Source: Rhizobium acidisoli
Lineage (GTDB): Bacteria > Pseudomonadota > Alphaproteobacteria > Rhizobiales > Rhizobiaceae
Length of the DNA: 64,000 bases
Direction of reading: 5' to 3'
Assembly (NCBI RefSeq): GCF_002531755.2
Contig: NZ_CP034999.1
Span: 248,001 to 312,000, forward strand
A program made the translations under genes and the position numbers. This document shows, in pieces, positions 1 through 64,000 of this stretch; position 1 is the first letter of the stretch; each line of letters starts with the position of its first letter. The notes below the pieces were generated by a model. That model was not told where the DNA came from, made no database searches, and saw only the letters and a program-made list of their open reading frames with translations.

Positions 1-1092
1 CGCAACGCAGCGCTCCAGATCGGCAAAACTCAAGCATGCGCGCCGCTCGGATGGATATTCGTCACGGTCGGCCACCGAACGGCCCGACGAGCCCGGATAG
101 CTCGCGAGAACCCCGTTGACCTTGCCCAACAGCCGTTCAACCACGCCGCCGTGATGAACCCGGCCACGATCGCGAAGGCGGATACGGATGCCGTAATCAT
201 CACAGCCTTGTTGGAATGCATGCCCCTTAAACTCCATCGCCGAGTCCGTGACGAGCAGCCGCGGCCGACCGAACATCGGCCAAGCGTGATTGAGTTGGCG
301 CGCGGTAAGCCATGTGTCTTTCGGGCACATGGCCTGGGCGAGGCATAGCGCCACAGACAGCACCGACGGCTTCTCCAAGGTGAGGCAGAAGCCGAGAATG
401 GATCGTGTCGCCACGTCCGTGATGACAGTCAAATAGGGGCGGCCGACAAACACACCAGCCCCATCGACCACCTCCACGAAATTGATATCGGTCGGCGTAT
501 GGTCGATCTGGCACACGGCGAGCGGGTGCGGAGCGTGGATATAGCCGGGCCGCGGCTTCAGCCGCAAAAGGTGCTTCGGATTGGCCGAACGCTTCTTCGC
601 GATCTCTACCGGCGAAAACAATGCCGGGATGCGCCGGGCGACCGTCACATAAGCCGGCACGGCAAGACCGGCTTCCTCGCAGCGCGCGCGGATCTCGTCG
701 ACCACGGGAGCAAGTGCGGTCGACTCGAGCGTTAGCCACTTCTCGCGAAGCGTGGCCTCGATGATCTCCTCGACCTGTTCCGGCAGTCGTTTGCGCCGAC
801 TGACGGCGGTGCGAGGCAGCAGGGCCGTTACCGTCCGATCAGCGCGATAACGGGCGAGTAGATTGTAGATTTGCCGCGAGGTGAGCCGCAGTTCAGCCGC
901 CGCGCATGTTATGGCAACCTGCCTCGGATCGTTGCCATCTAGGATCTTGTCCAACACGCGGGCGACCCGCCGCGCAGTCGACCACTGCTCGTCCGAGATG
1001 GCAGGATGTGCCGGCAAGATCCGGTCGTGCAATCGCTTTGGCACAGGTGCTTCATTGAAATCGTTAGCGGAAAATCGCCGCAGATTTAGCAC
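1..1092 (-). CDS. tniA: TniA/TnsB-like DDE transposase (3' end beyond window)
   Basis: The reading frame is open from a GTG at 1092 to the window edge (364 codons) with in-frame stops just upstream (TAG at 1101 and 1095). An N-terminal helix-turn-helix-like part (LTSRQIYNLLARYRA) precedes an RNase H-fold integrase core. The core has a first Asp in CQIDHTPTD, a second in LVTDSAMEF and a Glu in HHGGVVERLLGKV, the D,D,E set of the TniA/TnsB/Mu group. Family members are roughly 500-600 residues, so the C-terminus is missing. It reads inward from a TGTCATTT-type terminus at 1135, as tniA does in Tn402/Tn5053/Tn552-like elements; tniB and tniQ homologues would be expected left of the window. Confidence 0.85.
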   Translation of the reverse strand, partial: MLNLRRFSANDFNEAPVPKRLHDRILPAHPAISDEQWSTARRVARVLDKILDGNDPRQVAITCAAAELRLTSRQIYNLLARYRADRTVTALLPRTAVSRRKRLPEQVEEIIEATLREKWLTLESTALAPVVDEIRARCEEAGLAVPAYVTVARRIPALFSPVEIAKKRSANPKHLLRLKPRPGYIHAPHPLAVCQIDHTPTDINFVEVVDGAGVFVGRPYLTVITDVATRSILGFCLTLEKPSVLSVALCLAQAMCPKDTWLTARQLNHAWPMFGRPRLLVTDSAMEFKGHAFQQGCDDYGIRIRLRDRGRVHHGGVVERLLGKVNGVLASYPGSSGRSVADRDEYPSERRACLSFADLERCVA

Positions 1093-1097
1093 CTAAA

Positions 1098-1135
1098 CCT
1101 AACGGGCGTATGACGCTTTCCGGATTGAAATGACA
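1098..1135 (-). repeat. Terminus of a Tn402/Tn5053-like transposon
   Basis: Read on the minus strand from 1135 inward, the DNA begins TGTCATTTCAATCCGGAAAG. The TGTCATTT start is typical of Tn402/Tn5053/Tn552-family ends. It lies 43 bp upstream of the transposase start and exactly where homology to the RHE_PE00001-type gene stops. The bases AAGTA at 1136-1140 are the candidate 5-bp target duplication, whose partner lies outside the window. Confidence 0.65.
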
Positions 1136-1136
1136 A

Positions 1137-2216
1137 AGTAAAAGCCACACCGGCATCGCCCTCACGCGTTTGGACGAGCGCATCGCCCGCTCGCCGGTCG
1201 GGCAGGGCTTTATCGAGCGCACCCAATTCACGGATGCCTGCGCCTCGCTGTGGATCGACGGCGAGCTCGTCCACCTGGAAGACCTCGTCCTCCACGACCA
1301 TACACGCGATATTCGCACACCCACGCACGAACTGGCCATCGCCCGCGACGTGCTGCGCACCCGCCGGCGCATCGCCGCCCAACTCCCCGGCTGGGCGCTG
1401 TCCTCCGACGGCGTTCGTGCGCTGAGGCAGACGTCAGATGTGACGGCGGCCAGCGCAGACTCCGCTGAGGAGCCTGGCACCACCAGACGTGCGATCCCGA
1501 CCGATCCGGAAGGAGAGGTGGATGACGGTGACGACGTCGAGCACCTTCCTGGTGTCGACTATGCCGCCATCGATGCCGTGCTGGCCCGCTCGGAGGCGGC
1601 GATCGCGAAAGCAAAGACGCCCGGCCCGGCTCGGGCCAAAGATCCGATGGTCTACGATATTGATTGGAACGAGGATGAACGGCTCGACGAATGGCGCGGC
1701 GTGTTGCGCCAGGCGGAAAACCTGCCGGCCGTCCTGCAGGCCATCGTCGCCCTCGATGCCTGGAGCGAGCTTGCCGTCCTGCAGCACGCTCCCTGGCTCG
1801 GCCGATTATTAGCGGCGTCGATCCTGCGCCAATCCGCCGTCACGACAGGCGCGCATCTCGCCGCCATCAATCTTGGCCTCAAAACCATTCCAGTCGATCG
1901 GCGCCGGCATCATGATCGGGAGACCCGGTTGCTCGCTATTGCTTACGGCCTGATCGCGGGCGCCGAGCTCGGTCTGAAGGAGCATGACCGGCTGGCGTTG
2001 GCGCGCACGATGTTTGAGCGAAAGCTGGGCGGACGCCGGACGTCTTCAAAGCTGCCGGAGCTGGTCGAGCTGGTGATGGCAAAACCATTGGTGTCGGCCG
2101 GGATGGTGGCGAAGACGCTCGAGGTGACGCCGCAGGCGGCGCGGCGGATTGTTTCGGAGCTCGGCCTGAGGGAGATGACAGGGAGGGGGAGGTTTCGAGC
2201 ATGGGGGATTTTATGA
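1137..2216 (+). pseudogene. RHE_PE00001-family protein, 5'-truncated
   Basis: The frame is open from the transposon junction and matches, from memory, the rhizobial plasmid family called RHE_PE00001 (DUF1612 plus a DNA-binding HTH). Recognisable parts are [35 protein letters not shown] and the C-terminal HTH around [19 protein letters not shown]. No convincing start codon exists: the first possible one is a TTG at 1170 inside the conserved part. About 30 N-terminal residues seem to be lost to the transposon insertion. A downstream TTG could still produce a protein of about 348 residues. The function of the family is unknown; these genes often sit near small plasmid stability-like genes. Confidence 0.75.
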
Positions 2217-2857
2217 TGAAACGAGATGACACGGTGAGAGTAGGTATGAGCAATGAGAACGTAATAAATGCATCGGCGACCGCTGAGCGTCTGATGCGAG
2301 CTTACCATATCCACTGTGTCGCACCTGATCCTGATACGCTGTTTAGATTCTTAGAAGCGGCTCACAGCGCTAATGACCGGCTGAAGAAGTCAGCCGGTGT
2401 TGAATTCATCGATATTCCCGAATTTATCGCCTTAAAATGCTTGCGAAATTTCTTCCACCACCATGACGAGTTGCGCCACGTTGTGCGGGTCGTTCCGACT
2501 GCAGGCCTGCCTATTCTGACTGATCTGCTATTTATGTGCCTCGCGCCGCGGGACCTGATCAATGAGGCAATAGTCCAAGCGCCAGATCGTTTCAGAGCGC
2601 AAACACAAGCGGCATGTGACTTCGCTTTTCATTGGTACGGCACGACGGTGAATATCAATCCTTGTCTTTTCAACTTCGTGGTTCACGCATACGAGCGGCT
2701 CGTGGAGGCAAGCATTCCGATCTCGGGCGATGAAGCAGATGAATATCGACGAAGCTATGATTTCGAGGCGCAGGCGGGGCAATCTCACTTCGTCGACGGT
2801 CGCATTTCAACGACGGCTGGCAGCCTTGATGATCTCCTTTCAGAAATCATGAGTTAG
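2201..2857 (+). CDS. Hypothetical protein, 218 aa
   Basis: The ATG at 2201 overlaps the end of the upstream frame and follows a GGGGGAGG-rich stretch; an alternative ATG at 2246 has GAGAGTAGG just upstream. The protein is soluble-looking, with no signal peptide or membrane segment. It contains a His-rich patch ([15 protein letters not shown]) and a Cys/Trp-containing centre ([14 protein letters not shown]). Base composition is visibly more AT-rich than that of the neighbouring RHE_PE00001 gene. I do not recognise a family. Its position between that gene and the methyltransferase cluster suggests accessory cargo. Confidence 0.6.
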
Positions 2858-3019
2858 TTTCATCGCGCAGCGCAGTTACTAACTGCACGATGCCTCGGCG
2901 TCCTTGAACGGTGGGTTTTTATAACAACTCAAGCCGCCGTTTGATGGTCACTGACAGTTGTCCCGGTTGATAGACCATGAAAACATGGTATCATGATTTC
3001 TTTAAATGAGGAGGGGCCG

Positions 3020-3208
3020 ATGCGAACTACGACACCGGACGGGGAAGAGAACCTTCAAGTGACGGTCCCAAGCGTAACGAAGAAAAGCCTCAAGATTAGA
3101 GCTGCGGAAAGCGGAGATTCGATGCGAGTAATCGTCCTTCGGGCATTGGCGGAGGCCGGCATCCAAGTGCCGGATGGGGAGTTGCAGGATCGGAGGAAGA
3201 GGAAATGA
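3020..3208 (+). CDS. Small ribbon-helix-helix-like protein, 62 aa
   Basis: The ATG at 3020 follows GAGGAGGGG, a strong ribosome binding site, and is preferred over the ATG at 2993. The core NLQVTVPSVTKKSLKIRAAES followed by SMRVIVLRALAEAGIQVP has the beta-strand/helix/helix pattern of RHH proteins of the ParG/CopG-antitoxin type. Its last codons overlap the ATG of the methyltransferase gene (3205), so the two are translationally coupled. By position it may be a transcriptional controller of the modification operon, analogous to the C proteins of restriction-modification systems; the alternative is a plasmid-stability antitoxin. Role inferred only. Confidence 0.6.
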   Translation: MRTTTPDGEENLQVTVPSVTKKSLKIRAAESGDSMRVIVLRALAEAGIQVPDGELQDRRKRK

Positions 3209-4302
3209 TTCAGGGCGCAACAGCCGGTGATCAAATACAAGCCCAACCGACAATAGATCAGGCAGGCCCCGTCGCATCTGTAGTCGATCTTTTTTGTGGG
3301 GCAGGCGGTCTGTCTCATGGTTTCTATCAGGAAGGCTTCAGGATCGTCGGTGGCGTCGATTTCGATGAAAACTGCCGATACGCCTTCGAGGCGAACAATG
3401 ATGCTCCTTTCATCCGGCGAGATGTCGCCAAGCTCACTGCGCGTGAAATCGATAGCTTGTTCCTGTCAGGGCGGCCGCGGGTCCTGATCGGTTGCGCTCC
3501 GTGTCAGCCCTTCTCGACCTATAATCAGAAGAATGATGATCCAAAGTGGGAATTGCTCTCGCAGTTCGCCAAGCTGATCGACCAGGTTCGTCCTGACGTC
3601 GTTTCCATGGAGAACGTCCCCCGCCTTTTGGACTTCAAAGACGGGCAACTCTTCAACGACTTCGTCGCAACGCTGCGCAATGCGGACTATGATGTCGTCT
3701 GGAAGGTCTTGTATGGCCCAGACTTTGGGATGGCCCAGACACGGTCCCGATTAGTTCTCTTGGCCTCGAGGCTTGGAAAGATTGAACTACCTGTGCCGAC
3801 CCACATTGATGGCTATCGGACTGTCCGGGACGAAATTGGGGATTTGCCGGCACTCACGCATGGCAGTGTCGATCCGACCGACCATTTGCATTGTGCAAGC
3901 CGGTTGTCTGAAATTAACGTCAAGCGTATCGAAGCATCAAGGCCTGGCGGCACTTGGCGCGATTGGCCGAAGGAGCTTGTCGCTCGTTGCCATACAACGA
4001 CAACAGGCAAGGGGTATTCGTCTGTCTACGGCCGCATGACATGGGATTCTCCATCGCCAACGATAACCACGCAGTTCTTCGGGTTCGGAAACGGTAGGTT
4101 CGGACACCCTGAACAGGAGCGCGCCCTCTCGTTGCGCGAAGGCGCTATGCTTCAGGGTTTTCCTCGTGACTACGAGTTTGCCCCTCCGGGTGATCGTATC
4201 CACTTCAAGGCAGTTGGGCGCCTGATTGGAAACGCTGTGCCCGTAAAACTCGCAAATGCGATCGCTAAGGCCGTCAAATTACATTTAGGGCAATACGAAT
4301 GA
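3205..4302 (+). CDS. dcm: DNA cytosine-5 methyltransferase
   Basis: This is a 365-residue C5-methyltransferase of usual length. Motif I (DLFCGAGG, residues 28-35) binds AdoMet. Motif IV GCAPCQPFS carries the catalytic Cys100. Motif VI (ENVPR) and motif VIII (QTRSRLVLLAS) follow, and motifs IX-X end in GFPRDYEF and IGNAVPVKLANAI. The variable target-recognition region lies roughly at residues 220-280. The start overlaps the RHH-like gene, and the stop overlaps the next start (ATGA at 4299), so the three genes form one translational unit. A Vsr mismatch nuclease about 6.5 kb away would repair the T:G mismatches left by deamination of its product. The recognition sequence cannot be deduced. Confidence 0.93.
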   Translation: MIQGATAGDQIQAQPTIDQAGPVASVVDLFCGAGGLSHGFYQEGFRIVGGVDFDENCRYAFEANNDAPFIRRDVAKLTAREIDSLFLSGRPRVLIGCAPCQPFSTYNQKNDDPKWELLSQFAKLIDQVRPDVVSMENVPRLLDFKDGQLFNDFVATLRNADYDVVWKVLYGPDFGMAQTRSRLVLLASRLGKIELPVPTHIDGYRTVRDEIGDLPALTHGSVDPTDHLHCASRLSEINVKRIEASRPGGTWRDWPKELVARCHTTTTGKGYSSVYGRMTWDSPSPTITTQFFGFGNGRFGHPEQERALSLREGAMLQGFPRDYEFAPPGDRIHFKAVGRLIGNAVPVKLANAIAKAVKLHLGQYE

Positions 4303-6296
4303 CCATTCCCCGCAAGCTCGTCATGCGCATAAGTCTCAACGCGCTCGAACATTTAGGGATCAATCTTTATAGCAACATTCCAGCCGTCCTTTCAGAAGTC
4401 GTTGCAAATGCCTGGGATGCTGATGCGGAAGAGGTCACCGTCATCATCGACAAGGCCGCGGAAACGATCACGATTGAGGATGACGGAACGGGGATGGACC
4501 GTGATGGCGTAATTGATCGTTTTCTGACCGTTGGCTTCAAGCGCCGGGACGAACTCGGAGAGGAAACGGCGTCGGGGCGACGGCCGATGGGCCGAAAGGG
4601 GATCGGAAAACTTTCGATCTTTTCAATTGCCCAAGTCGCTGAAGTTTACACGACGGTCAACGGTCAGAACACGGCTTTTAGTATGGACCGAGAAGTGATC
4701 AGAAAGGCAATTGCCGGAAAAGGTCAGCAGGAATATGAACCGACAGAATTGACGACCTGGCCAGCAGGCCTGACGAAAGGTACTCGGATCGTCCTGTCGA
4801 AAATCTCCAAATCACTGTCGGGGATGACTGTGGAGGGTTTGAAGCGCCGGGTGGCGCGTCGCTTTTCGGTAATCGGTCCCAAGCACAATTTCAAAGTGAA
4901 AGTAAACGGTAGCGAGATCGGTCCTGAAGATCGCGCTTACCACAACTCTCTTCAGTATATCTGGACCTACGGCGATCAGAGTGAGTTCGTCAGTCAGTGC
5001 AAGAAGTTGGAGCGCCCAGCAGAGGCGCGACTTGCAAACATATCGGTTGAGCTGAAGAAGGCCGGCCTTACACTTACGGGATGGCTTGGGAGCGTCGCAA
5101 AGCCAGACCAATTGAAGGACGAGGAAGGCGATAATCTAAACCGCCTGGCGATCTTCATGCGCGGTAAGATGGCGCAGGAAGACATCTTGGACGAATTTGG
5201 CCAAAAAGAGATTTATGCGGACTACCTAATTGGGGAGCTTCACTGTGAAGAACTAGACTTGGATGACCATGGCGATATCGCCACCAGTAGCCGCCAATCG
5301 CTTAAAGAGGACGATCCAAGATTTGAAGCTCTTCGGAAAGTCGTCCTTTCCGAGTTGCGATATATAGCGAGCAAGTGGAGCGACTGGAGACGATCAGATG
5401 GAGCAAAAGCTGCAGCTGGCGTCCCTGCCGTGGCCACATGGCTTAATGGACTGCAGGGAGACACGAAGAAGAAGGCTGAACGCTGGATAGGACGCCTGAA
5501 TACGATTAGGGCGAACGATGAGGGCGATAGGCGCGAACTGTTGAAAGCATCAATCCTCGCGTTCGAAAGCTATCGCCGCCGTGAAGACTTAGACCGGTTA
5601 GATACGATCAGCGACTCCAATCTTGCTGAGATACTTCCGATCTTCGAAAGCATTGATGATCTTGAGGTCAGTTATTATGGCCAAATTGTCCGGGGACGTG
5701 TGAAAGTCATTGAGACGCTCCAGAAGAAGGTCAATGACAACGAGAAGGAAAAGCTTCTACAAGCTTACGTGTTTGAGCACTTGTGGCTACTCGATCCGTC
5801 TTGGGAGCGGGCAAAAGGAAGCGAACATGTGGAAACACTCGTTCAGACCTACCTCGCTTCGAACACCGCGTCTCTGACCGCGAAAGAGAAGAAGGGCCGC
5901 ATCGACATTGGCTATCGGACCGCGACAGGTAAGCACATCATCGTCGAAATGAAACGGGCCGATGTCGCAACTCCGCTCGATACACTAGTAGCTCAAGTCC
6001 GAAAATATCGCGACGGAGCCAGAAAGGTTCTGGCGACTACCCAAAACAAAGGCTGGCCGATTGAGATAGTTTGCCTCGTCGGCAAGGCGCCACCAGAATA
6101 TTACGATGTTGACGGTACCGGTCCACAAGGTGTTGAATCGGCGTTGGCGGGCGTAAATGCCCGAATCGTCTTCTACAATCAGTTGCTGGAGAATGCTCAA
6201 CGATCCTACGCAGATTATCTGGAAGCACATGAGAAGCTTGATAATCTCTGGGGCGTGTTCAACGCTATTGATGATTTTTCTACATCCAGTGAGTGA
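4299..6296 (+). CDS. MORC-like GHKL ATPase with C-terminal PD-(D/E)XK nuclease domain
   Basis: 665 residues. The N-terminal GHKL (Hsp90/MutL/MORC) ATPase shows the N-box EVVANAWDAD (E33, N37, D40), the G1 box DDGTGM (61-66) and the G2 loop GRKGIGK (98-104). A long helical middle follows. Near the C-terminus D536 (RIDIGY) and E550-x-K552 (IVEMKR), followed by QVRKYRDGARKV, form a PD-(D/E)XK nuclease signature. Prokaryotic MORC-like ATPases linked to restriction-modification genes are a published class, and 4-nt overlap with the methyltransferase supports a restriction role. I infer an ATP-driven clamp or switch controlling DNA cleavage at unmodified sites. It could instead be a nickase or a repair partner. 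Confidence 0.8.
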   Translation: MTIPRKLVMRISLNALEHLGINLYSNIPAVLSEVVANAWDADAEEVTVIIDKAAETITIEDDGTGMDRDGVIDRFLTVGFKRRDELGEETASGRRPMGRKGIGKLSIFSIAQVAEVYTTVNGQNTAFSMDREVIRKAIAGKGQQEYEPTELTTWPAGLTKGTRIVLSKISKSLSGMTVEGLKRRVARRFSVIGPKHNFKVKVNGSEIGPEDRAYHNSLQYIWTYGDQSEFVSQCKKLERPAEARLANISVELKKAGLTLTGWLGSVAKPDQLKDEEGDNLNRLAIFMRGKMAQEDILDEFGQKEIYADYLIGELHCEELDLDDHGDIATSSRQSLKEDDPRFEALRKVVLSELRYIASKWSDWRRSDGAKAAAGVPAVATWLNGLQGDTKKKAERWIGRLNTIRANDEGDRRELLKASILAFESYRRREDLDRLDTISDSNLAEILPIFESIDDLEVSYYGQIVRGRVKVIETLQKKVNDNEKEKLLQAYVFEHLWLLDPSWERAKGSEHVETLVQTYLASNTASLTAKEKKGRIDIGYRTATGKHIIVEMKRADVATPLDTLVAQVRKYRDGARKVLATTQNKGWPIEIVCLVGKAPPEYYDVDGTGPQGVESALAGVNARIVFYNQLLENAQRSYADYLEAHEKLDNLWGVFNAIDDFSTSSE

Positions 6297-6356
6297 AATT
6301 GACCCGAATTTCCCTGAGCGTCATGTTGACCTGAAACTGCCTGTGGGAGGCCGGAG

Positions 6357-7178
6357 ATGGCGCACACCTTTACTACATTGCGTCATCCGGTTGAGAAGCT
6401 CTTGGAGGCCGAGCACTTTCTAGCACGTCTGGTGCAGGCTGACGGGATCGTCTTTCAATTCGAACTTAACGCGTTCCTGTCGGCCTGTCGCAGTGTTACC
6501 TTCCTACTGCAGTCCGCGTTTTCTGAAGTTCCCGGCTTTTTGGAGTGGTATGAGCAGCGCCGCGTCGAAATGGCCGCGGACAAGGCGATGGTATTTTTCC
6601 TGAAACTACGAAACCTTTCCCAAAAGGCGGGCCCCGTCTCTTATGTAGGTGGGGGTCGCCTCAATGGCGGCTGGACCTACAGATTTGTTCATGGCTCGGA
6701 GCGTGTCCCTGAAGAATTGCATAATAGGGACATCTGTAGCTGCTGCGCCGAGCAACTTCGTAAGGTTGCTGGCGTGGTTGCCGATTGCGCCAACACCTTC
6801 CCGTTCTACTCATGCCCCGCTGCTGCCTTTACCATCGAAGGGATGGCGTACCTCAGATACACCATGCATGACGCGGAGCGGGCGATTGGCGTGCCTGTGG
6901 GATATAGCGATGTGGTGGGCTTCGGCCCGGATTTGAAGCTGCACTATTTGAAGCGCGAGCTTGAGCCACTCGACCGTACGACCTTAATCCGCATGGCTGC
7001 CGGCGAATTCAGGTACGGGGCTGAACAGTTGGTATTTCCGGACATACAAGGACGCGATTTGGCCGACGATTTGGCCGCGCTCGTCGATCCAAGAGATCCT
7101 GATGGCGGCGACATGCGCACGATTTTTCTAAGGGCCATGGGCGCACGCATTGATCGGCAAAGCTCGGACGACGCTTGA
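6357..7178 (+). CDS. HEPN-like hypothetical protein, 273 aa
   Basis: The ATG at 6357 follows GGGAGGCCGGAG and lies 60 bp after the ATPase gene on the same strand. The N-terminal 100 residues look helical (FLSACRSVTFLLQSAF, then FLEWYEQRRVEM) and contain R85-N86-L-S-Q-K, which resembles a degenerate HEPN RNxxxH motif. A Cys pair (ICSCCAEQL) and a mixed C-terminal part follow. HEPN proteins are often RNases or their partners in toxin-antitoxin and defence loci; here the usual His is not obvious. Its neighbours, a nuclease-fused ATPase and a PIN gene, suggest an effector or regulator of the same system. The family assignment is tentative. Confidence 0.5.
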   Translation: MAHTFTTLRHPVEKLLEAEHFLARLVQADGIVFQFELNAFLSACRSVTFLLQSAFSEVPGFLEWYEQRRVEMAADKAMVFFLKLRNLSQKAGPVSYVGGGRLNGGWTYRFVHGSERVPEELHNRDICSCCAEQLRKVAGVVADCANTFPFYSCPAAAFTIEGMAYLRYTMHDAERAIGVPVGYSDVVGFGPDLKLHYLKRELEPLDRTTLIRMAAGEFRYGAEQLVFPDIQGRDLADDLAALVDPRDPDGGDMRTIFLRAMGARIDRQSSDDA

Positions 7179-7822
7179 TCCTGGGATCTCGTCGCGCGAT
7201 CCGACGCCTATCAGTTTGAGTATAGTGATGCGGCACCGTAGCGTGAGAAGGACAATGCTGTTTTTGGAGGGTTCGATTGGTGCAGCGCGTAATTGTCGAC
7301 AGCAACATGCTCCAAGAGCCGGGCTTGCGCGCCTACTTCCTGGCAGCACCCGATAATTTGGTGGTGATGCCGGATTTTCTCTGGGCTGAAATCTACAAGC
7401 AGCAATCAATCATGAGCCTAGCGTCCGCTTTCTCGGTGATCCGCGACTTTCCGGATCGTCTCGTCGGCCTGCGATCGGCGAGCGAGTTGGCGTGCCTGGA
7501 TCCTAGGAGCGCTGATCTCGTCGAACGGATGCTTTATCAAGACGTGCCGGATAAGATGCGATCGACCTTTGAGGCCATAGTCCTTGCTGAGCAGGGCGAG
7601 GATTGGGTCTTGAAGCAATTGGCGGAGCGTTGGTCGGCGGCTTCTGCGAACATGGATGGGATGCTCGAAGGTGCGGAAGATATCGTCCAATCGCTTCCCG
7701 AAATTGCGGACATCTTCACCGCGGAAGAGAAGCGCCGCTGTCGGACGAGTTCCAAATATACCTTGGAGATGATGGAGAAAATTTTTGGAGCCGCTGACCA
7801 GCTTTACGAAGAATTTATAGGT

Positions 7823-7829
7823 AGGTACG
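7823..7829. repeat. Target site duplication of the IS21 element (left copy)
   Basis: AGGTACG here is repeated exactly at 10314-10320, immediately outside the other end of the element. A 7-bp duplication lies within the 4-8 bp range usual for IS21-family insertions. Confidence 0.85.
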
Positions 7830-7941
7830 TGTGTTTAAGCATGGAATGTTGACCCCTCTGGCGGGGTGATACTTATCCAATTTTGACCCCCCTTGGATTT
7901 CATCCGACCATCCGGCTTTTGCCAGTGGATGGGGTGGGGAG

Positions 7942-9441
7942 TTGAAGAGAGTGGATACGATTGCCCGTGTCCGACGAGCCTTCCATGTTCAGGGCTGGTC
8001 GGTGAAGAAGATCACCAGAGAGCTGAATGTTTCGCGTAATACGGTTCGCAAAATCCTGCGTTCTGATGCGACTGATTTTGTCTACAAACGAGAACATCAA
8101 CCGTTGCCCAGGATCGGAGCCTGGAAGGGTGATATTGAACGGTTCCTCATTGCCAACGAAGGCAAGGCATCGCGCGAACGGCTGACGCTGATCCGGATTT
8201 ACGAGGAGGTTCGGGCACTCGGCTACGACGGCAGTTATGACGCGATCCGGCGATATGCCAAGACCTGGGCGAAGAACCGGGGAGCCGTGACGGCGGAAGC
8301 CTATGTGCCCCTCTATTACGCGCCGGGCGAAGCCTACCAGTTCGACTGGAGCCACGAGATCATTCTGATCAACGGGGTGACTACGACCGTGAAGGTCGCG
8401 CATGTCCGGCTCTGCCACAGCCGGATGATGTTCGCCCGAGCCTATATGCGTGAGAGCCAGGAGATGGTGTTCGATGCCCATGACAAGGCCTTCGCCTTCT
8501 TCCGTGGCACCTGTACGCGCGGCATCTACGATAACATGAAGACTGCGGTCGAGGCGGTGTTCGTCGGCAAGGAGCGACAATACAATCGCCGCTTCCTGCA
8601 GATGTGTAGCCACTATCTGGTCCATCCCGTTGCCTGCACGCCCGCATCCGGATGGGAGAAGGGACAGGTCGAGAACCAGGTCGGACTGGTTCGAGAACGC
8701 TTCTTCACACCACGTCTTCGGGTTAAAAGCCTGGAAGAGCTGAACGTCTGGCTGCTCGATAAGTGCATCGCTTACGCCAAGGCACACCGTCATCCTGAAC
8801 AGACCGAGCGAATGATCTGGCAGGTGTTCGAGGAGGAACGCGGCAGCCTCGTGCATTACGTCGGGCCGTTCGATGGTTTCCACAGCGTCCCGGCCTCGGT
8901 GTCGAAGACCTGCACGGTCCGTTTCGACAACAACAAATACTCCGTCCTCTCGACTGCGGTCGGCCGCCCTGTTGAGGTTCACGCCTATGCCGAGAAGATC
9001 GTCATCAGGCAGGACGGCGTGAACGTCGGTGAGCATCCGCGTTGCTTTGGCCGTGGCGAGACGATCTACGATCCCTGGCATTATGTACCCGTTCTGGCTC
9101 GCAAACCCGGCGCTTTGCGCAATGGTGCGCCGTTCAGGGACTGGGTGTTGCCAGCGGCGATGGAGAAGGTCCGCAAGCGCCTGAAGAGCGTCCACGACGG
9201 TGATCGGCAAATGGTCACAATCCTTGCATGCGTTCCCACCGATGGTCTGACGGCCGTCGATGCGGCCTGTCAGGAGGCGCTGGACCAAGGCGTCTGCTCG
9301 GCCTCGGTGATCATCAACATTCTGGCTCGTAGTCGTGACCCGGCTCCGGCCGCAACCCTGCAAACCCCGGATGCGCTTCGATTGACCCATGAACCGGTCG
9401 CCGACTGCGCACGCTATGACAGCCTCAGGAGGGCAAGCTGA
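7942..9441 (+). CDS. istA: IS21-family transposase IstA
   Basis: 499 residues, starting at a TTG (7942; GTG 7951 is an alternative). An N-terminal HTH ([21 protein letters not shown]) is followed by a DDE integrase core with Asp in YQFDWSHE, Asp in [10 protein letters not shown] and Glu in [12 protein letters not shown], then the C-terminal end-binding region ([17 protein letters not shown]). It carries out strand transfer together with IstB. The stop overlaps the ATG of istB (TGATG at 9439-9443), as is usual for this family. Confidence 0.95.
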
Positions 9442-10175
9442 TGGAACGCACACAGGTTCTCGAACTGATGAGCACGCTGAAGCTCTATGGAATGCGCAGC
9501 GCCTACGACGAGGTCATGGGCAACGGCATCAAACGGCAGCACGAACCGCCGCGCATTGTCGGTGATCTCTTGCAGTCGGAGATCGCCGAGAAGCAGGCCC
9601 GCTCCATTCGCTACCAACTCAGCATCGCCAAGCTGCCCCTCGCTAAGGACATCGACGATTTCGACTTCACCGATACGCCGGTCAATGAATCCCTGGTGCG
9701 GGAGCTGGCTACCGGCACCTTCGTCGCCGATCAGCGTAACGTCGTCCTCGTCGGCGGCACGGGAACCGGAAAGAGCCATCTCGCCATCGCGATTGCCCGT
9801 GCACTGATCCGCAACGGAACACGCGGGCGCTTCTTCAACGTCGTCGATCTGGTCAATCGGCTGGAAACGGAAACGCGCAGCGGCAAGCAAGGGCGGACGG
9901 CCGACTATCTCAATCGTCTCGACTTCATCATCCTCGACGAACTCGGATACCTGCCATTTGCCCTGGCCGGCGGCCAACTCCTATTCCATCTGATCAGCAG
10001 GCTCTACGAGCGCACGTCGATCATTGTCACCACGAACCTGGCGTTCGGTGAATGGCCGACGGTGTTCGGCGATGCCAAGATGACGACGGCACTTCTCGAC
10101 CGCCTGACGCACCATTGTGAGATCGTCGAGACCGGAAACGAATCCTGGCGCTTCAAGAACCGCTCTCAAAGCTAA
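9441..10175 (+). CDS. istB: IS21-family helper ATPase IstB
   Basis: 244 residues of the DnaC-like AAA+ group, the usual length. The N-terminal region ([19 protein letters not shown]) contacts the transposase. Walker A is [16 protein letters not shown], Walker B is [12 protein letters not shown], and the sensor region is [13 protein letters not shown]. IstB selects target DNA and activates IstA. The start overlaps the istA stop. Confidence 0.95.
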
Positions 10176-10809
10176 AGCCGAAGAGCCCCATCACCCGCAC
10201 TTGGCCTACCCTCTGCAACCCGGCCAGCGCCGGGAAGGCCAAGCGCTGATCTACAGCACAGGGGGGTCAAAATTGGATAAGCAAAAGGGGTCAATGTTCG
10301 GTGCTGATTGACAAGGTACGAGACGTCTATTGGCCATGTTTCTCCAGACCATCGCTATGATGCGTATCTCTATCGATATGCGTTAGCAATTATCATTTAT
10401 TCGCTGTGGTGGATCAGGAACGGCAGCCAGCTGCCCCAACGGCTCGACAAAGCACGGAACGATTTCATTGACCTCGGCTTCGCCGTATACGCGACATACT
10501 TTGATGGCTTTATGACACATGATGCGAAGGCCGGCTGGATGTATTGAAATCTGTGCGGGGCTTTGAAGGCGATTGGCGCAAGACATTTGCGCTTGTAACG
10601 CCGTACCAGAGGCTTTTTCACAACGCCGGTCGTTCCCCACTTAGCCATTCGACAGGAAGTCAGCTACCGGCGGCGGTCGCGCCCCGGGTGTGGCTGGAAA
10701 GTTTTCGTTGCGGCGAAATTTTCCCCATGGATAGAAGCATTTGAAATTCCCGGCGCGACCATACGGATTAGAAGCTAGTCAGATATGCGAGGAAACAGTT
10801 AGGAAAAGG

Positions 10810-11235
10810 TCAGGATAGGAAAGAAATCAACTTTTTCCCTAGCGAAACGGCATCACGTGTTTCGCACCCCCAGACGATAACAACACTCCAACCCATGGCC
10901 TCAAGTTTGCTCTCGGCCAAGGCATCCCGCTCCTTGTTTCGGCGAAATTTTTCTTGCCAAAAATCGGCGCGTGTTCGTGGGGTCGTGGCATGTTTGCAGC
11001 CGGCGTGGCGATGCCAGAAGCACCCATGCACGAAAACTACTTTTTTACGTCGTGGAAACACTACGTCAGGGCTACCGGGCAAGTCCTTACGGTTGATGCG
11101 AAAGCGGTACCCAAGAGCATGTGCAACTCGTCTTACTGCCATTTCCGGCTTCGTGTTGACTTGCCGGACGCTCGCCATAATTTTCGATCTGACCGCAGAG
11201 ATGGGCTCGTCATTCACCATGAGTTTCGGTAGCAT
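10810..11235 (-). CDS. vsr: Very short patch repair endonuclease Vsr
   Basis: 141 residues, typical for Vsr. The fold is recognised from MASVRQVNTKPEMAVRRVAH, LPGSPDVVFPRRKKVVFVHG with its metal-binding Asp, CFWHRHAGC (Cys/His zinc-site residues), and FWQEKFRRNKERD. Vsr nicks at T:G mismatches arising from deamination of 5-methylcytosine, so it protects the sites of a Dcm-type methyltransferase, here the gene at 3205-4302. It is on the opposite strand and separated from that operon by the IS21 insertion and about 260 bp without a clear gene (10548-10809). Confidence 0.92.
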   Translation of the reverse strand: MLPKLMVNDEPISAVRSKIMASVRQVNTKPEMAVRRVAHALGYRFRINRKDLPGSPDVVFPRRKKVVFVHGCFWHRHAGCKHATTPRTRADFWQEKFRRNKERDALAESKLEAMGWSVVIVWGCETRDAVSLGKKLISFLS

Positions 11236-11513
11236 TAATTTTTGGCTGTTTTGAGGCTTGCCCTCGCAGCGCCGGGGCGGCGCCTTGCCAATCTGATAGA
11301 AGTGGATAGTCCCGTCGGCGGATCGGGTTGCGAAGGAATAATCCTGGCTGAGGAATGGTGCCGTACTGATCTACGAGCCACAATTACCTGTAGGATGGGC
11401 TACGACTACGAACTTGCATTGCTGGAATTCGCCAGGCGTAACCAGTCATCTGCAGCATGGATACCAACCTTGTGAGCGCGGTCGTAGCAATCCGCAGTAT
11501 TCAAAGCGGAGAG

Positions 11514-12704
11514 CTATGCGCCAGATGACAGAACTTTCGACGGCTTCTTCTTCGAAGGTCGCTTCAAAGCGCCAATTTTCCGAAAATAGTCGATGACTTC
11601 TTGATTCAGGCCACCTGTGAAGGTGCGCTCAATCGCGTCGTTCCCGAAGAATTTCCGATAACGCGCAAGAGTATCCTCGGCGGCTCTCGTCGCACCGCCG
11701 GTAATGACCGTGATCTTTGGCTTGATCCTTTCAGTCAACTGGATGCGTTTTAGTAGGTGTTTGAACTCGAAGTCAGCCGCGGGCATCGAATAGCCAAAAA
11801 AGATCCATCTAGGAGCGTCTTTGAGGTGGCTTTCGGCTGTTCGCCAAGTGGCCGCATGCATCGGAAAATCGAGTGCCTTTCGAAAGCTGAAGGTGGCAAT
11901 GCGCGTTCCAAGCGCCTGCGCCCTGCAATGAGGGCAATGCGGTTCATACGACTTTGGTATTTCCATCGCAGGGTCGAGGTTCGGCATCGCTTTCCAGTCG
12001 CGTGCTTGAAACAACGTCCTAGCAACCCCCTCCGTTTGGTCGGGTTTGACCCAAAAGAGTTCTCGACAAGCATCGCAGTAGAGCCAGTTGATAGAACCAT
12101 GCGGTTTGAGCAGGCGCAGCGTTTTCGCCTCCGGCGGGGCCGCAGGCCGAAGACTGACCTCTCCCTTTGAGAAGCCCGCATCCGAAGCATTGCATCCGTA
12201 ATCGATGCGATCGATTTTCTGACGCAGGGCAACCCCCCGTTCGATGACCATGTCCCAATTCATGCTCAGAACAGCCGTATTGTCGACATTGAGTTCGTCG
12301 AACAGAGTATTTAGCAACTTGCTTTCGGCAGATCGCGACCGAAGGTATCTGTTGTAGTCCTGCTGCAGCATGCGAACGATCCGAACGATCATCGCCCGTC
12401 GGACGAGACGGAGTTTCGCTGCCGAATACGAAGTTCCCAAGTGATGACCCGTGTTGGCTGAAAGATCGACAAGTGTGAAAATATCTTCCAACTCCGGCCA
12501 CAGCTTGCTTGGATTCGTCTCCCCACCGTTGAAAGTATCGTCTACGAACTTCCTGAGAAATTCGACCTGTTTGACGCTCGGCCCGTCAGTTTTCAGGGAC
12601 GCCGTATCGAGCAGGTGCTCTGTGAAATCGGTAGCGAGTGGCAGCCCGGCAGTCTTTGAGAAACCTGCCCCCACGATCAATAAAACACCCGGATCGAATT
12701 CCAC
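11514..12704 (-). CDS. SIR2-domain protein
   Basis: I chose the GTG at 12704 (396 aa) because GAGGTG lies 6 nt upstream; a longer frame opens at a GTG at 12779. The NAD-binding Rossmann motif is LLIVGAGFSKTAGLPLATDF, followed by SMNWDMVIERG (the N-x-D element) and LKPHGSINWLYC (catalytic-type His). A Cys cluster (CDAC and CPHC) suggests a zinc ribbon, as in sirtuins. Stand-alone SIR2 proteins are common NADases or signal-binding enzymes of phage defence (Thoeris, DSR and related types). Its place beside Vsr and the Dcm/ATPase operon fits a defence island. Whether it deacetylates or cleaves NAD cannot be told from sequence alone. Confidence 0.8.
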   Translation of the reverse strand: MEFDPGVLLIVGAGFSKTAGLPLATDFTEHLLDTASLKTDGPSVKQVEFLRKFVDDTFNGGETNPSKLWPELEDIFTLVDLSANTGHHLGTSYSAAKLRLVRRAMIVRIVRMLQQDYNRYLRSRSAESKLLNTLFDELNVDNTAVLSMNWDMVIERGVALRQKIDRIDYGCNASDAGFSKGEVSLRPAAPPEAKTLRLLKPHGSINWLYCDACRELFWVKPDQTEGVARTLFQARDWKAMPNLDPAMEIPKSYEPHCPHCRAQALGTRIATFSFRKALDFPMHAATWRTAESHLKDAPRWIFFGYSMPAADFEFKHLLKRIQLTERIKPKITVITGGATRAAEDTLARYRKFFGNDAIERTFTGGLNQEVIDYFRKIGALKRPSKKKPSKVLSSGA

Positions 12705-12857
12705 GCCGTTCACCTCGCTTTTTGCGCGATTATGCCGCGCAGCCAACAGAACCCCACGCTCATTTGCCGGACGGGGCACCCGTCACATAGCTGTAACTAC
12801 GCCGCACATCCCGAACAGCGGGTACACCATACGCGTCTACACCATCATCGGGAGGAT

Positions 12858-13436
12858 ATGTTACGGACCACCGTCGAGAAAAGCATTAATAGAGATTATC
12901 CCAAATTGTCAGGCAGTTGGGATTTTCGAATTGCGGGTCGTGGGTTCACATCCCTTCAAGGCGATGAAGTCGGTTGGCATCTTAATATACAGGAGGGTTT
13001 CTGCATCATGCATATTGAGACTGAACAACATGGTGAGATGTCGTGTCAAATCGATGCTAATGAGGAGATGGACCACTACGTCGGAACCTTGCGCTACAGG
13101 ATCTTCGAGGTCGGCTTTATCTCCGGTTCCAGTGTAGGGGCTGTGAGGGCTCAGTTTCGAGCCATCTGTGAAATGACCGATGCAGGAGGCATGGTTCGTA
13201 ACGGTATAATTATGACGGGCTATCACAACCGTGCTTTTAACGGTGACGTATTGCGCGTCGACGGCGAAATTATCGGCGAATGGGCTTCAGATGATGAAGA
13301 GTGGTGTCATTTCACCGCAGTCGACACCGTTGAGGTCACCCTCAGCGCGCCATCACCTTGGATGCTGCATGACTCGATCGCGACTTGGATGAACTGCGAC
13401 GGTGACACAACTGAGGCTTACCAAACCTCTGCCTAA
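12858..13436 (+). CDS. Hypothetical protein, 192 aa
   Basis: The ATG at 12858 has GGGAGGAT immediately upstream, so it is preferred over an upstream open extension from 12732. The protein is acidic and predicted soluble. It has a central Gly-rich beta-like stretch (FEVGFISGSSVGAVRAQFR) and an acidic segment (GEWASDDEEWCHF). It is transcribed divergently from the SIR2 gene across about 150 bp and converges on the SRAP gene with a 20-bp gap. No family recognised. Confidence 0.6.
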   Translation: MLRTTVEKSINRDYPKLSGSWDFRIAGRGFTSLQGDEVGWHLNIQEGFCIMHIETEQHGEMSCQIDANEEMDHYVGTLRYRIFEVGFISGSSVGAVRAQFRAICEMTDAGGMVRNGIIMTGYHNRAFNGDVLRVDGEIIGEWASDDEEWCHFTAVDTVEVTLSAPSPWMLHDSIATWMNCDGDTTEAYQTSA

Positions 13437-13456
13437 TTTCACCGGCACCCGCTCGA

Positions 13457-14230
13457 CTACAGTAAGCTGCCATGTTCCACCGGCTCTCCGGATTTCGAAA
13501 TGATCGTGGATCCGTACGGTTCGCGGGACGAGATGATCAGCGCGTCATCCGATAATGGGCGGGCCAGTTCCTTGGCCTCTTCCCATGGCGCCCGCATCCA
13601 GGTGTCCGTCTCTTCCTTCGTCAGCAACAGGACTGGCATCGCCTTTCCATGGATTGGCTTCACCAGGTCGTTGCGATCCGTGGTCAAAAACCCACAGAGA
13701 TCGTCGGTGGTCAGCCCGTCTCGGACCTTCCGGACACTCTGCCACTGCGGCACATGGATGCCGGCAAAGAACATCAGCGACTTTTGCTCGTCGCGGGCGA
13801 ACCAGGCATTTGGCACCTTACCACCTTCCGCTTGGCTGGCCGGATCCGGTTCCGCGAAACTGGTGACCGGGACGAGGCATCTATTTTCGACGCCGAACCA
13901 TCGCTTCCAATGCGGAAAATTGAGCTTGCGCACATTGGTGGTGCCGCGGTCGGCCTCCATGCGGATCAGCTCTTCGAGATCGAATGGCTTGCCCTTGGCC
14001 GCAAGTTTCTCGGCTTTCGCTTTGGCGGCCTTCTCAAGCGTGAAGCGCGGCGAGGGCAGGCCCCAGCGCGCATGGACCAGTTGTTTCTTCCGGTCCGCGG
14101 TATTGCGGACGATCGGCCCCATCTGATCGGGGTTCATCTGGTAGGCGGGCATCAAGTTGATCAGGCTTTCGGCGTCCTGGGCCAACTTCGCGACCCAGTC
14201 CTTGTCTTCCATGCGATAAAGATTGCACAT
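13457..14230 (-). CDS. yedK: SRAP/YedK (HMCES-like) abasic-site shield protein
   Basis: 257 residues starting MCNLYRM. In SRAP proteins Cys2, exposed after removal of Met1, forms a covalent bond with abasic sites in single-stranded DNA. Other SRAP marks are the early Asn (PAYQMNPDQM), VHARWGLPSPRF, RCLVPVTSFAEPD with the conserved Glu, FFAGIHVPQW, and HGKAMPVLLL with the conserved His. It sits beside a LigD-type ligase and the imuA-imuB-dnaE2 cassette, so it belongs to a DNA damage block. No LexA-type box is obvious in its own 60-bp upstream gap; it may be co-transcribed with the ligase gene. Confidence 0.9.
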   Translation of the reverse strand: MCNLYRMEDKDWVAKLAQDAESLINLMPAYQMNPDQMGPIVRNTADRKKQLVHARWGLPSPRFTLEKAAKAKAEKLAAKGKPFDLEELIRMEADRGTTNVRKLNFPHWKRWFGVENRCLVPVTSFAEPDPASQAEGGKVPNAWFARDEQKSLMFFAGIHVPQWQSVRKVRDGLTTDDLCGFLTTDRNDLVKPIHGKAMPVLLLTKEETDTWMRAPWEEAKELARPLSDDALIISSREPYGSTIISKSGEPVEHGSLL

Positions 14231-14292
14231 TGTAGGCTATCTATTCCGCTGAGCTCGACTGGCTGACAATCTAGCCTATGGCGCTGATTTCG

Positions 14293-15345
14293 CTAGTCGA
14301 GCCGGAAGACGTCGGCATTGTCCTGGCGATCGCGCAAACCCTTGTAGGATGGATGGCGAAGTTTCCGGTCTGTCGTCCAGGCACGAAACTCGATCTCGGC
14401 AATCAGGGTCGGCTCGACCCAAACAATATCGGCACTTCCGGAATAGGGCAGGGGCGGCTGCTTTCGCTTCCAGCGCAGCTTGTCCAGCATCTTCCGCAAC
14501 CGGACGGTTTCCGTTTCCTTGAAGCCCGTCCCGACACTTCCAACGTGGACGAGATCGGCTCCGCGATAGGCAGCAAGCACCAACGAGCCAAAGCCGGCAG
14601 GGGATGCCGATGACTTCTCATAGCCGATGATGAGGAAAGCCTCGCTCTGGACGCATTTGATTTTCACCCAATCCCCGGTCCGGCCGGAACGATAGGGCCG
14701 ATCGAGGTGCTTGCCGACGATGCCTTCCAGGCCGAGGCGGCAGACATGCTCAAGGAGGACGGCTGGTTCGACGTCGAGTGTCTCCGATAGCCGAATGCCA
14801 CCGTCTTTGCCGGTCAACAGGTCATCGAGGAGATGCCGGCGCGACCGGTATTCGACGCCGCGCAGATCGTGTCCGTCGAAATAAATGAGATCGAACGCGT
14901 AGAAGATGGCGCCGGAAGCTCGGTTACCCGCTTGTTTGCCGGATGCGCCGAGCGACTGCTGCAGCAGCCCGAAATCCGGCCGCCCCTCTGCGTCGAGCAC
15001 AACGGCCTCGCCATCGATGATCATCGTCGCCGGCCCGAGCGCGCGGGCCGCTTCTAGGATCGCCGGAAACCGGCGCGTCCAGTCATGGCCGCCGCGGGTG
15101 AGGATCCGGATATCCTGCGGCTCGATATGAACGGCGAGGCGATAGCCATCCCACTTCACCTCCCAGCTCCACTTGTCTCCCTTCGGAGCATGGCTCTTCA
15201 ATTGCGCCAGCGCGGGCTCGACACGGTCAGGCATCGGATCGAAAAGCAGCTGTGGCTGGGCCGGATTGCGCTTCTTGCGCGGCCGCGAACGAATCGGAGC
15301 CTCGGTATCACGAAGGAGCGGCTTTGATCTCGGAGGCTTCGTCAT
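14293..15345 (-). CDS. ligD: ATP-dependent DNA ligase, LigD/LigC type
   Basis: 350 residues containing only the ligase domain of LigD-type enzymes (no polymerase or phosphoesterase part). The adenylation motif I is EVKWDGYRLAVHIE with Lys64. Other motifs are MIIDGEAVVLD (III), FYAFDLIYFDG, LEGIVGKHLDRPYRSGR (IV) and DWVKIKC (V). The OB fold follows (LVHVGSVGTGF, LRKMLDKL) and the end is EFRAWTTDRKLRHPSYKGLRD. The first 40 residues are basic and probably disordered. It seals nicks or ends in non-homologous end-joining; no ku gene is in the window. A degenerate copy of its 3' end lies at 33127-33300. Confidence 0.9.
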   Translation of the reverse strand: MTKPPRSKPLLRDTEAPIRSRPRKKRNPAQPQLLFDPMPDRVEPALAQLKSHAPKGDKWSWEVKWDGYRLAVHIEPQDIRILTRGGHDWTRRFPAILEAARALGPATMIIDGEAVVLDAEGRPDFGLLQQSLGASGKQAGNRASGAIFYAFDLIYFDGHDLRGVEYRSRRHLLDDLLTGKDGGIRLSETLDVEPAVLLEHVCRLGLEGIVGKHLDRPYRSGRTGDWVKIKCVQSEAFLIIGYEKSSASPAGFGSLVLAAYRGADLVHVGSVGTGFKETETVRLRKMLDKLRWKRKQPPLPYSGSADIVWVEPTLIAEIEFRAWTTDRKLRHPSYKGLRDRQDNADVFRLD

Positions 15346-15546
15346 CGTGGCAGTTCAGCAGAAAAACCTTAAAGACACTGTGACGATACGGCATTTGTCC
15401 CCGTAATCCACGCTGGAGATGTGCAGGCGCTGCGAAAAAAACTCAGCCGGTCGCTACCGGCCTGATTCCCATGGATATTCTTCTGATTCCTCATGTTCAG
15501 GATAATATTCCCATCATTCCGGTTGCTTGACTCTTCAGTTCGGCGG

Positions 15547-15561
15547 GAACAGAAACAGAAC
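15547..15561 (+). promoter_or_regulatory. LexA (SOS) box of alphaproteobacterial type
   Basis: GAACAGAAACAGAAC is an exact GAAC-N7-GAAC direct repeat, the complement of the GTTC-N7-GTTC LexA operator known in Rhizobiales. It lies 55 bp upstream of the imuA start, in the expected place to make imuA-imuB-dnaE2 damage-inducible. It could also affect the divergent ligase gene 200 bp away. Confidence 0.85.
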
Positions 15562-15615
15562 ATCCGCATTTTGCTCGACATGATGTCGGCGGCCAACACG
15601 AGGGAGCCGTGAACG

Positions 15616-16368
15616 ATGACTGCTGCCCGCGAAAGGGTGATTTCCGATTTGCGCGAGCGCATCGCCTCGCTGGAAGGCGTGTCAGCCAGAAAGGCTGGTT
15701 GTCTTTCCTTCGGCGTGCCGGAAATTGATGCGGTCCTCCCAGGCGGTGGTCTTGCCTATGGCGCCCTGCATGAGTTTGCCGGCGGCGGGCAAGGCACGGT
15801 GGATGGTGCCGCGGCGGCGCTTTGCGCAGCTGGCATCGCGGCGCGCACCAAAGGTCCTGTGGTCTGGTGCCTGACGCGGCCGGACCTGTTTTTTCCCGCA
15901 CTCGCTGAGGTCGGGCTGCATGCGGACCGGGTGATTTTCGTCGAGTCCGACAAGGAAGAGGATGTGCTCGCCAATATGGAGGAGGGGCTGTCCTTCGGCG
16001 GATTGGGTGCTGTGGTCGGTGAACTCGTCCGCCTGCCGATGGTCGGCTCGCGCCGGCTCCAGCTGGCGGCCGAGAAAACAGGGACGATGGCGCTCGCCGT
16101 CCGACGCTGGCGCAGGCAGACGGAGGCGAATGATCTTGGCCAACCCACGGCATCGACCACAAGGTGGCGGGTCAGCGTCATGCCGTCGGAGGAGCTGCCA
16201 GTGCCGGGTGTCGGAAGGCCCCAATGGTTGCTGGAATTGATGCGCGTAAAAGCCGGTGAATGTGCTGAATTTCTCGTAAGGGCGTGCGATGACAAGGGTT
16301 GTCTCGATCTATCTCCCGGATCTGCCGACGGATCGCATTCGTCGCGCCGATCCGTCCATTCCGCCTGA
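15616..16368 (+). CDS. imuA: ImuA, SOS mutasome accessory protein
   Basis: 250 residues with a RecA-like fold: a helical start, then FGVPEIDAVLPGGGLAYGALHEF, VVWCLTRPDLFFPALAEVGLHADRVIF and LQLAAEKTGTMALAVRRW. No convincing Walker A Gly-Lys-Thr is present, as is usual in ImuA. The protein works with ImuB and DnaE2 in damage-induced translesion synthesis and mutagenesis. The first gene of a three-gene operon behind a LexA box, it overlaps imuB by 80 bp. Confidence 0.93.
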   Translation: MTAARERVISDLRERIASLEGVSARKAGCLSFGVPEIDAVLPGGGLAYGALHEFAGGGQGTVDGAAAALCAAGIAARTKGPVVWCLTRPDLFFPALAEVGLHADRVIFVESDKEEDVLANMEEGLSFGGLGAVVGELVRLPMVGSRRLQLAAEKTGTMALAVRRWRRQTEANDLGQPTASTTRWRVSVMPSEELPVPGVGRPQWLLELMRVKAGECAEFLVRACDDKGCLDLSPGSADGSHSSRRSVHSA

Positions 16369-17800
16369 ACAGCCAATCGCCGTGATTGCCAGGAGCGGCT
16401 CGAAGCGCTGGGTGTCGGCCGCTGACGTGGCCGCCAGACAAGCCGGCGTTCATGTCGGCATGCCGGCGGCGAAAGCGCAGGCTCTATTCCGTGGCCTGAT
16501 GCTGGTCGATGCGGATCCTGCAACGGATGCCGCAGCACTCGAGCGGATCACGCTCTGGGCTCTGACGCTCTATTCCCCGATCGTCGCGGTCGATGGGATC
16601 GATGGCATTGTCATGGATACCGAGGGCGCCGATCACCTGCAAGGCGGCGAACTGCCGATGCTGACGAAGATCGCCAATCAGTTTCTGGCCAGAAAGCTCA
16701 CGTCCCGTGTCGCTGTCGCCGACACCTGGGGAGCAGCTCATGCCTGCGCGCGCGCCATCAGTCGGGATACGGTTATCGTGCCGATCGGTGAGACCGCGCG
16801 CGCCGTCGAAAAACTGCCGATATCGCTATTGCGCCTTCCGGGGAAGGTCGTCAGCGACCTTCGTACGCTCGGCTTCCAGACGATCGGCGAATTGGCAAAC
16901 ACGCCGCGCGCGCCGCTGACGCTTCGTTTCGGCCCGGAGATCGGCCGGCGGCTCGACCAGATGTGCGGCCGTATCTCCGAACCGATCGACCCGATCCGCA
17001 CCGCCGATCTGATCGAGGTCTCCAGAGCCTTTGCCGAGCCGATCGGTGCTGCCGAGACGATCGACAAATATGTCGGCCGGCTGGTCGTGCAACTGATCGA
17101 GGAACTGCAAAAGCGCGGCCTTGGTGTTCGACGCGCTGACCTGATCGTCGAGAAGGTCGACGGAACGCGGCAGGCGATCCGCGCCGGCACGGTGAAGCCA
17201 GTGCGCGATGTCGCCTGGTTGACGAAGCTGTTTCGCGATCGGACGGAAAAGATCGAGCCCGGCTTCGGGATAGAGAAGCTCACCCTGGTCGCTGTCATGG
17301 CCGAGCCGCTGGAGGAGCGCCAGAAATCCTCATCGCTGGTCGAGGAGGAAGTCACGGACGTGACGCCGCTGATCGATATCTACGGCAACCGTGGCCAGCG
17401 TGTTTATCGGGTGGCGCCCGTTGCCTCCGATGTGCCGGAGCGCTCCGTCCAGCGCATCAGTGCCGCGGCCGATCCGGTCGTAGTCACCTGGGTCAGTCAT
17501 TGGCGCCGGCCGGTCCGGTTGCTGGCGCGTCCGGAGCTGATCGAGGCGATCGCCTTGCTGCCGGACCGCCCGCCGGTCTCCATCACCTGGCGTGGCAAGC
17601 GCCGCAAGGTCAAGCGGGCCGATGGCCCTGAGCGGATTTTTGGCGAGTGGTGGCAGCGCGACGCCGAGATGGAGGCGGTGCGGGATTATTTTGTCATCGA
17701 AGACGAGGCTGGCGAACGCCTCTGGGTCTTTCGCTCGGGTGATGGCATCGATCCTGAAACCGGTAGCCACCGCTGGTTCATGCACGGGATCTTCGCATGA
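16289..17800 (+). CDS. imuB: ImuB, Y-family polymerase-like mutasome hub
   Basis: 503 residues. Y-family fold with [20 protein letters not shown], little-finger region and a C-terminal domain ([18 protein letters not shown]). The acidic residues that bind metal in active Y polymerases are replaced ([11 protein letters not shown] in place of the first Asp motif, [11 protein letters not shown] where the Asp-Glu pair should be). It is therefore probably catalytically dead and acts as a scaffold recruiting DnaE2 to the beta clamp. The start overlaps imuA by 80 bp and its stop overlaps the dnaE2 start by 4 bp. Confidence 0.94.
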
Positions 17801-20800
17801 GCTACGCCGAGCTGCAGGTGACGACCCATTTTTCCTTCCTGCGCGGTGCAAGCTCGGCGCAGGAACTGTTCGAGACCGCCAAGGCTCTCGGTATCGAGGC
17901 CCTCGGCGTCGTCGATCGCAATTCGCTGGCCGGGATTGTGCGGGCGCTCGAGGCGTCGCGCGCCACCGGTTTGCGCCTCGTCGTCGGTTGCCGGCTCGAT
18001 CTCACCGATGGCATGTCCGTGCTGGTCTACCCGACGGATCGCCCTGCCTACTCCAGGCTCACTCGGTTGATTACGCTCGGCAAGTCGCGCGGCGGCAAAA
18101 ACAACTGCATCCTGCACTGGGACGACGTCATCGCATATTCCGAAGGCATGATCGGCATCCTGGTACCGGATTTGCCGGATGACACCTGTGGGCTCCAGCT
18201 GCGCAAGATGGCCGAGGTATTCGGCGATCGCGCCTATGTGTCGCTTTGCCTGCGGCGTCGGCAAAACGACCAGATGCGGCTGCATGAAATTTCCAATCTG
18301 GCGGCACGGTTCAAGGTGAAGACTGTGGTCACCAATGATGTGCTCTTCCATGAACCGGGCCGCCGGCAGGTGCAGGACATCGTCACCTGCATTCGCACCC
18401 GCACGACGATCGACGATGTAGGCTTCGAGCGCGAGCGCCATGCCGATCGATACCTGAAGCCGCCGGAAGAAATGGAGCGCCTTTTTCCCCGCTACAGCGA
18501 GGCGCTCGCGCGGACAATGGAGATTGTCCGCCGCTGTAAGTTTTCGCTTGAGGAACTCACCTATCAATATCCGGAGGAGGCGATCGTGCCAGGCAAGGAC
18601 GCCCAGGCCTCGCTCGAGCACTATGTCTGGGAATGCGTGCCAAACCGCTATCCAGAAGGTCTGCCACCTGGTGTTTTGAAAACCGTGCGGCACGAGCTCG
18701 ATCTGATCCGCACCATGAAATATGCCCCGTATTTTCTCACCGTCTTCTCGATCGTGCGCTATGCGCGCTCCCAAGGCATTCTCTGCCAGGGCAGGGGTTC
18801 GGCGGCCAATAGTGCCGTCTGCTACATTCTCGGCATCACCAGCATCGATCCCTCGACCAACGATCTTTTGTTCGAGCGCTTTGTATCCCAGGAGCGCGAC
18901 GAGCCGCCGGATATCGATGTCGATTTCGAACACGAGCGGCGCGAGGAGGTCATTCAGTGGATCTACCAGACCTACAGCCGAGAAAAGGCAGCACTCTGTG
19001 CGACCGTCACCCGCTACCGCGCCCGTGGTGCGATCCGCGATGTCGGCAAGGCGCTTGGCTTGCCAGAGGATGTGATCAAGGCGCTGTCGTCGGGCATGTG
19101 GTCCTGGTCGGAAGAGATCTGCGACCGCAATATCCGGGAGCTCAATCTCAATCCGGATGATCGCCGTCTAGTGCTGACCCTGAAACTGGCACAGCAGTTG
19201 ATGGGCGCGCCGCGTCACCTCGGTCAGCATCCCGGTGGTTTCGTGCTCACGCATGATCGGCTCGATGATCTGGTGCCGATCGAGCCGGCGACGATGAAGG
19301 ACCGGCAGATCATCGAATGGGACAAGGACGATGTTGAAGCGCTGAAGTTCATGAAGGTCGATGTGCTGGCGCTCGGCATGCTGACTTGTATGGCGAAAGC
19401 GTTCGATCTGATCTGCGATCATAAGGAGGATGATCTCGATCTGGCGAAAATCCCGCAGGAGGATCCGGCCACTTATGCGATGATCCGCAGAGCAGACACG
19501 CTCGGCACCTTCCAGATCGAAAGCCGGGCGCAGATGGCAATGCTCCCGCGTCTAAAACCCCGTACCTTTTACGATCTCGTCGTGCAGGTTGCGATCGTCC
19601 GGCCCGGACCGATCCAAGGCGACATGGTGCATCCCTATCTGCGGAGGCGTGAGGGGAAGGAACCGGTCGAATATCCGACGCCGGAACTTGAGGCGGTGCT
19701 TGGCAAGACGCTCGGCGTGCCGTTGTTCCAGGAGAGCGCCATGCGGGTGGCGATGGTCTGCGCCGGTTTTACCGGCGGGGAGGCCGACCAGCTCCGCAAA
19801 TCGATGGCGACCTTCAAGTTCACCGGTGGCGTTTCGCGGTTCAAGGACAAGCTGGTGTCGGGAATGGTGAGGAATGGCTACACGCCGGAATTTGCCGAAA
19901 AAACATTCTCCCAGCTCGAAGGATTCGGCAGCTATGGGTTCCCGGAATCCCATGCGGCGTCGTTCGCGCTCATCGCCTATGCCTCCAACTATGTGAAATG
20001 CCACTACCCGGACGTCTTCTGTGCGGCGCTGCTGAACTCGCAGCCAATGGGGTTTTATGCGCCGGCGCAGATCGTCGGTGATGCGAGAGCGCACGGCGTC
20101 GAGGTGCGGCCGGTCTGCATCAACCGTTCCCGGTGGGACTGCACGCTGGAGCGGATCGGCAGGTCCGACCGGCACGCCGTCCGGCTCGGTTTCCGGCAGG
20201 TGAAGGGATTGGCTGTCGCTGATGCCGCGCGGATCGTCGCGGCGCGCAGGAACAGCGCCTTTGCCTCCGTCGATGATATGTGGCGCCGGTCCGGCGTGCC
20301 AACCGAGGCGCTCGTCCAGCTTGCCAAGGCGGACGCCTTTCTTCCGTCGCTTACGCTTGAGCGCCGCGATGCGCTCTGGGCGATCAAGGCGCTGCGCGAC
20401 GAACCGCTGCCCTTGTTTGCAGCTGCGGCCGAACGGGAAATGGCCGCCATTGCCGAGCAGCAAGAGCCGGAGGTCGCGCTTCGACAGATGACGGACGGCC
20501 ATAACGTCATTGAGGACTATAGCCATACCGGCCTGACACTACGGCAGCATCCGATCGCCTTCCTGCGCAAGGACCTGTCAGCACGCAACATCATCACGTG
20601 TGCCGAGGCGATGAGTTCGAGGGACGGGAGGTGGGTCTATACTGCAGGCCTCGTCCTGGTGCGGCAAAAGCCGGGATCGGCAAAAGGCGTCATGTTCATC
20701 ACGATAGAAGACGAAACGGGGCCAGCCAACCTCGTTGTCTGGCCGACACTCTTTGAAAAACGCCGCCGGGTCGTCCTCGGATCCTCGATGATGGGGATCA

Positions 20801-21054
20801 ATGGCCGGATCCAGAGGGAAGGGGAGGTTGTCCACCTTGTTGCCCAGCAGCTGTTCGACCTGTCAGGCGACCTGGTCGGCCTTGCGGATCGCGATCAAGA
20901 GTTCAAACTGCCGACCGGGCGGGGTGATGAGTTTGCCCATGGTGGTGGCCCAGATCCACGGGATAAGCCGAAGCCTGTGGTAACCCCGCGCGACATGTTC
21001 GTGCCTGACCTTCACATCGATACGCTGAAGGTGAAGAGCAGGAATTTTCAGTGA
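17797..21054 (+). CDS. dnaE2: DnaE2 (ImuC) error-prone DNA polymerase III alpha subunit
   Basis: 1085 residues, the normal length. The PHP domain is N-terminal ([33 protein letters not shown]). The polymerase palm includes [17 protein letters not shown] and the catalytic acids in [15 protein letters not shown], then [12 protein letters not shown] and [15 protein letters not shown]. Helix-hairpin-helix and OB-fold parts follow ([21 protein letters not shown]). It extends primers past lesions as part of the ImuA-ImuB-DnaE2 mutasome. A 46-bp degenerate piece of this gene's sequence type is embedded in the scar at 33298-33343. Confidence 0.96.
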
Positions 21055-21309
21055 GACGCGGGAGGGAATGACGGGTGGTCGGTGCGTATTGGTTCAAGAG
21101 CACTAAACGGGCGCGGCCTCGGCTGAGTCGCACCGATGACAACGATTGCGTCCGAGTCTTTCTCGCAACACCTAAGCGGGAACTGGAATGTTGGACGGAT
21201 TTGGCTGGATTAAAGCGATTCAGTTACGATACCCTTGGGACTGCGACGCGATTTGCGCGAGCGGGACAGCTAGAGACAGCACGTCCGCATCTCCTAAAGC
21301 AGGATCTTG
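21055..21309. other. Gap downstream of dnaE2
   Basis: About 255 bp. A frame can be read through it from 21075, but its composition and odd amino-acid content look non-coding. No terminator with a clear U-tract seen. Confidence 0.4.
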
Positions 21310-21558
21310 ATGAACGCGGATATGATAGCCGCCTGGGCGGTGGAAAATGGATTCCATGCGATGGCTTCCGGGAATTATCGTCGCCATGACAATGCAGGCG
21401 TGATCACGATCGAGATAAAGAGGATGTCATTCCTCCTCATCGATGAGAGGCAAGGATTGCAACCGCGCCTCATATCGCGATTGTTCAAAGACATGTCCCT
21501 CACAAGCGGGAGCGGCCGCTTGCAGGCTCTTCTTCGTGACCGCAATCCCAATCATTGA
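21310..21558 (+). CDS. Small hypothetical protein, 82 aa
   Basis: The ATG at 21310 begins MNADMIAAWAVENGFHAMA; a TTG directly upstream is less likely. The protein has a helix then strands (GVITIEIKRMSFLLIDE) and a basic C-terminus. The internal symmetry of hydrophobic residues looks like that of a real small folded protein. I recall similar short proteins from rhizobial plasmids but no functional name. It lies 250 bp downstream of dnaE2 on the same strand. Confidence 0.55.
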   Translation: MNADMIAAWAVENGFHAMASGNYRRHDNAGVITIEIKRMSFLLIDERQGLQPRLISRLFKDMSLTSGSGRLQALLRDRNPNH

Positions 21559-21644
21559 GCGCTGACGCTATCCCTCAGCCCAGCCAATTCAGGTGGCGGA
21601 TCATGGCTGACGCCGATGAGCACCGTCGCAAACGTTCTACACTT

Positions 21645-22666
21645 TCAATTTTTCTTCTTGCGGACGATCTTGTTGCCGCGGGGTCCGCTCACGACCGGTG
21701 TTGGGTCGCGGTTTTCTGTAAGCAGGTTCCGCCAGCGTTCCAGGCGTTCGGCGACCAGAGCACCGCTTGCGACAGCGGCCTGGACCGCGCACCCAGGTTC
21801 ATGGGCATGGGTGCAATCGCGAAAGCGGCAAAGCGGCGCCAGTTCAGTTATTTCAGCAAAGAGGGTGTCTATACCGTCGCCGACATCACTCAGGTGAAGC
21901 GTTCTTATTCCCGGCGTATCGATGACCCAGCCGCCGCCTGAATTGCATGCAGGGATCGCGCCGTGGTTGTGTGGCGGCCCTGCGCATCATATTCGCGGAT
22001 GGTGCCTGTCTTTTGCTTTGCGTCGGATTCAGGCCCGGTCATGGTGTTCACCATCGTTGATTTTCCGACACCAGAAGATCCCACCAACGGGAGCGTCTGG
22101 CCAACGCCACACCAGGGCCTCAACAGGGAAACGGCGTCCGCGGACCGCCCATTCAAGGCAATGACACTCAGATCGCGCTGCAAAGCCTCGGCTTGCGTCT
22201 GGAATATGCCGGCATCTTCCGCGGTGTCAGCCTTCGTCAGCACAATCACCGGATTGCTCCCGGCCTGGTTGGTCATGATCAGGTAACGTTCCAGCCGAGC
22301 AAGATTAAAATCGGCATTGCACGAGGTCACGATCAACAGGGTGTCGATGTTGGCGGCAACAAGTTGCTGGCCACGCCCACCTTCCGGGCGTCGTTGAAAG
22401 ACGCTTTTTCGGCCGAGACGTCTGATAAGCATGTCAGTCAGTGGATCGGCAAGAACCCAGTCGCCCACCGCGTAATCACCAGTACTGGTATTGGATGGAA
22501 ATTCGAGTCCGACCGGCCCGGTGACATCGATTGCCTCGATGCGTGCCCGATGAACTGAAGCGATGCGTCGGGGGATCAAATCCGCTTCGCTGGGCTGGAC
22601 TTGGTCCGCGAAGAATTCAGACCACCCAAGCAGTTCCAGAGCTGAAGAAAGTTGGGATCTGGTCAA
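21645..22666 (-). pseudogene. rsgA: RsgA-like ribosome assembly GTPase, frameshifted
   Basis: The frame from a TTG at 22666 encodes the OB-fold start, GDYAVGDWVLADPL, the circularly permuted GTPase motifs (VLTKADTAED as G4, GSSGVGKSTMVNTMTG as G1), then HTTTARSLHAIQ. There the frame breaks at about 21936 and ends at 21905. Removing one base's worth of shift restores VIDTPGIRTLHLSDVGDGID (G3) and the zinc-binding tail CRFRDCTHAHEPGC, ending IVRKKN at 21645. Corrected length is about 340 residues, normal for RsgA. A single missing base in a GGCGGC run explains the break. The housekeeping copy is presumably chromosomal. Confidence 0.88.
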
Positions 22667-22750
22667 ATAATTTCAACGCTTACGGTGAGCGTTGCAATGA
22701 CTTTCTGTTCGCCTTGCCGACGCTCGCTCATGATGGGCCGCCGCTCAAGA

Positions 22751-23020
22751 TCAGTGATGGCGCTGGAGGGAACTACGGTCCTGGACCGAGAGATCGAAGA
22801 GCCGGAAATATGAGGCCGAGACCGATGCCCAGAACCCGATCGGGGCGAATATCATTTCCACCAGAAGGTTTGTCGCCGGCGTAGGAAGTTCCAGCCTGTT
22901 GATCGCCACCGGGTTCGTTTGCTGGGACGTCCGGTCCGCGGTATCAGCCTGCGAAATGATCTCGGTGGGCGTAAGGACGGCGGTCGGTATGGGGTGTCCA
23001 ATGCTGGTTTCGTTTTCCAT
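22751..23020 (-). CDS. Small hypothetical protein, 89 aa
   Basis: The ATG at 23020 has AGGAG 6 nt upstream and is preferred over the longer frame opening at 23098. The first half is polar (MENETSIGHPIPTAVL) and the second half carries a hydrophobic stretch (LLVEMIFAPIGFWASVSASYF) that could be one membrane-associated helix. No family recognised. Confidence 0.45.
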   Translation of the reverse strand: MENETSIGHPIPTAVLTPTEIISQADTADRTSQQTNPVAINRLELPTPATNLLVEMIFAPIGFWASVSASYFRLFDLSVQDRSSLQRHH

Positions 23021-23866
23021 GTCGACTCCTGTTTTTGACGTGGCGGATACGAACGGTTCCGGGTGGCGGATGTTCCAGGTTCTTCCGCACTGCAGCATAA
23101 TGCCTTAGCAAAGACGTTGAGGCGCGGACCCGGGGGCTTGCTTAAAGAAAACAGCACGCGCGGTCGCACCGGACCCGTCTAATTGCACCCGCGCCCATTC
23201 ACAGGCACAATCTGCGCGACAGTCGCCGCGTGGATTGAGCGGTGACGTTCCGCGCCAGGAGGAAAGGGCAAGCCGCCAGCGCACGGCAATTACCTCGCAT
23301 GTAATTGAGACGATGCGCGCGTCGAGCGATCCTCTGATCGTCAATCAAGGCCCGCCGCGGCTCAACGCGCAAGGAGAACCCAAATGACGAACTACTTGTT
23401 CTAAGCGACCGACGTCGATCGCACGTTAGAGATCTATGCGAACACGCTCTATTTGTCATTATACTATTTAAGTTATCGATCCTTCGTTAAAACGCTCTGT
23501 TTTGAACTGTGCGATTTAGGACAAAAGCCCGGCGCAGGTATAATAAACGTAACAACGTTTCTTGTTCTTTGATATTGAATATGAGGCCGCTCAACTGTTT
23601 GTTGCTATCACCCTGAGCATCTAGTTCTCCTGTATGTTGGGCGGCCGACTATTGGCTCTTAGGCTGGAGGACCTGCGTTAGCCACTCAAGCTCTGGAGAA
23701 AGCGTGGCGATGGCCGCTTGTCGGAAGAACCAGAAAGAACGAGCTCCTGAACATTATGAAGAACAGGACTTCGCGCATATGAAACCGATAGCAACCCTTC
23801 GGGTGATTATCCTATCAGATGCCTCGCATCGTTTTCCCAAGTTCCGCGTAGGAGGGAGCACCGAGA
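23021..23866. other. Gene-poor stretch
   Basis: About 850 bp. A good ribosome site (AAGGAG at 23369) precedes an ATG at 23382 that stops after six codons (MTNYLF); the same frame then continues open for a while, so this may be a decayed gene. The part from 23,400 to 23,640 is AT-rich and could hold promoters for the DUF982 gene downstream. Nothing else supported. Confidence 0.4.
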
Positions 23867-24136
23867 ATGACACCAACTGCTCAATTTAATCGCGCCATCT
23901 GCGTTCAACGCGGTTATCTCATTGAAGACGTCAAAACCCTAGACGACGTACTAGAATACCTGGAAAGCTGGCCGCAAGAGCGGCGGGGACTGGCGTACGA
24001 GACCTTGTACAAAGCGTGTCGCGAAGCTGCCGCTGGAAGATTTCCGGTGAGCGCCGTTGCGGAGAATTTTCGTCGCTTCCTGAAAAAGGCCGATATGCTG
24101 GCCGAAACTCACCCAATTCGTGCGTTCACCAATTAG
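23867..24136 (+). CDS. DUF982-domain protein, 89 aa
   Basis: Short rhizobial DUF982 pattern: a hydrophobic start, then KTLDDVLEYLESWPQERRG and YETLYKACREAAAGRFPVSAVAENF. DUF982 proteins are small, abundant in rhizobial genomes and of unknown function. A paralogue at 29394-29695 has the same size and layout, and each is followed on the opposite strand by a small GYSLEEL-type protein gene, so this is a duplicated module. Confidence 0.75.
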   Translation: MTPTAQFNRAICVQRGYLIEDVKTLDDVLEYLESWPQERRGLAYETLYKACREAAAGRFPVSAVAENFRRFLKKADMLAETHPIRAFTN

Positions 24137-24137
24137 C

Positions 24138-24394
24138 TCACTGAGCGGCGATGGTCTCCTGCTCAGCGACTTCCCATTTTGCAAACGACTTCACCATCCC
24201 GTCGGACGCCTTCTCGGTCGCGACGCGGCTTATGGCCAGGACAGCGAGCCGACCTTCTTGGTATCTTCCGCATGTTTCTTTTCAGCGTCGCCCATGGCGG
24301 GGGAATGCGATTGAGCATGGACGAAAGTAGACGACAACAGGGTGGGAAGCGCGGCTGCGGCTGCGAAACCCGTCAACATCTTACGGCGGTTCAT
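24138..24394 (-). pseudogene. DUF4142-like exported protein, frameshifted and truncated
   Basis: The ATG at 24394 starts a signal peptide (MNRRKMLTGFAAAAALPTLL, ending near FVHAQ). The mature part has HAEDTKKVGSL, then the frame breaks at about 24240. Shifting by one base restores LAISRVATEKASDGMVKSFA and KWEVAEQETIAAQ, which is the start of a DUF4142 (ferritin-like helical) domain. The stop at 24138 comes far short of a full domain (normally about 150-180 residues), so the gene is broken twice. Confidence 0.65.
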
Positions 24395-24465
24395 GGTATC
24401 TCCGGTCTGTTGAGCGGCCTTGATAACTTCAAGGCCGCCGCGAAGTTCCCGGTGACGTCCTTCAG

Positions 24466-24640
24466 CTAGGCAAGAACGTGCTCGATGCGCTCGACATGAT
24501 GCTCCGGCACTGTTCGCCAGTTCCTCGGCAGCGGCGATTTCCGCCACCGTAAGTCCGGTCGCAATTGCAAGCTCCTCGAGGCTGTAGCCTCTGGAGATAC
24601 GAGCAGCCCTGCGGCTTGCTACTGGGGTCGTATCTGACAT
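24466..24640 (-). pseudogene. Small HTH-like protein, frameshifted copy
   Basis: The ATG at 24640 starts MSDTTPVASRRAARISRGYS and continues LEELAIATGLTVAEIAAAEEL, a short helix-turn-helix-like segment. After ELANS one base is missing; correcting it gives PEHHVERIEHVLA then TAG at 24466. The paralogue at 30034-30217 ends with the matching YHLERIEHVIS. Uncorrected, the frame runs on into the next gene. Corrected length would be about 58 residues. Function unknown. Confidence 0.6.
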
Positions 24641-24682
24641 GACAATCTGATCTATGTTTTTCATCTCCAAATTTGCGTGCAA

Positions 24683-25637
24683 GAAATGTCCTAAGGGGCG
24701 TTGAGTTCCATGGCGAGAGTTAGCCGCCCTTTTTGCTCTTCTCCTTGCGTAGTCGCGACATCTTCAGACCCTCCGTCGGCGCACGCTGGAGTATGCCATC
24801 TTCACTACTGAGGAGAATGACAGGATCCCTGACAGTGCAGTACCAAGTGCTTCAGGGTGGCGGTCATCGCGCGGATCGCCACCGTCTTGCGCTCGAGTTC
24901 CTCAATATGAGGAGAAGGTCAAAAGCCTCGTGCTTTCCGGATAGCCTCTCTCATGCTGAGTTCGACCTCGATATCTTCGATAAATCGGCGGGACTATTTC
25001 TGTAGCTTTCCAGCCTTGGAGTTATCGCACGCGGGAGAACTCGTCGCGCTGAAGCTCAATGAATAGGCGGCCGCGCAGCAGCGGTCGAAGTGGGAAGGGA
25101 CCAAAGCTTGCCACTGCGCGGCCCGAACCCCTGCGGAAGGGGTGGATCGCGAAGAGCGCAAGGCATGCGCTACCCAACAATCCAAGCGCCTAACCACTGT
25201 CAGTGACGAGAGTTCCCGCAAGTCCTACCAATCGCGAGGTCGAATGATTTAGGTATGGTGGACCGCACGACCACTGCCATATGGGGCGCAGCGTACTGGA
25301 TACTGATTTTCGTGCGGTCCGAGAGCGTAACAACGCCGAGGTGTCTGGGTTCCCCAAGGTCGGCGAGGGAGGAGGGCGGCTGGATTGTGGGTGGGGTGCG
25401 GGGGAGACTGGACAGCTGTGTCGCCGCAGATTTGGCGACGCTCGCTTATCTCGGGCAGATAACCTTGAGTAAGTTCCTAAGACGATGGCTTCAGTGGCCA
25501 TACGATTGGGAGGGCCTCCGTCCCTAACTAGCTAAATCCCGTCCCAACGTTAAATCAGTTTCCAGGTGAATGATGCCAGCTGCTGGCCGCGCATCGCCGG
25601 GAACTGATCGTCTATAAGGATGTTCGGGGGAATTCAA
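24683..25637. other. Gap of about 950 bp without a clear gene
   Basis: Frames of up to 103 codons occur but look like chance in both strands. A very short minus-strand frame (MSRLRKEKSKKGG) ends near 24738. The last 100 bp should contain the promoter of the sensor kinase. Confidence 0.4.
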
Positions 25638-27683
25638 ATGACAGGCCCGAGGAAGCAAGTGCTGGATCATGGGCAGTTAGTCAAGCGCCAGAAAGTCCTC
25701 GCCGACTTCGGGGAATTTGCGCTTCGCTCCGACGATCTGGATGCAGTCCTGCGCGAGGCCTGTCGTCTGGTCAGCGACGCAGTCGAAACGCGCCGCGCCA
25801 AGGTACTGGAAATTCAGGAGGGTGGTCAAAAGCTGCGCGTGCGAGCGGCAGTTGGCTGGGAGCCTGACATCGTCGGTCTCGAATTGCACATGGAGGACCA
25901 TTCGTCGGAGACCTATTCAATCCGTACCGGCGAGCCCGTCATCACTCAGGACATCACAAAGGAAGAGCGGTTCAAAACGCCCGATTTCATGCGAGCGGCC
26001 GGTGTCGCCGCGCTCGCCAACGTTCCGATCTTCTTACCGGGCAACCGCACTTTCGGTCTGCTTCAGGTCGACGACGTCGAGCCAAGGGATTTCTGTGAGG
26101 AAGACACACAATTCCTCAGAACCTACGCCACGATCCTCGGTCCGGTGATCGACAGGCTCCACAAGATGCAGGCCCTTCAATCGACGACGGAACGCTTCGC
26201 TCTCGTCGTTGAGAATGCCCGCGACTATGCCATCTTCGTCGCGGACCCGCAGGATCGGATCGTCGACTGGCATAAGGGTGCTGAGAAAGTCTTCGGGTGG
26301 ACGGCTAAGGAAGCCGCCGGAATGTCTTGCAGCGAACTCTTCACTCCCGAAGATCGGGCGAAGGGCGAGGATCGCAAGGAAATCGAGACGGCCAGACGCG
26401 AAGGTTCGGCTCCCGACGTGCGATGGCACGTGCGCAAGGATGGCTCGCAGGTTTTCGTTGACGGCTCGACCGTATGCCTGCGAAACCCGGACGGCTCGGT
26501 AAGAGGGTTCCTCAAGATCGGTCAGGATGTCACCGAGAAACATCGAACCGAACAGCGGCTTTCGGAAAGCGAAGCCTTGCAGCGATCGCTCATAGCGGGT
26601 GTTCCGCAACTGGTCTGGCGGGCGCGATCCGTTGGCCTTCGCATCTGGTCAAGCCCGCAGTGGGAACGGTTTACAGGACAACATAATCAAGACAGCCTTG
26701 GGATGGGTTGGCTGGCGGCCGTCCATCCCGACGATCGCGATCTGGTGACGGCGGCCTGGGAGGACGCGGAAGCCAAGGGTGGGCTCGATTGCGAATATCG
26801 TATCCGTCGCGCTTCGGATGGGGAATATATCTGGCACCACAGCCGCTCGCTTCCAGGAAGTGGCTTAGGGTTCGAGTGGCTCGGGACCTGTACTGATGTG
26901 CAGCAACTGAAGGAACTTCAGACCAGTCAGGAGGTCATGCTGGCGGAGCTACAGCACCGAACCCGCAACATCGTTGCGGTCATACGGTCGCTGTCGCTCA
27001 AGACGATCGAGTCAAGCCTGACGTTGGAAGACTTCGCCGAGGCTTTCAGTCACAGGCTTGCCGCTGTTGCTAGAGTCCAAAGTCTTCTCTCGCATCTGGG
27101 CGAATATGAACGGCTTACGCTCGATGATCGGCTTGAGGCGGAATTGGCCGCGCATGTCAGCGACAGGGAAAAGATAACGCTCGATGGACCGCCGGGCATC
27201 CGATTGCGGTCACGGGCGATCCAGACATTCGCCCTGGCGCTCCACGAACTGGCAACCAACGCTGTCAAATACGGAGCGCTGGCATCGGAGCAAGGCCGTC
27301 TTACGATCCGATGGCGTCTCGAGCATGGATCTGACGGCCGATCGCCAGCCTTGCTCCTGGAGTGGGTGGAAACCGGGGTTGAAAACATGCCGAGCGACGA
27401 CGCGCCGGCGCAGGGCTCTGGCTATGGGCGGGAGCTCATCGAGCGCGCTCTCCCGTATCAACTCAAAGCTAAGACCACCTATGAAATGGGCGCCGGCGGC
27501 ATCCGCTGCACAATTCTCGCTCCCATAGCTTTCGACCTCGGAAGGAATAGTCCACGATTACTGTTGAGACCCTTGCTGGCCTGGCCATTCTCGTTGTTGA
27601 GGACGATTATTTCATCGCCGACGAACTGGCGAGCTCGCTTTCACGTGCCGGTGCGCAGGTGGTTGGGCCGGTCGGCGCCTTGA
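25638..27683 (+). CDS. HWE-family sensor histidine kinase (GAF-PAS-PAS)
   Basis: From the ATG at 25638 the protein has a GAF domain (about residues 20-175), PAS (about 185-305, VVENARDYAIFVADPQDRI), a second PAS/PAC (about 310-430, WLAAVHPDDRDLV) and an HWE kinase core. The phospho-acceptor is His440 in LQHRTRNIVAVIRSLSLK and the N-box is ALHELATNAVKYGAL. No membrane segment, so it senses a cytoplasmic or diffusible signal. After CTILAPIAFD (about residue 632) the sequence becomes random-looking, because the true continuation (a receiver domain) lies in another frame. The C-terminal 50 residues are therefore probably an artefact of a frameshift. Confidence 0.85.
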   Translation: MTGPRKQVLDHGQLVKRQKVLADFGEFALRSDDLDAVLREACRLVSDAVETRRAKVLEIQEGGQKLRVRAAVGWEPDIVGLELHMEDHSSETYSIRTGEPVITQDITKEERFKTPDFMRAAGVAALANVPIFLPGNRTFGLLQVDDVEPRDFCEEDTQFLRTYATILGPVIDRLHKMQALQSTTERFALVVENARDYAIFVADPQDRIVDWHKGAEKVFGWTAKEAAGMSCSELFTPEDRAKGEDRKEIETARREGSAPDVRWHVRKDGSQVFVDGSTVCLRNPDGSVRGFLKIGQDVTEKHRTEQRLSESEALQRSLIAGVPQLVWRARSVGLRIWSSPQWERFTGQHNQDSLGMGWLAAVHPDDRDLVTAAWEDAEAKGGLDCEYRIRRASDGEYIWHHSRSLPGSGLGFEWLGTCTDVQQLKELQTSQEVMLAELQHRTRNIVAVIRSLSLKTIESSLTLEDFAEAFSHRLAAVARVQSLLSHLGEYERLTLDDRLEAELAAHVSDREKITLDGPPGIRLRSRAIQTFALALHELATNAVKYGALASEQGRLTIRWRLEHGSDGRSPALLLEWVETGVENMPSDDAPAQGSGYGRELIERALPYQLKAKTTYEMGAGGIRCTILAPIAFDLGRNSPRLLLRPLLAWPFSLLRTIISSPTNWRARFHVPVRRWLGRSAP

Positions 27684-27934
27684 GTGACGCGCTTGCACTT
27701 CTCGACGAAACGGATCACCTGGACTTTGTTATACTTGACCTGAATCTCGATGGAGAGTCGGCTATCCCGATCGCAGACGCGCTGGCGGCTCGGAACGCAC
27801 CCTTTGCATTCGTCACCGGTTACGGTTCCAGTGGAATCCCTCCGCGATTTAAGACGGTAAAGCGCCTCGACAAGCCCGTGGAGATAGCGCGGGTGGTTAG
27901 TTTGATAAAGAAGGGAACGGGATCTTCGACTTAA
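27551..27934 (+). pseudogene. Receiver domain without a start codon (frameshifted from the kinase)
   Basis: Open from 27551, the frame reads a full CheY-like receiver: LAILVVEDDYFIADELA (acidic pair), FVILDLNLDGESAI (phospho-Asp), FAFVTGYGS (Thr/Ser switch) and KRLDKPVE (Lys). No ATG, GTG or TTG precedes the acidic pair; the first usable start is a GTG at 27659, which would delete the first strand and helix. I infer either a hybrid kinase-receiver gene with a one-base deletion near 27550, or an ancestral coupled response regulator that lost its start. Confidence 0.7.
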
Positions 27935-28311
27935 TCGCTCTATTGAACGACGAACGGAACGCTCGCCGCATGTTGCTCCGGGCCGCCCTCATCAAAATAC
28001 CGCCGCCGAAGCGGGCAGCGCTGCTAGTGAGGCTCACATGCCGATCCACAACAGCGGGCGACTGAGCGGGGCTTCGTGACAAGATTGAAGCCGTTAGGCT
28101 GCAGGGGCGCCAGGCAGTGTAATTGGAAGCATCTCCACTACCGCAAAGACGTTGAGGCGAGTTCGGACGCCCAGCTTTGCGAAATCGCAATTCGGCGTGA
28201 TCAACAAGGTAGGTCGAAAGCGGTCGCTAGTGGCACCCAGGCCCGCGAAAGCTGGCGAGCCTGCGTTTGTCCCTGGAGCACCTTTGCTACTACCGACCAG
28301 ACTGGATGACT
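27935..28311. other. Gap of about 380 bp
   Basis: No convincing coding frame, hairpin or repeat seen. Confidence 0.4.
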
Positions 28312-28680
28312 TCAGCAAGCATTGGCCGCGCCTGATTGTGCGGAACTATTGGGAGTCGGATTGCCGGTGCCACTTCCCGCTGCGCGCTGGCAGTCGTTCG
28401 GATCACCACCTGACGCGCCAGAGTTGCTGCTGCTATCCGTTGGATTGCCGGCGTCAGCTCCAGACCCGGTGGAATTGCTACCAACGCTGCTGCCATTCAT
28501 ATTGCTGCCGCCCGTCGCATTGGTGCCCGATGCGCCGCCATTGGTACTGGACGCACCGCTGCCGGACGATGCGCCGCCGCTGGAGCTTCCTGAGCCGCCA
28601 GAGCCTCCGGAGGATTGAGCCATGGCAGATGTCGCAAGAGCAAGAGCGAGTGCTGACGTCGCAAGGATCTTGAAAGTCAT
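28312..28680 (-). CDS. Ser/Gly/Asn-rich exported protein, 122 aa
   Basis: A clear Sec signal peptide (MTFKILATSALALALATSAM, cleavage after AMA) precedes about 100 residues of low-complexity sequence rich in Ser, Gly, Asn and Ala (for example GGSGGSGSSSGGASSGSG). The protein ends SGAANAC, with one other Cys about 30 residues earlier (NDCQ), so the two could form a disulphide. Such proteins are probably disordered periplasmic or secreted spacers. No family name. Confidence 0.65.
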   Translation of the reverse strand: MTFKILATSALALALATSAMAQSSGGSGGSGSSSGGASSGSGASSTNGGASGTNATGGSNMNGSSVGSNSTGSGADAGNPTDSSSNSGASGGDPNDCQRAAGSGTGNPTPNSSAQSGAANAC

Positions 28681-29393
28681 GAGTTCACCTTTGTGGGTTG
28701 ATTGTCTTTGCGAGGCCTAAACCTCAGGCATCCACGAGAGTTCCTAATTGCATGTTCCCATCGCTACCGTGTCCGGCACCGTACCAAAACGAATAGAAGC
28801 GGGTTCAAGTCCGAGCTACTCGTCGTGGACGTCATAAATCCGGCGCGCCTGAGCCAGGCCCCCGTCGGATGTCGAGCCTTGATTTCAGCAGAGGCGCCAC
28901 GACACAGATGTGGAGGTGGAGCAGCCATCGGGGCTGCGACCGCACGACGGGCGGACGCGGCTCGTTCCATATTCAATCCCAAAGCGGCATCAGCTCGGCT
29001 GTTGAACCGGCGCACGCGCATGCGGCGCCATGACACTCTCTTGGTGCTGAAGACGGTCGACGAGGTTGCCCTTCCTTCGCCCCCCTCCAAAACCTTCAGC
29101 GCATTGATGTTTTCACAGGAAGCAGCTTTGTTGCCACCGAGAGAGGGCCGAGTGCCTCCATTGTTTTCTGTCTATGGGATGGTTTGGTTCTGACGTGCTG
29201 AAAGCGCATGGCACTGGGCGGATCAGTGCCAGGGAGAGGACGAGCTATTTTGCAATTCCTCTTGAATTCGAAAAAGCCAAAAACCAAATCGGATGCCGTC
29301 GACTGTTCAGCGCAGGCGACGTTCGAACGCAAAGACATCAAACGGCGCCATCGCGATGGCGCCCATCAACATCGCGGCTAGGGAAGGAGAGAA
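28681..29393. other. Gap of about 710 bp
   Basis: A 163-codon plus-strand frame crosses this region (28702-29193), but its composition looks non-coding and it lacks a ribosome site. The final 30 bp carry AAGGAG for the DUF982 gene. Nothing else supported. Confidence 0.4.
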
Positions 29394-29695
29394 TGATGAA
29401 GCCCGATATGTTCAGACAGCCTGTTTCGGTTCTTGTTGGTCTTGGATTTCCCGTTGAGGTCCGCAGCGTGATGGACGCCTACCGGCATCTCGCCGAATGG
29501 CCGGCGTCGTTGCGGGATAGTGCGTATTCCATCGCTCTCAAGGCTTGCGGTGCCGCGCTCCGCGGCGAGATCGAGCCGGAGACGGCACGCGGCCTGTACG
29601 CTGCGTTCGCTGAAAAACACGATTTGCTGGTGCCGGAAGACCAGGTCATTGCTGTCTCTCGGATGTCGCGGGACAGGGATCCTCAGCTGTACTGA
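29394..29695 (+). CDS. DUF982-domain protein, 99 aa (second copy)
   Basis: The ATG at 29394 follows GGAAGGAGAGA. The domain shows as FRQPVSVLVGLGFPVEVRSV, MDAYRHLAEWPASLRDSAY and ALKACGAALRGEIEPETARG. Paralogous in layout to the gene at 23867-24136. Unknown function; rhizobial genomes often carry several DUF982 genes. Confidence 0.75.
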
Positions 29696-30033
29696 GATAC
29701 AGCCGATGATGGCGACAGCTTGAGCCACGGCCAACGATCGAGTTGGCGCCTCCGGCCCCGCGACCGCCGTTGTTCGGCGACTGTCGTCTTCCCGGCTTCG
29801 TTGGGCGAGCTGCCAAGCCCACTGGTTCCATGGTCTCCGGGGCAAGGTTCGCGTTGAGGGCGCTTACTTCTCGAGCGACATCGCGCCCTGTTGTGCCACG
29901 CCCCGGTAAGAGGGCTTAGTGTCGCGCTCCTGCCGCGCCGCCTCGTGTCGCCGCACCTGGATAGTGGCTCGCCCTCATGCCGCTCCTTGCAGGTCGGATC
30001 TGCGCAAAGGCGGCGATTGACCCAGACGGAAAG
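29696..30033. other. Gap of about 340 bp
   Basis: No supported feature between the DUF982 gene and the convergent HTH-like remnant. Confidence 0.35.
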
Positions 30034-30217
30034 CTACGAGATCACATGCTCAATGCGCTCGAGGTGGTACTGAGGCACGATCTGAAGGGGTCCCTCGGCC
30101 GCTGCGATTTCCTCGACCGTAAGTCCGCTGGCGACGGCTAGGTCCTCAAGACTGTAACCCTCGCAATCCTGGCTTCGCGGCTGCGGAGGTGTTGTCGGCG
30201 GTAGCGAATTGATCCAT
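30034..30217 (-). pseudogene. Small HTH-like protein, second copy, frameshifted
   Basis: The ATG at 30217 has GGAG 10 nt upstream and begins MDQFATADNTSAAAKPG. The conserved core GYSLEDLAVASGLTVEEIAA and its end YHLERIEHVIS are in a different frame that joins near 30165, so one insertion or deletion separates start from core. The core matches the remnant at 24466-24640. Function unknown. Confidence 0.55.
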
Positions 30218-30644
30218 TTCAAACTCCAAATCACATTGATGAAGCGGCTGAGGGGGCGATCTGTCCCCGACGGGCTGGCTCCTTCGTGGTGTCGCTGGTT
30301 AGCGGTTAGCCGCCAACGCCGAGCCGCTTGGTTTTCTCTTCGCAGACGACGCTCTTCTTGCCTGGCGGCGCTTCCATGATGCCTGTTGCCCAAACGGTGA
30401 TGCGCATGCGGCCGGATCTGAAGACGAAGCGGCGTTCAGTGGTCTGCTTGCCTGCCGTATAACCTGCACGAAAACATGCCGTGCCGCCGACCGATTGACC
30501 CGCTCACGGAAAGACTGCGGCTGCGACCACCACCTGTGGCGTCCTTTGAGTGAGGAACGACCGCCGTCAGGATCCCGAAGAGTTGGAGACTGAGGTCTTG
30601 TTGTAGATCGCTCCTCCGCTATGTCGATAGCTGGAGGATGTCAC
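30218..30644. other. Gap with one possible small minus-strand ORF
   Basis: A minus-strand frame ending at 30306 encodes RMRITVWATGIMEAPPGKK and ends KRLGVGG; from an ATG at 30407 it is 33 codons. Its frame stays open to about 30510, so it may be the 3' end of a larger decayed gene. The 3' end of the gap carries GGAGG for the next gene. Confidence 0.35.
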
Positions 30645-30878
30645 ATGCCAACGCACGACGAACACTTCCGCATGCTTTCGGAAGCGGTACAGGCTTGGTA
30701 CCGCTATTACGAGGTCGAACCCGACGACCAGGCGTCGCAAACCTTGTGCTCGGCCGCCATCGAGTTCTTCAACGAAGGCGTGACATCGTTAGAGGATGTC
30801 ACAACGTTGCTCATCGGCACTTATGTCGGCAGGTGGGCGACGCGCGTAAACGCGCCGACGTCGGCCGCCGTTCACTGA
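30645..30878 (+). CDS. Hypothetical protein, 77 aa
   Basis: The ATG at 30645 follows CTGGAGGATGTCAC. It is a small acidic helical protein (MLSEAVQAWYRYYEVEPDD, then AAIEFFNEGVTSLEDVTTLL). Composition resembles that of the DUF982 group of small rhizobial proteins, but I do not recognise a family. Confidence 0.55.
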   Translation: MPTHDEHFRMLSEAVQAWYRYYEVEPDDQASQTLCSAAIEFFNEGVTSLEDVTTLLIGTYVGRWATRVNAPTSAAVH

Positions 30879-31158
30879 GCTGCCGGGTCGACGGGATAAC
30901 CGATTTCGTCCTGCACCTTGCTGATCGACAGCTTCCCGCCCAGCGGAGAGACGTGCTCAGCAGCTTCGATTTCGTTATCGTCCTTGAGAAGCCAGCAACT
31001 ACCAGTCGGCCGGAGCGACACCGCGGAGGTCTTTGCGGTGCAGGATCGAGGTCAGCCGGTTGCGGCACCTGCGACGAATGTCTTGCACCGCACGAATTGG
31101 CCGGAACATCTTGAATCCGCGTTCGTTTTTAGATGGTCGAAACACAGGAGGCTCTATC

Positions 31159-31335
31159 ATGGCTACTACATCACGTGGACGAAATCAGGACCGGGCGCGC
31201 GTCGCCGCCGGTCAGAAGCATGAAGTCGCATACGAGGCGAAAAAGGAAAACGTTTCGAAGGATACGGTCAAGAAGGCGGTCAAGTCTGCCGGTAACAGCC
31301 GCAAAAAAGTCGAGGCCGAGATTGATCGCCACTGA
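31159..31335 (+). CDS. DUF3606-like small basic protein, 58 aa
   Basis: The ATG at 31159 has AGGAGG 8 nt upstream. The lysine-rich protein has the pattern HEVAYEAKKENVSKDTVKKA followed by VKSAGNSRKKVEAEI. It resembles DUF3606 proteins common in rhizobia, often in general-stress gene sets. It could bind nucleic acid through its basic helix. Function unproved. Confidence 0.7.
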   Translation: MATTSRGRNQDRARVAAGQKHEVAYEAKKENVSKDTVKKAVKSAGNSRKKVEAEIDRH

Positions 31336-31531
31336 CGGTGATCGCCAGTTACAACGTGAACGGCGTCAATGGCCGTCTCGAAGTCCTGCTTCGGTGGATT
31401 GGGGAGACCGCGCGGGACGTCTGCCTGCTGCCATGGTGTTCACGTTCTTGGCCAGTTCGGCAATTTATCATTTCTCTTCATAGATTGAAAGCAAGTTGCA
31501 GCTAAGGTCGCATTCTCGTATGGAGGGTAAA

Positions 31532-31879
31532 ATGCTGAGATTTGTCGGCCTTTCTTTTATGTTTGGGGCTGTCGCCTTCTTAGTCCTCGAGCTGATGCGG
31601 TTGCATTGGGGCGATGACTCGATGTTCACAGAGCCTTACCTCGGTTTCTGGTTCCTTTTCGGTGAACTGATCGGCGGGATCGGTGTTCAAACGATCTTTG
31701 GATTGTTGATCGGGGGAGCACTTTTTGTCATTTCTCGAACGCCTGACAAAGTTAGGCGGAGCCTCATCACATCGACGATAACCACGACGATTGTCACATC
31801 GCTGATGTTGATCGGAGTTTACGGCCATCGAACAGAACGCACAGTCGTCGAGGCTATTAGCCTCAGAGGTGCCTTGTAG
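31532..31879 (+). CDS. Membrane protein, 115 aa
   Basis: The start is the ATG at 31532, with GGAGG at about 31523. Three hydrophobic segments can be seen: FVGLSFMFGAVAFLVLELM, an inner segment around YLGFWFLFGELIGGIGVQTI continuing into FGLLIGGALFVI, and TTTIVTSLMLIGVYG. No family recognised; probably an inner-membrane protein. Confidence 0.6.
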   Translation: MLRFVGLSFMFGAVAFLVLELMRLHWGDDSMFTEPYLGFWFLFGELIGGIGVQTIFGLLIGGALFVISRTPDKVRRSLITSTITTTIVTSLMLIGVYGHRTERTVVEAISLRGAL

Positions 31880-32148
31880 ACTTTACGCTCAACCGTTTCT
31901 CACGCCGACAACCTAAGTCCAATTGTCTGCATCACACAGCCTAGAACGTTCACCCATAGCAAGAGTCGAACCAGCCCTATCGTCATAACAACCCATCAAT
32001 AAATGACTATACAGATATCGTGTCGGCTGTATCCACAGACGGACCGCTACCAATCGAACCTACCCAGCCACGGCTGAGCCACTGAAGTTCCACAAATACC
32101 TCTTACGCCACCGACAGATCAAGCCGCCTGAGTGGCCCTCTCGGATGC
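31880..32148. other. Intergenic gap
   Basis: 270 bp between convergent genes. AT-rich parts, no clear hairpin. Confidence 0.3.
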
Positions 32149-32622
32149 TTACTTCTGTTCTTCCATCTCTTCATCGACAATCGAGCTGACGAGGGCAACG
32201 ACGCGGCTACGCACACGCGGGGAAAGGAGCAAAACGTCGTCTATCAGACGCCGTCCCTCCGCCGTAGAAATGTAGGCAATCTTCTCATCGATCTCTGTTA
32301 TGATTTGCTGGCCCTGAGTGGTTTCGGGATCTGGAAGGCCTTCGAAAAACCTCGAAACAGGGATCTTGAGGCAATTGGCAAGCTCGTAGAGCATCGAAGC
32401 GCTGACGCGGTTCTTACCGCTTTCATATTTTTGTACCTGCTGCAAACTGACCCCGATGCCGGCGCCGAGATCCCCTAGGGATACATTCGACTGCATTCGG
32501 CGCATACGGATTTGCTGTCCGACATGCCGATCAACTGGATGCACCAACTCGCGCGCTACATTCGACTGTTCGGCTTGCGCAGGCCTCGAAGTCCGGACCT
32601 GTGCTGCTGCATAGCGCTTCAT
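32149..32622 (-). CDS. XRE-family (PraR/PhrR-like) transcriptional regulator
   Basis: I chose the ATG at 32622 (157 aa); the upstream open frame is not HTH-like. The Cro/C1 HTH is HVGQQIRMRRMQSNVSLGDL followed by GAGIGVSLQQVQKYESGKNR and VSASMLYELANCLKIPVSRF. The C-terminal part (ISTAEGRRLIDDVLLLSPRV) may dimerise. The architecture matches PraR/PhrR-like regulators of rhizobia, which control quorum sensing and attachment genes. Targets here unknown; it is isolated between two gene-poor gaps. Confidence 0.8.
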   Translation of the reverse strand: MKRYAAAQVRTSRPAQAEQSNVARELVHPVDRHVGQQIRMRRMQSNVSLGDLGAGIGVSLQQVQKYESGKNRVSASMLYELANCLKIPVSRFFEGLPDPETTQGQQIITEIDEKIAYISTAEGRRLIDDVLLLSPRVRSRVVALVSSIVDEEMEEQK

Positions 32623-33126
32623 GGTGGACACCCCGATGGAGAGTTTCACGCGGTGCGCCCCCGCTGAAAACTCGCTAAACCCACTGATCGGGGAGTTGGA
32701 AACCGTACAAGACGGTCCTGTGGCCTTTAGTTCCGAGGAACCTGGACATACGCCACAGGCTCCTCGACCGAAGGTCAAGGAGTGTGGTGCCGAATCGGCC
32801 GACACCAACCGCTTGTAGGGGTTTCCACACCCCAAGGCAGCGCGTACTGCCTCGCTGCGAAACCTAGTTGAAATCCGCCCGCCGCGCAACCGAATGCTTC
32901 ACAAGATTCAATGGCTTCGCTCTTCCAGCGCTGCGCGAAGAGCCTCGGCGCTTTTGAATACGCCAAGTGGCGCTGTGTGAGCCGCGGCCGAACGATTGGC
33001 GTCAGCCGCAGGCTAACGATCTGTTCTGGGGCCGTACGCAATGGCCGGAAGGGTCGTCGGAACCTTTTCGCTGCGGGGTGATCTGGTTGAAGTCGGCGTA
33101 TTTCACCTTAGGCGCCACCTCCGCTC
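32623..33126. other. Gap of about 500 bp
   Basis: No convincing gene. It contains the promoter side of the XRE gene and leads into the rearrangement scar at 33127. Confidence 0.35.
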
Positions 33127-33300
33127 GTTAGGATGGATGGCGAAGTTTCCCATCAGCTGTCCAGGAAACTCGCTCTCGGCGACCAGGGTCGGCTCGACTA
33201 GCGGCACTTCAGGAATAGGGCGGGGGCGGCTGCTTTCGCTTGCAGCGCAGCTTGTCCAGCATCTTCCGCAATCGGATGGCCTCGGCTTCCTTGAAGCCCG
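33127..33300 (-). pseudogene. Remnant of the 3' end of a LigD-type ligase gene
   Basis: On the minus strand this reads TGFKEAEAIRLRKMLDKLRC then KRKQPPPPYS, followed by a degenerate tail. It matches the C-terminal part of the intact ligase at 14293-15345 (TGFKETETVRLRKMLDKLRW). The two DNA copies are clearly alike over about 65 bp (33238-33303 against about 14468-14533), and again near GGATGGATGGCGAAGTTTCC. Internal deletions have removed the catalytic part. Confidence 0.8.
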
Positions 33301-33343
33301 TTGATGCAGATCGACCGAACCTCGACGCTGTGTGCTCTCGCAT
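33298..33343 (-). pseudogene. 46-bp remnant resembling dnaE2
   Basis: Reads DARAHSVEVRSICIN on the minus strand, against [15 protein letters not shown] in DnaE2 (nucleotides 20080-20126). By eye the DNA differs at only about 6 of 46 positions. It is fused on one side to the ligase remnant and on the other to a truncated vapC. Confidence 0.7.
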
Positions 33344-33402
33344 CACACAATCTTGGCATGCCGGAAATGATCGATCCAGATGGAAGTGTCGGCAAGTATC
33401 AC
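33343..33402 (-). pseudogene. vapC: VapC toxin, first 19 codons only
   Basis: A GTG at 33402 overlaps the vapB stop (GTGA). The encoded start MILADTSIWIDHFRHA is the classic N-terminus of a VapC PIN-domain RNase with its first catalytic Asp. After HA the sequence passes into the dnaE2 remnant and stops at 33343, so the toxin is deleted and only the antitoxin gene remains. Confidence 0.8.
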
Positions 33403-33599
33403 TTGGCAGCTGCGCTCCGGCGGCGTGGGGCTGCCTCCGCATCCGGCATAGTTCCGCCAAGCGCGATGAGACGTTTTCCCGACTCCACACGAACAAGCGT
33501 CTCCAACGCTTGGCGGACCAGAGTGGCGGTTTCTTTCGTGCCCGTCAGAGACCTAGCCCTTTCCATGAGGGTGTCGTCGAGATTGATAGTCGATCGCAT
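33399..33599 (-). CDS. vapB: VapB-type antitoxin, orphaned
   Basis: 66 residues from the ATG at 33599: MRSTINLDDTLMERARSLTG then KETATLVRQALETLVRVESG, the usual VapB/DUF2191 pattern (short strand, two helices, flexible toxin-binding tail). Its partner vapC is cut to 19 codons by a rearrangement. The upstream region holds short GGTG/CACC repeats around 33620-33645 that could be the autoregulatory operator. Confidence 0.8.
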   Translation of the reverse strand: MRSTINLDDTLMERARSLTGTKETATLVRQALETLVRVESGKRLIALGGTMPDAEAAPRRRSAAAK

Positions 33600-33814
33600 C
33601 GTCTGGCTTCCTAATTGTGGTGTTACGGATAGCACCATTTGGTGATAAAATCTACGCCTGATCTTTACTCCAATACGTCGGCCGTCGGATGTGCAAATCC
33701 AGCGGCGTGATATTTGCTGCAGGCGCGCGGGTTACTGTCCCATCGACTGCACGATTGTGGAATGGCGGGGTCGTTGGTTCAGCTCCCATCAAGGCGGCCA
33801 TTATTTCTCTGTGA

Positions 33815-34768
33815 GAGCCCGATTTAAAAAAAGTTCAGCGATAACGGGCAGTTGTGATTCCCTATTGGTACTAAATCAAATGGGGTTTCGATGAGTTGGA
33901 CTGCTATCGCTCGCCATGAGCATAGCCGAGACGTGCTTCGTTTTCCAAATGATTTGAAGGACCGGGAATGGGCGTTGATGAAACCGCTGATCCCGCCAGC
34001 GCGTCGTGGCGGGCGGCATCGGACGACGAATATGCGCTCGGTCGTGGAGGCGATCCTCTATATCGCCTCGAGCGGCTGCCAATGGCGCATGCTGCCGGGC
34101 GATTTTCCGCCGGTTTCGACAGTGCGCGATTATTTTTATGCTTGGCGTGCAATCGGACTGTGGCAGAGTATCAACCAGCTTCTGGTGATGGCGACGCGGG
34201 AACTCGAGGGACGGGAGGCGCAACCCACTTCAGGGATCATCGACAGCCAAAGCGTCAAGACCACGGAAAGTTGCGGAATGTCCGGCTATGATGCGGGCAA
34301 GGCCGCGACAAGCTGCGTTTGCGCTGAGACAAAGGCCGCAAGTGTCACATTGTCACCGATACGCTTGGATTTCTGGTCTTCGTGCTCATCCATGCTGCCG
34401 ACATACAGGATCGCGACGGCGCTCCCTATGTCCTCAAGGCGATCCGCCGCCGCTTTCCCTGGCTGCGCCACATCTTTGCCGATGGCGGCTACGCCGGCAG
34501 CAAGTTGAGGCAAGCAATGCGCCGCCATGGTGACTGGACGATCGAAATCGTCAAGCGTTCGGATCAAGCCAAAGGCTTCGTCGTCCTGCCTAAGCGATGG
34601 GTGGTGGAAAGGACTTTCGCCGGGTTTGGACGCCGCCGCCGTCTCGCCAAGGACTGGGAGAAATCGATCGAAAGCGCAACCGCATGGGGGCGAATCGCTT
34701 CAATCCGAATGCTCACAAGGCGCATCGCAAGGTGTTGGATATACGAATGAACTTTTGAATCAGGCTCT
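33815..34768 (+). mobile_element. IS5-family insertion sequence, degenerate
   Basis: The left end reads GAGCCCGATTTAAAAAAAGT and the right end, reverse-complemented, GAGCCTGATTCAAAAGTTCA, so the terminal repeats match at most positions over about 16 bp. The element is about 950 bp with a single transposase that is frame-disrupted. The right end abuts the stop codon of the cysE remnant. Confidence 0.8.
33891..34750 (+). pseudogene. IS5-family transposase, disrupted by a 23-nt insertion
   Basis: The first frame encodes LKDREWALMKPLIPPARRGG, YIASSGCQWRMLPGDFPPVS and GIIDSQSVKTTESCGMSGYD (first catalytic Asp region). After DAGKA about 23 extra bases (near 34307-34330) shift the frame. The second frame carries KCHIVTDTLGFLVFVLIHAA (second Asp), then HIFADGGYAGSKL and the Glu-containing WVVERTFAGFGRRRRL. 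No full-length product is possible without frameshifting. Confidence 0.8.
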
Positions 34769-35271
34769 TAGATCGTGTACTCCGGTTCAGACAAGGTTTG
34801 GTCCATCGTGATGCCGGGAAGGTTGAAGTGGCGCTTGCCCACCTGCCTCGCCGGAATGCCGGCGACGGATGTATAGGCGGTAACGGCATTGACGACCACG
34901 CTGCCAGCACCGACCTTGGCGCCGACGCCGATTTCGATGTTGCCAAGGATCTTGGCTCCCGCTCCAATCAGAGCGCCGCGCCGCACCTTGGGGTGCCGGT
35001 CGCCGGTCTCCTTACCCGTTCCTCCCAATGTGGCATTCTGGAGTATGGATACGTCGTCTTCGACAACCGCCGTCTCGCCGATAACCAAGCCGCTCCCATG
35101 ATCGAGCATGATGCTCCTGCCCATCTTTGCGGCGGGATGAATGTCGACACCGAAAACTTCAGAAATACGCTCTGGATGTGGCGCGCCAAATGGAGGCGGT
35201 CGTGATGCCAAAGCCAGTGGGCGACGGCTGTCACCTGTGCTCCGCCAGGCGCCAAGCCACGCCGTCATCAT
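34768..35271 (-). pseudogene. cysE: Serine O-acetyltransferase (CysE) remnant
   Basis: The left-handed beta-helix part is well preserved: ISEVFGVDIHPAAKMGRSIM, LDHGSGLVIGETAVVEDDVS (catalytic His), QNATLGGTGKETGDRHPKV and IGAGAKILGNIEIGVGAKVG. The preceding segment VAHWLWHHDRLHLARHIQ is in another frame, so there is a frameshift near 35165, and the helical N-terminal domain is missing. CysE makes O-acetylserine for cysteine synthesis, so the remnant belongs functionally with the sulfur genes to its right. The IS5 element ends at its stop codon. Confidence 0.8.
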
Positions 35272-35307
35272 TTCACGTCGAATAGGGCTTGCGTTCCGGA
35301 TTTCATT

Positions 35308-35330
35308 TTCTATTATTTTAGTAGAGAATT
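35308..35330 (+). promoter_or_regulatory. Candidate sulfur-regulon dyad, site 1
   Basis: TCTATTATTTTAGTAGAGAA is a near-dyad of the form CTA-N8/9-TAG, 60 bp upstream of the FAD protein gene. It resembles four other sites (38144, 44780, 44983, 54241) close to the starts of sulfur-type genes. Confidence 0.45.
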
Positions 35331-35392
35331 ATGCGGCCGATCGGAGCTGGCGGATACAGGGCCGGGCGATCCAACGCAGAAGGAGCCGATGA

Positions 35393-36778
35393 ATGACTCT
35401 TCTCTCGTCACGTTCTTCGAATTCGGAGAACAGGAATGCCGACCATCTCGCAAGGATTGCGATTATCGGTCGGGGTTTTACCGGGATCATGACCGCGATC
35501 GCTCTTTTCAAGAGAGTTGATCGGCCCTTCCATCTGGTGATGTTCGACCCGCGCGCAAAGATCGATATTAGCGATGGCATCAGCCAGCCGGCGTCGACGG
35601 TGCTGACCAGCCGCGTTCGCGACCTTTCCCTTGATCCCGAGCTGCCGGCCGATTTTCGCCGGTGGTTGGAAACGGACGACACATGGCGCGATCGCCTGAC
35701 CTCGGATCCCGCCGGTCTCGAACACGCCTTCGTGCCCGGAGATATCTTCAGCACCTATGTGTATAAACGCTTCTCCGAAGCCCTGACGCATCGGCCCGAT
35801 GTCATTGTCCAGTTTGGCTCGGATGCCGTGACGGCGATCGACAGGCATCCCGGCGGGGGATATTCGGTTTTCCTTGGGCCTGAGCAGCGAACCCGCTTCG
35901 ATGCCGTCTTTCTCGCGACCGGTTACGGCCTGCGGGAAACGTCGGACGCAGCCCCTGCCGGCGGAGCGCAAAATGCTGTCGTGATCGGCGGCGGCATCCA
36001 CGCGGTCGACAGGGCGCTCGCATTGCTGGCAGACGCCAAGATTTCGCATGTCACCTTGATTTCGGAATCGGGTTTCCTGCCGCAGTCGCATGCACCTGCC
36101 GCCGTCGGAGCTGTTCTCACCGACCATCCCATGCCGGGCACGCTGCGCGGCGCCTTCCGCTTCCTGCGTGAGGCTGCGAACAAGGCCGATCTGGAAGGTA
36201 CAGGATGGCAAGGCATCATGAACGGCTTTCGTTCACGCGCGCGCGATCTCTGGGCGGGACTGACGCCGCAAGAGCGGGCACGGTTCAAACGCCACGTGAA
36301 GGCCATTTACGACAGCCATCGCAACCGCTTGCCGCCTGAGCACTATCAGCGCCTTCATCATGCGATCGCCAGCGGCGCGATTACCGTGAGGAAGGGAAAA
36401 GTAGATCGTGTCGCCACGAACGGCGTGCTGTTTTCGGCCCCGGCCGGGCTCGAGGTCCTTCCCGCGGATCTGACGATAGACTGCCGCTTCCGACCGTCCG
36501 GCACCGATAGCCCGCTGGTCCGCTCGCTGATCGTTGCGGGTCTTGCAACGCGGGACGAACTCGAAATCGGTATCGTCGTGGACGAAAGCGGGCGGACAAA
36601 GTCGGCCGCCTTGCATGGGCTGTTCGCAATGGGGCCGCTTGGTCTCGGCAGCCTCCCGGATATCGATCTGGTGCCTCAGATCGTGTCGCAAAGCCATGCG
36701 GCTGCGTCATTGCTCAATGGCTGGATTGGTGAGGCGGCCAAAGCCCGCGACGTCGTCAATGTCTTTGACGACGTGTAA
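35393..36778 (+). CDS. FAD/NAD(P)-binding protein
   Basis: 461 residues. The N-terminal dinucleotide motif is RIAIIGRGFTGIMTAIALF and a second Rossmann element is NAVVIGGGIHAVDRALALL. These belong to the flavoprotein group with an NAD_binding_9-type domain. The C-terminal part is AMGPLGLGSLPDIDLVPQIV. A paralogue at 61719-63137 sits at the end of the second sulfur locus, so each locus carries one. I infer supply of reduced flavin or oxidation of an organosulfur intermediate; no substrate can be named. A dyad of the shared motif lies upstream. Confidence 0.75.
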   Translation: MTLLSSRSSNSENRNADHLARIAIIGRGFTGIMTAIALFKRVDRPFHLVMFDPRAKIDISDGISQPASTVLTSRVRDLSLDPELPADFRRWLETDDTWRDRLTSDPAGLEHAFVPGDIFSTYVYKRFSEALTHRPDVIVQFGSDAVTAIDRHPGGGYSVFLGPEQRTRFDAVFLATGYGLRETSDAAPAGGAQNAVVIGGGIHAVDRALALLADAKISHVTLISESGFLPQSHAPAAVGAVLTDHPMPGTLRGAFRFLREAANKADLEGTGWQGIMNGFRSRARDLWAGLTPQERARFKRHVKAIYDSHRNRLPPEHYQRLHHAIASGAITVRKGKVDRVATNGVLFSAPAGLEVLPADLTIDCRFRPSGTDSPLVRSLIVAGLATRDELEIGIVVDESGRTKSAALHGLFAMGPLGLGSLPDIDLVPQIVSQSHAAASLLNGWIGEAAKARDVVNVFDDV

Positions 36779-36805
36779 GAGTGACCTGCTTCATCCAGAG
36801 CTGGG

Positions 36806-36827
36806 AACGGCCTGCCGTCAGGCCGTT
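36806..36827. terminator. Hairpin between convergent genes
   Basis: AACGGCCTG, loop CCGT, CAGGCCGTT: a perfect 9-bp stem 28 bp past the FAD gene stop and overlapping the stop of the minus-strand monooxygenase remnant. There is no U-run, so a terminator role is only possible. Confidence 0.45.
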
Positions 36828-37190
36828 CGCGATGCCTGGCTGACCGTCGGCGGCGCCAGCGGCGGCAGTTCCAGATTGGAACGGAAATCTTCTCCGACAT
36901 AGTCGGTATCGATCAGTTGACGGCGCCGCAGTTCCGGAAGCAATCCATTCATCGGGATTGCCTAGGCCGTGCAGCGACAAGACATCGAGAACGCCTGACT
37001 TGACGCGCTCCTCGATCGCATCTGCCAACTGCTCCGGCGTGCCGGCAATCGACCAGTGGCCGGTCTCCTGCGCCTGAATGATCAGTTCGCGCAGCGTCAG
37101 TCCCTGGCGCGCATAGCGACGGAAAATTTCCACTCTTCTGCGCCTGCGGTTGATGCTGGTCACCTCCGGCAGCAATGTATCTGGCAGCGG
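36818..37190 (-). pseudogene. NtaA/SnaA-type flavin monooxygenase, C-terminal remnant
   Basis: On the minus strand the C-terminal third of an NtaA/SnaA/DszA-type FMN-dependent monooxygenase is readable: LPDTLLPEVTSI, LTLRELIIQAQETGHWSIAG, TPEQLADAIEERVKSGVLDV. After GLGNPDE the frame shifts (about 36950) to NGLLPELRRRQLIDTDYVGE and FRSNLELPPLAPP, ending at 36818. The N-terminal two thirds are absent. It meets a plus-strand relative head to head at about 37190. Confidence 0.75.
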
Positions 37191-37896
37191 CCTGTGCTTG
37201 CCGCCAGCCATGCCGACCTGATCTATTCCTGCCACGGCTCGCTCGAAGCCGGGCAGGCCTTTTATGCCGATGTGAAACGTCGTCTGACGAAATACGGCCG
37301 AAGCCCGGATGCGCTGAAGATCCTGCCCGGCGCCAATTTCGTGATCGGCGACACGCAGGCGGATGCCCAGGAGAATGAGAGCAATCCGTCTTCAGCAGGT
37401 CAGCCCGAGGAATGCGATCGTCTTTCTGGAGCAGGTCTGGAACCGGGATCTTTCGAACTATGATCCGGACGGACCTTTGCCGGATATCGAGCCGGATATT
37501 TCCGAGACGCGGCTGGCACAAGGGCGCGCCAACAATCAGGACGTCGCCAGCAGGCTGGAAACGGCGCGTGTGTGGCGCGAGCTGGCCGAGAGAGACAAGC
37601 TCAGTATTCGCCAGTTGATCATTCGCGTCACCGGCCGGCAGCATTTCGTGGGTACGCCGGACGAGATCGCTACGGAGATCAACCACTATGTGCAGGCGGA
37701 CGCTGCCGACGGATTTGTCTTCGCACCGCACCTGACCCCCGGCGGCTTCGACGAATTCGTCGAACGGGTCGTGCCGATCCTCCAGGAAAGAGGCGTCTAC
37801 CGGACCGACTACGTCGAGGCCACGCTGCGTTCCAACCTCGGGCTGCCGGATCGGCTTGCGCAATATTCGACGCCGAATCTTGCCGCCGCCGTTTAA
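37190..37896 (+). pseudogene. NtaA/SnaA-type flavin monooxygenase, C-terminal half remnant
   Basis: Homology begins abruptly at LAASHADLIYSCHGSLEAGQ and continues FYADVKRRLTKYGRSPDALK. A frameshift near 37370 moves it to AIRLQQVSPRNAIVFLEQVW, RDLSNYDPDGPLPDIEPDIS and GRQHFVGTPDEIATEINHYV, ending RTDYVEATLRSNLGLPDRLA. Family members are about 440-460 residues, so roughly half is missing. These enzymes oxidise nitrilotriacetate, sulfones and similar compounds with FMNH2. From an internal ATG at 37363 a 177-residue fragment could be made but would lack the active-site half. Confidence 0.8.
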
Positions 37897-38246
37897 GCCT
37901 TCGCCCTTGTCTCACGTTCCAGCGGGCGCCAATGAGCAAGCAAGGACGCATGCACCGACGAGGTGATGACTGGGACGATTTCGATCGCCGCTCAAACCGA
38001 CGGCCTTCGTTTCACATTTTGACGACGGCGAAGGACGCAACCCGTCATGTCGGTAAAGAGGCCGCTTTTCCAAAGCTCCCTGACAAGATTCTTGCGGAAC
38101 GGATTTTTTCATCCGCGGGCGCAAACGAACCAGAATGCCTTTAGTCTATAAATTTAATAGACAATATATGCTGACGCGCTGATTGTTCGCCGACATATGA
38201 ATGGACATCGAGCGGAGCTGAAGCATCACCAATTCTGGGATCAGAG
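37897..38246. other. Intergenic gap holding a motif site
   Basis: 350 bp without a supported gene. It holds the best copy of the AT-rich dyad (38144-38165) upstream of the ABC importer operon. Confidence 0.45.
38144..38165 (+). promoter_or_regulatory. Candidate sulfur-regulon dyad, site 2 (best copy)
   Basis: GTCTATAAATTTAATAGAC is an almost perfect inverted repeat (GTCTA/TAGAC around an AAATTTA core) followed by AAT, 80 bp upstream of the solute-binding protein start. Its form suits a LysR-type or other dimeric regulator. Confidence 0.55.
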
Positions 38247-39872
38247 ATGACGGTAAAGCCTTTCAAGACATTCCCGAGACGAAATCCCATCGCTGTTGCG
38301 TTGGCATTTTCCCTTGTCGCATTTACAGGCACGCAGGCGTCTGCGGCCGAGAGCGCAAAGCCGGTGGAAGGCGGCACGCTAACCGTTGGGCTCGCCACCG
38401 ACACGGCGATCATCGATCCTTCGATAACAGGCAGCTCGATTACCGCCGTCATCACCCGAAACCTGGTCGATTCCCTCGTCGGGCAAGCCGAGGACAATAG
38501 TTTCGTGCCGTGGCTGGCCGAACGCTGGGAGATCAACAGCGACAACAGCGTCTATACGTTTCATCTCAAACAGGGCGTGACCTTCAGCGACGGCACGCCG
38601 CTCGATGCCGCCGCGGTCAAGTATAATTTCGACCGGATCCTGGATCCGAAGACGACGTCGAGCTACGCAAAATCGCTGCTCGGCCCGATCGACAAGATCG
38701 AGGCGGTCGATACCGGCACGGTCGTCATCCACTATAAAAAGTCCTTCGCGCCGCTGCTTCAGGGGCTGAGCCTGCCCTATCTTGGGATCCAGTCGCCGAC
38801 CTATTTGCAGAAGGCGACGAGCACGACCAATACGGTTGTCGGCTCCGGTCCTTATATTCTCGAAAGCTTCGTCAAGGGCAGCGGCAGCAAGCTTACGCGC
38901 CGCGCCGATTACAATTGGGGGCCGGGTTATGCCAAGCATGCCGGCCCGGCCCATTTCAATGGGATCGACTTCAAATATCTGCCGGAATCATCGGTTCGCC
39001 TCGGCGCCCTGGCAAGCGGCCAGGTTCAGGCGATCGACGAAGTTCCGCCCGCCAATTACCGCTCCGTGCAGGGCGATGAGAAGCTTCAGGTCGTGACCAG
39101 GGAGAATCCCGGCGTCAACAATTCCTATTTCCTGAACACGTCCAAGGAGCCCTTCCAGGACACCAAGGTCCGTCAGGCGTTCCAGAGCGCCGTGAACGGC
39201 GCGGCGGCGGTGAAGGCGGCCTATCTCGGCACGCTCAAGCCGGCCGATAACATTCTCGGGCCGTCGACGCTCTATTACGATAGCGGCGTGGCGAGCAAAT
39301 GGGGCTTCGATCTCGCCAAGGCGAACGAGCTGCTCGACGAGGCCGGTTGGACGAAGAAGGATGCCGACGGATTTCGCACGAAGGACGGCCGTCGCCTCAC
39401 CGTGCATTATGTCTATGACAGCGCCTCTGTCGGCGCATCGAATGTGACCCTTGCGCAGGCGGTGCAATATCAGGTCCGTCAGGCCGGGTTCGAATTCCAG
39501 CTCGATCCGGTCGACGCCGGTGGTTACACCGCCCGGGCCAACAGCAATGATTATGATCTGGTTTCCTTCTTCTATGTCCGGGCGGAACCGGACATACTGC
39601 GCACCGTGTTCCATTCGGCCTATGTGCCGCCGAACGGATCCGACTACGTTCGCGTCACCAGCCTCGATGAGAAACTGAGCAAGGCCATCGGCGCGAGCGA
39701 TGCGGAACGGAAGCAGCTCTATGGCGAGATCCAGTCTGAGATCGTCGGGCAGGCCTATGCAGTGCCGCTCTTTGTGGCAGCATACCAGCTCGGGGCGTCG
39801 AAGAAGCTACACGGCATCAGCTGGGCAACAAACGCAAAGCCGCTTTTCTATGATGCCTGGCTCGAGCCGTAA
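38247..39872 (+). CDS. ABC transporter solute-binding protein, family 5 (Dpp/Opp-type)
   Basis: 541 residues with a Sec signal peptide (basic start, then NPIAVALAFSLVAFTGTQAS, cleavage near ASA-AE). Family 5 marks are VEGGTLTVGLATDTAIIDPS, WLAERWEINSDNSVYTFHLK and GVTFSDGTPLDAAAVKYNFD. It would capture a peptide-like or organosulfur ligand in the periplasm and pass it to the permeases at 39853-41675. The gene heads a complete four-gene importer operon. Ligand unknown; the surrounding monooxygenase, rhodanese and cysE genes point to sulfur compounds. Confidence 0.9.
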   Translation: MTVKPFKTFPRRNPIAVALAFSLVAFTGTQASAAESAKPVEGGTLTVGLATDTAIIDPSITGSSITAVITRNLVDSLVGQAEDNSFVPWLAERWEINSDNSVYTFHLKQGVTFSDGTPLDAAAVKYNFDRILDPKTTSSYAKSLLGPIDKIEAVDTGTVVIHYKKSFAPLLQGLSLPYLGIQSPTYLQKATSTTNTVVGSGPYILESFVKGSGSKLTRRADYNWGPGYAKHAGPAHFNGIDFKYLPESSVRLGALASGQVQAIDEVPPANYRSVQGDEKLQVVTRENPGVNNSYFLNTSKEPFQDTKVRQAFQSAVNGAAAVKAAYLGTLKPADNILGPSTLYYDSGVASKWGFDLAKANELLDEAGWTKKDADGFRTKDGRRLTVHYVYDSASVGASNVTLAQAVQYQVRQAGFEFQLDPVDAGGYTARANSNDYDLVSFFYVRAEPDILRTVFHSAYVPPNGSDYVRVTSLDEKLSKAIGASDAERKQLYGEIQSEIVGQAYAVPLFVAAYQLGASKKLHGISWATNAKPLFYDAWLEP

Positions 39873-40803
39873 TGTGATCCGCGCCGTGCTGAAGCGGCTC
39901 GGTGTCGTCGTCGCGGTGCTCTGGGGCGCCGCAACGATTGCCTTTGCCGCCGTACAGCTCATTCCCGGCGATCCCGTATCGGTGCTGTCAGGCGGCGAGA
40001 ACGTCGTCGATGCGACTGAGCGCGCCGTGCTGACGCAACAATATGGATTGGATCAGCCGCTCTACGTGCAATACGCACGTTATGTGCTCAGCGCCCTGAC
40101 CGGCGACTTCGGTGAAAGCTACCAATATCGCCAGCCGGTTACGGAGCTCGTCTACGAGGCGGCCGGACCGACATTGCAGCTCGCCGGCAGTGCGATTTTC
40201 ATCGCCTTGATCCTGGCGTTGAGCATTGCTTTGGCCACCGCCGGCCGGCGCAGGGGGATCGCCGTTGCCGTCTCGGGGATCGAGCTGGTCCTCCTCAGTA
40301 CGCCCGTCTACTGGATCGGCATCGTGCTGCTGTCGGTCTTCAGTTTCCGGCTGCAATGGTTTCCGGTGACGGGCAATGCCGGCTTTTCCGCACTGGTCCT
40401 GCCGGCCATCGCGCTCAGCCTGCCGCTGGCGGCACTGCTGACCCAGGTGCTGCGGGATGGTCTGGAGGAAGCCCTGCTCCAGCCCTTTTCGCTGACGGTC
40501 CGCACCCGTGGCGTCGGTGAGACGGCTCTCCGGCTGCGGCACGGCCTGCGCCATGCAGCGCTTGCCGCCTCGACTTTGACGGGAACACTGTTTGCAAGCA
40601 CCCTCGGCGGTTCGATCCTCACCGAAACCGTCTTCGGCCGCTCCGGTATCGGGCAGATTACCCTTCAGGCCATCAAGACCCGCGACATGCCGCTCGTCCT
40701 CGGGCTGGTGATGCTGTCCGCCTTCGTCTTCGTCATGATCAACCTTCTGGTTGATGCCCTCTATCTGCTGATCGATCCGCGCCTGCGAAGGAGTGCAGCA
40801 TGA
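39853..40803 (+). CDS. Dpp/Opp-type ABC permease (DppB-like)
   Basis: From the ATG at 39853, overlapping the binding-protein stop by 20 bp (GTG 39874 is an alternative), the protein is 316 residues. It shows LGVVVAVLWGAATIAFAAVQ then LIPGDPVSVLSG, the typical DppB start, several membrane helices, and the EAA-type coupling loop before GSILTETVFGRSGIGQIT. It forms the inner-membrane channel with the next gene. Confidence 0.88.
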   Translation: MPGSSRNVIRAVLKRLGVVVAVLWGAATIAFAAVQLIPGDPVSVLSGGENVVDATERAVLTQQYGLDQPLYVQYARYVLSALTGDFGESYQYRQPVTELVYEAAGPTLQLAGSAIFIALILALSIALATAGRRRGIAVAVSGIELVLLSTPVYWIGIVLLSVFSFRLQWFPVTGNAGFSALVLPAIALSLPLAALLTQVLRDGLEEALLQPFSLTVRTRGVGETALRLRHGLRHAALAASTLTGTLFASTLGGSILTETVFGRSGIGQITLQAIKTRDMPLVLGLVMLSAFVFVMINLLVDALYLLIDPRLRRSAA

Positions 40804-41675
40804 GCAGTACGGAATTGTTCGATACGGTGCTGCGCGGCCGCACGGCTGCGGGTTCCCGTCGCAGGCATCCGTGGCTCGCGCCGGGGCTGCTGCTGCCGCT
40901 TGCCGCGGTCGTCGTCCTCGCCTTCGCCGTCTGGGTGCCGCAATGGTTTACAGCATTCGATCCGGACGCGATCGATACCAATGCCATCTTGGAAGCGCCA
41001 AGCGGCAGTCACTGGTTTGGAACCGATGAACTGGGACGCGATCTCTTTTCCCGCATCGTCTACGGAACATCGCAGTCGCTGACGATCGGCATCGGCGCCA
41101 CGCTGATCGCCTGTTTCGGCGGCGTCATTCTGGGGACGGCGGCGGCCCTGTCGCCGAAGCCGATAAGCCGGCTTCTGGTGCGCGTCATCGACATTCTTCT
41201 GGCCTTTCCGGAAATACTGCTGGCGCTGCTGGTGATTGCCGTGCTCGGGCGCGGCCCCCTCAACACCCTGCTGGCCGTCGGCCTCTCCTCCATCGCCGGT
41301 TACGCCCGCCTGATCCGCTCGCAAGTCTTGCAGGTCAAACTCTCCGGCTATGTCGAGCATGCCGTGGCGCTTGGTGAACATCCCTGGACGATCACTATCC
41401 AGCATATCGTGCCGAACGCCGTTCGGCCGCTGGTCATCCTCGCGACGATCGGCGTCGGCGCCTCGGTGCTCACCGCCTCGGCCTTGAGTTTTCTCGGCCT
41501 CGGCGTCGTACCGCCCGCCGCCGAATGGGGAGCGCTCCTGGCGAACGGCCGCAATTTAATCGACATTGCTCCCTGGACAAGTCTGCTGCCGGCCACCGTG
41601 GTCGCGGTTTCGGTGATTTCGATCACTCTTGTCGCCAGGCGATTGCAGACGCTTCTGGCCCGGGGGGACGCGTGA
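40800..41675 (+). CDS. Dpp/Opp-type ABC permease (DppC-like)
   Basis: 291 residues. A cytoplasmic start, then LLPLAAVVVLAFAVWVPQWF, the DppC hallmark HWFGTDELGRDLFSRIVYGT, and the EAA loop around EHPWTITIQHIVPNAVRPLV. Its start overlaps the DppB-like gene by 4 bp and its stop overlaps the ATPase start. Confidence 0.9.
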   Translation: MSSTELFDTVLRGRTAAGSRRRHPWLAPGLLLPLAAVVVLAFAVWVPQWFTAFDPDAIDTNAILEAPSGSHWFGTDELGRDLFSRIVYGTSQSLTIGIGATLIACFGGVILGTAAALSPKPISRLLVRVIDILLAFPEILLALLVIAVLGRGPLNTLLAVGLSSIAGYARLIRSQVLQVKLSGYVEHAVALGEHPWTITIQHIVPNAVRPLVILATIGVGASVLTASALSFLGLGVVPPAAEWGALLANGRNLIDIAPWTSLLPATVVAVSVISITLVARRLQTLLARGDA

Positions 41676-43393
41676 TGAACATACGACCCGGTCCGCGTCC
41701 GCCTGTCCTCGCCTCGCCCAGCCCAGTGCTCCTCGAGATCGACGGGCTGCATGTCGCTTTCGACACGCCACAGGGCGTTATCGAGGCCGTTTCGGATCTT
41801 TCCCTGCAGATCGCGCCGGGCGAGATTTTCGCTCTTGTCGGCGAGTCCGGATCAGGCAAGTCGGTGACGGCGCGCACGCTGGTTGGCCTTGCCGGTCCAC
41901 ATGCGCATGTCCAGGCCCGCAAGATGGTGCTGGCGGCACATGACGGCCGGCCGCTGGATCTGCTGCGGCAGTCGCAGAGGACTTGGCGGGAGATCCGTGG
42001 GCGGGAGATCGGTTTCGTGCTGCAAGATGCCCTGGTTTCCCTCGACCCGTTGCGCCTGGTCGGGCGCGAGGTCGCCGAGCCGTTGCTCGCGCATCGGCTC
42101 GCGGCACGATCGCAGGTGGCAGCGCGCGTCGGCGAATTGCTGACCCGCGTCGGTATCGCCGATCCGGAGATCCGCGCCGCCCAGTATCCACATGAGCTTT
42201 CCGGAGGGCTGAGGCAACGGGCCCTCATTGCATCAGCGCTTGCGGCGGAGCCGCGTTTGCTGATCGCCGACGAGCCGACCACGGCGCTGGACGCGACCGT
42301 ACAGCAACAGGTGCTATCGGTCTTCAAGGGTCTTGCCAACGCCGGCTTCGGCGTTCTTCTCATCACCCATGATCTCGCCGTTGCGGCGCAATTGGCCGAT
42401 CGTGTGGCGGTCATGCAAAATGGCCGTCTCGTTGAATCAGGCCCGGCGCAAGACGTCCTCTCCGCCCCACAGCACGCCTATACTCGCCGTCTTCTCGCCG
42501 CAGTCCCGACCGGCGCCACGCGCGGCCGGCGCTTGAGCGCACCAGACGCTGCGCCAGCCTATAACCGCGCGCCGGTGGATGGAGAGCCGCTCCTGGAGAT
42601 CCGAAACGTCTCCGTCAGCTTCCGGCGTCCCGATGGTAGCCTGCTGGAAGCGGTGAGCGACGTATCGCTGCAGATCGGCCGTGGAGAAACGCTGGGCATT
42701 GTCGGTGAATCCGGCTCCGGCAAGACGACGCTCGGCAAGATTGCGCTAGCGCTGCGGAGGCCGGATAGCGGTGACGTGCTCTTCGACGGGCGCCCCTGGA
42801 GTGCGCTGACAGAAGCCGCCCGCCGACCGGTGCGAGCCGGCCTCCAGACGATCAGCCAGGATCCGTTGAGCTCATTCGATCCGCGTTTTACGGTCGAGCG
42901 CATCATAGAGCAGCCGTTACGGCTGCGCGGCGACTTTGATAAAGCCGCCCGCCGGCGGAAGGTGGTAGAGCTCAGCGAGATGGTAGGCCTCGGCCCGGAG
43001 TTGCTCGTCCGCCGTCCTTCAGCACTTTCCGGTGGGCAGCGCCAACGCGTCTCGATTGCGCAGGCCCTGGCAGCAGAACCGAAGCTTTTGATCTGCGACG
43101 AGCCGGTTTCTGCGCTGGATGTGACGACGCAGGCACAGGTTTTGGATCTGCTGGCGGATCTTCAGCAGCGGCTGGCGCTTTCGATGGTGTTCATCTCGCA
43201 TGATCTGGGTGTCGTCCAGCATATGAGCCACCGGATCGCCGTCATGAAGGCTGGGGAGATCGTCGAAAGCGGATCGGTGGAGCAGGTGTTCGACCATCCT
43301 CGGCATTCCTACACGCGATCGCTCATCGCGTCGGTCCCGAATTTGGCGGCCGATCAGACGCAATTCTGGTCGAGTTCCCGAGCCGCTCCTTAA
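41675..43393 (+). CDS. ABC transporter ATPase with two fused nucleotide-binding domains
   Basis: 572 residues from the ATG at 41675 (TGATG overlap). First domain: Walker [15 protein letters not shown], signature LSGGLRQRALIASALA, Walker B LLIADEPTTALDA. Second domain: [49 protein letters not shown]. It is a DppD-DppF fusion, as in GsiA/YejF-type importers. Both halves look intact. It energises the importer encoded just upstream. Confidence 0.92.
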   Translation: MNIRPGPRPPVLASPSPVLLEIDGLHVAFDTPQGVIEAVSDLSLQIAPGEIFALVGESGSGKSVTARTLVGLAGPHAHVQARKMVLAAHDGRPLDLLRQSQRTWREIRGREIGFVLQDALVSLDPLRLVGREVAEPLLAHRLAARSQVAARVGELLTRVGIADPEIRAAQYPHELSGGLRQRALIASALAAEPRLLIADEPTTALDATVQQQVLSVFKGLANAGFGVLLITHDLAVAAQLADRVAVMQNGRLVESGPAQDVLSAPQHAYTRRLLAAVPTGATRGRRLSAPDAAPAYNRAPVDGEPLLEIRNVSVSFRRPDGSLLEAVSDVSLQIGRGETLGIVGESGSGKTTLGKIALALRRPDSGDVLFDGRPWSALTEAARRPVRAGLQTISQDPLSSFDPRFTVERIIEQPLRLRGDFDKAARRRKVVELSEMVGLGPELLVRRPSALSGGQRQRVSIAQALAAEPKLLICDEPVSALDVTTQAQVLDLLADLQQRLALSMVFISHDLGVVQHMSHRIAVMKAGEIVESGSVEQVFDHPRHSYTRSLIASVPNLAADQTQFWSSSRAAP

Positions 43394-43416
43394 ACCAAAG
43401 GCTACTGCATAATTCT

Positions 43417-43536
43417 TCAGTTCGCAGATAGCGTCGGCCCGATATCGTGGTGGACGACGATATTCCTGCCAAAGGGATTGAGAGCGACGAGGCCGAACAT
43501 GGCCGCGAGCAGGATCATGGTTATGATCGAAGACAT
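43417..43536 (-). CDS. Possible small membrane protein, 39 aa
   Basis: From an ATG at 43536 the frame reads MSSIITMILLAAMFGLVALN then PFGRNIVVHHDIGPTLSAN. A single hydrophobic helix is followed by a polar tail. It lies 75 bp downstream of the oxygenase gene on the same strand. No strong ribosome site, so tentative. Confidence 0.4.
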   Translation of the reverse strand: MSSIITMILLAAMFGLVALNPFGRNIVVHHDIGPTLSAN

Positions 43537-43611
43537 ATTCAGCTTCAAGGGCGGCCCCCGCGCCAGATGTGTTAATGCCAGCGTCCTTTGGTGAGCGCCG
43601 GTGGTCGACGT

Positions 43612-44637
43612 CTATGTTGCCTGCGCGTCCAAAAGGTCCGCGTGATGTTCCTGCGCCACATCGGGATGCGAACGCAGGCGCGACTTCAGTACGTTGCGCC
43701 CCACCTCGCGGAACAAGGGATTGAGAGGATCCTGTGTCACGCCCCGCACCTCGGCAAGAAGCGCCGGCGGCAAATCGAGAACAGGAATGGTGGCGGCCAG
43801 GTTGGCGCCGAGGAAGAACGGGATTGATAGCCTGTCGCCGCCGGCCGGCGGGGTGACGACGCGGTGGATATTGGCTTTGAGGTAGCCGTTGGAGGCGAGT
43901 TCCAGCAACTCTCCGACGTTGACGACGAAGGTGCCTGGGATTGGCGGCGCGTCGATCCAGCCGCCTTCGCCGTCATCCACCTGCAGGCCGCCAATCACAT
44001 CCTGCAACAGGATGGTGACGAAGCCGCCATCCTTATGTGCGCCGACGCCCTGGTCGCTCTCAGTCTGATCGCGACCGGGATAACGCACGATCTTCAGAAG
44101 CTGGTTCGGACCATTGGCGTAGATCGGCGCAAAGATATCCGGGCTCTGGCCGAGCGCCTCGGAAAATGCCTGGATAACCTTCAGGCCGACGGCCGTCACC
44201 TCTTCGATCCATTCGAGCACGGCCGCACGCATTTGCGGGAGCGCTGAGGGAAATTGGTTTGGGCCGAACAGCCGCTTCCATGGAGGATCGCCCGGGCCAA
44301 TCTCCAGCCTCTGGCGCTCGGGACCAAAATCGACCTGCTCGCGCCAATCCTGCTTGCCGCGCGTATATTCGAAGCCGGCCCTGTTATAGCCGCGGAAATG
44401 CGGCGACTTTCGCATCTCGATTTCGAGCTTCTGTTCTTCCGGCAGCGAGAAGAAGCGGCGTGCGAGTCCGGTCAGATCGTCGATCCGTCGCTGCGGAATA
44501 CCATGTCCGGTGAGATAGAAAAATCCGAGCGTCCGGCTGACGTCACGAAGCTCCGCCAGCGCTTGTTCTCGTTCCGGATGAGCGGATTCAAAACGCCCGA
44601 GGTCGAGTATCGGAAGCGTCCTCGCTGCAGCGGTCAC
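43612..44637 (-). CDS. 2-oxoglutarate/Fe(II)-dependent oxygenase, IPNS-like
   Basis: I chose the GTG at 44637 (341 aa), with AGGAAGGA 7 nt upstream; the frame is open to 44712. The N-terminal DIOX_N part (LPILDLGRF, LGFFYLTGHGIP) and the double-stranded beta-helix are clear. Iron ligands are H-x-D in GAHKDGGF and the distal His in NIHRVVTPPAGGDRLSIPFF, whose Arg binds the 2-oxoglutarate carboxylate. The family hydroxylates or desaturates small molecules. Among sulfur importers an oxidative C-S cleavage role is possible, but TauD-type similarity is not evident. The upstream gap has a motif site at 44780. Confidence 0.85.
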   Translation of the reverse strand: MTAAARTLPILDLGRFESAHPEREQALAELRDVSRTLGFFYLTGHGIPQRRIDDLTGLARRFFSLPEEQKLEIEMRKSPHFRGYNRAGFEYTRGKQDWREQVDFGPERQRLEIGPGDPPWKRLFGPNQFPSALPQMRAAVLEWIEEVTAVGLKVIQAFSEALGQSPDIFAPIYANGPNQLLKIVRYPGRDQTESDQGVGAHKDGGFVTILLQDVIGGLQVDDGEGGWIDAPPIPGTFVVNVGELLELASNGYLKANIHRVVTPPAGGDRLSIPFFLGANLAATIPVLDLPPALLAEVRGVTQDPLNPLFREVGRNVLKSRLRSHPDVAQEHHADLLDAQAT

Positions 44638-44779
44638 GGCATTATCCTTCCTGCTGGAAATGGCGTCGAGCCTGTGCCGGAAACTGCACGTTCGACTGTT
44701 ACAATGTCCCAAGCTGCAGGACGATATTCAAAGAGAGCTGATGCGATAAATTAGCGATCCGGGAAAACGCATTTTATTT

Positions 44780-44802
44780 TTCCAGCAAATTTGTAGATTA
44801 TT
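44780..44802 (+). promoter_or_regulatory. Candidate sulfur-regulon motif, site 3
   Basis: TCCAGCAAATTTGTAGATTA matches the right half (AATTTGTAGA) of the shared motif and lies 140 bp upstream of the oxygenase start, in a 390-bp gap. Symmetry is weak here. Confidence 0.35.
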
Positions 44803-44982
44803 CGCCTGTCGCCGGTCACGCCGCAATCTTTCCGCACCGAGGGATGGCGGCACGTCGGCGGCGTGAGGCTGGCCCGCCGCCGGCGACCGCTGCTGGTCGG
44901 AGCCCACAGCTTTCGCCATCTGGCTGTCTGGAGAAGGATAGTTTTCCGCGATGTGTCCCGATCATAAATTGCCATTTCTTTA

Positions 44983-45005
44983 ATCCAGTAATTTTGTAGA
45001 CAATA
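44983..45005 (+). promoter_or_regulatory. Candidate sulfur-regulon motif, site 4
   Basis: TCCAGTAATTTTGTAGACAA lies 25-45 bp upstream of a small ORF start at 45029. It shares AATTT-N-GTAGA with site 3 and TAGACAAT with site 2. Confidence 0.45.
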
Positions 45006-45028
45006 CTATTTCAACGAAAGGAAGACCG

Positions 45029-45166
45029 ATGCTCGTTCTCAAACTCGTTGGAATAGCAGGTCGTTTCAATCGCCTGTCCAAGACATTGCCGCCGACGGAC
45101 GAAGAAAGATCAGCCAGGGAATACGAGCTTTCCTTTTGGAGAGCTGCGACCGGCTTTTGGTATTGA
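45029..45166 (+). CDS. Possible small protein, 45 aa
   Basis: The ATG at 45029 follows AAAGGAAGACCG. It reads MLVLKLVGIAGRFNRLSKTL then PPTDEERSAREYELSFWRAA and ends GFWY. It has an amphipathic basic start and an acidic helical second half, unlike chance translation. It sits directly behind motif site 4 and heads a run of three small genes. Confidence 0.5.
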   Translation: MLVLKLVGIAGRFNRLSKTLPPTDEERSAREYELSFWRAATGFWY

Positions 45167-45177
45167 GGCAGCGATCC

Positions 45178-45321
45178 ATGGCCCTCGTCTATGACCATGA
45201 GCGCTGCCTTTCCCGCCACCGGGAGATCGCTTGGCTTTCATCGGTATGTTCCGGCCTTCATATCCTGGCGGCCATAGGTTCATTTGCCTTCGTCTTCGCC
45301 CTGGTGATCGGATTGATATGA
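45178..45321 (+). CDS. Possible small membrane protein, 47 aa
   Basis: The ATG at 45178 follows GAGGCAGCGATCC, 11 bp after the preceding stop. It reads MALVYDHERCLSRHREIAWL followed by one hydrophobic helix (LHILAAIGSFAFVFALVIGL). A single-pass small membrane protein is likely if it is expressed. Confidence 0.5.
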   Translation: MALVYDHERCLSRHREIAWLSSVCSGLHILAAIGSFAFVFALVIGLI

Positions 45322-45396
45322 TTGAGACCTGCACGGGACGGCGAGATAGGGGCCGATACCGCGTGAAGGCGGCGCTTCCTCCATACGGTGGGCGAC

Positions 45397-45705
45397 ATGG
45401 CCGATAGCGATATCGAAGACGCGCTGGTTGCTGATGCTCCTCGCGAAGCGACGCCACGGGACCGCCGCCGCGAGATGGTCGACAAGATCGTTCTGACGCT
45501 GGGCGAATTTATCAACGATCTCGACACACGGGATGAGCGCTGGCGGGCCTCGGTAGGCCAGTTGGTCGCCATACTGCAGACCATGTCGGATAGCATTGCG
45601 TCGGCCGACGACAAGACCTTCACCGCCATCATGAGGGAGGCTGCGCTGTTGATGCGAACCCTGAAGGAACGGCAAGCCTATTTTAGCAAGTTTACTATCC
45701 ACTGA
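45397..45705 (+). CDS. Small helical protein, 102 aa
   Basis: From the ATG at 45397 (45388 possible) it reads MADSDIEDALVADAPREATP, then DRRREMVDKIVLTLGEFIND and AILQTMSDSIASADDKTFTA. The whole protein is predicted helical, charged and soluble. Its stop is 1 bp before the next ATG, so it is coupled to the ChaC-SBP chimera. No family recognised. Confidence 0.55.
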   Translation: MADSDIEDALVADAPREATPRDRRREMVDKIVLTLGEFINDLDTRDERWRASVGQLVAILQTMSDSIASADDKTFTAIMREAALLMRTLKERQAYFSKFTIH

Positions 45706-45706
45706 C

Positions 45707-47695
45707 ATGAGAGCGATCTCCGAAAACGATCTGCTGACGGAAGGCGCCGGTGTCGGGCGACGGTTGGACCGGCAGCGTGGAAGTGCGATGGCCCTGACCG
45801 ATGAGCTGGTCTCACTCTGCCTCAGGCTGGAGGCAGACCCAGGACCGGATCCCAGCCGTATCCCGCTGAGTGATGGGCAGCTGGAAAACCTCGCCGAACG
45901 TCTGCATCGCGAATCCCTCGGCAGGCCGCTCTGGGTGTTTGCTTACGGTTCGCTGATCTGGAAGCCGGATTTCGATGCGGTGGAGTGGCGGCGCGCCGGC
46001 GCTCGAGGTTGGCACCGATCCTTCTGTCTGCATATGACGCGCTGGCGCGCGACAGAGGCCCAGCCCGGCCTGATGATGGCACTCGATCAAGGCGGTCAAT
46101 GCAATGGTGTAGCCTTCAGGCTCGCCGAACAGGATCGCGTCGGTCAAATCCGCCGCATGATCCGCAGGGAGGTCGGCAGCCTGGACGAAACACCGGTCAG
46201 GGGCGGTACGCTCAACTGGGCCTACTATCCCGATCCGAGCGCGCTGATCGCGATCAACACGTCGTCGGGCACCGGTCAGGCGATCGGACCGAAGATCAAT
46301 GAGGGTCTGTTCGATTTCGACTACGACCTCAATCCGATTCCGTTGCTGGCGACGGAATGGTCGGTCAGCGATGATCAGCTGCGCTATACCTTTAAGCTGC
46401 GCGACGGCGTAAAGTGGCATGACGGTGCAGACTTTACCGCTGCCGACGTGGCTTTCTCGATCCTTCGATTAAAGGAAGCCCATCCGCGCGGCCGCATCAC
46501 CTATCAGAACGTGACAGCCGTCGAGACGCCTGATCCCCATACGGCGATTATCGTCCTTTCCAAACCCGCGCCATATCTGATCACGGCGCTGAGCAGTTCG
46601 GAATCGCCGATCGTGCCGAAGCATATCTATGAAACCTTCAAGCCGGAGGAACAGCCCAAGCTCGCGCAGACGATCGGAACCGGACCCTTCATCCTCAAGG
46701 AGTGGGTGCCGGGCAGTCATCTGATCTTCGACCGCAACCCGAACTATTGGGACGCGGGAAAGCCCTATCTCGACCGGGTCGTCCTTCGCGTCATCCTCGA
46801 TCCATCCGCCCGTGCCGCCGCGCTCGAGACCGGTGAAATCGACATTGGCGCCAACCCGGTGCCTTTGTCGGACCTCGAGCGCCTCAAGGCCAATCCAAAC
46901 CTGGTCGTCGATACGACGACCTACGCCTATTCCGGTCCGCAGCAGCAGCTGTTCTTCAACTATGAGAACGAGATTCTCACCAAGCGCGAGGTACGGCTGG
47001 CGATCGCGCATGCCATCGATCTGCAGAAGCTGCTGGATATCGCCCTCTATGGTTATGGCGCCGTATCGCCGAGCCCAGTCAGCACGGCGCTGCCGAAATG
47101 GTATGATCCGAGCATCAAGGCCCGGACGCCGGATCCGAAACTGGCGGAAAAACTGCTGGATGGGGCCGGCTATCCCAGGGGCGCAAATGGCAGCCGTTTC
47201 AAGCTTCGTCTCGCCTATAACTCGTTCCTCACGCCGTCTTATGCGGACTTCATCAAGCAATCACTCGCCGTCGTCGGTATCGAGGCGGAGATCCTCAAGT
47301 TCGATCTCGCGACCTACCTTAAGACCATTTACACCGATCGCGCATCGGATCTGGTGATCGAATCCCTTTCGAACACCTTCGATCCAAGCCTCGGCGTGCA
47401 GCGCGCCTACTGGTCGAAGAACTTCAAGATCGGTCTCGTTTTCTCCAACGCCAGCCACTACGTCAATCCCGAGGTGGATCGGCTTCTCGAAGCGGCGGCA
47501 GTCGAGCCCGACGAAGCGACGCGACGCGACCTCTGGTATCAGTTCCAGCGCATCATTCACGAAGATGTCGTCTCTGTCGATCTGGTCGCGGCCGGCTCGC
47601 AGATCATTGCAAGCAAGAAGGTCAGGGACTTCGCACCCGGCGCGCAAGGCATCAACAACAGCTTCAGCCAGATATGGCTCAGCCCGGAGAGCTGA
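45707..47695 (+). CDS. In-frame chimera: ChaC-like domain fused to family 5 solute-binding protein
   Basis: 662 residues (start 45707 or 45788). Residues about 25-160 are a ChaC-type gamma-glutamylcyclotransferase with PLWVFAYGSLIWKPDFDAVE, RAGARGWHRSFCLHMTRWR and GVAFRLAEQDRVGQIRRMIR. After RREVGSLDETPV the sequence becomes a family 5 ABC binding protein from its mature N-terminus (RGGTLNWAYYPDPSALIAIN) to the end. No signal peptide precedes the binding protein. ChaC degrades glutathione in the cytoplasm while family 5 proteins work in the periplasm, so a functional fusion is unlikely. I infer a deletion that joined the 5' part of chaC to an SBP gene minus its leader. The SBP part is closely related to those at 52424 and 63218. 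Confidence 0.85.
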   Translation: MRAISENDLLTEGAGVGRRLDRQRGSAMALTDELVSLCLRLEADPGPDPSRIPLSDGQLENLAERLHRESLGRPLWVFAYGSLIWKPDFDAVEWRRAGARGWHRSFCLHMTRWRATEAQPGLMMALDQGGQCNGVAFRLAEQDRVGQIRRMIRREVGSLDETPVRGGTLNWAYYPDPSALIAINTSSGTGQAIGPKINEGLFDFDYDLNPIPLLATEWSVSDDQLRYTFKLRDGVKWHDGADFTAADVAFSILRLKEAHPRGRITYQNVTAVETPDPHTAIIVLSKPAPYLITALSSSESPIVPKHIYETFKPEEQPKLAQTIGTGPFILKEWVPGSHLIFDRNPNYWDAGKPYLDRVVLRVILDPSARAAALETGEIDIGANPVPLSDLERLKANPNLVVDTTTYAYSGPQQQLFFNYENEILTKREVRLAIAHAIDLQKLLDIALYGYGAVSPSPVSTALPKWYDPSIKARTPDPKLAEKLLDGAGYPRGANGSRFKLRLAYNSFLTPSYADFIKQSLAVVGIEAEILKFDLATYLKTIYTDRASDLVIESLSNTFDPSLGVQRAYWSKNFKIGLVFSNASHYVNPEVDRLLEAAAVEPDEATRRDLWYQFQRIIHEDVVSVDLVAAGSQIIASKKVRDFAPGAQGINNSFSQIWLSPES

Positions 47696-47802
47696 TGCTG
47701 CCAGCCGCCACGATAACGCAGGTGGGGAAACATAGTTTACGCCTCTCCTGCCCCACCAAATGTCTTTCAGAGATCAACAACAAAGCGTGACGGAGGCCCA
47801 GC

Positions 47803-48894
47803 GTGACCCAGAAGACAATCTCCCGAGACACATTCCGCAACTGGCTCGTCGATGGTGAGGAACTGGCGGTATTCGACATCCGAGACCCGGCGGCTGTCGG
47901 CTATGCATCACCTCTCTTCGCCACCAATTTGCCGGCTGAGTTCGTGGAAAGCGAAATCGGCCGCTTCGTCCCGCGTCCCGTCGTCCGCACCGTGCTTGCC
48001 GATGGCGGCGATGGCGCCGCTGCCGGGCTTGCTGAAAAACTGGGGAAAGCAGGGCGCGCGAATGTCTTCGCGCTCGAAGGCGGCATTCCCGCCTGGACGG
48101 CGGGAGCGGAGGTTTCCCTCCCGACATTCGACATACCAGGCGTCGATTTTTCGCGTGCCGTGCGCGACGAAAAGAACACGCCGGTCATCTCGGTTGAAGA
48201 GTTGAAGCGCTTGCACGACGCCGGTGAAGACGTTGTCGTCATTGATACGCGCACCGTTGCCGAATTCAGCCGCGATCATGTCCCCGGCGCCATCAGCGTG
48301 CCGGGCGCGGAATTACTATTGCGCTTCAAGGACGTCGTGCCATCCGAAAAGACCAGGGTCGTCGTCTCCTGCGCCGGGCTGCCGCGCGCAATCCTCGGCG
48401 CCCAGACGCTGATCGATGCGAAAGTCGCCAATCAGGTCTCCTATCTGCATGACGGCACGAAGGCCTGGACCGGCGCCGGGCTGGAACTCGAAACCGGCAG
48501 CACGCGTATCTACGGCGAGGCAAGCCCAGCGGCGCTGGATTTCGCACGCGAGCATGTCCAGGCACTGAGCGCCGATGACCGTTTTCCCGAGATTGATATT
48601 GCCACCGCCCGTAACTGGGCGAACGATCCGGGCAGGACCACCTATCTTCTTGATGTGCGCACGCCAGAGGAGTTCGAAAACAGCCATCTCGACGGGACGC
48701 TTTCGTCGGAGGGCGGCCAGTTGCTCGGCGTCGCCTATCGAACCATCGCCGTTCGCGGTGCGCGCGTCGTCCTCATCGACGATCCGCTCGGGGTGCGGGC
48801 ACGCACCGTTGCGCATTGGCTTCAACGGCGCGGCTTTGAAATCGCGATACTGCTGGTTGATTTCTCGGCCGAGCAGCTGAGCGCGGTCGCTTGA
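47803..48894 (+). CDS. Multi-domain rhodanese-like sulfurtransferase
   Basis: 363 residues with three rhodanese-like repeats: about 1-100 (LAVFDIRDPAAVGYASPLFA), about 125-225 (VVVIDTRTVAEFSRDHVPGA) and about 265-360 (TYLLDVRTPEEFENSHLDGT). A Cys in the active loop is seen only in the second (VVVSCAGLPRAILGAQTL), so one domain may be catalytic and the others structural. Rhodaneses transfer sulfane sulfur, fitting detoxification or use of sulfite/sulfide released by desulfurisation. The coding strand converges on the 48983 gene; a terminator lies between. Confidence 0.85.
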   Translation: MTQKTISRDTFRNWLVDGEELAVFDIRDPAAVGYASPLFATNLPAEFVESEIGRFVPRPVVRTVLADGGDGAAAGLAEKLGKAGRANVFALEGGIPAWTAGAEVSLPTFDIPGVDFSRAVRDEKNTPVISVEELKRLHDAGEDVVVIDTRTVAEFSRDHVPGAISVPGAELLLRFKDVVPSEKTRVVVSCAGLPRAILGAQTLIDAKVANQVSYLHDGTKAWTGAGLELETGSTRIYGEASPAALDFAREHVQALSADDRFPEIDIATARNWANDPGRTTYLLDVRTPEEFENSHLDGTLSSEGGQLLGVAYRTIAVRGARVVLIDDPLGVRARTVAHWLQRRGFEIAILLVDFSAEQLSAVA

Positions 48895-48896
48895 TG

Positions 48897-48924
48897 AAAA
48901 AACCGGGGGACCTTGCAAGTCCCC
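48897..48924 (-). terminator. Rho-independent terminator of the leftward operon
   Basis: On the minus strand GGGGAC, loop TTGCAAG, GTCCCC is followed by CGG and six T. It ends the operon 54028-48983. Confidence 0.65.
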
Positions 48925-48982
48925 GCAACACTTCGGCGCTAGAGATGAGAACGACTGAAACGACCGCAATCTTCAGCCTTCG

Positions 48983-50143
48983 TCAGATCCCCGTCGCCAC
49001 CAAGCGTGCAAGCGCGTTCTTTGCGGCGATCGTTCGGATCATGTGGTTCTGAGGCGCGTGCGAGCGGGCGGTCATCGCATCGCGATGCTGGCGTTCGAGC
49101 TGGAAGTCGCGGTTCAGGCCGGGATTGCCGGCGAGATCAAGGGCCAGGCTCGTCACCGCCACGCTGTTGTCGATGACGACATGGCGGACGTTCATGCCAT
49201 CCATGCCGACTGTCTTGCCGGCATCGACATCTTCGCCGAGCGATCGGAGCAGCCTGGCGCTGGTCGCGAGCCGGACTTCGATCTCGCCCAGCCCGTCCTG
49301 GATGCGCGGCACTGTCGCAATTGGCGCACCGAGGCTTGCCGGCGCATGGCGGGCGGCAAACGACAACACTCGGTCGCGCGCGGACAAGGCAACGCCGTGA
49401 TAGACGGCGCCGATCAGCGAAAAGAAGAAGGCTGTCGCATGTTCTTCGCGCCGTATCGGTTCGGATGCGGGTTGGGCCTCGATCACATCTGAAAATGGGA
49501 TGACGACATCGTCGAGAATGATGTCGTCGCTGGCTGTCGCATGCATGCCGGCCGCGTTCCAGGTCTTCTCTATCCGCAGGCCGGGACTGTCGGTGGGCAC
49601 GAGGAAGGACGCCAGACGCGGCTCCGGCTCGTCGGTGAGCGCCAGCAGCGACACCCATTTCAAGATCGGAATACCCGTGACGTAGGTCTTGCGGCCGGTG
49701 ATCCGCCAGCGGTCGCCGTCGCGCCTGGCGATCGTTTCGGGAAGGGCACCATGGGCGGGTGAGCCGATGCGGGGTTCGGCCTGGGCGGCATTGAGGAGGG
49801 CAGGGCCGAGGCGGTTGGCCGACAAGATCCGCTGCGCCAGATGCTCCGGCCACTTTCCGAAGCGGCGCAGGCCGTAATGGCTATTGTAGTGCATGGCGAG
49901 CACCAGCGCGGTCGACGGTTCCCCACGAGCGATCTCGCTGATGACGGCCTGTGCTTCGACCAGGCCGCCGTCAAAGCCGCCATGTTCGCGAGCCGTCACG
50001 AGGCCGAGCAGACCAGCCTCGTAGAGATGTGTGAAGTTCTCGAAGGGAAATTCCCCGGTCGCATCGAAATGGGCCGCACGCTCGGCGAAGTCGACGGCCA
50101 GCCGCCGCGCCTTGCCGACGGGATCGATTGGTTCCTGCAACAT
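48983..50143 (-). CDS. DszC/SfnB-like flavoprotein monooxygenase (acyl-CoA dehydrogenase fold)
   Basis: 386 residues with the acyl-CoA dehydrogenase fold: LYEAGLLGLVTAREHGGFDG, ALVLAMHYNSHYGLRRFGKW, RWRITGRKTYVTGIPILKWV, and a helical C-terminus. Enzymes of the DszC/SfnB/TdsC branch use FMNH2 and oxygen to oxidise sulfides or sulfones. Genuine acyl-CoA dehydrogenases have a catalytic Glu which is not apparent here. It is the last gene of a four-gene operon with a DszB-like desulfinase 20 bp upstream, supporting a desulfurisation role. Confidence 0.75.
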   Translation of the reverse strand: MLQEPIDPVGKARRLAVDFAERAAHFDATGEFPFENFTHLYEAGLLGLVTAREHGGFDGGLVEAQAVISEIARGEPSTALVLAMHYNSHYGLRRFGKWPEHLAQRILSANRLGPALLNAAQAEPRIGSPAHGALPETIARRDGDRWRITGRKTYVTGIPILKWVSLLALTDEPEPRLASFLVPTDSPGLRIEKTWNAAGMHATASDDIILDDVVIPFSDVIEAQPASEPIRREEHATAFFFSLIGAVYHGVALSARDRVLSFAARHAPASLGAPIATVPRIQDGLGEIEVRLATSARLLRSLGEDVDAGKTVGMDGMNVRHVVIDNSVAVTSLALDLAGNPGLNRDFQLERQHRDAMTARSHAPQNHMIRTIAAKNALARLVATGI

Positions 50144-50163
50144 GATCTCACACGCCTTTCTTC

Positions 50164-51201
50164 TCAGGCCACGGCGCGTCTGGCGAAAGCTTCAAGATGC
50201 CGGTGATCGACCCACTCGGCTATATCAAAGTCGGCAGCGAGGAAGCCGAAATCGCGCAGGAAATCCTTGTAATGGCCGATGGCCTCGACCAGTTCCGGCT
50301 GCAGACCGAGACCGAGGTGACGGTGGACCTCCGGACCATTGGCCGCGAGCACCTGTTCTTCGGTCGCGCCGGCCTCGCGGGCAACGAAACGACGTGTCTC
50401 TTCCGGATGCGCTTCAGCCCAGGCGCTGGCCTTGAAGATCGATTCCAGCAACCGGTGAACCAGATCGGGACGTTCTTCAGCAAGAAGTTCGTCAACCGTC
50501 AATACACGGGGTGAGCCGGAATTGATGCGGATCTTCGGGTCGGGATGGAAGCCGAATTCGGCGACCTGGACGGCGCCGACCAGATTGGCGACGTTGATGC
50601 CCGCCGTTCCCTTGACGTAGATCGCATCCACCTCACCGCGAATGAGCGAAGCGATCTCGTCGCCATAAGCTTGCCGACGCTTCAACCTGAAGAGAGACGG
50701 ACCTTCCTGGCTCTCGAGAACGGAATCGGCAAGCGCGATGTCGACGACCTCGACATCTGCAAGTTCCAGCCCTTCGAGCGAAAGAGCCGAGACGAGGCCC
50801 TTCAACGCGGTCGCCCGCATGAAGTCGACAATGCCCTCCGGACGGCGGGCGATGCCGAAGCGGCGGCCTTTGAGATCCCTCGTGCTTTTGATGCCGGTCC
50901 CCGGCAGCGTGATGATCGCCTGGAACTCATCCGTCCAGGTAATGCCGACCAGCCGGGTCTTGCGGCCCTCCGATCGGGCGCGGATCGGCGGCACGTTGCC
51001 GCCATGGCGGAATGACCAGTCGAGCGTGTGGTTGAAATGGCTTTGGCGGATGCTGCGATCGGGCGAGTCGATGATCGATTTCAGCGCCACCCCTTCCGCG
51101 CGGAAGCTCTCCTCGAGAAAGCCGAGCTGTGCGGCGAGGCCGACCGGCGTCGGCACCGGGCAGCGGGTGTACCAGATTTCCGAAATGGCATTGCTCGTCA
51201 T
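50164..51201 (-). CDS. DszB-like sulfinate desulfinase (SsuA-fold, no signal peptide)
   Basis: 345 residues from the ATG at 51201. It would commonly be annotated as a sulfonate-binding protein, but it has no signal peptide and carries the DszB active-site pattern: Cys14 in YTRCPVPTP, His55 in RQSHFNHTL and Arg65 in SFRHGGNVPP. The His-Arg spacing of 10 equals that of DszB (H60, R70; catalytic C27). Later parts (TRLVGITWTDEFQ, LKGRRFGIARRPEGIV) follow the same two-lobe fold. DszB cleaves C-S in 2'-hydroxybiphenyl-2-sulfinate to release sulfite. Sandwiched between LLM and DszC-like genes, I infer a desulfinase for an unknown aryl or alkyl sulfinate. Confidence 0.72.
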   Translation of the reverse strand: MTSNAISEIWYTRCPVPTPVGLAAQLGFLEESFRAEGVALKSIIDSPDRSIRQSHFNHTLDWSFRHGGNVPPIRARSEGRKTRLVGITWTDEFQAIITLPGTGIKSTRDLKGRRFGIARRPEGIVDFMRATALKGLVSALSLEGLELADVEVVDIALADSVLESQEGPSLFRLKRRQAYGDEIASLIRGEVDAIYVKGTAGINVANLVGAVQVAEFGFHPDPKIRINSGSPRVLTVDELLAEERPDLVHRLLESIFKASAWAEAHPEETRRFVAREAGATEEQVLAANGPEVHRHLGLGLQPELVEAIGHYKDFLRDFGFLAADFDIAEWVDHRHLEAFARRAVA

Positions 51202-51212
51202 GATCGTCCCTT

Positions 51213-52391
51213 TCAGTGGCGCAGCCCCGCCTGTTTCATCAGCGGCAGCACCTCGCTGCCGAAGAATTCGAGATCGTCGCGGAAGTCGAAGAAGCTCAGC
51301 TGCAGACCGTCGACGCCGGCGGCCTTCAGCTTGACGAACTGGTCGACCACACTCTCCGGTGATCCGATCACCCTGATATTGCCGCCGACGGAACGATAGG
51401 CGTCCTGCGGATCGCGGCCCTTCCATGCCTGCGCGTCGGAATTCAATGACTGAAAACCTTGTGGCGAACGCTGATCGGCATGCGCGACGATGCGGTCGGC
51501 GAAGTCCCATGCTTCCTTCTCGGTCGGACGGCAGATGACCATCGGATTGAGCAGCGTTCGCACGGTGCGGCCGACGTCGGTCGCCGCGTCCTTGACCCGC
51601 TTTGTGTGGGCCGGCAGCGACTGCAGCGCGCTGTCGATGTCGGCGCCCGTCGGGCTGGTGATGAAGACGATGTCAGAGTAGCGCCCGGCAAAGGCAATGC
51701 CGGCATCCGAACCGGTGGCGTTGACGAGGATCGGTCGGCCGAAATTCGGTTTCGGCGTCACGAAGCCGCCGCCGAGCTTCCAGCTGCTTTCGCCTTCGAA
51801 GGAGAAGTTTTCTGTATCGCTCCAGAGCCGCTGCACAACTTCAAGGAATTCGGCCGCAAGTTCGTAGCGCCTGTCATGTTCGATGCGCGGCCAGCCGAAC
51901 ATCTCGTGCTCGACCGCGCGGTGACCGGTGACGACATTGATGCCCCAGCGGCCCCCGGTGATGTGATCGAGCGTCGCGCCGAACTTTGCCAGATGCAGCG
52001 GATGCCACGGCCCGTACAGCACGTGCATGGTCGAGATCAGCATGATCTTTTTGGTTAGGCCGGCAAGAGCCGCCGTGGAGACGAAGCTGTCGAGCGCCTG
52101 GCCATCGAAGACGCCGCCGTAACCACCCTTCGGCAGCCATTGCGACAGGGCAAAGACGAGATCGAAGCCGAGTTCCTCGGCTCTGAGTGTGAGCGCCTTG
52201 TTGTAGTCGAACCGCCAGTCGGTCGAGCGTTCGAGCGTCGATTGTGTCCAGCCGCCCGCCTGGATCGGCAGGAAGAGGCCGAGAAGAACCGGCTGCTTGA
52301 GAGCCTGCGACAGCGGGCTTTCAGGAAAATCGGTCGGGGCTGAGAATTTCGGCAGACCGACGATGGAGCCGGGAAGATGTTGAACGGACAT
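51213..52391 (-). CDS. LLM-class flavin monooxygenase, SfnG-like
   Basis: 392 residues with the luciferase-like TIM barrel: PVLLGLFLPIQAGGWTQSTL, FDLVFALSQWLPKGGYGGVF, YGPWHPLHLAKFGATLDHIT then GGRWGINVVTGHRAVEHEMF and ILVNATGSDAGIAFAGRYSD. The pattern is close to SfnG (dimethylsulfone monooxygenase) and SsuD. These enzymes use FMNH2 and O2 to cleave C-S bonds. Twelve bp separate it from the DszB-like gene and 32 bp from the binding protein gene, so it is mid-operon. Confidence 0.85.
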   Translation of the reverse strand: MSVQHLPGSIVGLPKFSAPTDFPESPLSQALKQPVLLGLFLPIQAGGWTQSTLERSTDWRFDYNKALTLRAEELGFDLVFALSQWLPKGGYGGVFDGQALDSFVSTAALAGLTKKIMLISTMHVLYGPWHPLHLAKFGATLDHITGGRWGINVVTGHRAVEHEMFGWPRIEHDRRYELAAEFLEVVQRLWSDTENFSFEGESSWKLGGGFVTPKPNFGRPILVNATGSDAGIAFAGRYSDIVFITSPTGADIDSALQSLPAHTKRVKDAATDVGRTVRTLLNPMVICRPTEKEAWDFADRIVAHADQRSPQGFQSLNSDAQAWKGRDPQDAYRSVGGNIRVIGSPESVVDQFVKLKAAGVDGLQLSFFDFRDDLEFFGSEVLPLMKQAGLRH

Positions 52392-52423
52392 GCTTGTCCT
52401 CCGCGTGATCGTTGGCTCGTCGC

Positions 52424-54028
52424 TCAGGATGCCGCCACATAGGCGTAAGCGAGGCTGCCGGAAACCCCTTCGCCGCCGACCGTGTGGTCGGCGATGCGTT
52501 TGTTATAGATGGTCAGTTCCGGCTGGCTGACGATATCGATCGCGGGCAGGTCTTCGACGAGGATCTGCTGGATCTCGCGCCACTGCTCCACCCGCTTGTT
52601 TGGATTGACCTCGACTGCCGCGGCTTCCAGAAGCGCGTCGACCTTGGGATTGCTGTAGGCCGAGCCATTGGAGAAGGGGACGCCGGGCTTGAAATTCTTG
52701 CTCCAATAGAGGCGCTGCACGCCGACGGTCGGATCGAAGAGGTTGCTCATTCCCTCGAAAGCGAAGTCGAAGTCGCGGTCGGTATAGATACGCTTGGTAT
52801 AGGTGGCGAAATCCTGGCTGCGTACCGTCGCGTCGATGCCGACTTTGGCGAGCGCCTGGCGGATATATTCGGAGCCTCGTGGGTAGCTTTCTCCGCTCGG
52901 CACATAGTCGAGATTGATGCGGGCGCGAACGCCGTCGCTGCCGCGCGGGTAGCCGGCCTCGTCAAGCAGCTTCTCGGCTGCCGCCAGATCGATCGGATAG
53001 GTTTTCAGATCCGGATCGTACCATTTCGTCAGGTTGGGACTTATTGGGCCGGGAATGGCGCTGCCATAGCCGTAGTTGATGGTATTGAGGATGACCTTCC
53101 TGTCGATGACGTGCGCGAAGGCCTGCCGCACGCGGATATCCTTGAAGAACGGACGCTCGAGGTTGAATTCGACGCGGCTGATGCCGTTGGCATACTGATA
53201 ACCGCGCGGTTCAAAAGCGATGTCGGGGAAGGACTTGAAGCGTTCCAGGTCGCTGAGCGGCACGGGCGTAGAGGGCGCAAGATCGATTTCTCCGGTCTCG
53301 ATGGCGATCGAGCGTGCAGCGGCGTCGGGAATGAAGCGGACGATGAGCTGATCGAGATAGGGGCGCGGCTGATCCCAATACTCCGGATTGCGCTCGTAGA
53401 CGATGTGGCTGCCGCGGATCCATTCCTTGAATTTGAAGGCCCCGGTGCCGATCGGCGCAAGATTTGCCGGGTTTTCGGCCACTTTGGTGCCTTCGTAGAT
53501 GTGACGCGGCACGATCGGCGTTTCGGAAGCCGCAAGCGCCGTGATCAGGTAGGGCGCCGGCTTGGAAAGCCTCAACACGGCCGTGAGCGGATCGGGCGTC
53601 TGGACGTCCACCAGGTTGAGGAACGTGTTGCGGCCGCGCGGATGAATTTCCTTCAGCGTCTTGATGGAGAAGGCGACATCGGCCGAGGTGAATGGCTGAC
53701 CATCGTGCCACTTCACGCCGTCGCGTAGCTTGAAGGTATAGGCCAGTCCGTCCTGGCTGACCGACCACTCCTTCGCCAGAAGCGGCTTCGGATTGAGATC
53801 GAAGTCATAGGTCAGCAATCCTTCGATGACCTTCGGTGATACATAGACCGAGTTGAAGGCCGTGTTGGCGATGGTCGTCAGCACCGGCGGTTCTGCCGAA
53901 AGCAGAAGTGTTGCCGTACCGCCGCGCGCCGGTGCCGCCAGGGCTGGGATGCGGGCCGTCGCCGTTATGCCGAGGGCGACGGAGGCGAGGAGAAAGCTGC
54001 GGCGCGAGGATGCCGGAAATACTGCCAT
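52424..54028 (-). CDS. Family 5 ABC solute-binding protein with Tat-type signal
   Basis: 534 residues from the ATG at 54028; the frame remains open upstream to 54193. Twin-arginine signal SSRRSFLLASVALGITATAR with cleavage near ALA-AP. The mature start RGGTATLLLSAEPPVLTTIA and body (YTFKLRDGVKWHDGQPFTSA, VQRLYWSKNFKPGVPFSNGS) match family 5. It heads the leftward operon and is divergent from the permease/ATPase operon at 54307, its probable transport partners. Close paralogues lie at 45707 (fused) and 63218. Confidence 0.9.
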   Translation of the reverse strand: MAVFPASSRRSFLLASVALGITATARIPALAAPARGGTATLLLSAEPPVLTTIANTAFNSVYVSPKVIEGLLTYDFDLNPKPLLAKEWSVSQDGLAYTFKLRDGVKWHDGQPFTSADVAFSIKTLKEIHPRGRNTFLNLVDVQTPDPLTAVLRLSKPAPYLITALAASETPIVPRHIYEGTKVAENPANLAPIGTGAFKFKEWIRGSHIVYERNPEYWDQPRPYLDQLIVRFIPDAAARSIAIETGEIDLAPSTPVPLSDLERFKSFPDIAFEPRGYQYANGISRVEFNLERPFFKDIRVRQAFAHVIDRKVILNTINYGYGSAIPGPISPNLTKWYDPDLKTYPIDLAAAEKLLDEAGYPRGSDGVRARINLDYVPSGESYPRGSEYIRQALAKVGIDATVRSQDFATYTKRIYTDRDFDFAFEGMSNLFDPTVGVQRLYWSKNFKPGVPFSNGSAYSNPKVDALLEAAAVEVNPNKRVEQWREIQQILVEDLPAIDIVSQPELTIYNKRIADHTVGGEGVSGSLAYAYVAAS

Positions 54029-54240
54029 TGGTTCAACCCTGATCTGGGACCGCGAGGATGCCGGCGGCCCTTGCTGTTTCGACTTTCCATGGACAGGCCC
54101 TCTCGTAGAGTTTTTTACCTGCCAGGAAGCAATCCGTAATAATCCGTTCCCAAGAACGACATATTGGCAACAAAGAATTCCAGATGAGGCCAATAATTCT
54201 GGCCATCTTCGAATTATTTACCAATTGCGGATTTGACAAA

Positions 54241-54263
54241 ACCTACAGATTTAGTCAACTAAT
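54241..54263 (+). promoter_or_regulatory. Candidate sulfur-regulon motif, site 5
   Basis: ACCTACAGATTTAGTCAACT lies in the divergent gap, 45-65 bp before the permease gene and about 210 bp before the binding protein gene. It keeps the CTA-N-AGATTTAGT core of the shared motif, with imperfect symmetry. Confidence 0.45.
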
Positions 54264-54306
54264 ATTGCATCGCGAAGCCGAAATCTTCTCACGCGGGGAA
54301 AAGGCA

Positions 54307-55296
54307 ATGTCAGCTTACGGGCGTGTCGGCCGCACTATCAGAAAGACGATCCTCCAGGCTATTCCGACGATGCTGGGCATTGTCGTCTTGAATTTCTTTC
54401 TGCTGAAGCTCGCGCCGGGTGATGCCGCGGATGTGATGGCGGCTGAATCGGGCTCTGCGACGGTCGAGACCATGGCCGCCCTGCGGGAACGTTTCGGTCT
54501 CGACAATCCGATTCTGGTGCAACTGGCTAACTACCTAAACAATCTCGCGCACTTTAGCCTCGGCTTTTCGCCGCGCTATGGAATGCCGGTCGCCGACCTT
54601 ATCGGCCAGCGTTTGCCAGGCACGCTGATGCTGATGCTGGCCGCGCTAGTGATCGCCATCACTGTCGGCCTGCTGCTCGGCTCTCTGATGGCGACATTTT
54701 CCGGCCGGGTTGCCGATCGGGTGATCTCGATCGTCTCGTTGCTTTTCTATTCCATTCCCGGCTTCTGGATCGGGCTGATGCTGATCCTGCTCTTCTCGGT
54801 CAAGCTAGGCTGGCTGCCGAGCGGCGGAGACAGCACCATCGGTTCGCGGCTGACCGGGCTGCCGGCGCTCTTCGACCGTGTCCGCTACATGGTGCTGCCG
54901 GCCACATCGCTGGCCCTCTTCTATCTCGCCATCTATGCGCGCCTGACGCGCGCTGCCATGCTGGAAGTGAAATCGCAGGATTTCGTCCGTACGGCCCGCG
55001 CCAAGGGTGTGTCGCCATTTTTCCTGATCACACGCCATATTCTGCGCAATGCGCTGATCCCGATCACCACGATGGCCGGTATGCACTTCGGCGGCATGCT
55101 TGGCGGCGCCGTCGTCGTCGAAACGGTCTATAGCTGGCCGGGTCTCGGCCGGCTTGCCTTCGAGGCTGTCATGGCGCGCGACTTCAGCGTTCTCCTCGGT
55201 ATTCTGCTGCTCTCTTCCTTTATGGTGATCGTCGCCAATGCGGCTGTCGACCTTCTGCAGGCCTGGATCGATCCCCGAATTGGAGCAAGTCGATGA
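54307..55296 (+). CDS. Dpp/Opp-type ABC permease (DppB-like)
   Basis: 329 residues from the ATG at 54307. Membrane start TILQAIPTMLGIVVLNFFLL then KLAPGDAADVMAAES, the DppB-type motif, the EAA loop near TARAKGVSPFFLITRHILRN, and GAVVVETVYSWPGLGRLAFE. First gene of the rightward operon; the stop overlaps the next start by 4 bp. Confidence 0.9.
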   Translation: MSAYGRVGRTIRKTILQAIPTMLGIVVLNFFLLKLAPGDAADVMAAESGSATVETMAALRERFGLDNPILVQLANYLNNLAHFSLGFSPRYGMPVADLIGQRLPGTLMLMLAALVIAITVGLLLGSLMATFSGRVADRVISIVSLLFYSIPGFWIGLMLILLFSVKLGWLPSGGDSTIGSRLTGLPALFDRVRYMVLPATSLALFYLAIYARLTRAAMLEVKSQDFVRTARAKGVSPFFLITRHILRNALIPITTMAGMHFGGMLGGAVVVETVYSWPGLGRLAFEAVMARDFSVLLGILLLSSFMVIVANAAVDLLQAWIDPRIGASR

Positions 55297-56306
55297 ACAA
55301 ACTTGGAACCTATGCGGCGGAGACAATCGATCTCGAACCGCCGGCAAGGGCGGAGACCGCGCGGCCCGCGACTAATCCGGCAGCCCAACCGGCAGCCCAA
55401 CCGCGCTGGACGCACATCCATGCGCCGGATGTGCGCGCTTCCGCCGTTCGCAGCACCGCCTGGCGTGGCTTGCGCCGGGAATTCAAGGTTTTCCTGTCCA
55501 ATCCCAATGCACTGTTCGGCGTCGCTTTCCTGCTGGTCGTCGCCCTTTCCGCACTCCTCGCTTCGGTGATCTATCCGAGCGATCCGATGGAAATGGTGGC
55601 GAGACCGTTTCTTTGGCCCGGCCAGAACGTGACCTACCCACTGGGGACGGATTCCATGGGTCGCGATGTGCTTGCCGGTATCCTGCATGGGGCGCGCATT
55701 TCGCTGACGGTCGGCATCGCCGCGACATTGCTCGGGCTTTCGGCAGGCATACTGATCGGTGCGACCGCTGGTTATTTCGGCGGGATTGTCGACGACATCC
55801 TCGTCAAGTTCATCGAGATCTTCCAGACGATACCGAGCTTCGTCCTGCTGGTAGTGCTGGTCGCCATCGCGCAGCCGACCACCGGGACAGTGACGGTGGC
55901 CATCGCCACCGTCAGTTGGCCGACCGTGGCGCGGCTGACCCGGGCGGAATTCCGCGCGATCCGGGAGAAAGACTACGTGCTTGCCGCTCGCAGCCTCGGT
56001 TTTGGCCATGCGCGCATCATCTTTCGGGAAATCCTGCCCAACGCGCTGCCGCCGCTGATCGTCACCTCGTCGGTCATGGTGGCGAGCGCAATCCTGATGG
56101 AGTCGGCGCTCTCCTTCATGGGACTTGGCGATCCCAATCGCATCTCCTGGGGGTCGATGATCGGCGCCGGCCGGGACGTGATCCGCACCGCATGGTACCT
56201 CACGGCCCTGCCAGGCCTGGCGATCGTCTTCACCGTGCTTGCCCTCAACCTGATCGGCGACGGCCTCAATGACGCGCTCAATCCACGTTTTTCGGAGGAG
56301 CGCTGA
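55293..56306 (+). CDS. Dpp/Opp-type ABC permease (DppC-like)
   Basis: 337 residues with an extended cytoplasmic start containing a repeated NPAAQPAAQPRW-type segment. Membrane part includes ALFGVAFLLVVALSALLASV, the hallmark YPLGTDSMGRDVLAGILHGA, and the EAA loop before REILPNALPPLIVTSSVMVA. Its stop overlaps the natural ATG (56306) of the ATPase gene. Confidence 0.9.
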   Translation: MNKLGTYAAETIDLEPPARAETARPATNPAAQPAAQPRWTHIHAPDVRASAVRSTAWRGLRREFKVFLSNPNALFGVAFLLVVALSALLASVIYPSDPMEMVARPFLWPGQNVTYPLGTDSMGRDVLAGILHGARISLTVGIAATLLGLSAGILIGATAGYFGGIVDDILVKFIEIFQTIPSFVLLVVLVAIAQPTTGTVTVAIATVSWPTVARLTRAEFRAIREKDYVLAARSLGFGHARIIFREILPNALPPLIVTSSVMVASAILMESALSFMGLGDPNRISWGSMIGAGRDVIRTAWYLTALPGLAIVFTVLALNLIGDGLNDALNPRFSEER

Positions 56307-56321
56307 TGGCGGCCTTGCTAG

Positions 56322-57293
56322 ATGTCCGCGGTTCGCTTTCCCTCCGCCGAACCGGTCAAGGGCGTGAGCTTTACCGCCAATCCCGGCGAGATGCTGGCGA
56401 TCGTCGGCGAATCCGGATCAGGAAAGTCGCTCACGGCATTGGCGCTGATGGGGCTTTTGCCGAGGCAGGCGCGGGCCGGCGGACAGATTTCTTTCGACGG
56501 CCGCGATCTGCTGTCGCTCCGCGAGAGGGACCTGCGGCGCATTCGCGGCCGCGACATCGCGATGATCTTTCAGGAACCGATGACTTCGCTCAATCCGGTG
56601 CTGACGATTGGCGATCAGATTGTCGAGGTGCTGCGCATCCACGAGGATCTCAGCCGCCGGCATGCCCGCGCGAGGGCGATCGAACTGCTGGAGCTCGTCA
56701 GCATCCCGGAACCTGCCCGGCGCATCGATGACTATCCTCACCAACTCTCCGGCGGCATGCGCCAGCGGGTGATGATTGCGATTGCGGTTGCCTGCAATCC
56801 GAAGCTGCTGATCGCCGATGAAGCAACGACCGCACTCGACGTGACGATCCAGGCGCAAGTGCTGCAGTTGCTCGACAATCTCCGCGTCAAGCTGAACATG
56901 GCCGTCATCCTCATCACCCACGACCTTGGCATCGTGGCGCAATGGGCCGATCGCGTCGTCGTCATGTATGCCGGACGTAAAATCGAGGAAGGCTTTCCGG
57001 GCCCCGTTTTCGACACCCCATACCATCCCTATACGCGCGGGCTGCTCGCCGCCTCGCCCCGGCTGAAGGCCGACTATCACTATAGCGACGGCCCGCTTTC
57101 GGAAATTCCGGGTTCGATCATCTCGGCGTCGGGCGAAAGAGGCTGCTCCTTTCGCCCGCGTTGTCCGGTCGCCCGGCCGGCCTGCGCTTTTGCCGTGCCT
57201 GAACTGCTGTCGGTTTCCGCCGAGCGGCAGGTCGCCTGCCCCTATGTTCCGATCCCTTCGGAGGTAGCCCATGTCGCTTCTGTCGGTCGATAA
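56322..57293 (+). CDS. ABC transporter ATPase (DppD-like), 5' end altered
   Basis: 323 residues from the ATG at 56322. Walker [20 protein letters not shown], signature [16 protein letters not shown], Walker [19 protein letters not shown] and the C-terminal oligopeptide-transporter tail ([16 protein letters not shown]) are intact. The expected start, the ATG at 56306 overlapping the permease stop, gives MAALLDVRG in another frame, which then fails. A loss of one base (or a small deletion) near 56333 best explains this. The protein may still be made from 56322 but lacks its normal first beta strand. Confidence 0.85.
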
Positions 57294-58146
57294 TCTCTCG
57301 ACCCATTATCCTGGGGCTGCCGGTACGGTCAGGGCCGTCGACGGCGTATCGCTGGAGATTGCTGAGGGTGAAACGGTGGCTTTGGTCGGGGAATCCGGCT
57401 GCGGCAAGTCGACGCTCGGCAAGTCGGCGATGTCGTCGAAGGAATTGCAGTCGATCCGCCGCAGCGTTCAGATGATCTTCCAGGATCCCTTCGCTTCGCT
57501 CAATCCGCGCCAGACGATCCGCACGATCCTGACGGCGCCGCTCGCCGTCCATGGCGTCAGCGGCCGGAAGCGGCGTGAAGAGATCGCCGCCCAGATGGTG
57601 GAGCATGTCGGCCTGCCGGCCGACGCGCTGGATCGTTTTCCGCATGAATTCTCCGGTGGCCAGCGCCAGCGCATCGGCATCGCCCGCGCGCTGATCCTGC
57701 AGCCGCAGCTGGTGATTTGTGACGAGCCGGTTTCCGCGCTCGATCTCTCCATCCAGGCGCAGATCCTCAATCTCCTCGTCGAGATGAAGACCGAACTGTC
57801 GCTTTCCTACCTGTTTATTTCGCATGACCTGTCGGTCGTCCGCTATTTCGCCGACCGCGTGCTCGTCATGTATCTCGGCCGGATCGTCGAAAGTGCGGCG
57901 ACGAGCGATCTCTGGCGCGGCGCGAAGCACCCCTATACGCAGGCGCTGCTTGCCGCCGTTCCCGACCCAAGCCGCCGCAAGCAGGCGGCTCCCATTACCG
58001 GCGATCTGCCGAGCCCGCACAATCCACCGGCTGGCTGTCGTTTCCACATCCGCTGTCCGCTGGCCACCGGCATTTGCCGGACCGAGGATCCAATCTTCCG
58101 CCAACTCGCAGGCGGCCACGCCGTTGCCTGTCACCACGCTCAATGA
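57271..58146 (+). CDS. ABC transporter ATPase (DppF-like) with internal in-frame deletion
   Basis: 291 residues, shorter than the usual 315-330. Walker A is VGESGCGKSTLGKS, but it is followed at once by AMSSKELQSIRRSVQMIFQD. The normal segment of about 24 residues after Walker A (LRLIEPTSG-type strand and turn) is absent. The coding DNA repeats GGCAAGTCG at both sides of the junction (57411 and 57426 region), consistent with slippage deletion. Signature FSGGQRQRIGIARALI and Walker B LVICDEPVSALDLSIQ remain. Activity is doubtful. The start overlaps the previous gene by 23 bp. Confidence 0.85.
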   Translation: MSLLSVDNLSTHYPGAAGTVRAVDGVSLEIAEGETVALVGESGCGKSTLGKSAMSSKELQSIRRSVQMIFQDPFASLNPRQTIRTILTAPLAVHGVSGRKRREEIAAQMVEHVGLPADALDRFPHEFSGGQRQRIGIARALILQPQLVICDEPVSALDLSIQAQILNLLVEMKTELSLSYLFISHDLSVVRYFADRVLVMYLGRIVESAATSDLWRGAKHPYTQALLAAVPDPSRRKQAAPITGDLPSPHNPPAGCRFHIRCPLATGICRTEDPIFRQLAGGHAVACHHAQ

Positions 58147-58158
58147 ATGGAGAATGAA

Positions 58159-59217
58159 ATGGTCGATTATCGCTATCTCGGACGCAGCGCGCTGAAAGTC
58201 TCGCCGCTCAGCTTGGGAACGATGATGTTCGGTGGGCCGACACCGGATGACATCGCCTTCCGAATCATCGACAAGGCGCGCGAGCAGGGGATCAACTTCA
58301 TCGATACCGCCGACGTTTATCACGACGGCAAGTCCGAAGAGGTGGTCGGGCGCGGTATCAAGGCGCATCGCGATCATTGGGTGTTGGCGACCAAATTCGT
58401 CAATTCCCATACCAAGGGACCGAACCTCGGCGGCCATTCGCGCAAATGGGTGATCGAGACGGTCGAGAATTCGCTGCGCCGCCTCAACACCGACTATATC
58501 GACATCCTCTATTTCCACCGCGCCGTCTTCGATGCGCCGCTGGAAGAACCGGTGCGCGCCATCGCCGACCTCATCCGCGCCGGCAAGCTGCGCTATTTCG
58601 GCGTTTCCAACTTCCGCGGCTGGCGCATTGCAGAGATCTCGCATCTTGCCGATCAGCTCGGCATCGATCGTCCGGTGGCAAGCCAGCCGCTCTACAATAT
58701 CGTCAACCGCACCGCCGAGGCCGAGCAGCTTCCTGCCGCGCAATATTACGGTCTTGGTGCCGTTTCCTATTCGCCGCTCGCCCGCGGAGTGCTGACCGGC
58801 AAATACGAGCCCGGCAAGGAGCCGGCCGCGGATACCCGTGCCGGCCGCGGCGACAAGCGCATTCTGGAGACCGAATGGCGTCCGGAATCGATCGCCATTG
58901 CGAAGGAGATCGCAGCGCACGCGACCCGCAAGGGCATCAGCCCGACCGAATTTGCTCTGGCCTGGGTGCTGAACAACAAACTGATCTCGGCTGCTATCAC
59001 CGGTCCGCGCACCGAAGAACACTGGGACAGTTACGTCAGGGCGCTCGACGTCAAGCTCGATGCCGAGGACGAGGCGCTGGTCGATCGGCTGGTGGCGACC
59101 GGCCACCCCTCGACGCCCGGTTTCAACGATCCGAGCCATCCGGTCGAAGGCCGCGTGCCGCGCAGCCCGGCGTCCGGCGCCGACAATGTCGTGCCGCTGA
59201 CGCGCGCTGTTGCCTGA
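58159..59217 (+). CDS. Aldo/keto reductase
   Basis: 352 residues from the ATG at 58159 (GGAGA upstream). Catalytic tetrad residues: Asp and Tyr in FIDTADVYHDGKS, Lys in VLATKF, His in ILYFHRAVFD. The NADPH-binding C-terminal region is FALAWVLNNKLISAAITGPR. It resembles YajO/Gpr-type reductases. Within the sulfur operon it may reduce an aldehyde or ketone left after C-S cleavage. Confidence 0.88.
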   Translation: MVDYRYLGRSALKVSPLSLGTMMFGGPTPDDIAFRIIDKAREQGINFIDTADVYHDGKSEEVVGRGIKAHRDHWVLATKFVNSHTKGPNLGGHSRKWVIETVENSLRRLNTDYIDILYFHRAVFDAPLEEPVRAIADLIRAGKLRYFGVSNFRGWRIAEISHLADQLGIDRPVASQPLYNIVNRTAEAEQLPAAQYYGLGAVSYSPLARGVLTGKYEPGKEPAADTRAGRGDKRILETEWRPESIAIAKEIAAHATRKGISPTEFALAWVLNNKLISAAITGPRTEEHWDSYVRALDVKLDAEDEALVDRLVATGHPSTPGFNDPSHPVEGRVPRSPASGADNVVPLTRAVA

Positions 59218-59288
59218 CAGCCCAGACTGGACCGCCGATCGCGGATCCAGCCTGTCTTTCCAGTTGGTGCCGAGAAGGTTTCCGCCGC

Positions 59289-60521
59289 ATGCCGAACACC
59301 GCCCTGTCCCCCGTTTCCGGGTCCGCTACAACCGATCTTGCCGCGCTGCTCGCCAAGGTGCCGGAGCTTGCGGCCGAAATTGCCAGGGAAGCGGCGAAGC
59401 GCGATCTCGAGCGCGAGCTGCCCTTCGAGGCCTTTCGTCAGTTCAAGGAGGCCGGGCTCGGGACGCTGCGCATTCCGGTTTCGCTCGGCGGGCCGGGGGG
59501 ATCCGTCGTCGACTATATCGAGACGATCATGGCGCTCGGCGCGGCCGACTCGAATGTCGCCCATGCGCTCCGCAGCCATTTCAATTTCACCGAAAGCCTA
59601 CTTCTTAATCCGAATACGGCAATCGACCGCACCCAGCTCGGACGTGTGCTTGCCGGCAAGCTTTTTGGCGGAGCGCACACCGAGCAGGGCACCAAACGGC
59701 CGGGCGAAGTGACGACACGGCTGACGAAATCCGGCGACAGCTTTCGCCTCAACGGCCGCAAGTGGTACGCGACGGGGACCGCTTTTTCCGATTTTGCCTC
59801 GTTCAGCGCATGGAACGAGGAGGATCAGCTCGTCAGCCTCCTCCTGCCGGTCGACCGCAAGGGCATCACCATCCTCGACGACTGGGATGGGATGGGCCAG
59901 CGGCTGACGGCAAGCGGCGGCGTGCTGCTCGACGATGTCGAAGTGCTGCCGCACGAAATCTCCACGCGCGGCCTCGACACGCAGGTCGGGCGTCACACCT
60001 CAACGCTGCGCCAACTCCATCTCGCCGCTTCCATGGCCGGCGCCGTCCGCGGTGCCGTCGCCGAGGGCACCGACTACGTGCGCCGGCAGGCGCGCTCCGC
60101 CGCCCATAGTGCAGCCGAAACCGCCAATGCCGATCCCTTCGTTCAAAAGATATTGGGCGAGATCGCCGCCGGCTCGTTTGCCGTCGACACGCTGATCCGC
60201 GAGAGCGCCCGCGCGCTCGACCGCTCAGTCGAGGCCTTCGGCACCGGAGATCCGGACGGACTGGAAGCGGCGCTGATCGAAAGTGCGCTGACGACGGCAC
60301 GCACACAGATCGTCGCCTCGCAGATCGCCCTTGCCGCGGCCACCAATGTCTTCGAACTCGGCGGCGGTTCGGCCACCTCCCGTCATCTCAATCTCGACCG
60401 GCACTGGCGCAATATCCGTACGGTCCTGAACCACAATCCGCTGCTGCACAAGGCGCGCGTGGTCGGCGACTATTACATCAACGGCACGACGACGCATCTG
60501 GAGGAAGGCAGGGTCTTCTAG
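59289..60521 (+). CDS. DszC/SfnB-like flavoprotein monooxygenase, second copy
   Basis: 410 residues from the ATG at 59289. Acyl-CoA dehydrogenase fold with FKEAGLGTLRIPVSLGGPGG, ADSNVAHALRSHFNFTESLL, FRLNGRKWYATGTAFSDFAS and ELGGGSATSRHLNLDRHWRN, whose C-terminal end is typical of the DszC/SfnB group. A relative of the gene at 48983 but clearly distinct. It would use FMNH2 and O2 to oxidise sulfur; a flavin reductase is not evident nearby. Confidence 0.8.
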   Translation: MPNTALSPVSGSATTDLAALLAKVPELAAEIAREAAKRDLERELPFEAFRQFKEAGLGTLRIPVSLGGPGGSVVDYIETIMALGAADSNVAHALRSHFNFTESLLLNPNTAIDRTQLGRVLAGKLFGGAHTEQGTKRPGEVTTRLTKSGDSFRLNGRKWYATGTAFSDFASFSAWNEEDQLVSLLLPVDRKGITILDDWDGMGQRLTASGGVLLDDVEVLPHEISTRGLDTQVGRHTSTLRQLHLAASMAGAVRGAVAEGTDYVRRQARSAAHSAAETANADPFVQKILGEIAAGSFAVDTLIRESARALDRSVEAFGTGDPDGLEAALIESALTTARTQIVASQIALAAATNVFELGGGSATSRHLNLDRHWRNIRTVLNHNPLLHKARVVGDYYINGTTTHLEEGRVF

Positions 60522-60550
60522 CCCCGTCGCCTGCTGGGAAAGGCTATTTC

Positions 60551-61642
60551 ATGACTTCGGAATTCATGGGGCATGTCTCGAACCGCGAAGGTTCGGATAT
60601 CGTGCCACCGCAGGGGCCTGTCATCGACAAGGACTATATCCTGAGACATGCCCGGGCGGCTGAAGAGGCCGGTATAGACCGATTGCTGATCGGCGCTTTC
60701 TCGACCTGGCCGGACAACAACCAGATCGCCGCTCATGTCTTTTCCCACACAAGCCGCATCGGCGCGCTTCTGGCCCACCGCACCGGCTTCATGGCGCCGA
60801 CCCTGGCTGCCCGTCAGCTCGCGACGCTCGATCAGTTTTCCGACGGCCGGCTCTGGGTCCATATCATCACCGGAGGCTCCGACGCGGACCAGCAGCGCGA
60901 TGGCGATTTCCTCGATCACGACCGACGCCACGAGCGCACCGACGAATATCTGACCGTGCTCAAGAAGGTCTGGGAAAGCGAGGAGCCTTTCGACCACGAG
61001 GGCGAATTCTACAAATTCAAAGGTGCACTTTCGCAGGTCAAGCCAGTCCGCGGCCAGCGCATCCCGATCTCTTTCGGTGGCTCGTCGGAGGCAGCCTTCA
61101 AGGTGGCGGGCAAGCACGCCGATATCTATGCGCTCTGGGGTGAGCCGCTGGACGGCGTGCATGAGACGATCGGCAAGATACGGGAAGCGGCAGCGCCTTT
61201 CGGTCGGGCCGGCGACATTCGCTTCACGCTCGCCTTCCGCATCGTCGTTGCCGAAACCGAGGACAAGGCATGGGAAAAGGCTGACGCCATCCTCGAGCGG
61301 GTGAAATCAATCGCGCGGCCGGGCGGCAATGGCGAAAAGCTGCCATCCAATGTGGGTTCGGTTCGGCTTCGCGAGGCCGCGGCGCGCGGCAGGGTTCTCG
61401 ACAAGCGGCTCTGGAGGGAGGTTGCAGCGGCAAGCGGGGCCGGCGGCAACTCGACGGCCCTTGTCGGCACGCCCGACCAGGTCGCCGAGGCGATCCTCGA
61501 CTATTATGACGCTGGCGTCTCCAACTTCCTGATGCGCGGGTTCTATCCGACCGAGGATACCGTCGCCTACGGGCGCGATGTCGCGCCGCTGGTCAAAGCG
61601 GGCATCGCGGCGCGCCAGGCGCGTGTTGTCGCGGCAGAGTAA
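60551..61642 (+). CDS. LLM-class flavin monooxygenase, SsuD-like
   Basis: 363 residues. Luciferase-like barrel with AEEAGIDRLLIGAFSTWPDN, TRIGALLAHRTGFMAP-like segment (SRIGALLAHRTGFMAPTLAA), GRLWVHIITGGSDADQQRDG and ISFGGSSEAAFKVAGKHADI, matching alkanesulfonate monooxygenase SsuD. It converts a sulfonate or sulfone with FMNH2 and O2 to sulfite plus a carbonyl product. It follows the DszC-like gene by 29 bp. Confidence 0.88.
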   Translation: MTSEFMGHVSNREGSDIVPPQGPVIDKDYILRHARAAEEAGIDRLLIGAFSTWPDNNQIAAHVFSHTSRIGALLAHRTGFMAPTLAARQLATLDQFSDGRLWVHIITGGSDADQQRDGDFLDHDRRHERTDEYLTVLKKVWESEEPFDHEGEFYKFKGALSQVKPVRGQRIPISFGGSSEAAFKVAGKHADIYALWGEPLDGVHETIGKIREAAAPFGRAGDIRFTLAFRIVVAETEDKAWEKADAILERVKSIARPGGNGEKLPSNVGSVRLREAAARGRVLDKRLWREVAAASGAGGNSTALVGTPDQVAEAILDYYDAGVSNFLMRGFYPTEDTVAYGRDVAPLVKAGIAARQARVVAAE

Positions 61643-61718
61643 TGGGCCGGGAAGGGACGGTCATCCTTTGCTTCCATATTCCGATCTAATCCCCTGCAGC
61701 TGGCAGGAAGGAGTGTTC

Positions 61719-63137
61719 ATGCGCATCGATCATAGTCCCCACCATTCCATCGTGATCGTCGGCGGCGGTTTTGCGGGGGCGTTGACGGCGCTCAACCTCC
61801 TCGATCGAACGGCAGTGCCGCTCGCCATCACCATCATTGAACGGCGCGAAGAGCTCGGTCGCGGCGTCGCTTACAGCACGACCGACCCCGTACATCTGGT
61901 CAACGGACCGGCGGACAATTTCTCGCTCTATGCCGACGATCCCGGGCATCTGTCGCGATGGCTGTCGGAAAAGGCCGGGGCCAACGGCTGGCTGTCGCCG
62001 GAGAATATCGGCTCGAGCTGTCCGCCGCGTTATCTCTATGGAACCTATGTGCGCGATGAGCTGAAGCGTGCCGTCGGCGAAGCCAGGTTCGGGTCGAGCT
62101 TGCGCCATATTCGCGCCTCGGCGTCAACGCTGTCGTCCACCCCGCATCGGATTCGGGTTTCCACAAGCGACGGCACGGTGGTCGAAGCGGACGAGGCGGT
62201 GCTGGCGCTCGGCGTTTTTGCCCCGGATCCGGCCGCGCATGGGAGCGCGGTTGCCGGCCATCCGCGTTTTGCTGTCAATCCCTGGGATGCGGCGGCACTC
62301 GACCGGCTTCAGGACTGCGCGGAAATCCTGCTCATCGGCGCAAGCCTTTCGATGGTCGATGCCATCGCCAGCATGGAGGCAAGAGGCTTCCTGGGCCGCT
62401 ACAAAGTGATATCGCGGCGCGGCCAGTTCGTCGAAGGCAGACGGGATGTCGCAGCGGCACGAGACTTCCTCGCCGACAAACCGCTGCCCTCGACCGCCCG
62501 GTCTCTGCTATCGCTTGTCAAGACCGAGCGGCGTGCGATCGCGGCGAGCGGCGGCGACTGGCAAGGCCTGCCGCTCGCCATCCGCCCGCACATCCTGTCT
62601 CTCTGGCAGAAGGCGAGTGATCGGGAAAGGCTGCGTTTCACCCGCCACCTCCGGGCATTCTGGGAGGTGACGGCGCACCGCTCCGCTCCCGAGAGCAACC
62701 GGATCGTCGAGACGGTTCTTTCGCAAGGCCGACTGTCTCACGGCGTGGCGCGTCTCATCGATCTGACCGTCGACAGGAAAGGCATCGCCGCGCGGTTGAA
62801 GACGCGGGCCGGCACCGAAAGACAGGTGTTCGATGGCGTGATTGATTGCCGCGGCCACCAGCTGCACGACTGGCGTCGCATCTCCGATCCGTTCATACGC
62901 CAGCTTCTTGCCGGCGGCGAGGTGCGTCCGCATTCCACCGGCTTCGGCATCGACGCCACGCCGGAGGGCGATCTCATCGATGAGGAGGGACGTGTCCACC
63001 GCAACCTCAGCGCCATCGGCCATCCGCTGCGCGGCGTTGCCTGGGAGTCGAGTTCGATCACGGAGCAGCGAACGCAGGCGATCGCGCTCGCGGATCGTAT
63101 CCTGTTGAAGTTCACGCCTGCTCGGGCCGCGTCCTGA
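61719..63137 (+). CDS. FAD/NAD(P)-binding protein, second copy
   Basis: 472 residues from the ATG at 61719, with GGAAGGAG upstream; the frame is open from 61578. N-terminal Rossmann motif SIVIVGGGFAGALTALNLLD, central EILLIGASLSMVDAIASMEA, and C-terminal STGFGIDATPEGDLIDEEGR. A paralogue of 35393-36778. Each sulfur locus ends or begins with one, suggesting a fixed part in the pathway, perhaps as flavin-dependent oxidase or reductase partner of the monooxygenases. Confidence 0.8.
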   Translation: MRIDHSPHHSIVIVGGGFAGALTALNLLDRTAVPLAITIIERREELGRGVAYSTTDPVHLVNGPADNFSLYADDPGHLSRWLSEKAGANGWLSPENIGSSCPPRYLYGTYVRDELKRAVGEARFGSSLRHIRASASTLSSTPHRIRVSTSDGTVVEADEAVLALGVFAPDPAAHGSAVAGHPRFAVNPWDAAALDRLQDCAEILLIGASLSMVDAIASMEARGFLGRYKVISRRGQFVEGRRDVAAARDFLADKPLPSTARSLLSLVKTERRAIAASGGDWQGLPLAIRPHILSLWQKASDRERLRFTRHLRAFWEVTAHRSAPESNRIVETVLSQGRLSHGVARLIDLTVDRKGIAARLKTRAGTERQVFDGVIDCRGHQLHDWRRISDPFIRQLLAGGEVRPHSTGFGIDATPEGDLIDEEGRVHRNLSAIGHPLRGVAWESSSITEQRTQAIALADRILLKFTPARAAS

Positions 63138-63155
63138 CGGCGTCATCCGGCACAC

Positions 63156-63193
63156 GATAAAAGGGGCGCATCTGCCGATGCGCCCCTTTTATC
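63156..63193. terminator. Strong bidirectional terminator
   Basis: GATAAAAGGGGCGCATC, loop TGCC, GATGCGCCCCTTTTATC: a perfect 17-bp inverted repeat with A/T flanks giving U-runs in both directions. It separates the convergent FAD gene and the leftward SBP gene. Confidence 0.93.
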
Positions 63194-63217
63194 TTGCAGG
63201 CGGCCGCTATTGCCCGC

Positions 63218-64000
63218 TCAGCCTTGCCCGTCCTTGATATAGACCTCGGCGAAATTCGCCTGAACGCCCTCGGCGCCGATCGTGTGGTTCTTCACACGCT
63301 TGTTGAAGACCGTGACGTTCTCGAGTGCGATGAGGTTCACGACTGGAACCTCGTCAGCGATGATCTTCTGGAAGGCATTGAACTCCTGCTTACGCTTGTC
63401 CTCGTCGATTTCAACCGACGCCGCTTCCAGAAGACGATCAACCTCGGGATTGGCATAGTGGCTGGCATTGGAGAAGGGCAGGCCGAGTTTGAAATTCTTC
63501 GACCAATAGACGCGCTGCACGCCGAGCGTCGGATCGAACTGGTTGCCGAGGTATTCGGCCGTTACGTCGAAGACGCGCTCCTTGTAGACTTTCTGAATAT
63601 AGGTCGAGAAATCATAGGAATCGATCGTTCCGGCAATGCCGATGCGCGCCAGGTTCTGCTTCAGATATTCGATGACGCGCTTGAAACCGTCATTGTAGGA
63701 ATTGTGGGTCAGCCGCAGCTTGAAACGGATGCCGTCGGCGCCGCGCTTGTAGCCGGCCTCGTCGAGCAGTTGTTCGGCAGCCTTGAGGTCGAAGGCGTAG
63801 GGTTTGATCGATGGATCGTAGTAGCGCGGCAGGAAGACGCTGATCGGTGTCGGAGAGATATGGCCGTAGCCATACCAGACGGTGTTCAGGATGACGTCGA
63901 GGTCGATGGCGTGGGCAATCGCGCGTCTGACTTTGACGTCCTTCAGATACTCGTTGTCGAGATTGAAGATCAGCTGGGTCAGGTCACCCTTGGTTTCGTA
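63218..64000 (-). CDS. Family 5 ABC solute-binding protein (5' end beyond window)
   Basis: The frame is open from the right edge to TGA at 63218 (260 residues, the C-terminal half). It reads LTQLIFNLDNEYLKDVKVRR, DVILNTVWYGYGHISPTPIS and QRVYWSKNFKLGLPFSNASH, ending ANFAEVYIKDGQG. It is a paralogue of the proteins at 52424 and of the SBP half of the chimera at 45707, so a third importer set probably continues to the right. Confidence 0.9.
   Translation of the reverse strand, partial: YETKGDLTQLIFNLDNEYLKDVKVRRAIAHAIDLDVILNTVWYGYGHISPTPISVFLPRYYDPSIKPYAFDLKAAEQLLDEAGYKRGADGIRFKLRLTHNSYNDGFKRVIEYLKQNLARIGIAGTIDSYDFSTYIQKVYKERVFDVTAEYLGNQFDPTLGVQRVYWSKNFKLGLPFSNASHYANPEVDRLLEAASVEIDEDKRKQEFNAFQKIIADEVPVVNLIALENVTVFNKRVKNHTIGAEGVQANFAEVYIKDGQG

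Follow-up and report, generated by a model that had tools for sequence, protein, structure and literature searches.

The window, the whole 64,000-nucleotide stretch of DNA that we analysed, sits on the plasmid-like contig C2 (671 kb) in a genome of 7.5 Mb and five contigs, and carries an 11-kb stretch between a gene of the RHE_PE00001 family (1170-2216) and a conserved block that begins at about 13467. This stretch holds a restriction–modification (RM) core, two satellite genes, a Vsr endonuclease gene and a SIR2-like gene (Table 1). The cassette has a G+C content of 0.53, versus 0.64 and 0.61 in its flanks, and the insertion sequence inside it has 0.59. Among the matches listed from 120 genomes of the genus, its own included, congener DNA matched the left flank, the insertion sequence and the sequence from about 12984 rightward; with two candidates scored per genome, the matches listed included none outside its own genome for roughly 2222-7828. 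Two ORFs without a convincing family match flank the cassette (2201-2857, 218 aa; 12732-13436, 234 aa), and segment 12984-13643 occurs at 92% identity in one congener (G1110). Further right, 13467-16400 recurs at 98% identity elsewhere on C2 (109992-112923), and the genes at 13457-21054, read from their translations, presumably encode an SOS-response peptidase, an ATP-dependent DNA ligase, an ImuA-like protein, an ImuB-like polymerase and a DnaE2-type polymerase. The RHE_PE00001/DUF1612 gene, a possible marker of a plasmid hotspot, also occurs on a plasmid of Rhizobium sp. WSM4643 (L056, 1747-2877), followed by a Vsr–Dcm–BbrUII-like cluster with a DUF5677 gene.

Table 1 Features of the cassette, in window positions
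Feature	Position	Strand	Evidence
Small RHH-like ORF	2993..3208 (perhaps from 3020)	+	Upstream of and overlapping dcm; weak Pfam match
Dcm-type C5-cytosine methyltransferase	3205..4302	+	Pfam DNA_methylase E 5.9e-58; TIGR00675 147.9 bits (cut-off 100.65)
GHKL ATPase with C-terminal PD-(D/E)XK-like nuclease, BbrUII/HgiDII restriction enzyme	4299..6296	+	NF050001
HEPN-like satellite protein, 273 aa	6357..7178	+	Helical-bundle model, weak HEPN structural matches
PIN-fold satellite gene, N-terminal piece	7277..7829	+	Relatives found with this piece; HMM match
IS21-type element (istA 7942-9441, istB 9441-10175)	7830..10313	+	TGT...ACA ends, 7-bp target duplication
PIN gene, C-terminal piece frame	10308..10547	+	Aligns with C-terminal half of relatives
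Vsr mismatch endonuclease	10810..11235	-	TIGR00632 139.8 bits (cut-off 97.85)
SIR2-like protein (start codon uncertain)	11514..12779	-	Weak PADLOC SIR2 match; GAGFS, NWD, HGS

The RHH-like ORF overlaps dcm, and dcm the ATPase–nuclease gene, by 4 bases each, and these overlapping reading frames, together with strong family matches, make the arrangement more than chance. With 830.4 bits, the 665-aa ATPase–nuclease passed the cut-off of 550 for the NCBIfam model NF050001 (BbrUII/HgiDII family restriction enzyme), and it keeps the GHKL motifs along with a nuclease-like D...EMK; Dcm likewise keeps its methylase motifs. Iyer et al. 2008 (PMC2292703) describe as restriction–modification systems the sets in which GHKL/MORC ATPases accompany cytosine methylases, restriction nucleases and Vsr. 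Because of the family match, the motifs and these described systems, Dcm and the ATPase–nuclease are, as judged from sequence, a type II RM system of the already known BbrUII/HgiDII kind, and a new MORC system is ruled out by the membership of the core in NF050001. The family cut-off was passed in 2 of 397 genomes of the same order, one of them the window's own. By homology, the methylation site of Dcm is perhaps GTCGAC, the M.HgiDII recognition site reported in PMC5867850. The preliminary description had placed an RHH gene in this coupled unit; the 4-base overlaps, Dcm and the ATPase–nuclease all stand, but the evidence for RHH is a weak match (Pfam FitA-like RHH, E 0.021, 15.2 bits, below the cut-off of 27). 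We rejected RHH as a conserved member because in all five loci read by eye dcm lacked an RHH-like ORF immediately upstream, although the MZA loci of S. meliloti and R. etli do have a CopG-type gene ahead of a different Dcm.

The window resembles BbrUII/HgiDII systems (NF050001; GHKL/MORC-linked RM in PMC2292703) in its Dcm methylase, its GHKL ATPase joined to a restriction nuclease and a nearby Vsr, and differs from them by the HEPN-like and PIN genes between ATPase and Vsr. None of the eight other BbrUII-like loci (L048, L049 and L056-L061, with L049 distant at 25% identity) contained a HEPN-like, PIN or SIR2 gene; six of the 35 plasmid records with an ATPase match were opened. In the close core relative L048 (70% identical), Vsr directly follows the ATPase without satellites. 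Within the gene order for which the preliminary description knew no named system, the Dcm–ATPase pair falls into a type II RM family that is already catalogued. Among the titles and abstract openings listed by literature searches, none described this RM core with these satellites, and PMC4618763 contributed nothing further.

Vsr and the SIR2-like gene lie on the opposite strand, as first described. The Vsr is ordinary. The SIR2-like protein keeps GAGFS, NWD and HGS, but its matches to PADLOC SIR2 models are all weak, the best at E 7e-8, with no match in Pfam or NCBIfam and no relative in 296 other genomes of the order at E ≤ 1e-10. It was rejected as a component on its absence from all 8 BbrUII-like, 16 HEPN-like and 11 PIN loci, and is probably a separate neighbour.

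The first satellite matched no Pfam family at E ≤ 1, the ABC-ATPase domain included, and its predicted structure is a helical bundle whose best structural matches, all weak, are HEPN toxins. HEPN RNases carry the catalytic motif Rx4-6H. This motif is not kept as a rule among 120 relatives, where R-N occurs in 119 and the histidine position holds Lys in 114, His in 5 and Ala in 1; the predominant loss of the catalytic histidine makes a non-catalytic partner role possible. The HEPN-like gene on the core strand is where it was first placed, but its protein matched no family in the Pfam copy searched, and most of its relatives lack the histidine of HEPN RNases. In PMC3710099, RM-linked HEPN proteins, among them PrrC with the PrrI RM system, are read as second-line RNases, and at least 16 HEPN clades are linked to RM systems. 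The window is similar in having a gene of putative HEPN-like fold beside a DNA-modification defence, but its protein differs from the PrrC/RloC type in that no ABC-ATPase part was matched, lysine mostly replaces the HEPN histidine and the protein falls outside the PADLOC models, none of which matched the PIN piece either.

The second satellite gene was found on the predicted strand from 7277 and has a PIN fold, but it is not intact, being split by an element that we take from its istA/istB layout to be of the IS21 family and that is found elsewhere in the genus. The first bases of the frame at 10308-10547 overlap the end of this element, and the PIN gene part starts after 10313. Relatives are uninterrupted, for example P0122, which has 276 aa and comes from Aminobacter sp. 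BA135 (85% identity over the N-terminal piece), and D8, E38, D232, D235 and D252 (P0122 numbering) are invariant in 16 of 16 sequences. By alignment, the N-terminal piece covers D8 and E38 and the piece after the insertion covers D232, D235 and D252, and the product in the window is very probably nonfunctional. The family shares its fold and acidic residues with VapC and other PIN-domain nucleases, but is about twice as long, with a long helical insertion and varying partners (HEPN-like, HNH-like, drmC). Two candidate kinships were rejected, that of the HEPN-like protein with the DUF5677 protein of L056 (hhalign probability 0.4%) and that of the PIN family with a PIN_8 protein of L036 (probability 0.8%); as both compared a profile with a single sequence, a remote kinship may still exist.

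We opened 16 loci with relatives of the HEPN-like gene (L004, L036-L047 and L062-L064) and 11 with relatives of the PIN gene (L050-L055 and L072-L076), and applied one set of 22 queries and limits to these and to two control sets. Genes of methylation-based defences (type II RM, DISARM, Druantia or MZA) lay beside the HEPN-like gene in 11 of 16 loci and the PIN gene in 6 of 11, versus 0 of 70 controls, counts that favour positive loci because the DISARM, Druantia, MZA, Eco29kI and other markers were drawn from those loci. Each control stretch was 20 kb long; 40 were drawn from single-contig genomes of the class (20 genomes; 0/40 with a marker) and 30 from plasmids and the window's contig (two from each of five plasmids, 20 from the contig; 0/30 with a marker). 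As random DNA rather than defence islands, they bear on association with defence loci, not on specificity among them. After merging loci with satellite proteins at least 80% identical, the counts were 9/14 for the HEPN-like family (Fisher p = 5e-9) and 2/7 for the PIN family (p = 0.007), against 0/70, so that the PIN enrichment rests on two independent events; L004 and L047 were outside the redundancy comparison and counted singly. With the window's Vsr and Dcm as sole markers, the unmerged counts were 8/16 and 4/11, versus 0/40 and 0/30, and the merged HEPN-like count was 7/14 (p = 8e-7). Excluded from all counts were four weak HEPN-like matches (H2, H3, G091 and G352), none read in context, and L077, which was opened, matched over residues 13-96 only and had no marker.

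The neighbours of the HEPN-like gene were diverse. They included Dcm, Vsr and the DISARM genes drmD and drmMI (L037); Dcm, Vsr and GHKL (L039); Druantia druE-druF (L041); DISARM drmA-drmB-drmC (L044, and by similarity L046); MZA genes (L045); Dcm and Vsr, with Dcm alone found by the marker search, at its limit (L047); and a methylase, a type II restriction enzyme and Vsr (L063), a locus that also carries phage-tail/GTA-like genes and whose HEPN-like protein recurs, identical and with a Vsr, in L064. In 9 of 10 positive loci measured, the gene lay less than 600 bp from the neighbouring cluster, the exception being L040, where Eco29kI and Vsr are about 8-9 kb away. No marker was found in L004, L038, L042, L043 or L062, the last carrying a gene for a phage terminase at a distance of about 1.8 kb. 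In Herbaspirillum (L036), presumably of another class than the window's host, an independent cluster repeats the theme of the window: over 1-11594, one strand encodes a Dcm-like protein, the Eco29kI restriction enzyme, Vsr, a GHKL ATPase, a helicase with an Mrr domain, a 176-aa protein of unknown kind, the PIN_8 protein and a HEPN-like protein 82% identical to the window's.

The PIN gene neighboured MZA with Dcm and Vsr in four loci (L051, L052, L055 and L074) and DISARM in two (L072 and L073), and L050, L053, L054, L075 and L076 had no marker. At the four MZA loci, the gene follows or neighbours a protein of roughly 255-275 aa whose cysteine motifs resemble those of HNH proteins (Pfam HNH_5 match weak, E 0.0067).

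In one type of DISARM, found in L044/L046 and L072/L073 with drmA and drmB 81-95% identical to those of L044, the two families share a slot. The HEPN-like gene lies 59-82 bp from the drmC end, convergent, in L044 and L046, whereas in L072 and L073 the PIN gene follows drmC in the same direction after 25 bp; the presence of either satellite at the drmC end is the best hint that both do similar work. A 177-aa gene directly precedes the HEPN-like gene beside DISARM (L044 9412-9945; L046 9405-9938); the L044 copy has no Pfam match, and we take its RNN...KEY stretch to look HEPN-like. DISARM, Druantia and MZA loci resemble the window in having a HEPN-like or PIN relative immediately beside core genes, but the cores themselves (drmA-drmB, druE-druF, mzaB-mzaC) were absent among the ten window proteins scanned. 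Among the best 25 PADLOC matches of those ten proteins (1170-13436, not all ORFs), the DISARM, Druantia and MZA models present were the DrmMII and DruM methylase models, both for Dcm.

The reading that we find best supported, at about even confidence, is a mobile defence cassette in which a known type II RM core carries two satellite effectors, the PIN one disrupted. Its support comes from the family match and motifs of the core, the adjacency counts of the satellites, the DISARM slot, the fold and acidic residues of the PIN family, and the L048 core without satellites.

A possible, if doubtful, alternative is that independent defence genes merely piled up in a plasmid hotspot and do not cooperate, which would suit the lower-G+C cassette between conserved flanks, the RHE_PE00001 gene preceding a BbrUII-like system in strain WSM4643 too, and the unlinked SIR2. 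It would also suit Aminobacter sp. BA135, where one 5,765,864-base contig carries relatives of the ATPase (98%), HEPN-like (79%) and PIN (85%) proteins, since the unequal identities of core and HEPN-like protein suggest partly separate histories. Against such clustering stand the short distances between the HEPN-like gene and its neighbouring clusters and the slot beside drmC shared by both families. We also think it unlikely that the satellites form a free-standing toxin–antitoxin pair, with a PIN ribonuclease kept in check by the HEPN-like protein and no tie to the neighbouring genes beyond a shared defence hotspot. The two genes are adjacent on one strand in the window, their Aminobacter locus tags (SLT36_23680 for HEPN-like, SLT36_23675 for PIN) adjoin and would mean adjacent genes if tags step by five (the ATPase is placed to the contig only), and the mostly lost histidine would fit a non-catalytic partner; however, each family usually occurs without the other (PIN relative in 0/16 HEPN-like loci, HEPN-like relative in 0/11 PIN loci), and their repeated occurrence beside methylation-based systems would have to be explained in some other way. 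That all seven genes from RHH to SIR2 act as one new integrated system, as first proposed from their order, is highly improbable despite the 4-bp overlaps and the three relatives on one Aminobacter contig, as the unit and its RHH-Dcm-MORC-HEPN-PIN order went unseen in all 8 BbrUII-like, 16 HEPN-like and 11 PIN loci and the core is a known RM system.

Under the mobile-cassette reading, we infer the enzyme activities, the trigger and RNA as the satellites' target as follows. Dcm would methylate host sites, perhaps GTCGAC, the GHKL-ATPase/PD-(D/E)XK protein would cut unmethylated DNA, and Vsr would repair T:G mismatches arising from deaminated 5-methylcytosine. Between core and Vsr, the two-gene satellite cassette, HEPN-like and then PIN-fold, would add families that attach to many unlike methylation-based systems. 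The satellites probably serve as a back-up alarm of RNases that stays quiet as long as the DNA defence copes; if that defence were blocked or overwhelmed, they would cleave RNA or halt growth. The same argument has been made for RM-linked HEPN proteins in PMC3710099. In the window, the IS21 element would have disabled the PIN arm, and SIR2 would stand apart as a neighbour. The earlier proposal of modification-linked DNA cleavage joined to RNase-fold genes remains a sensible reading, and both satellites lie near methylation-based defences far more often than control DNA does, but one new system is not supported.

A bolder and rather unlikely extension is that the HEPN-like and PIN proteins are plug-in alarm modules on unlike methylation-based defences, filling interchangeable slots, sensing failure of DNA cleavage and answering with RNA cleavage, with the HEPN-like protein either working with a lysine or acting as sensor, not cutter. 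The DISARM slot that takes either satellite offers a ready place to compare their jobs. If the mobile-cassette reading is right, two unnamed families would be general accessories of DNA-modification defences, would add parts missing from the PADLOC defence catalogue and would reveal what bacteria fall back on when phages block restriction.
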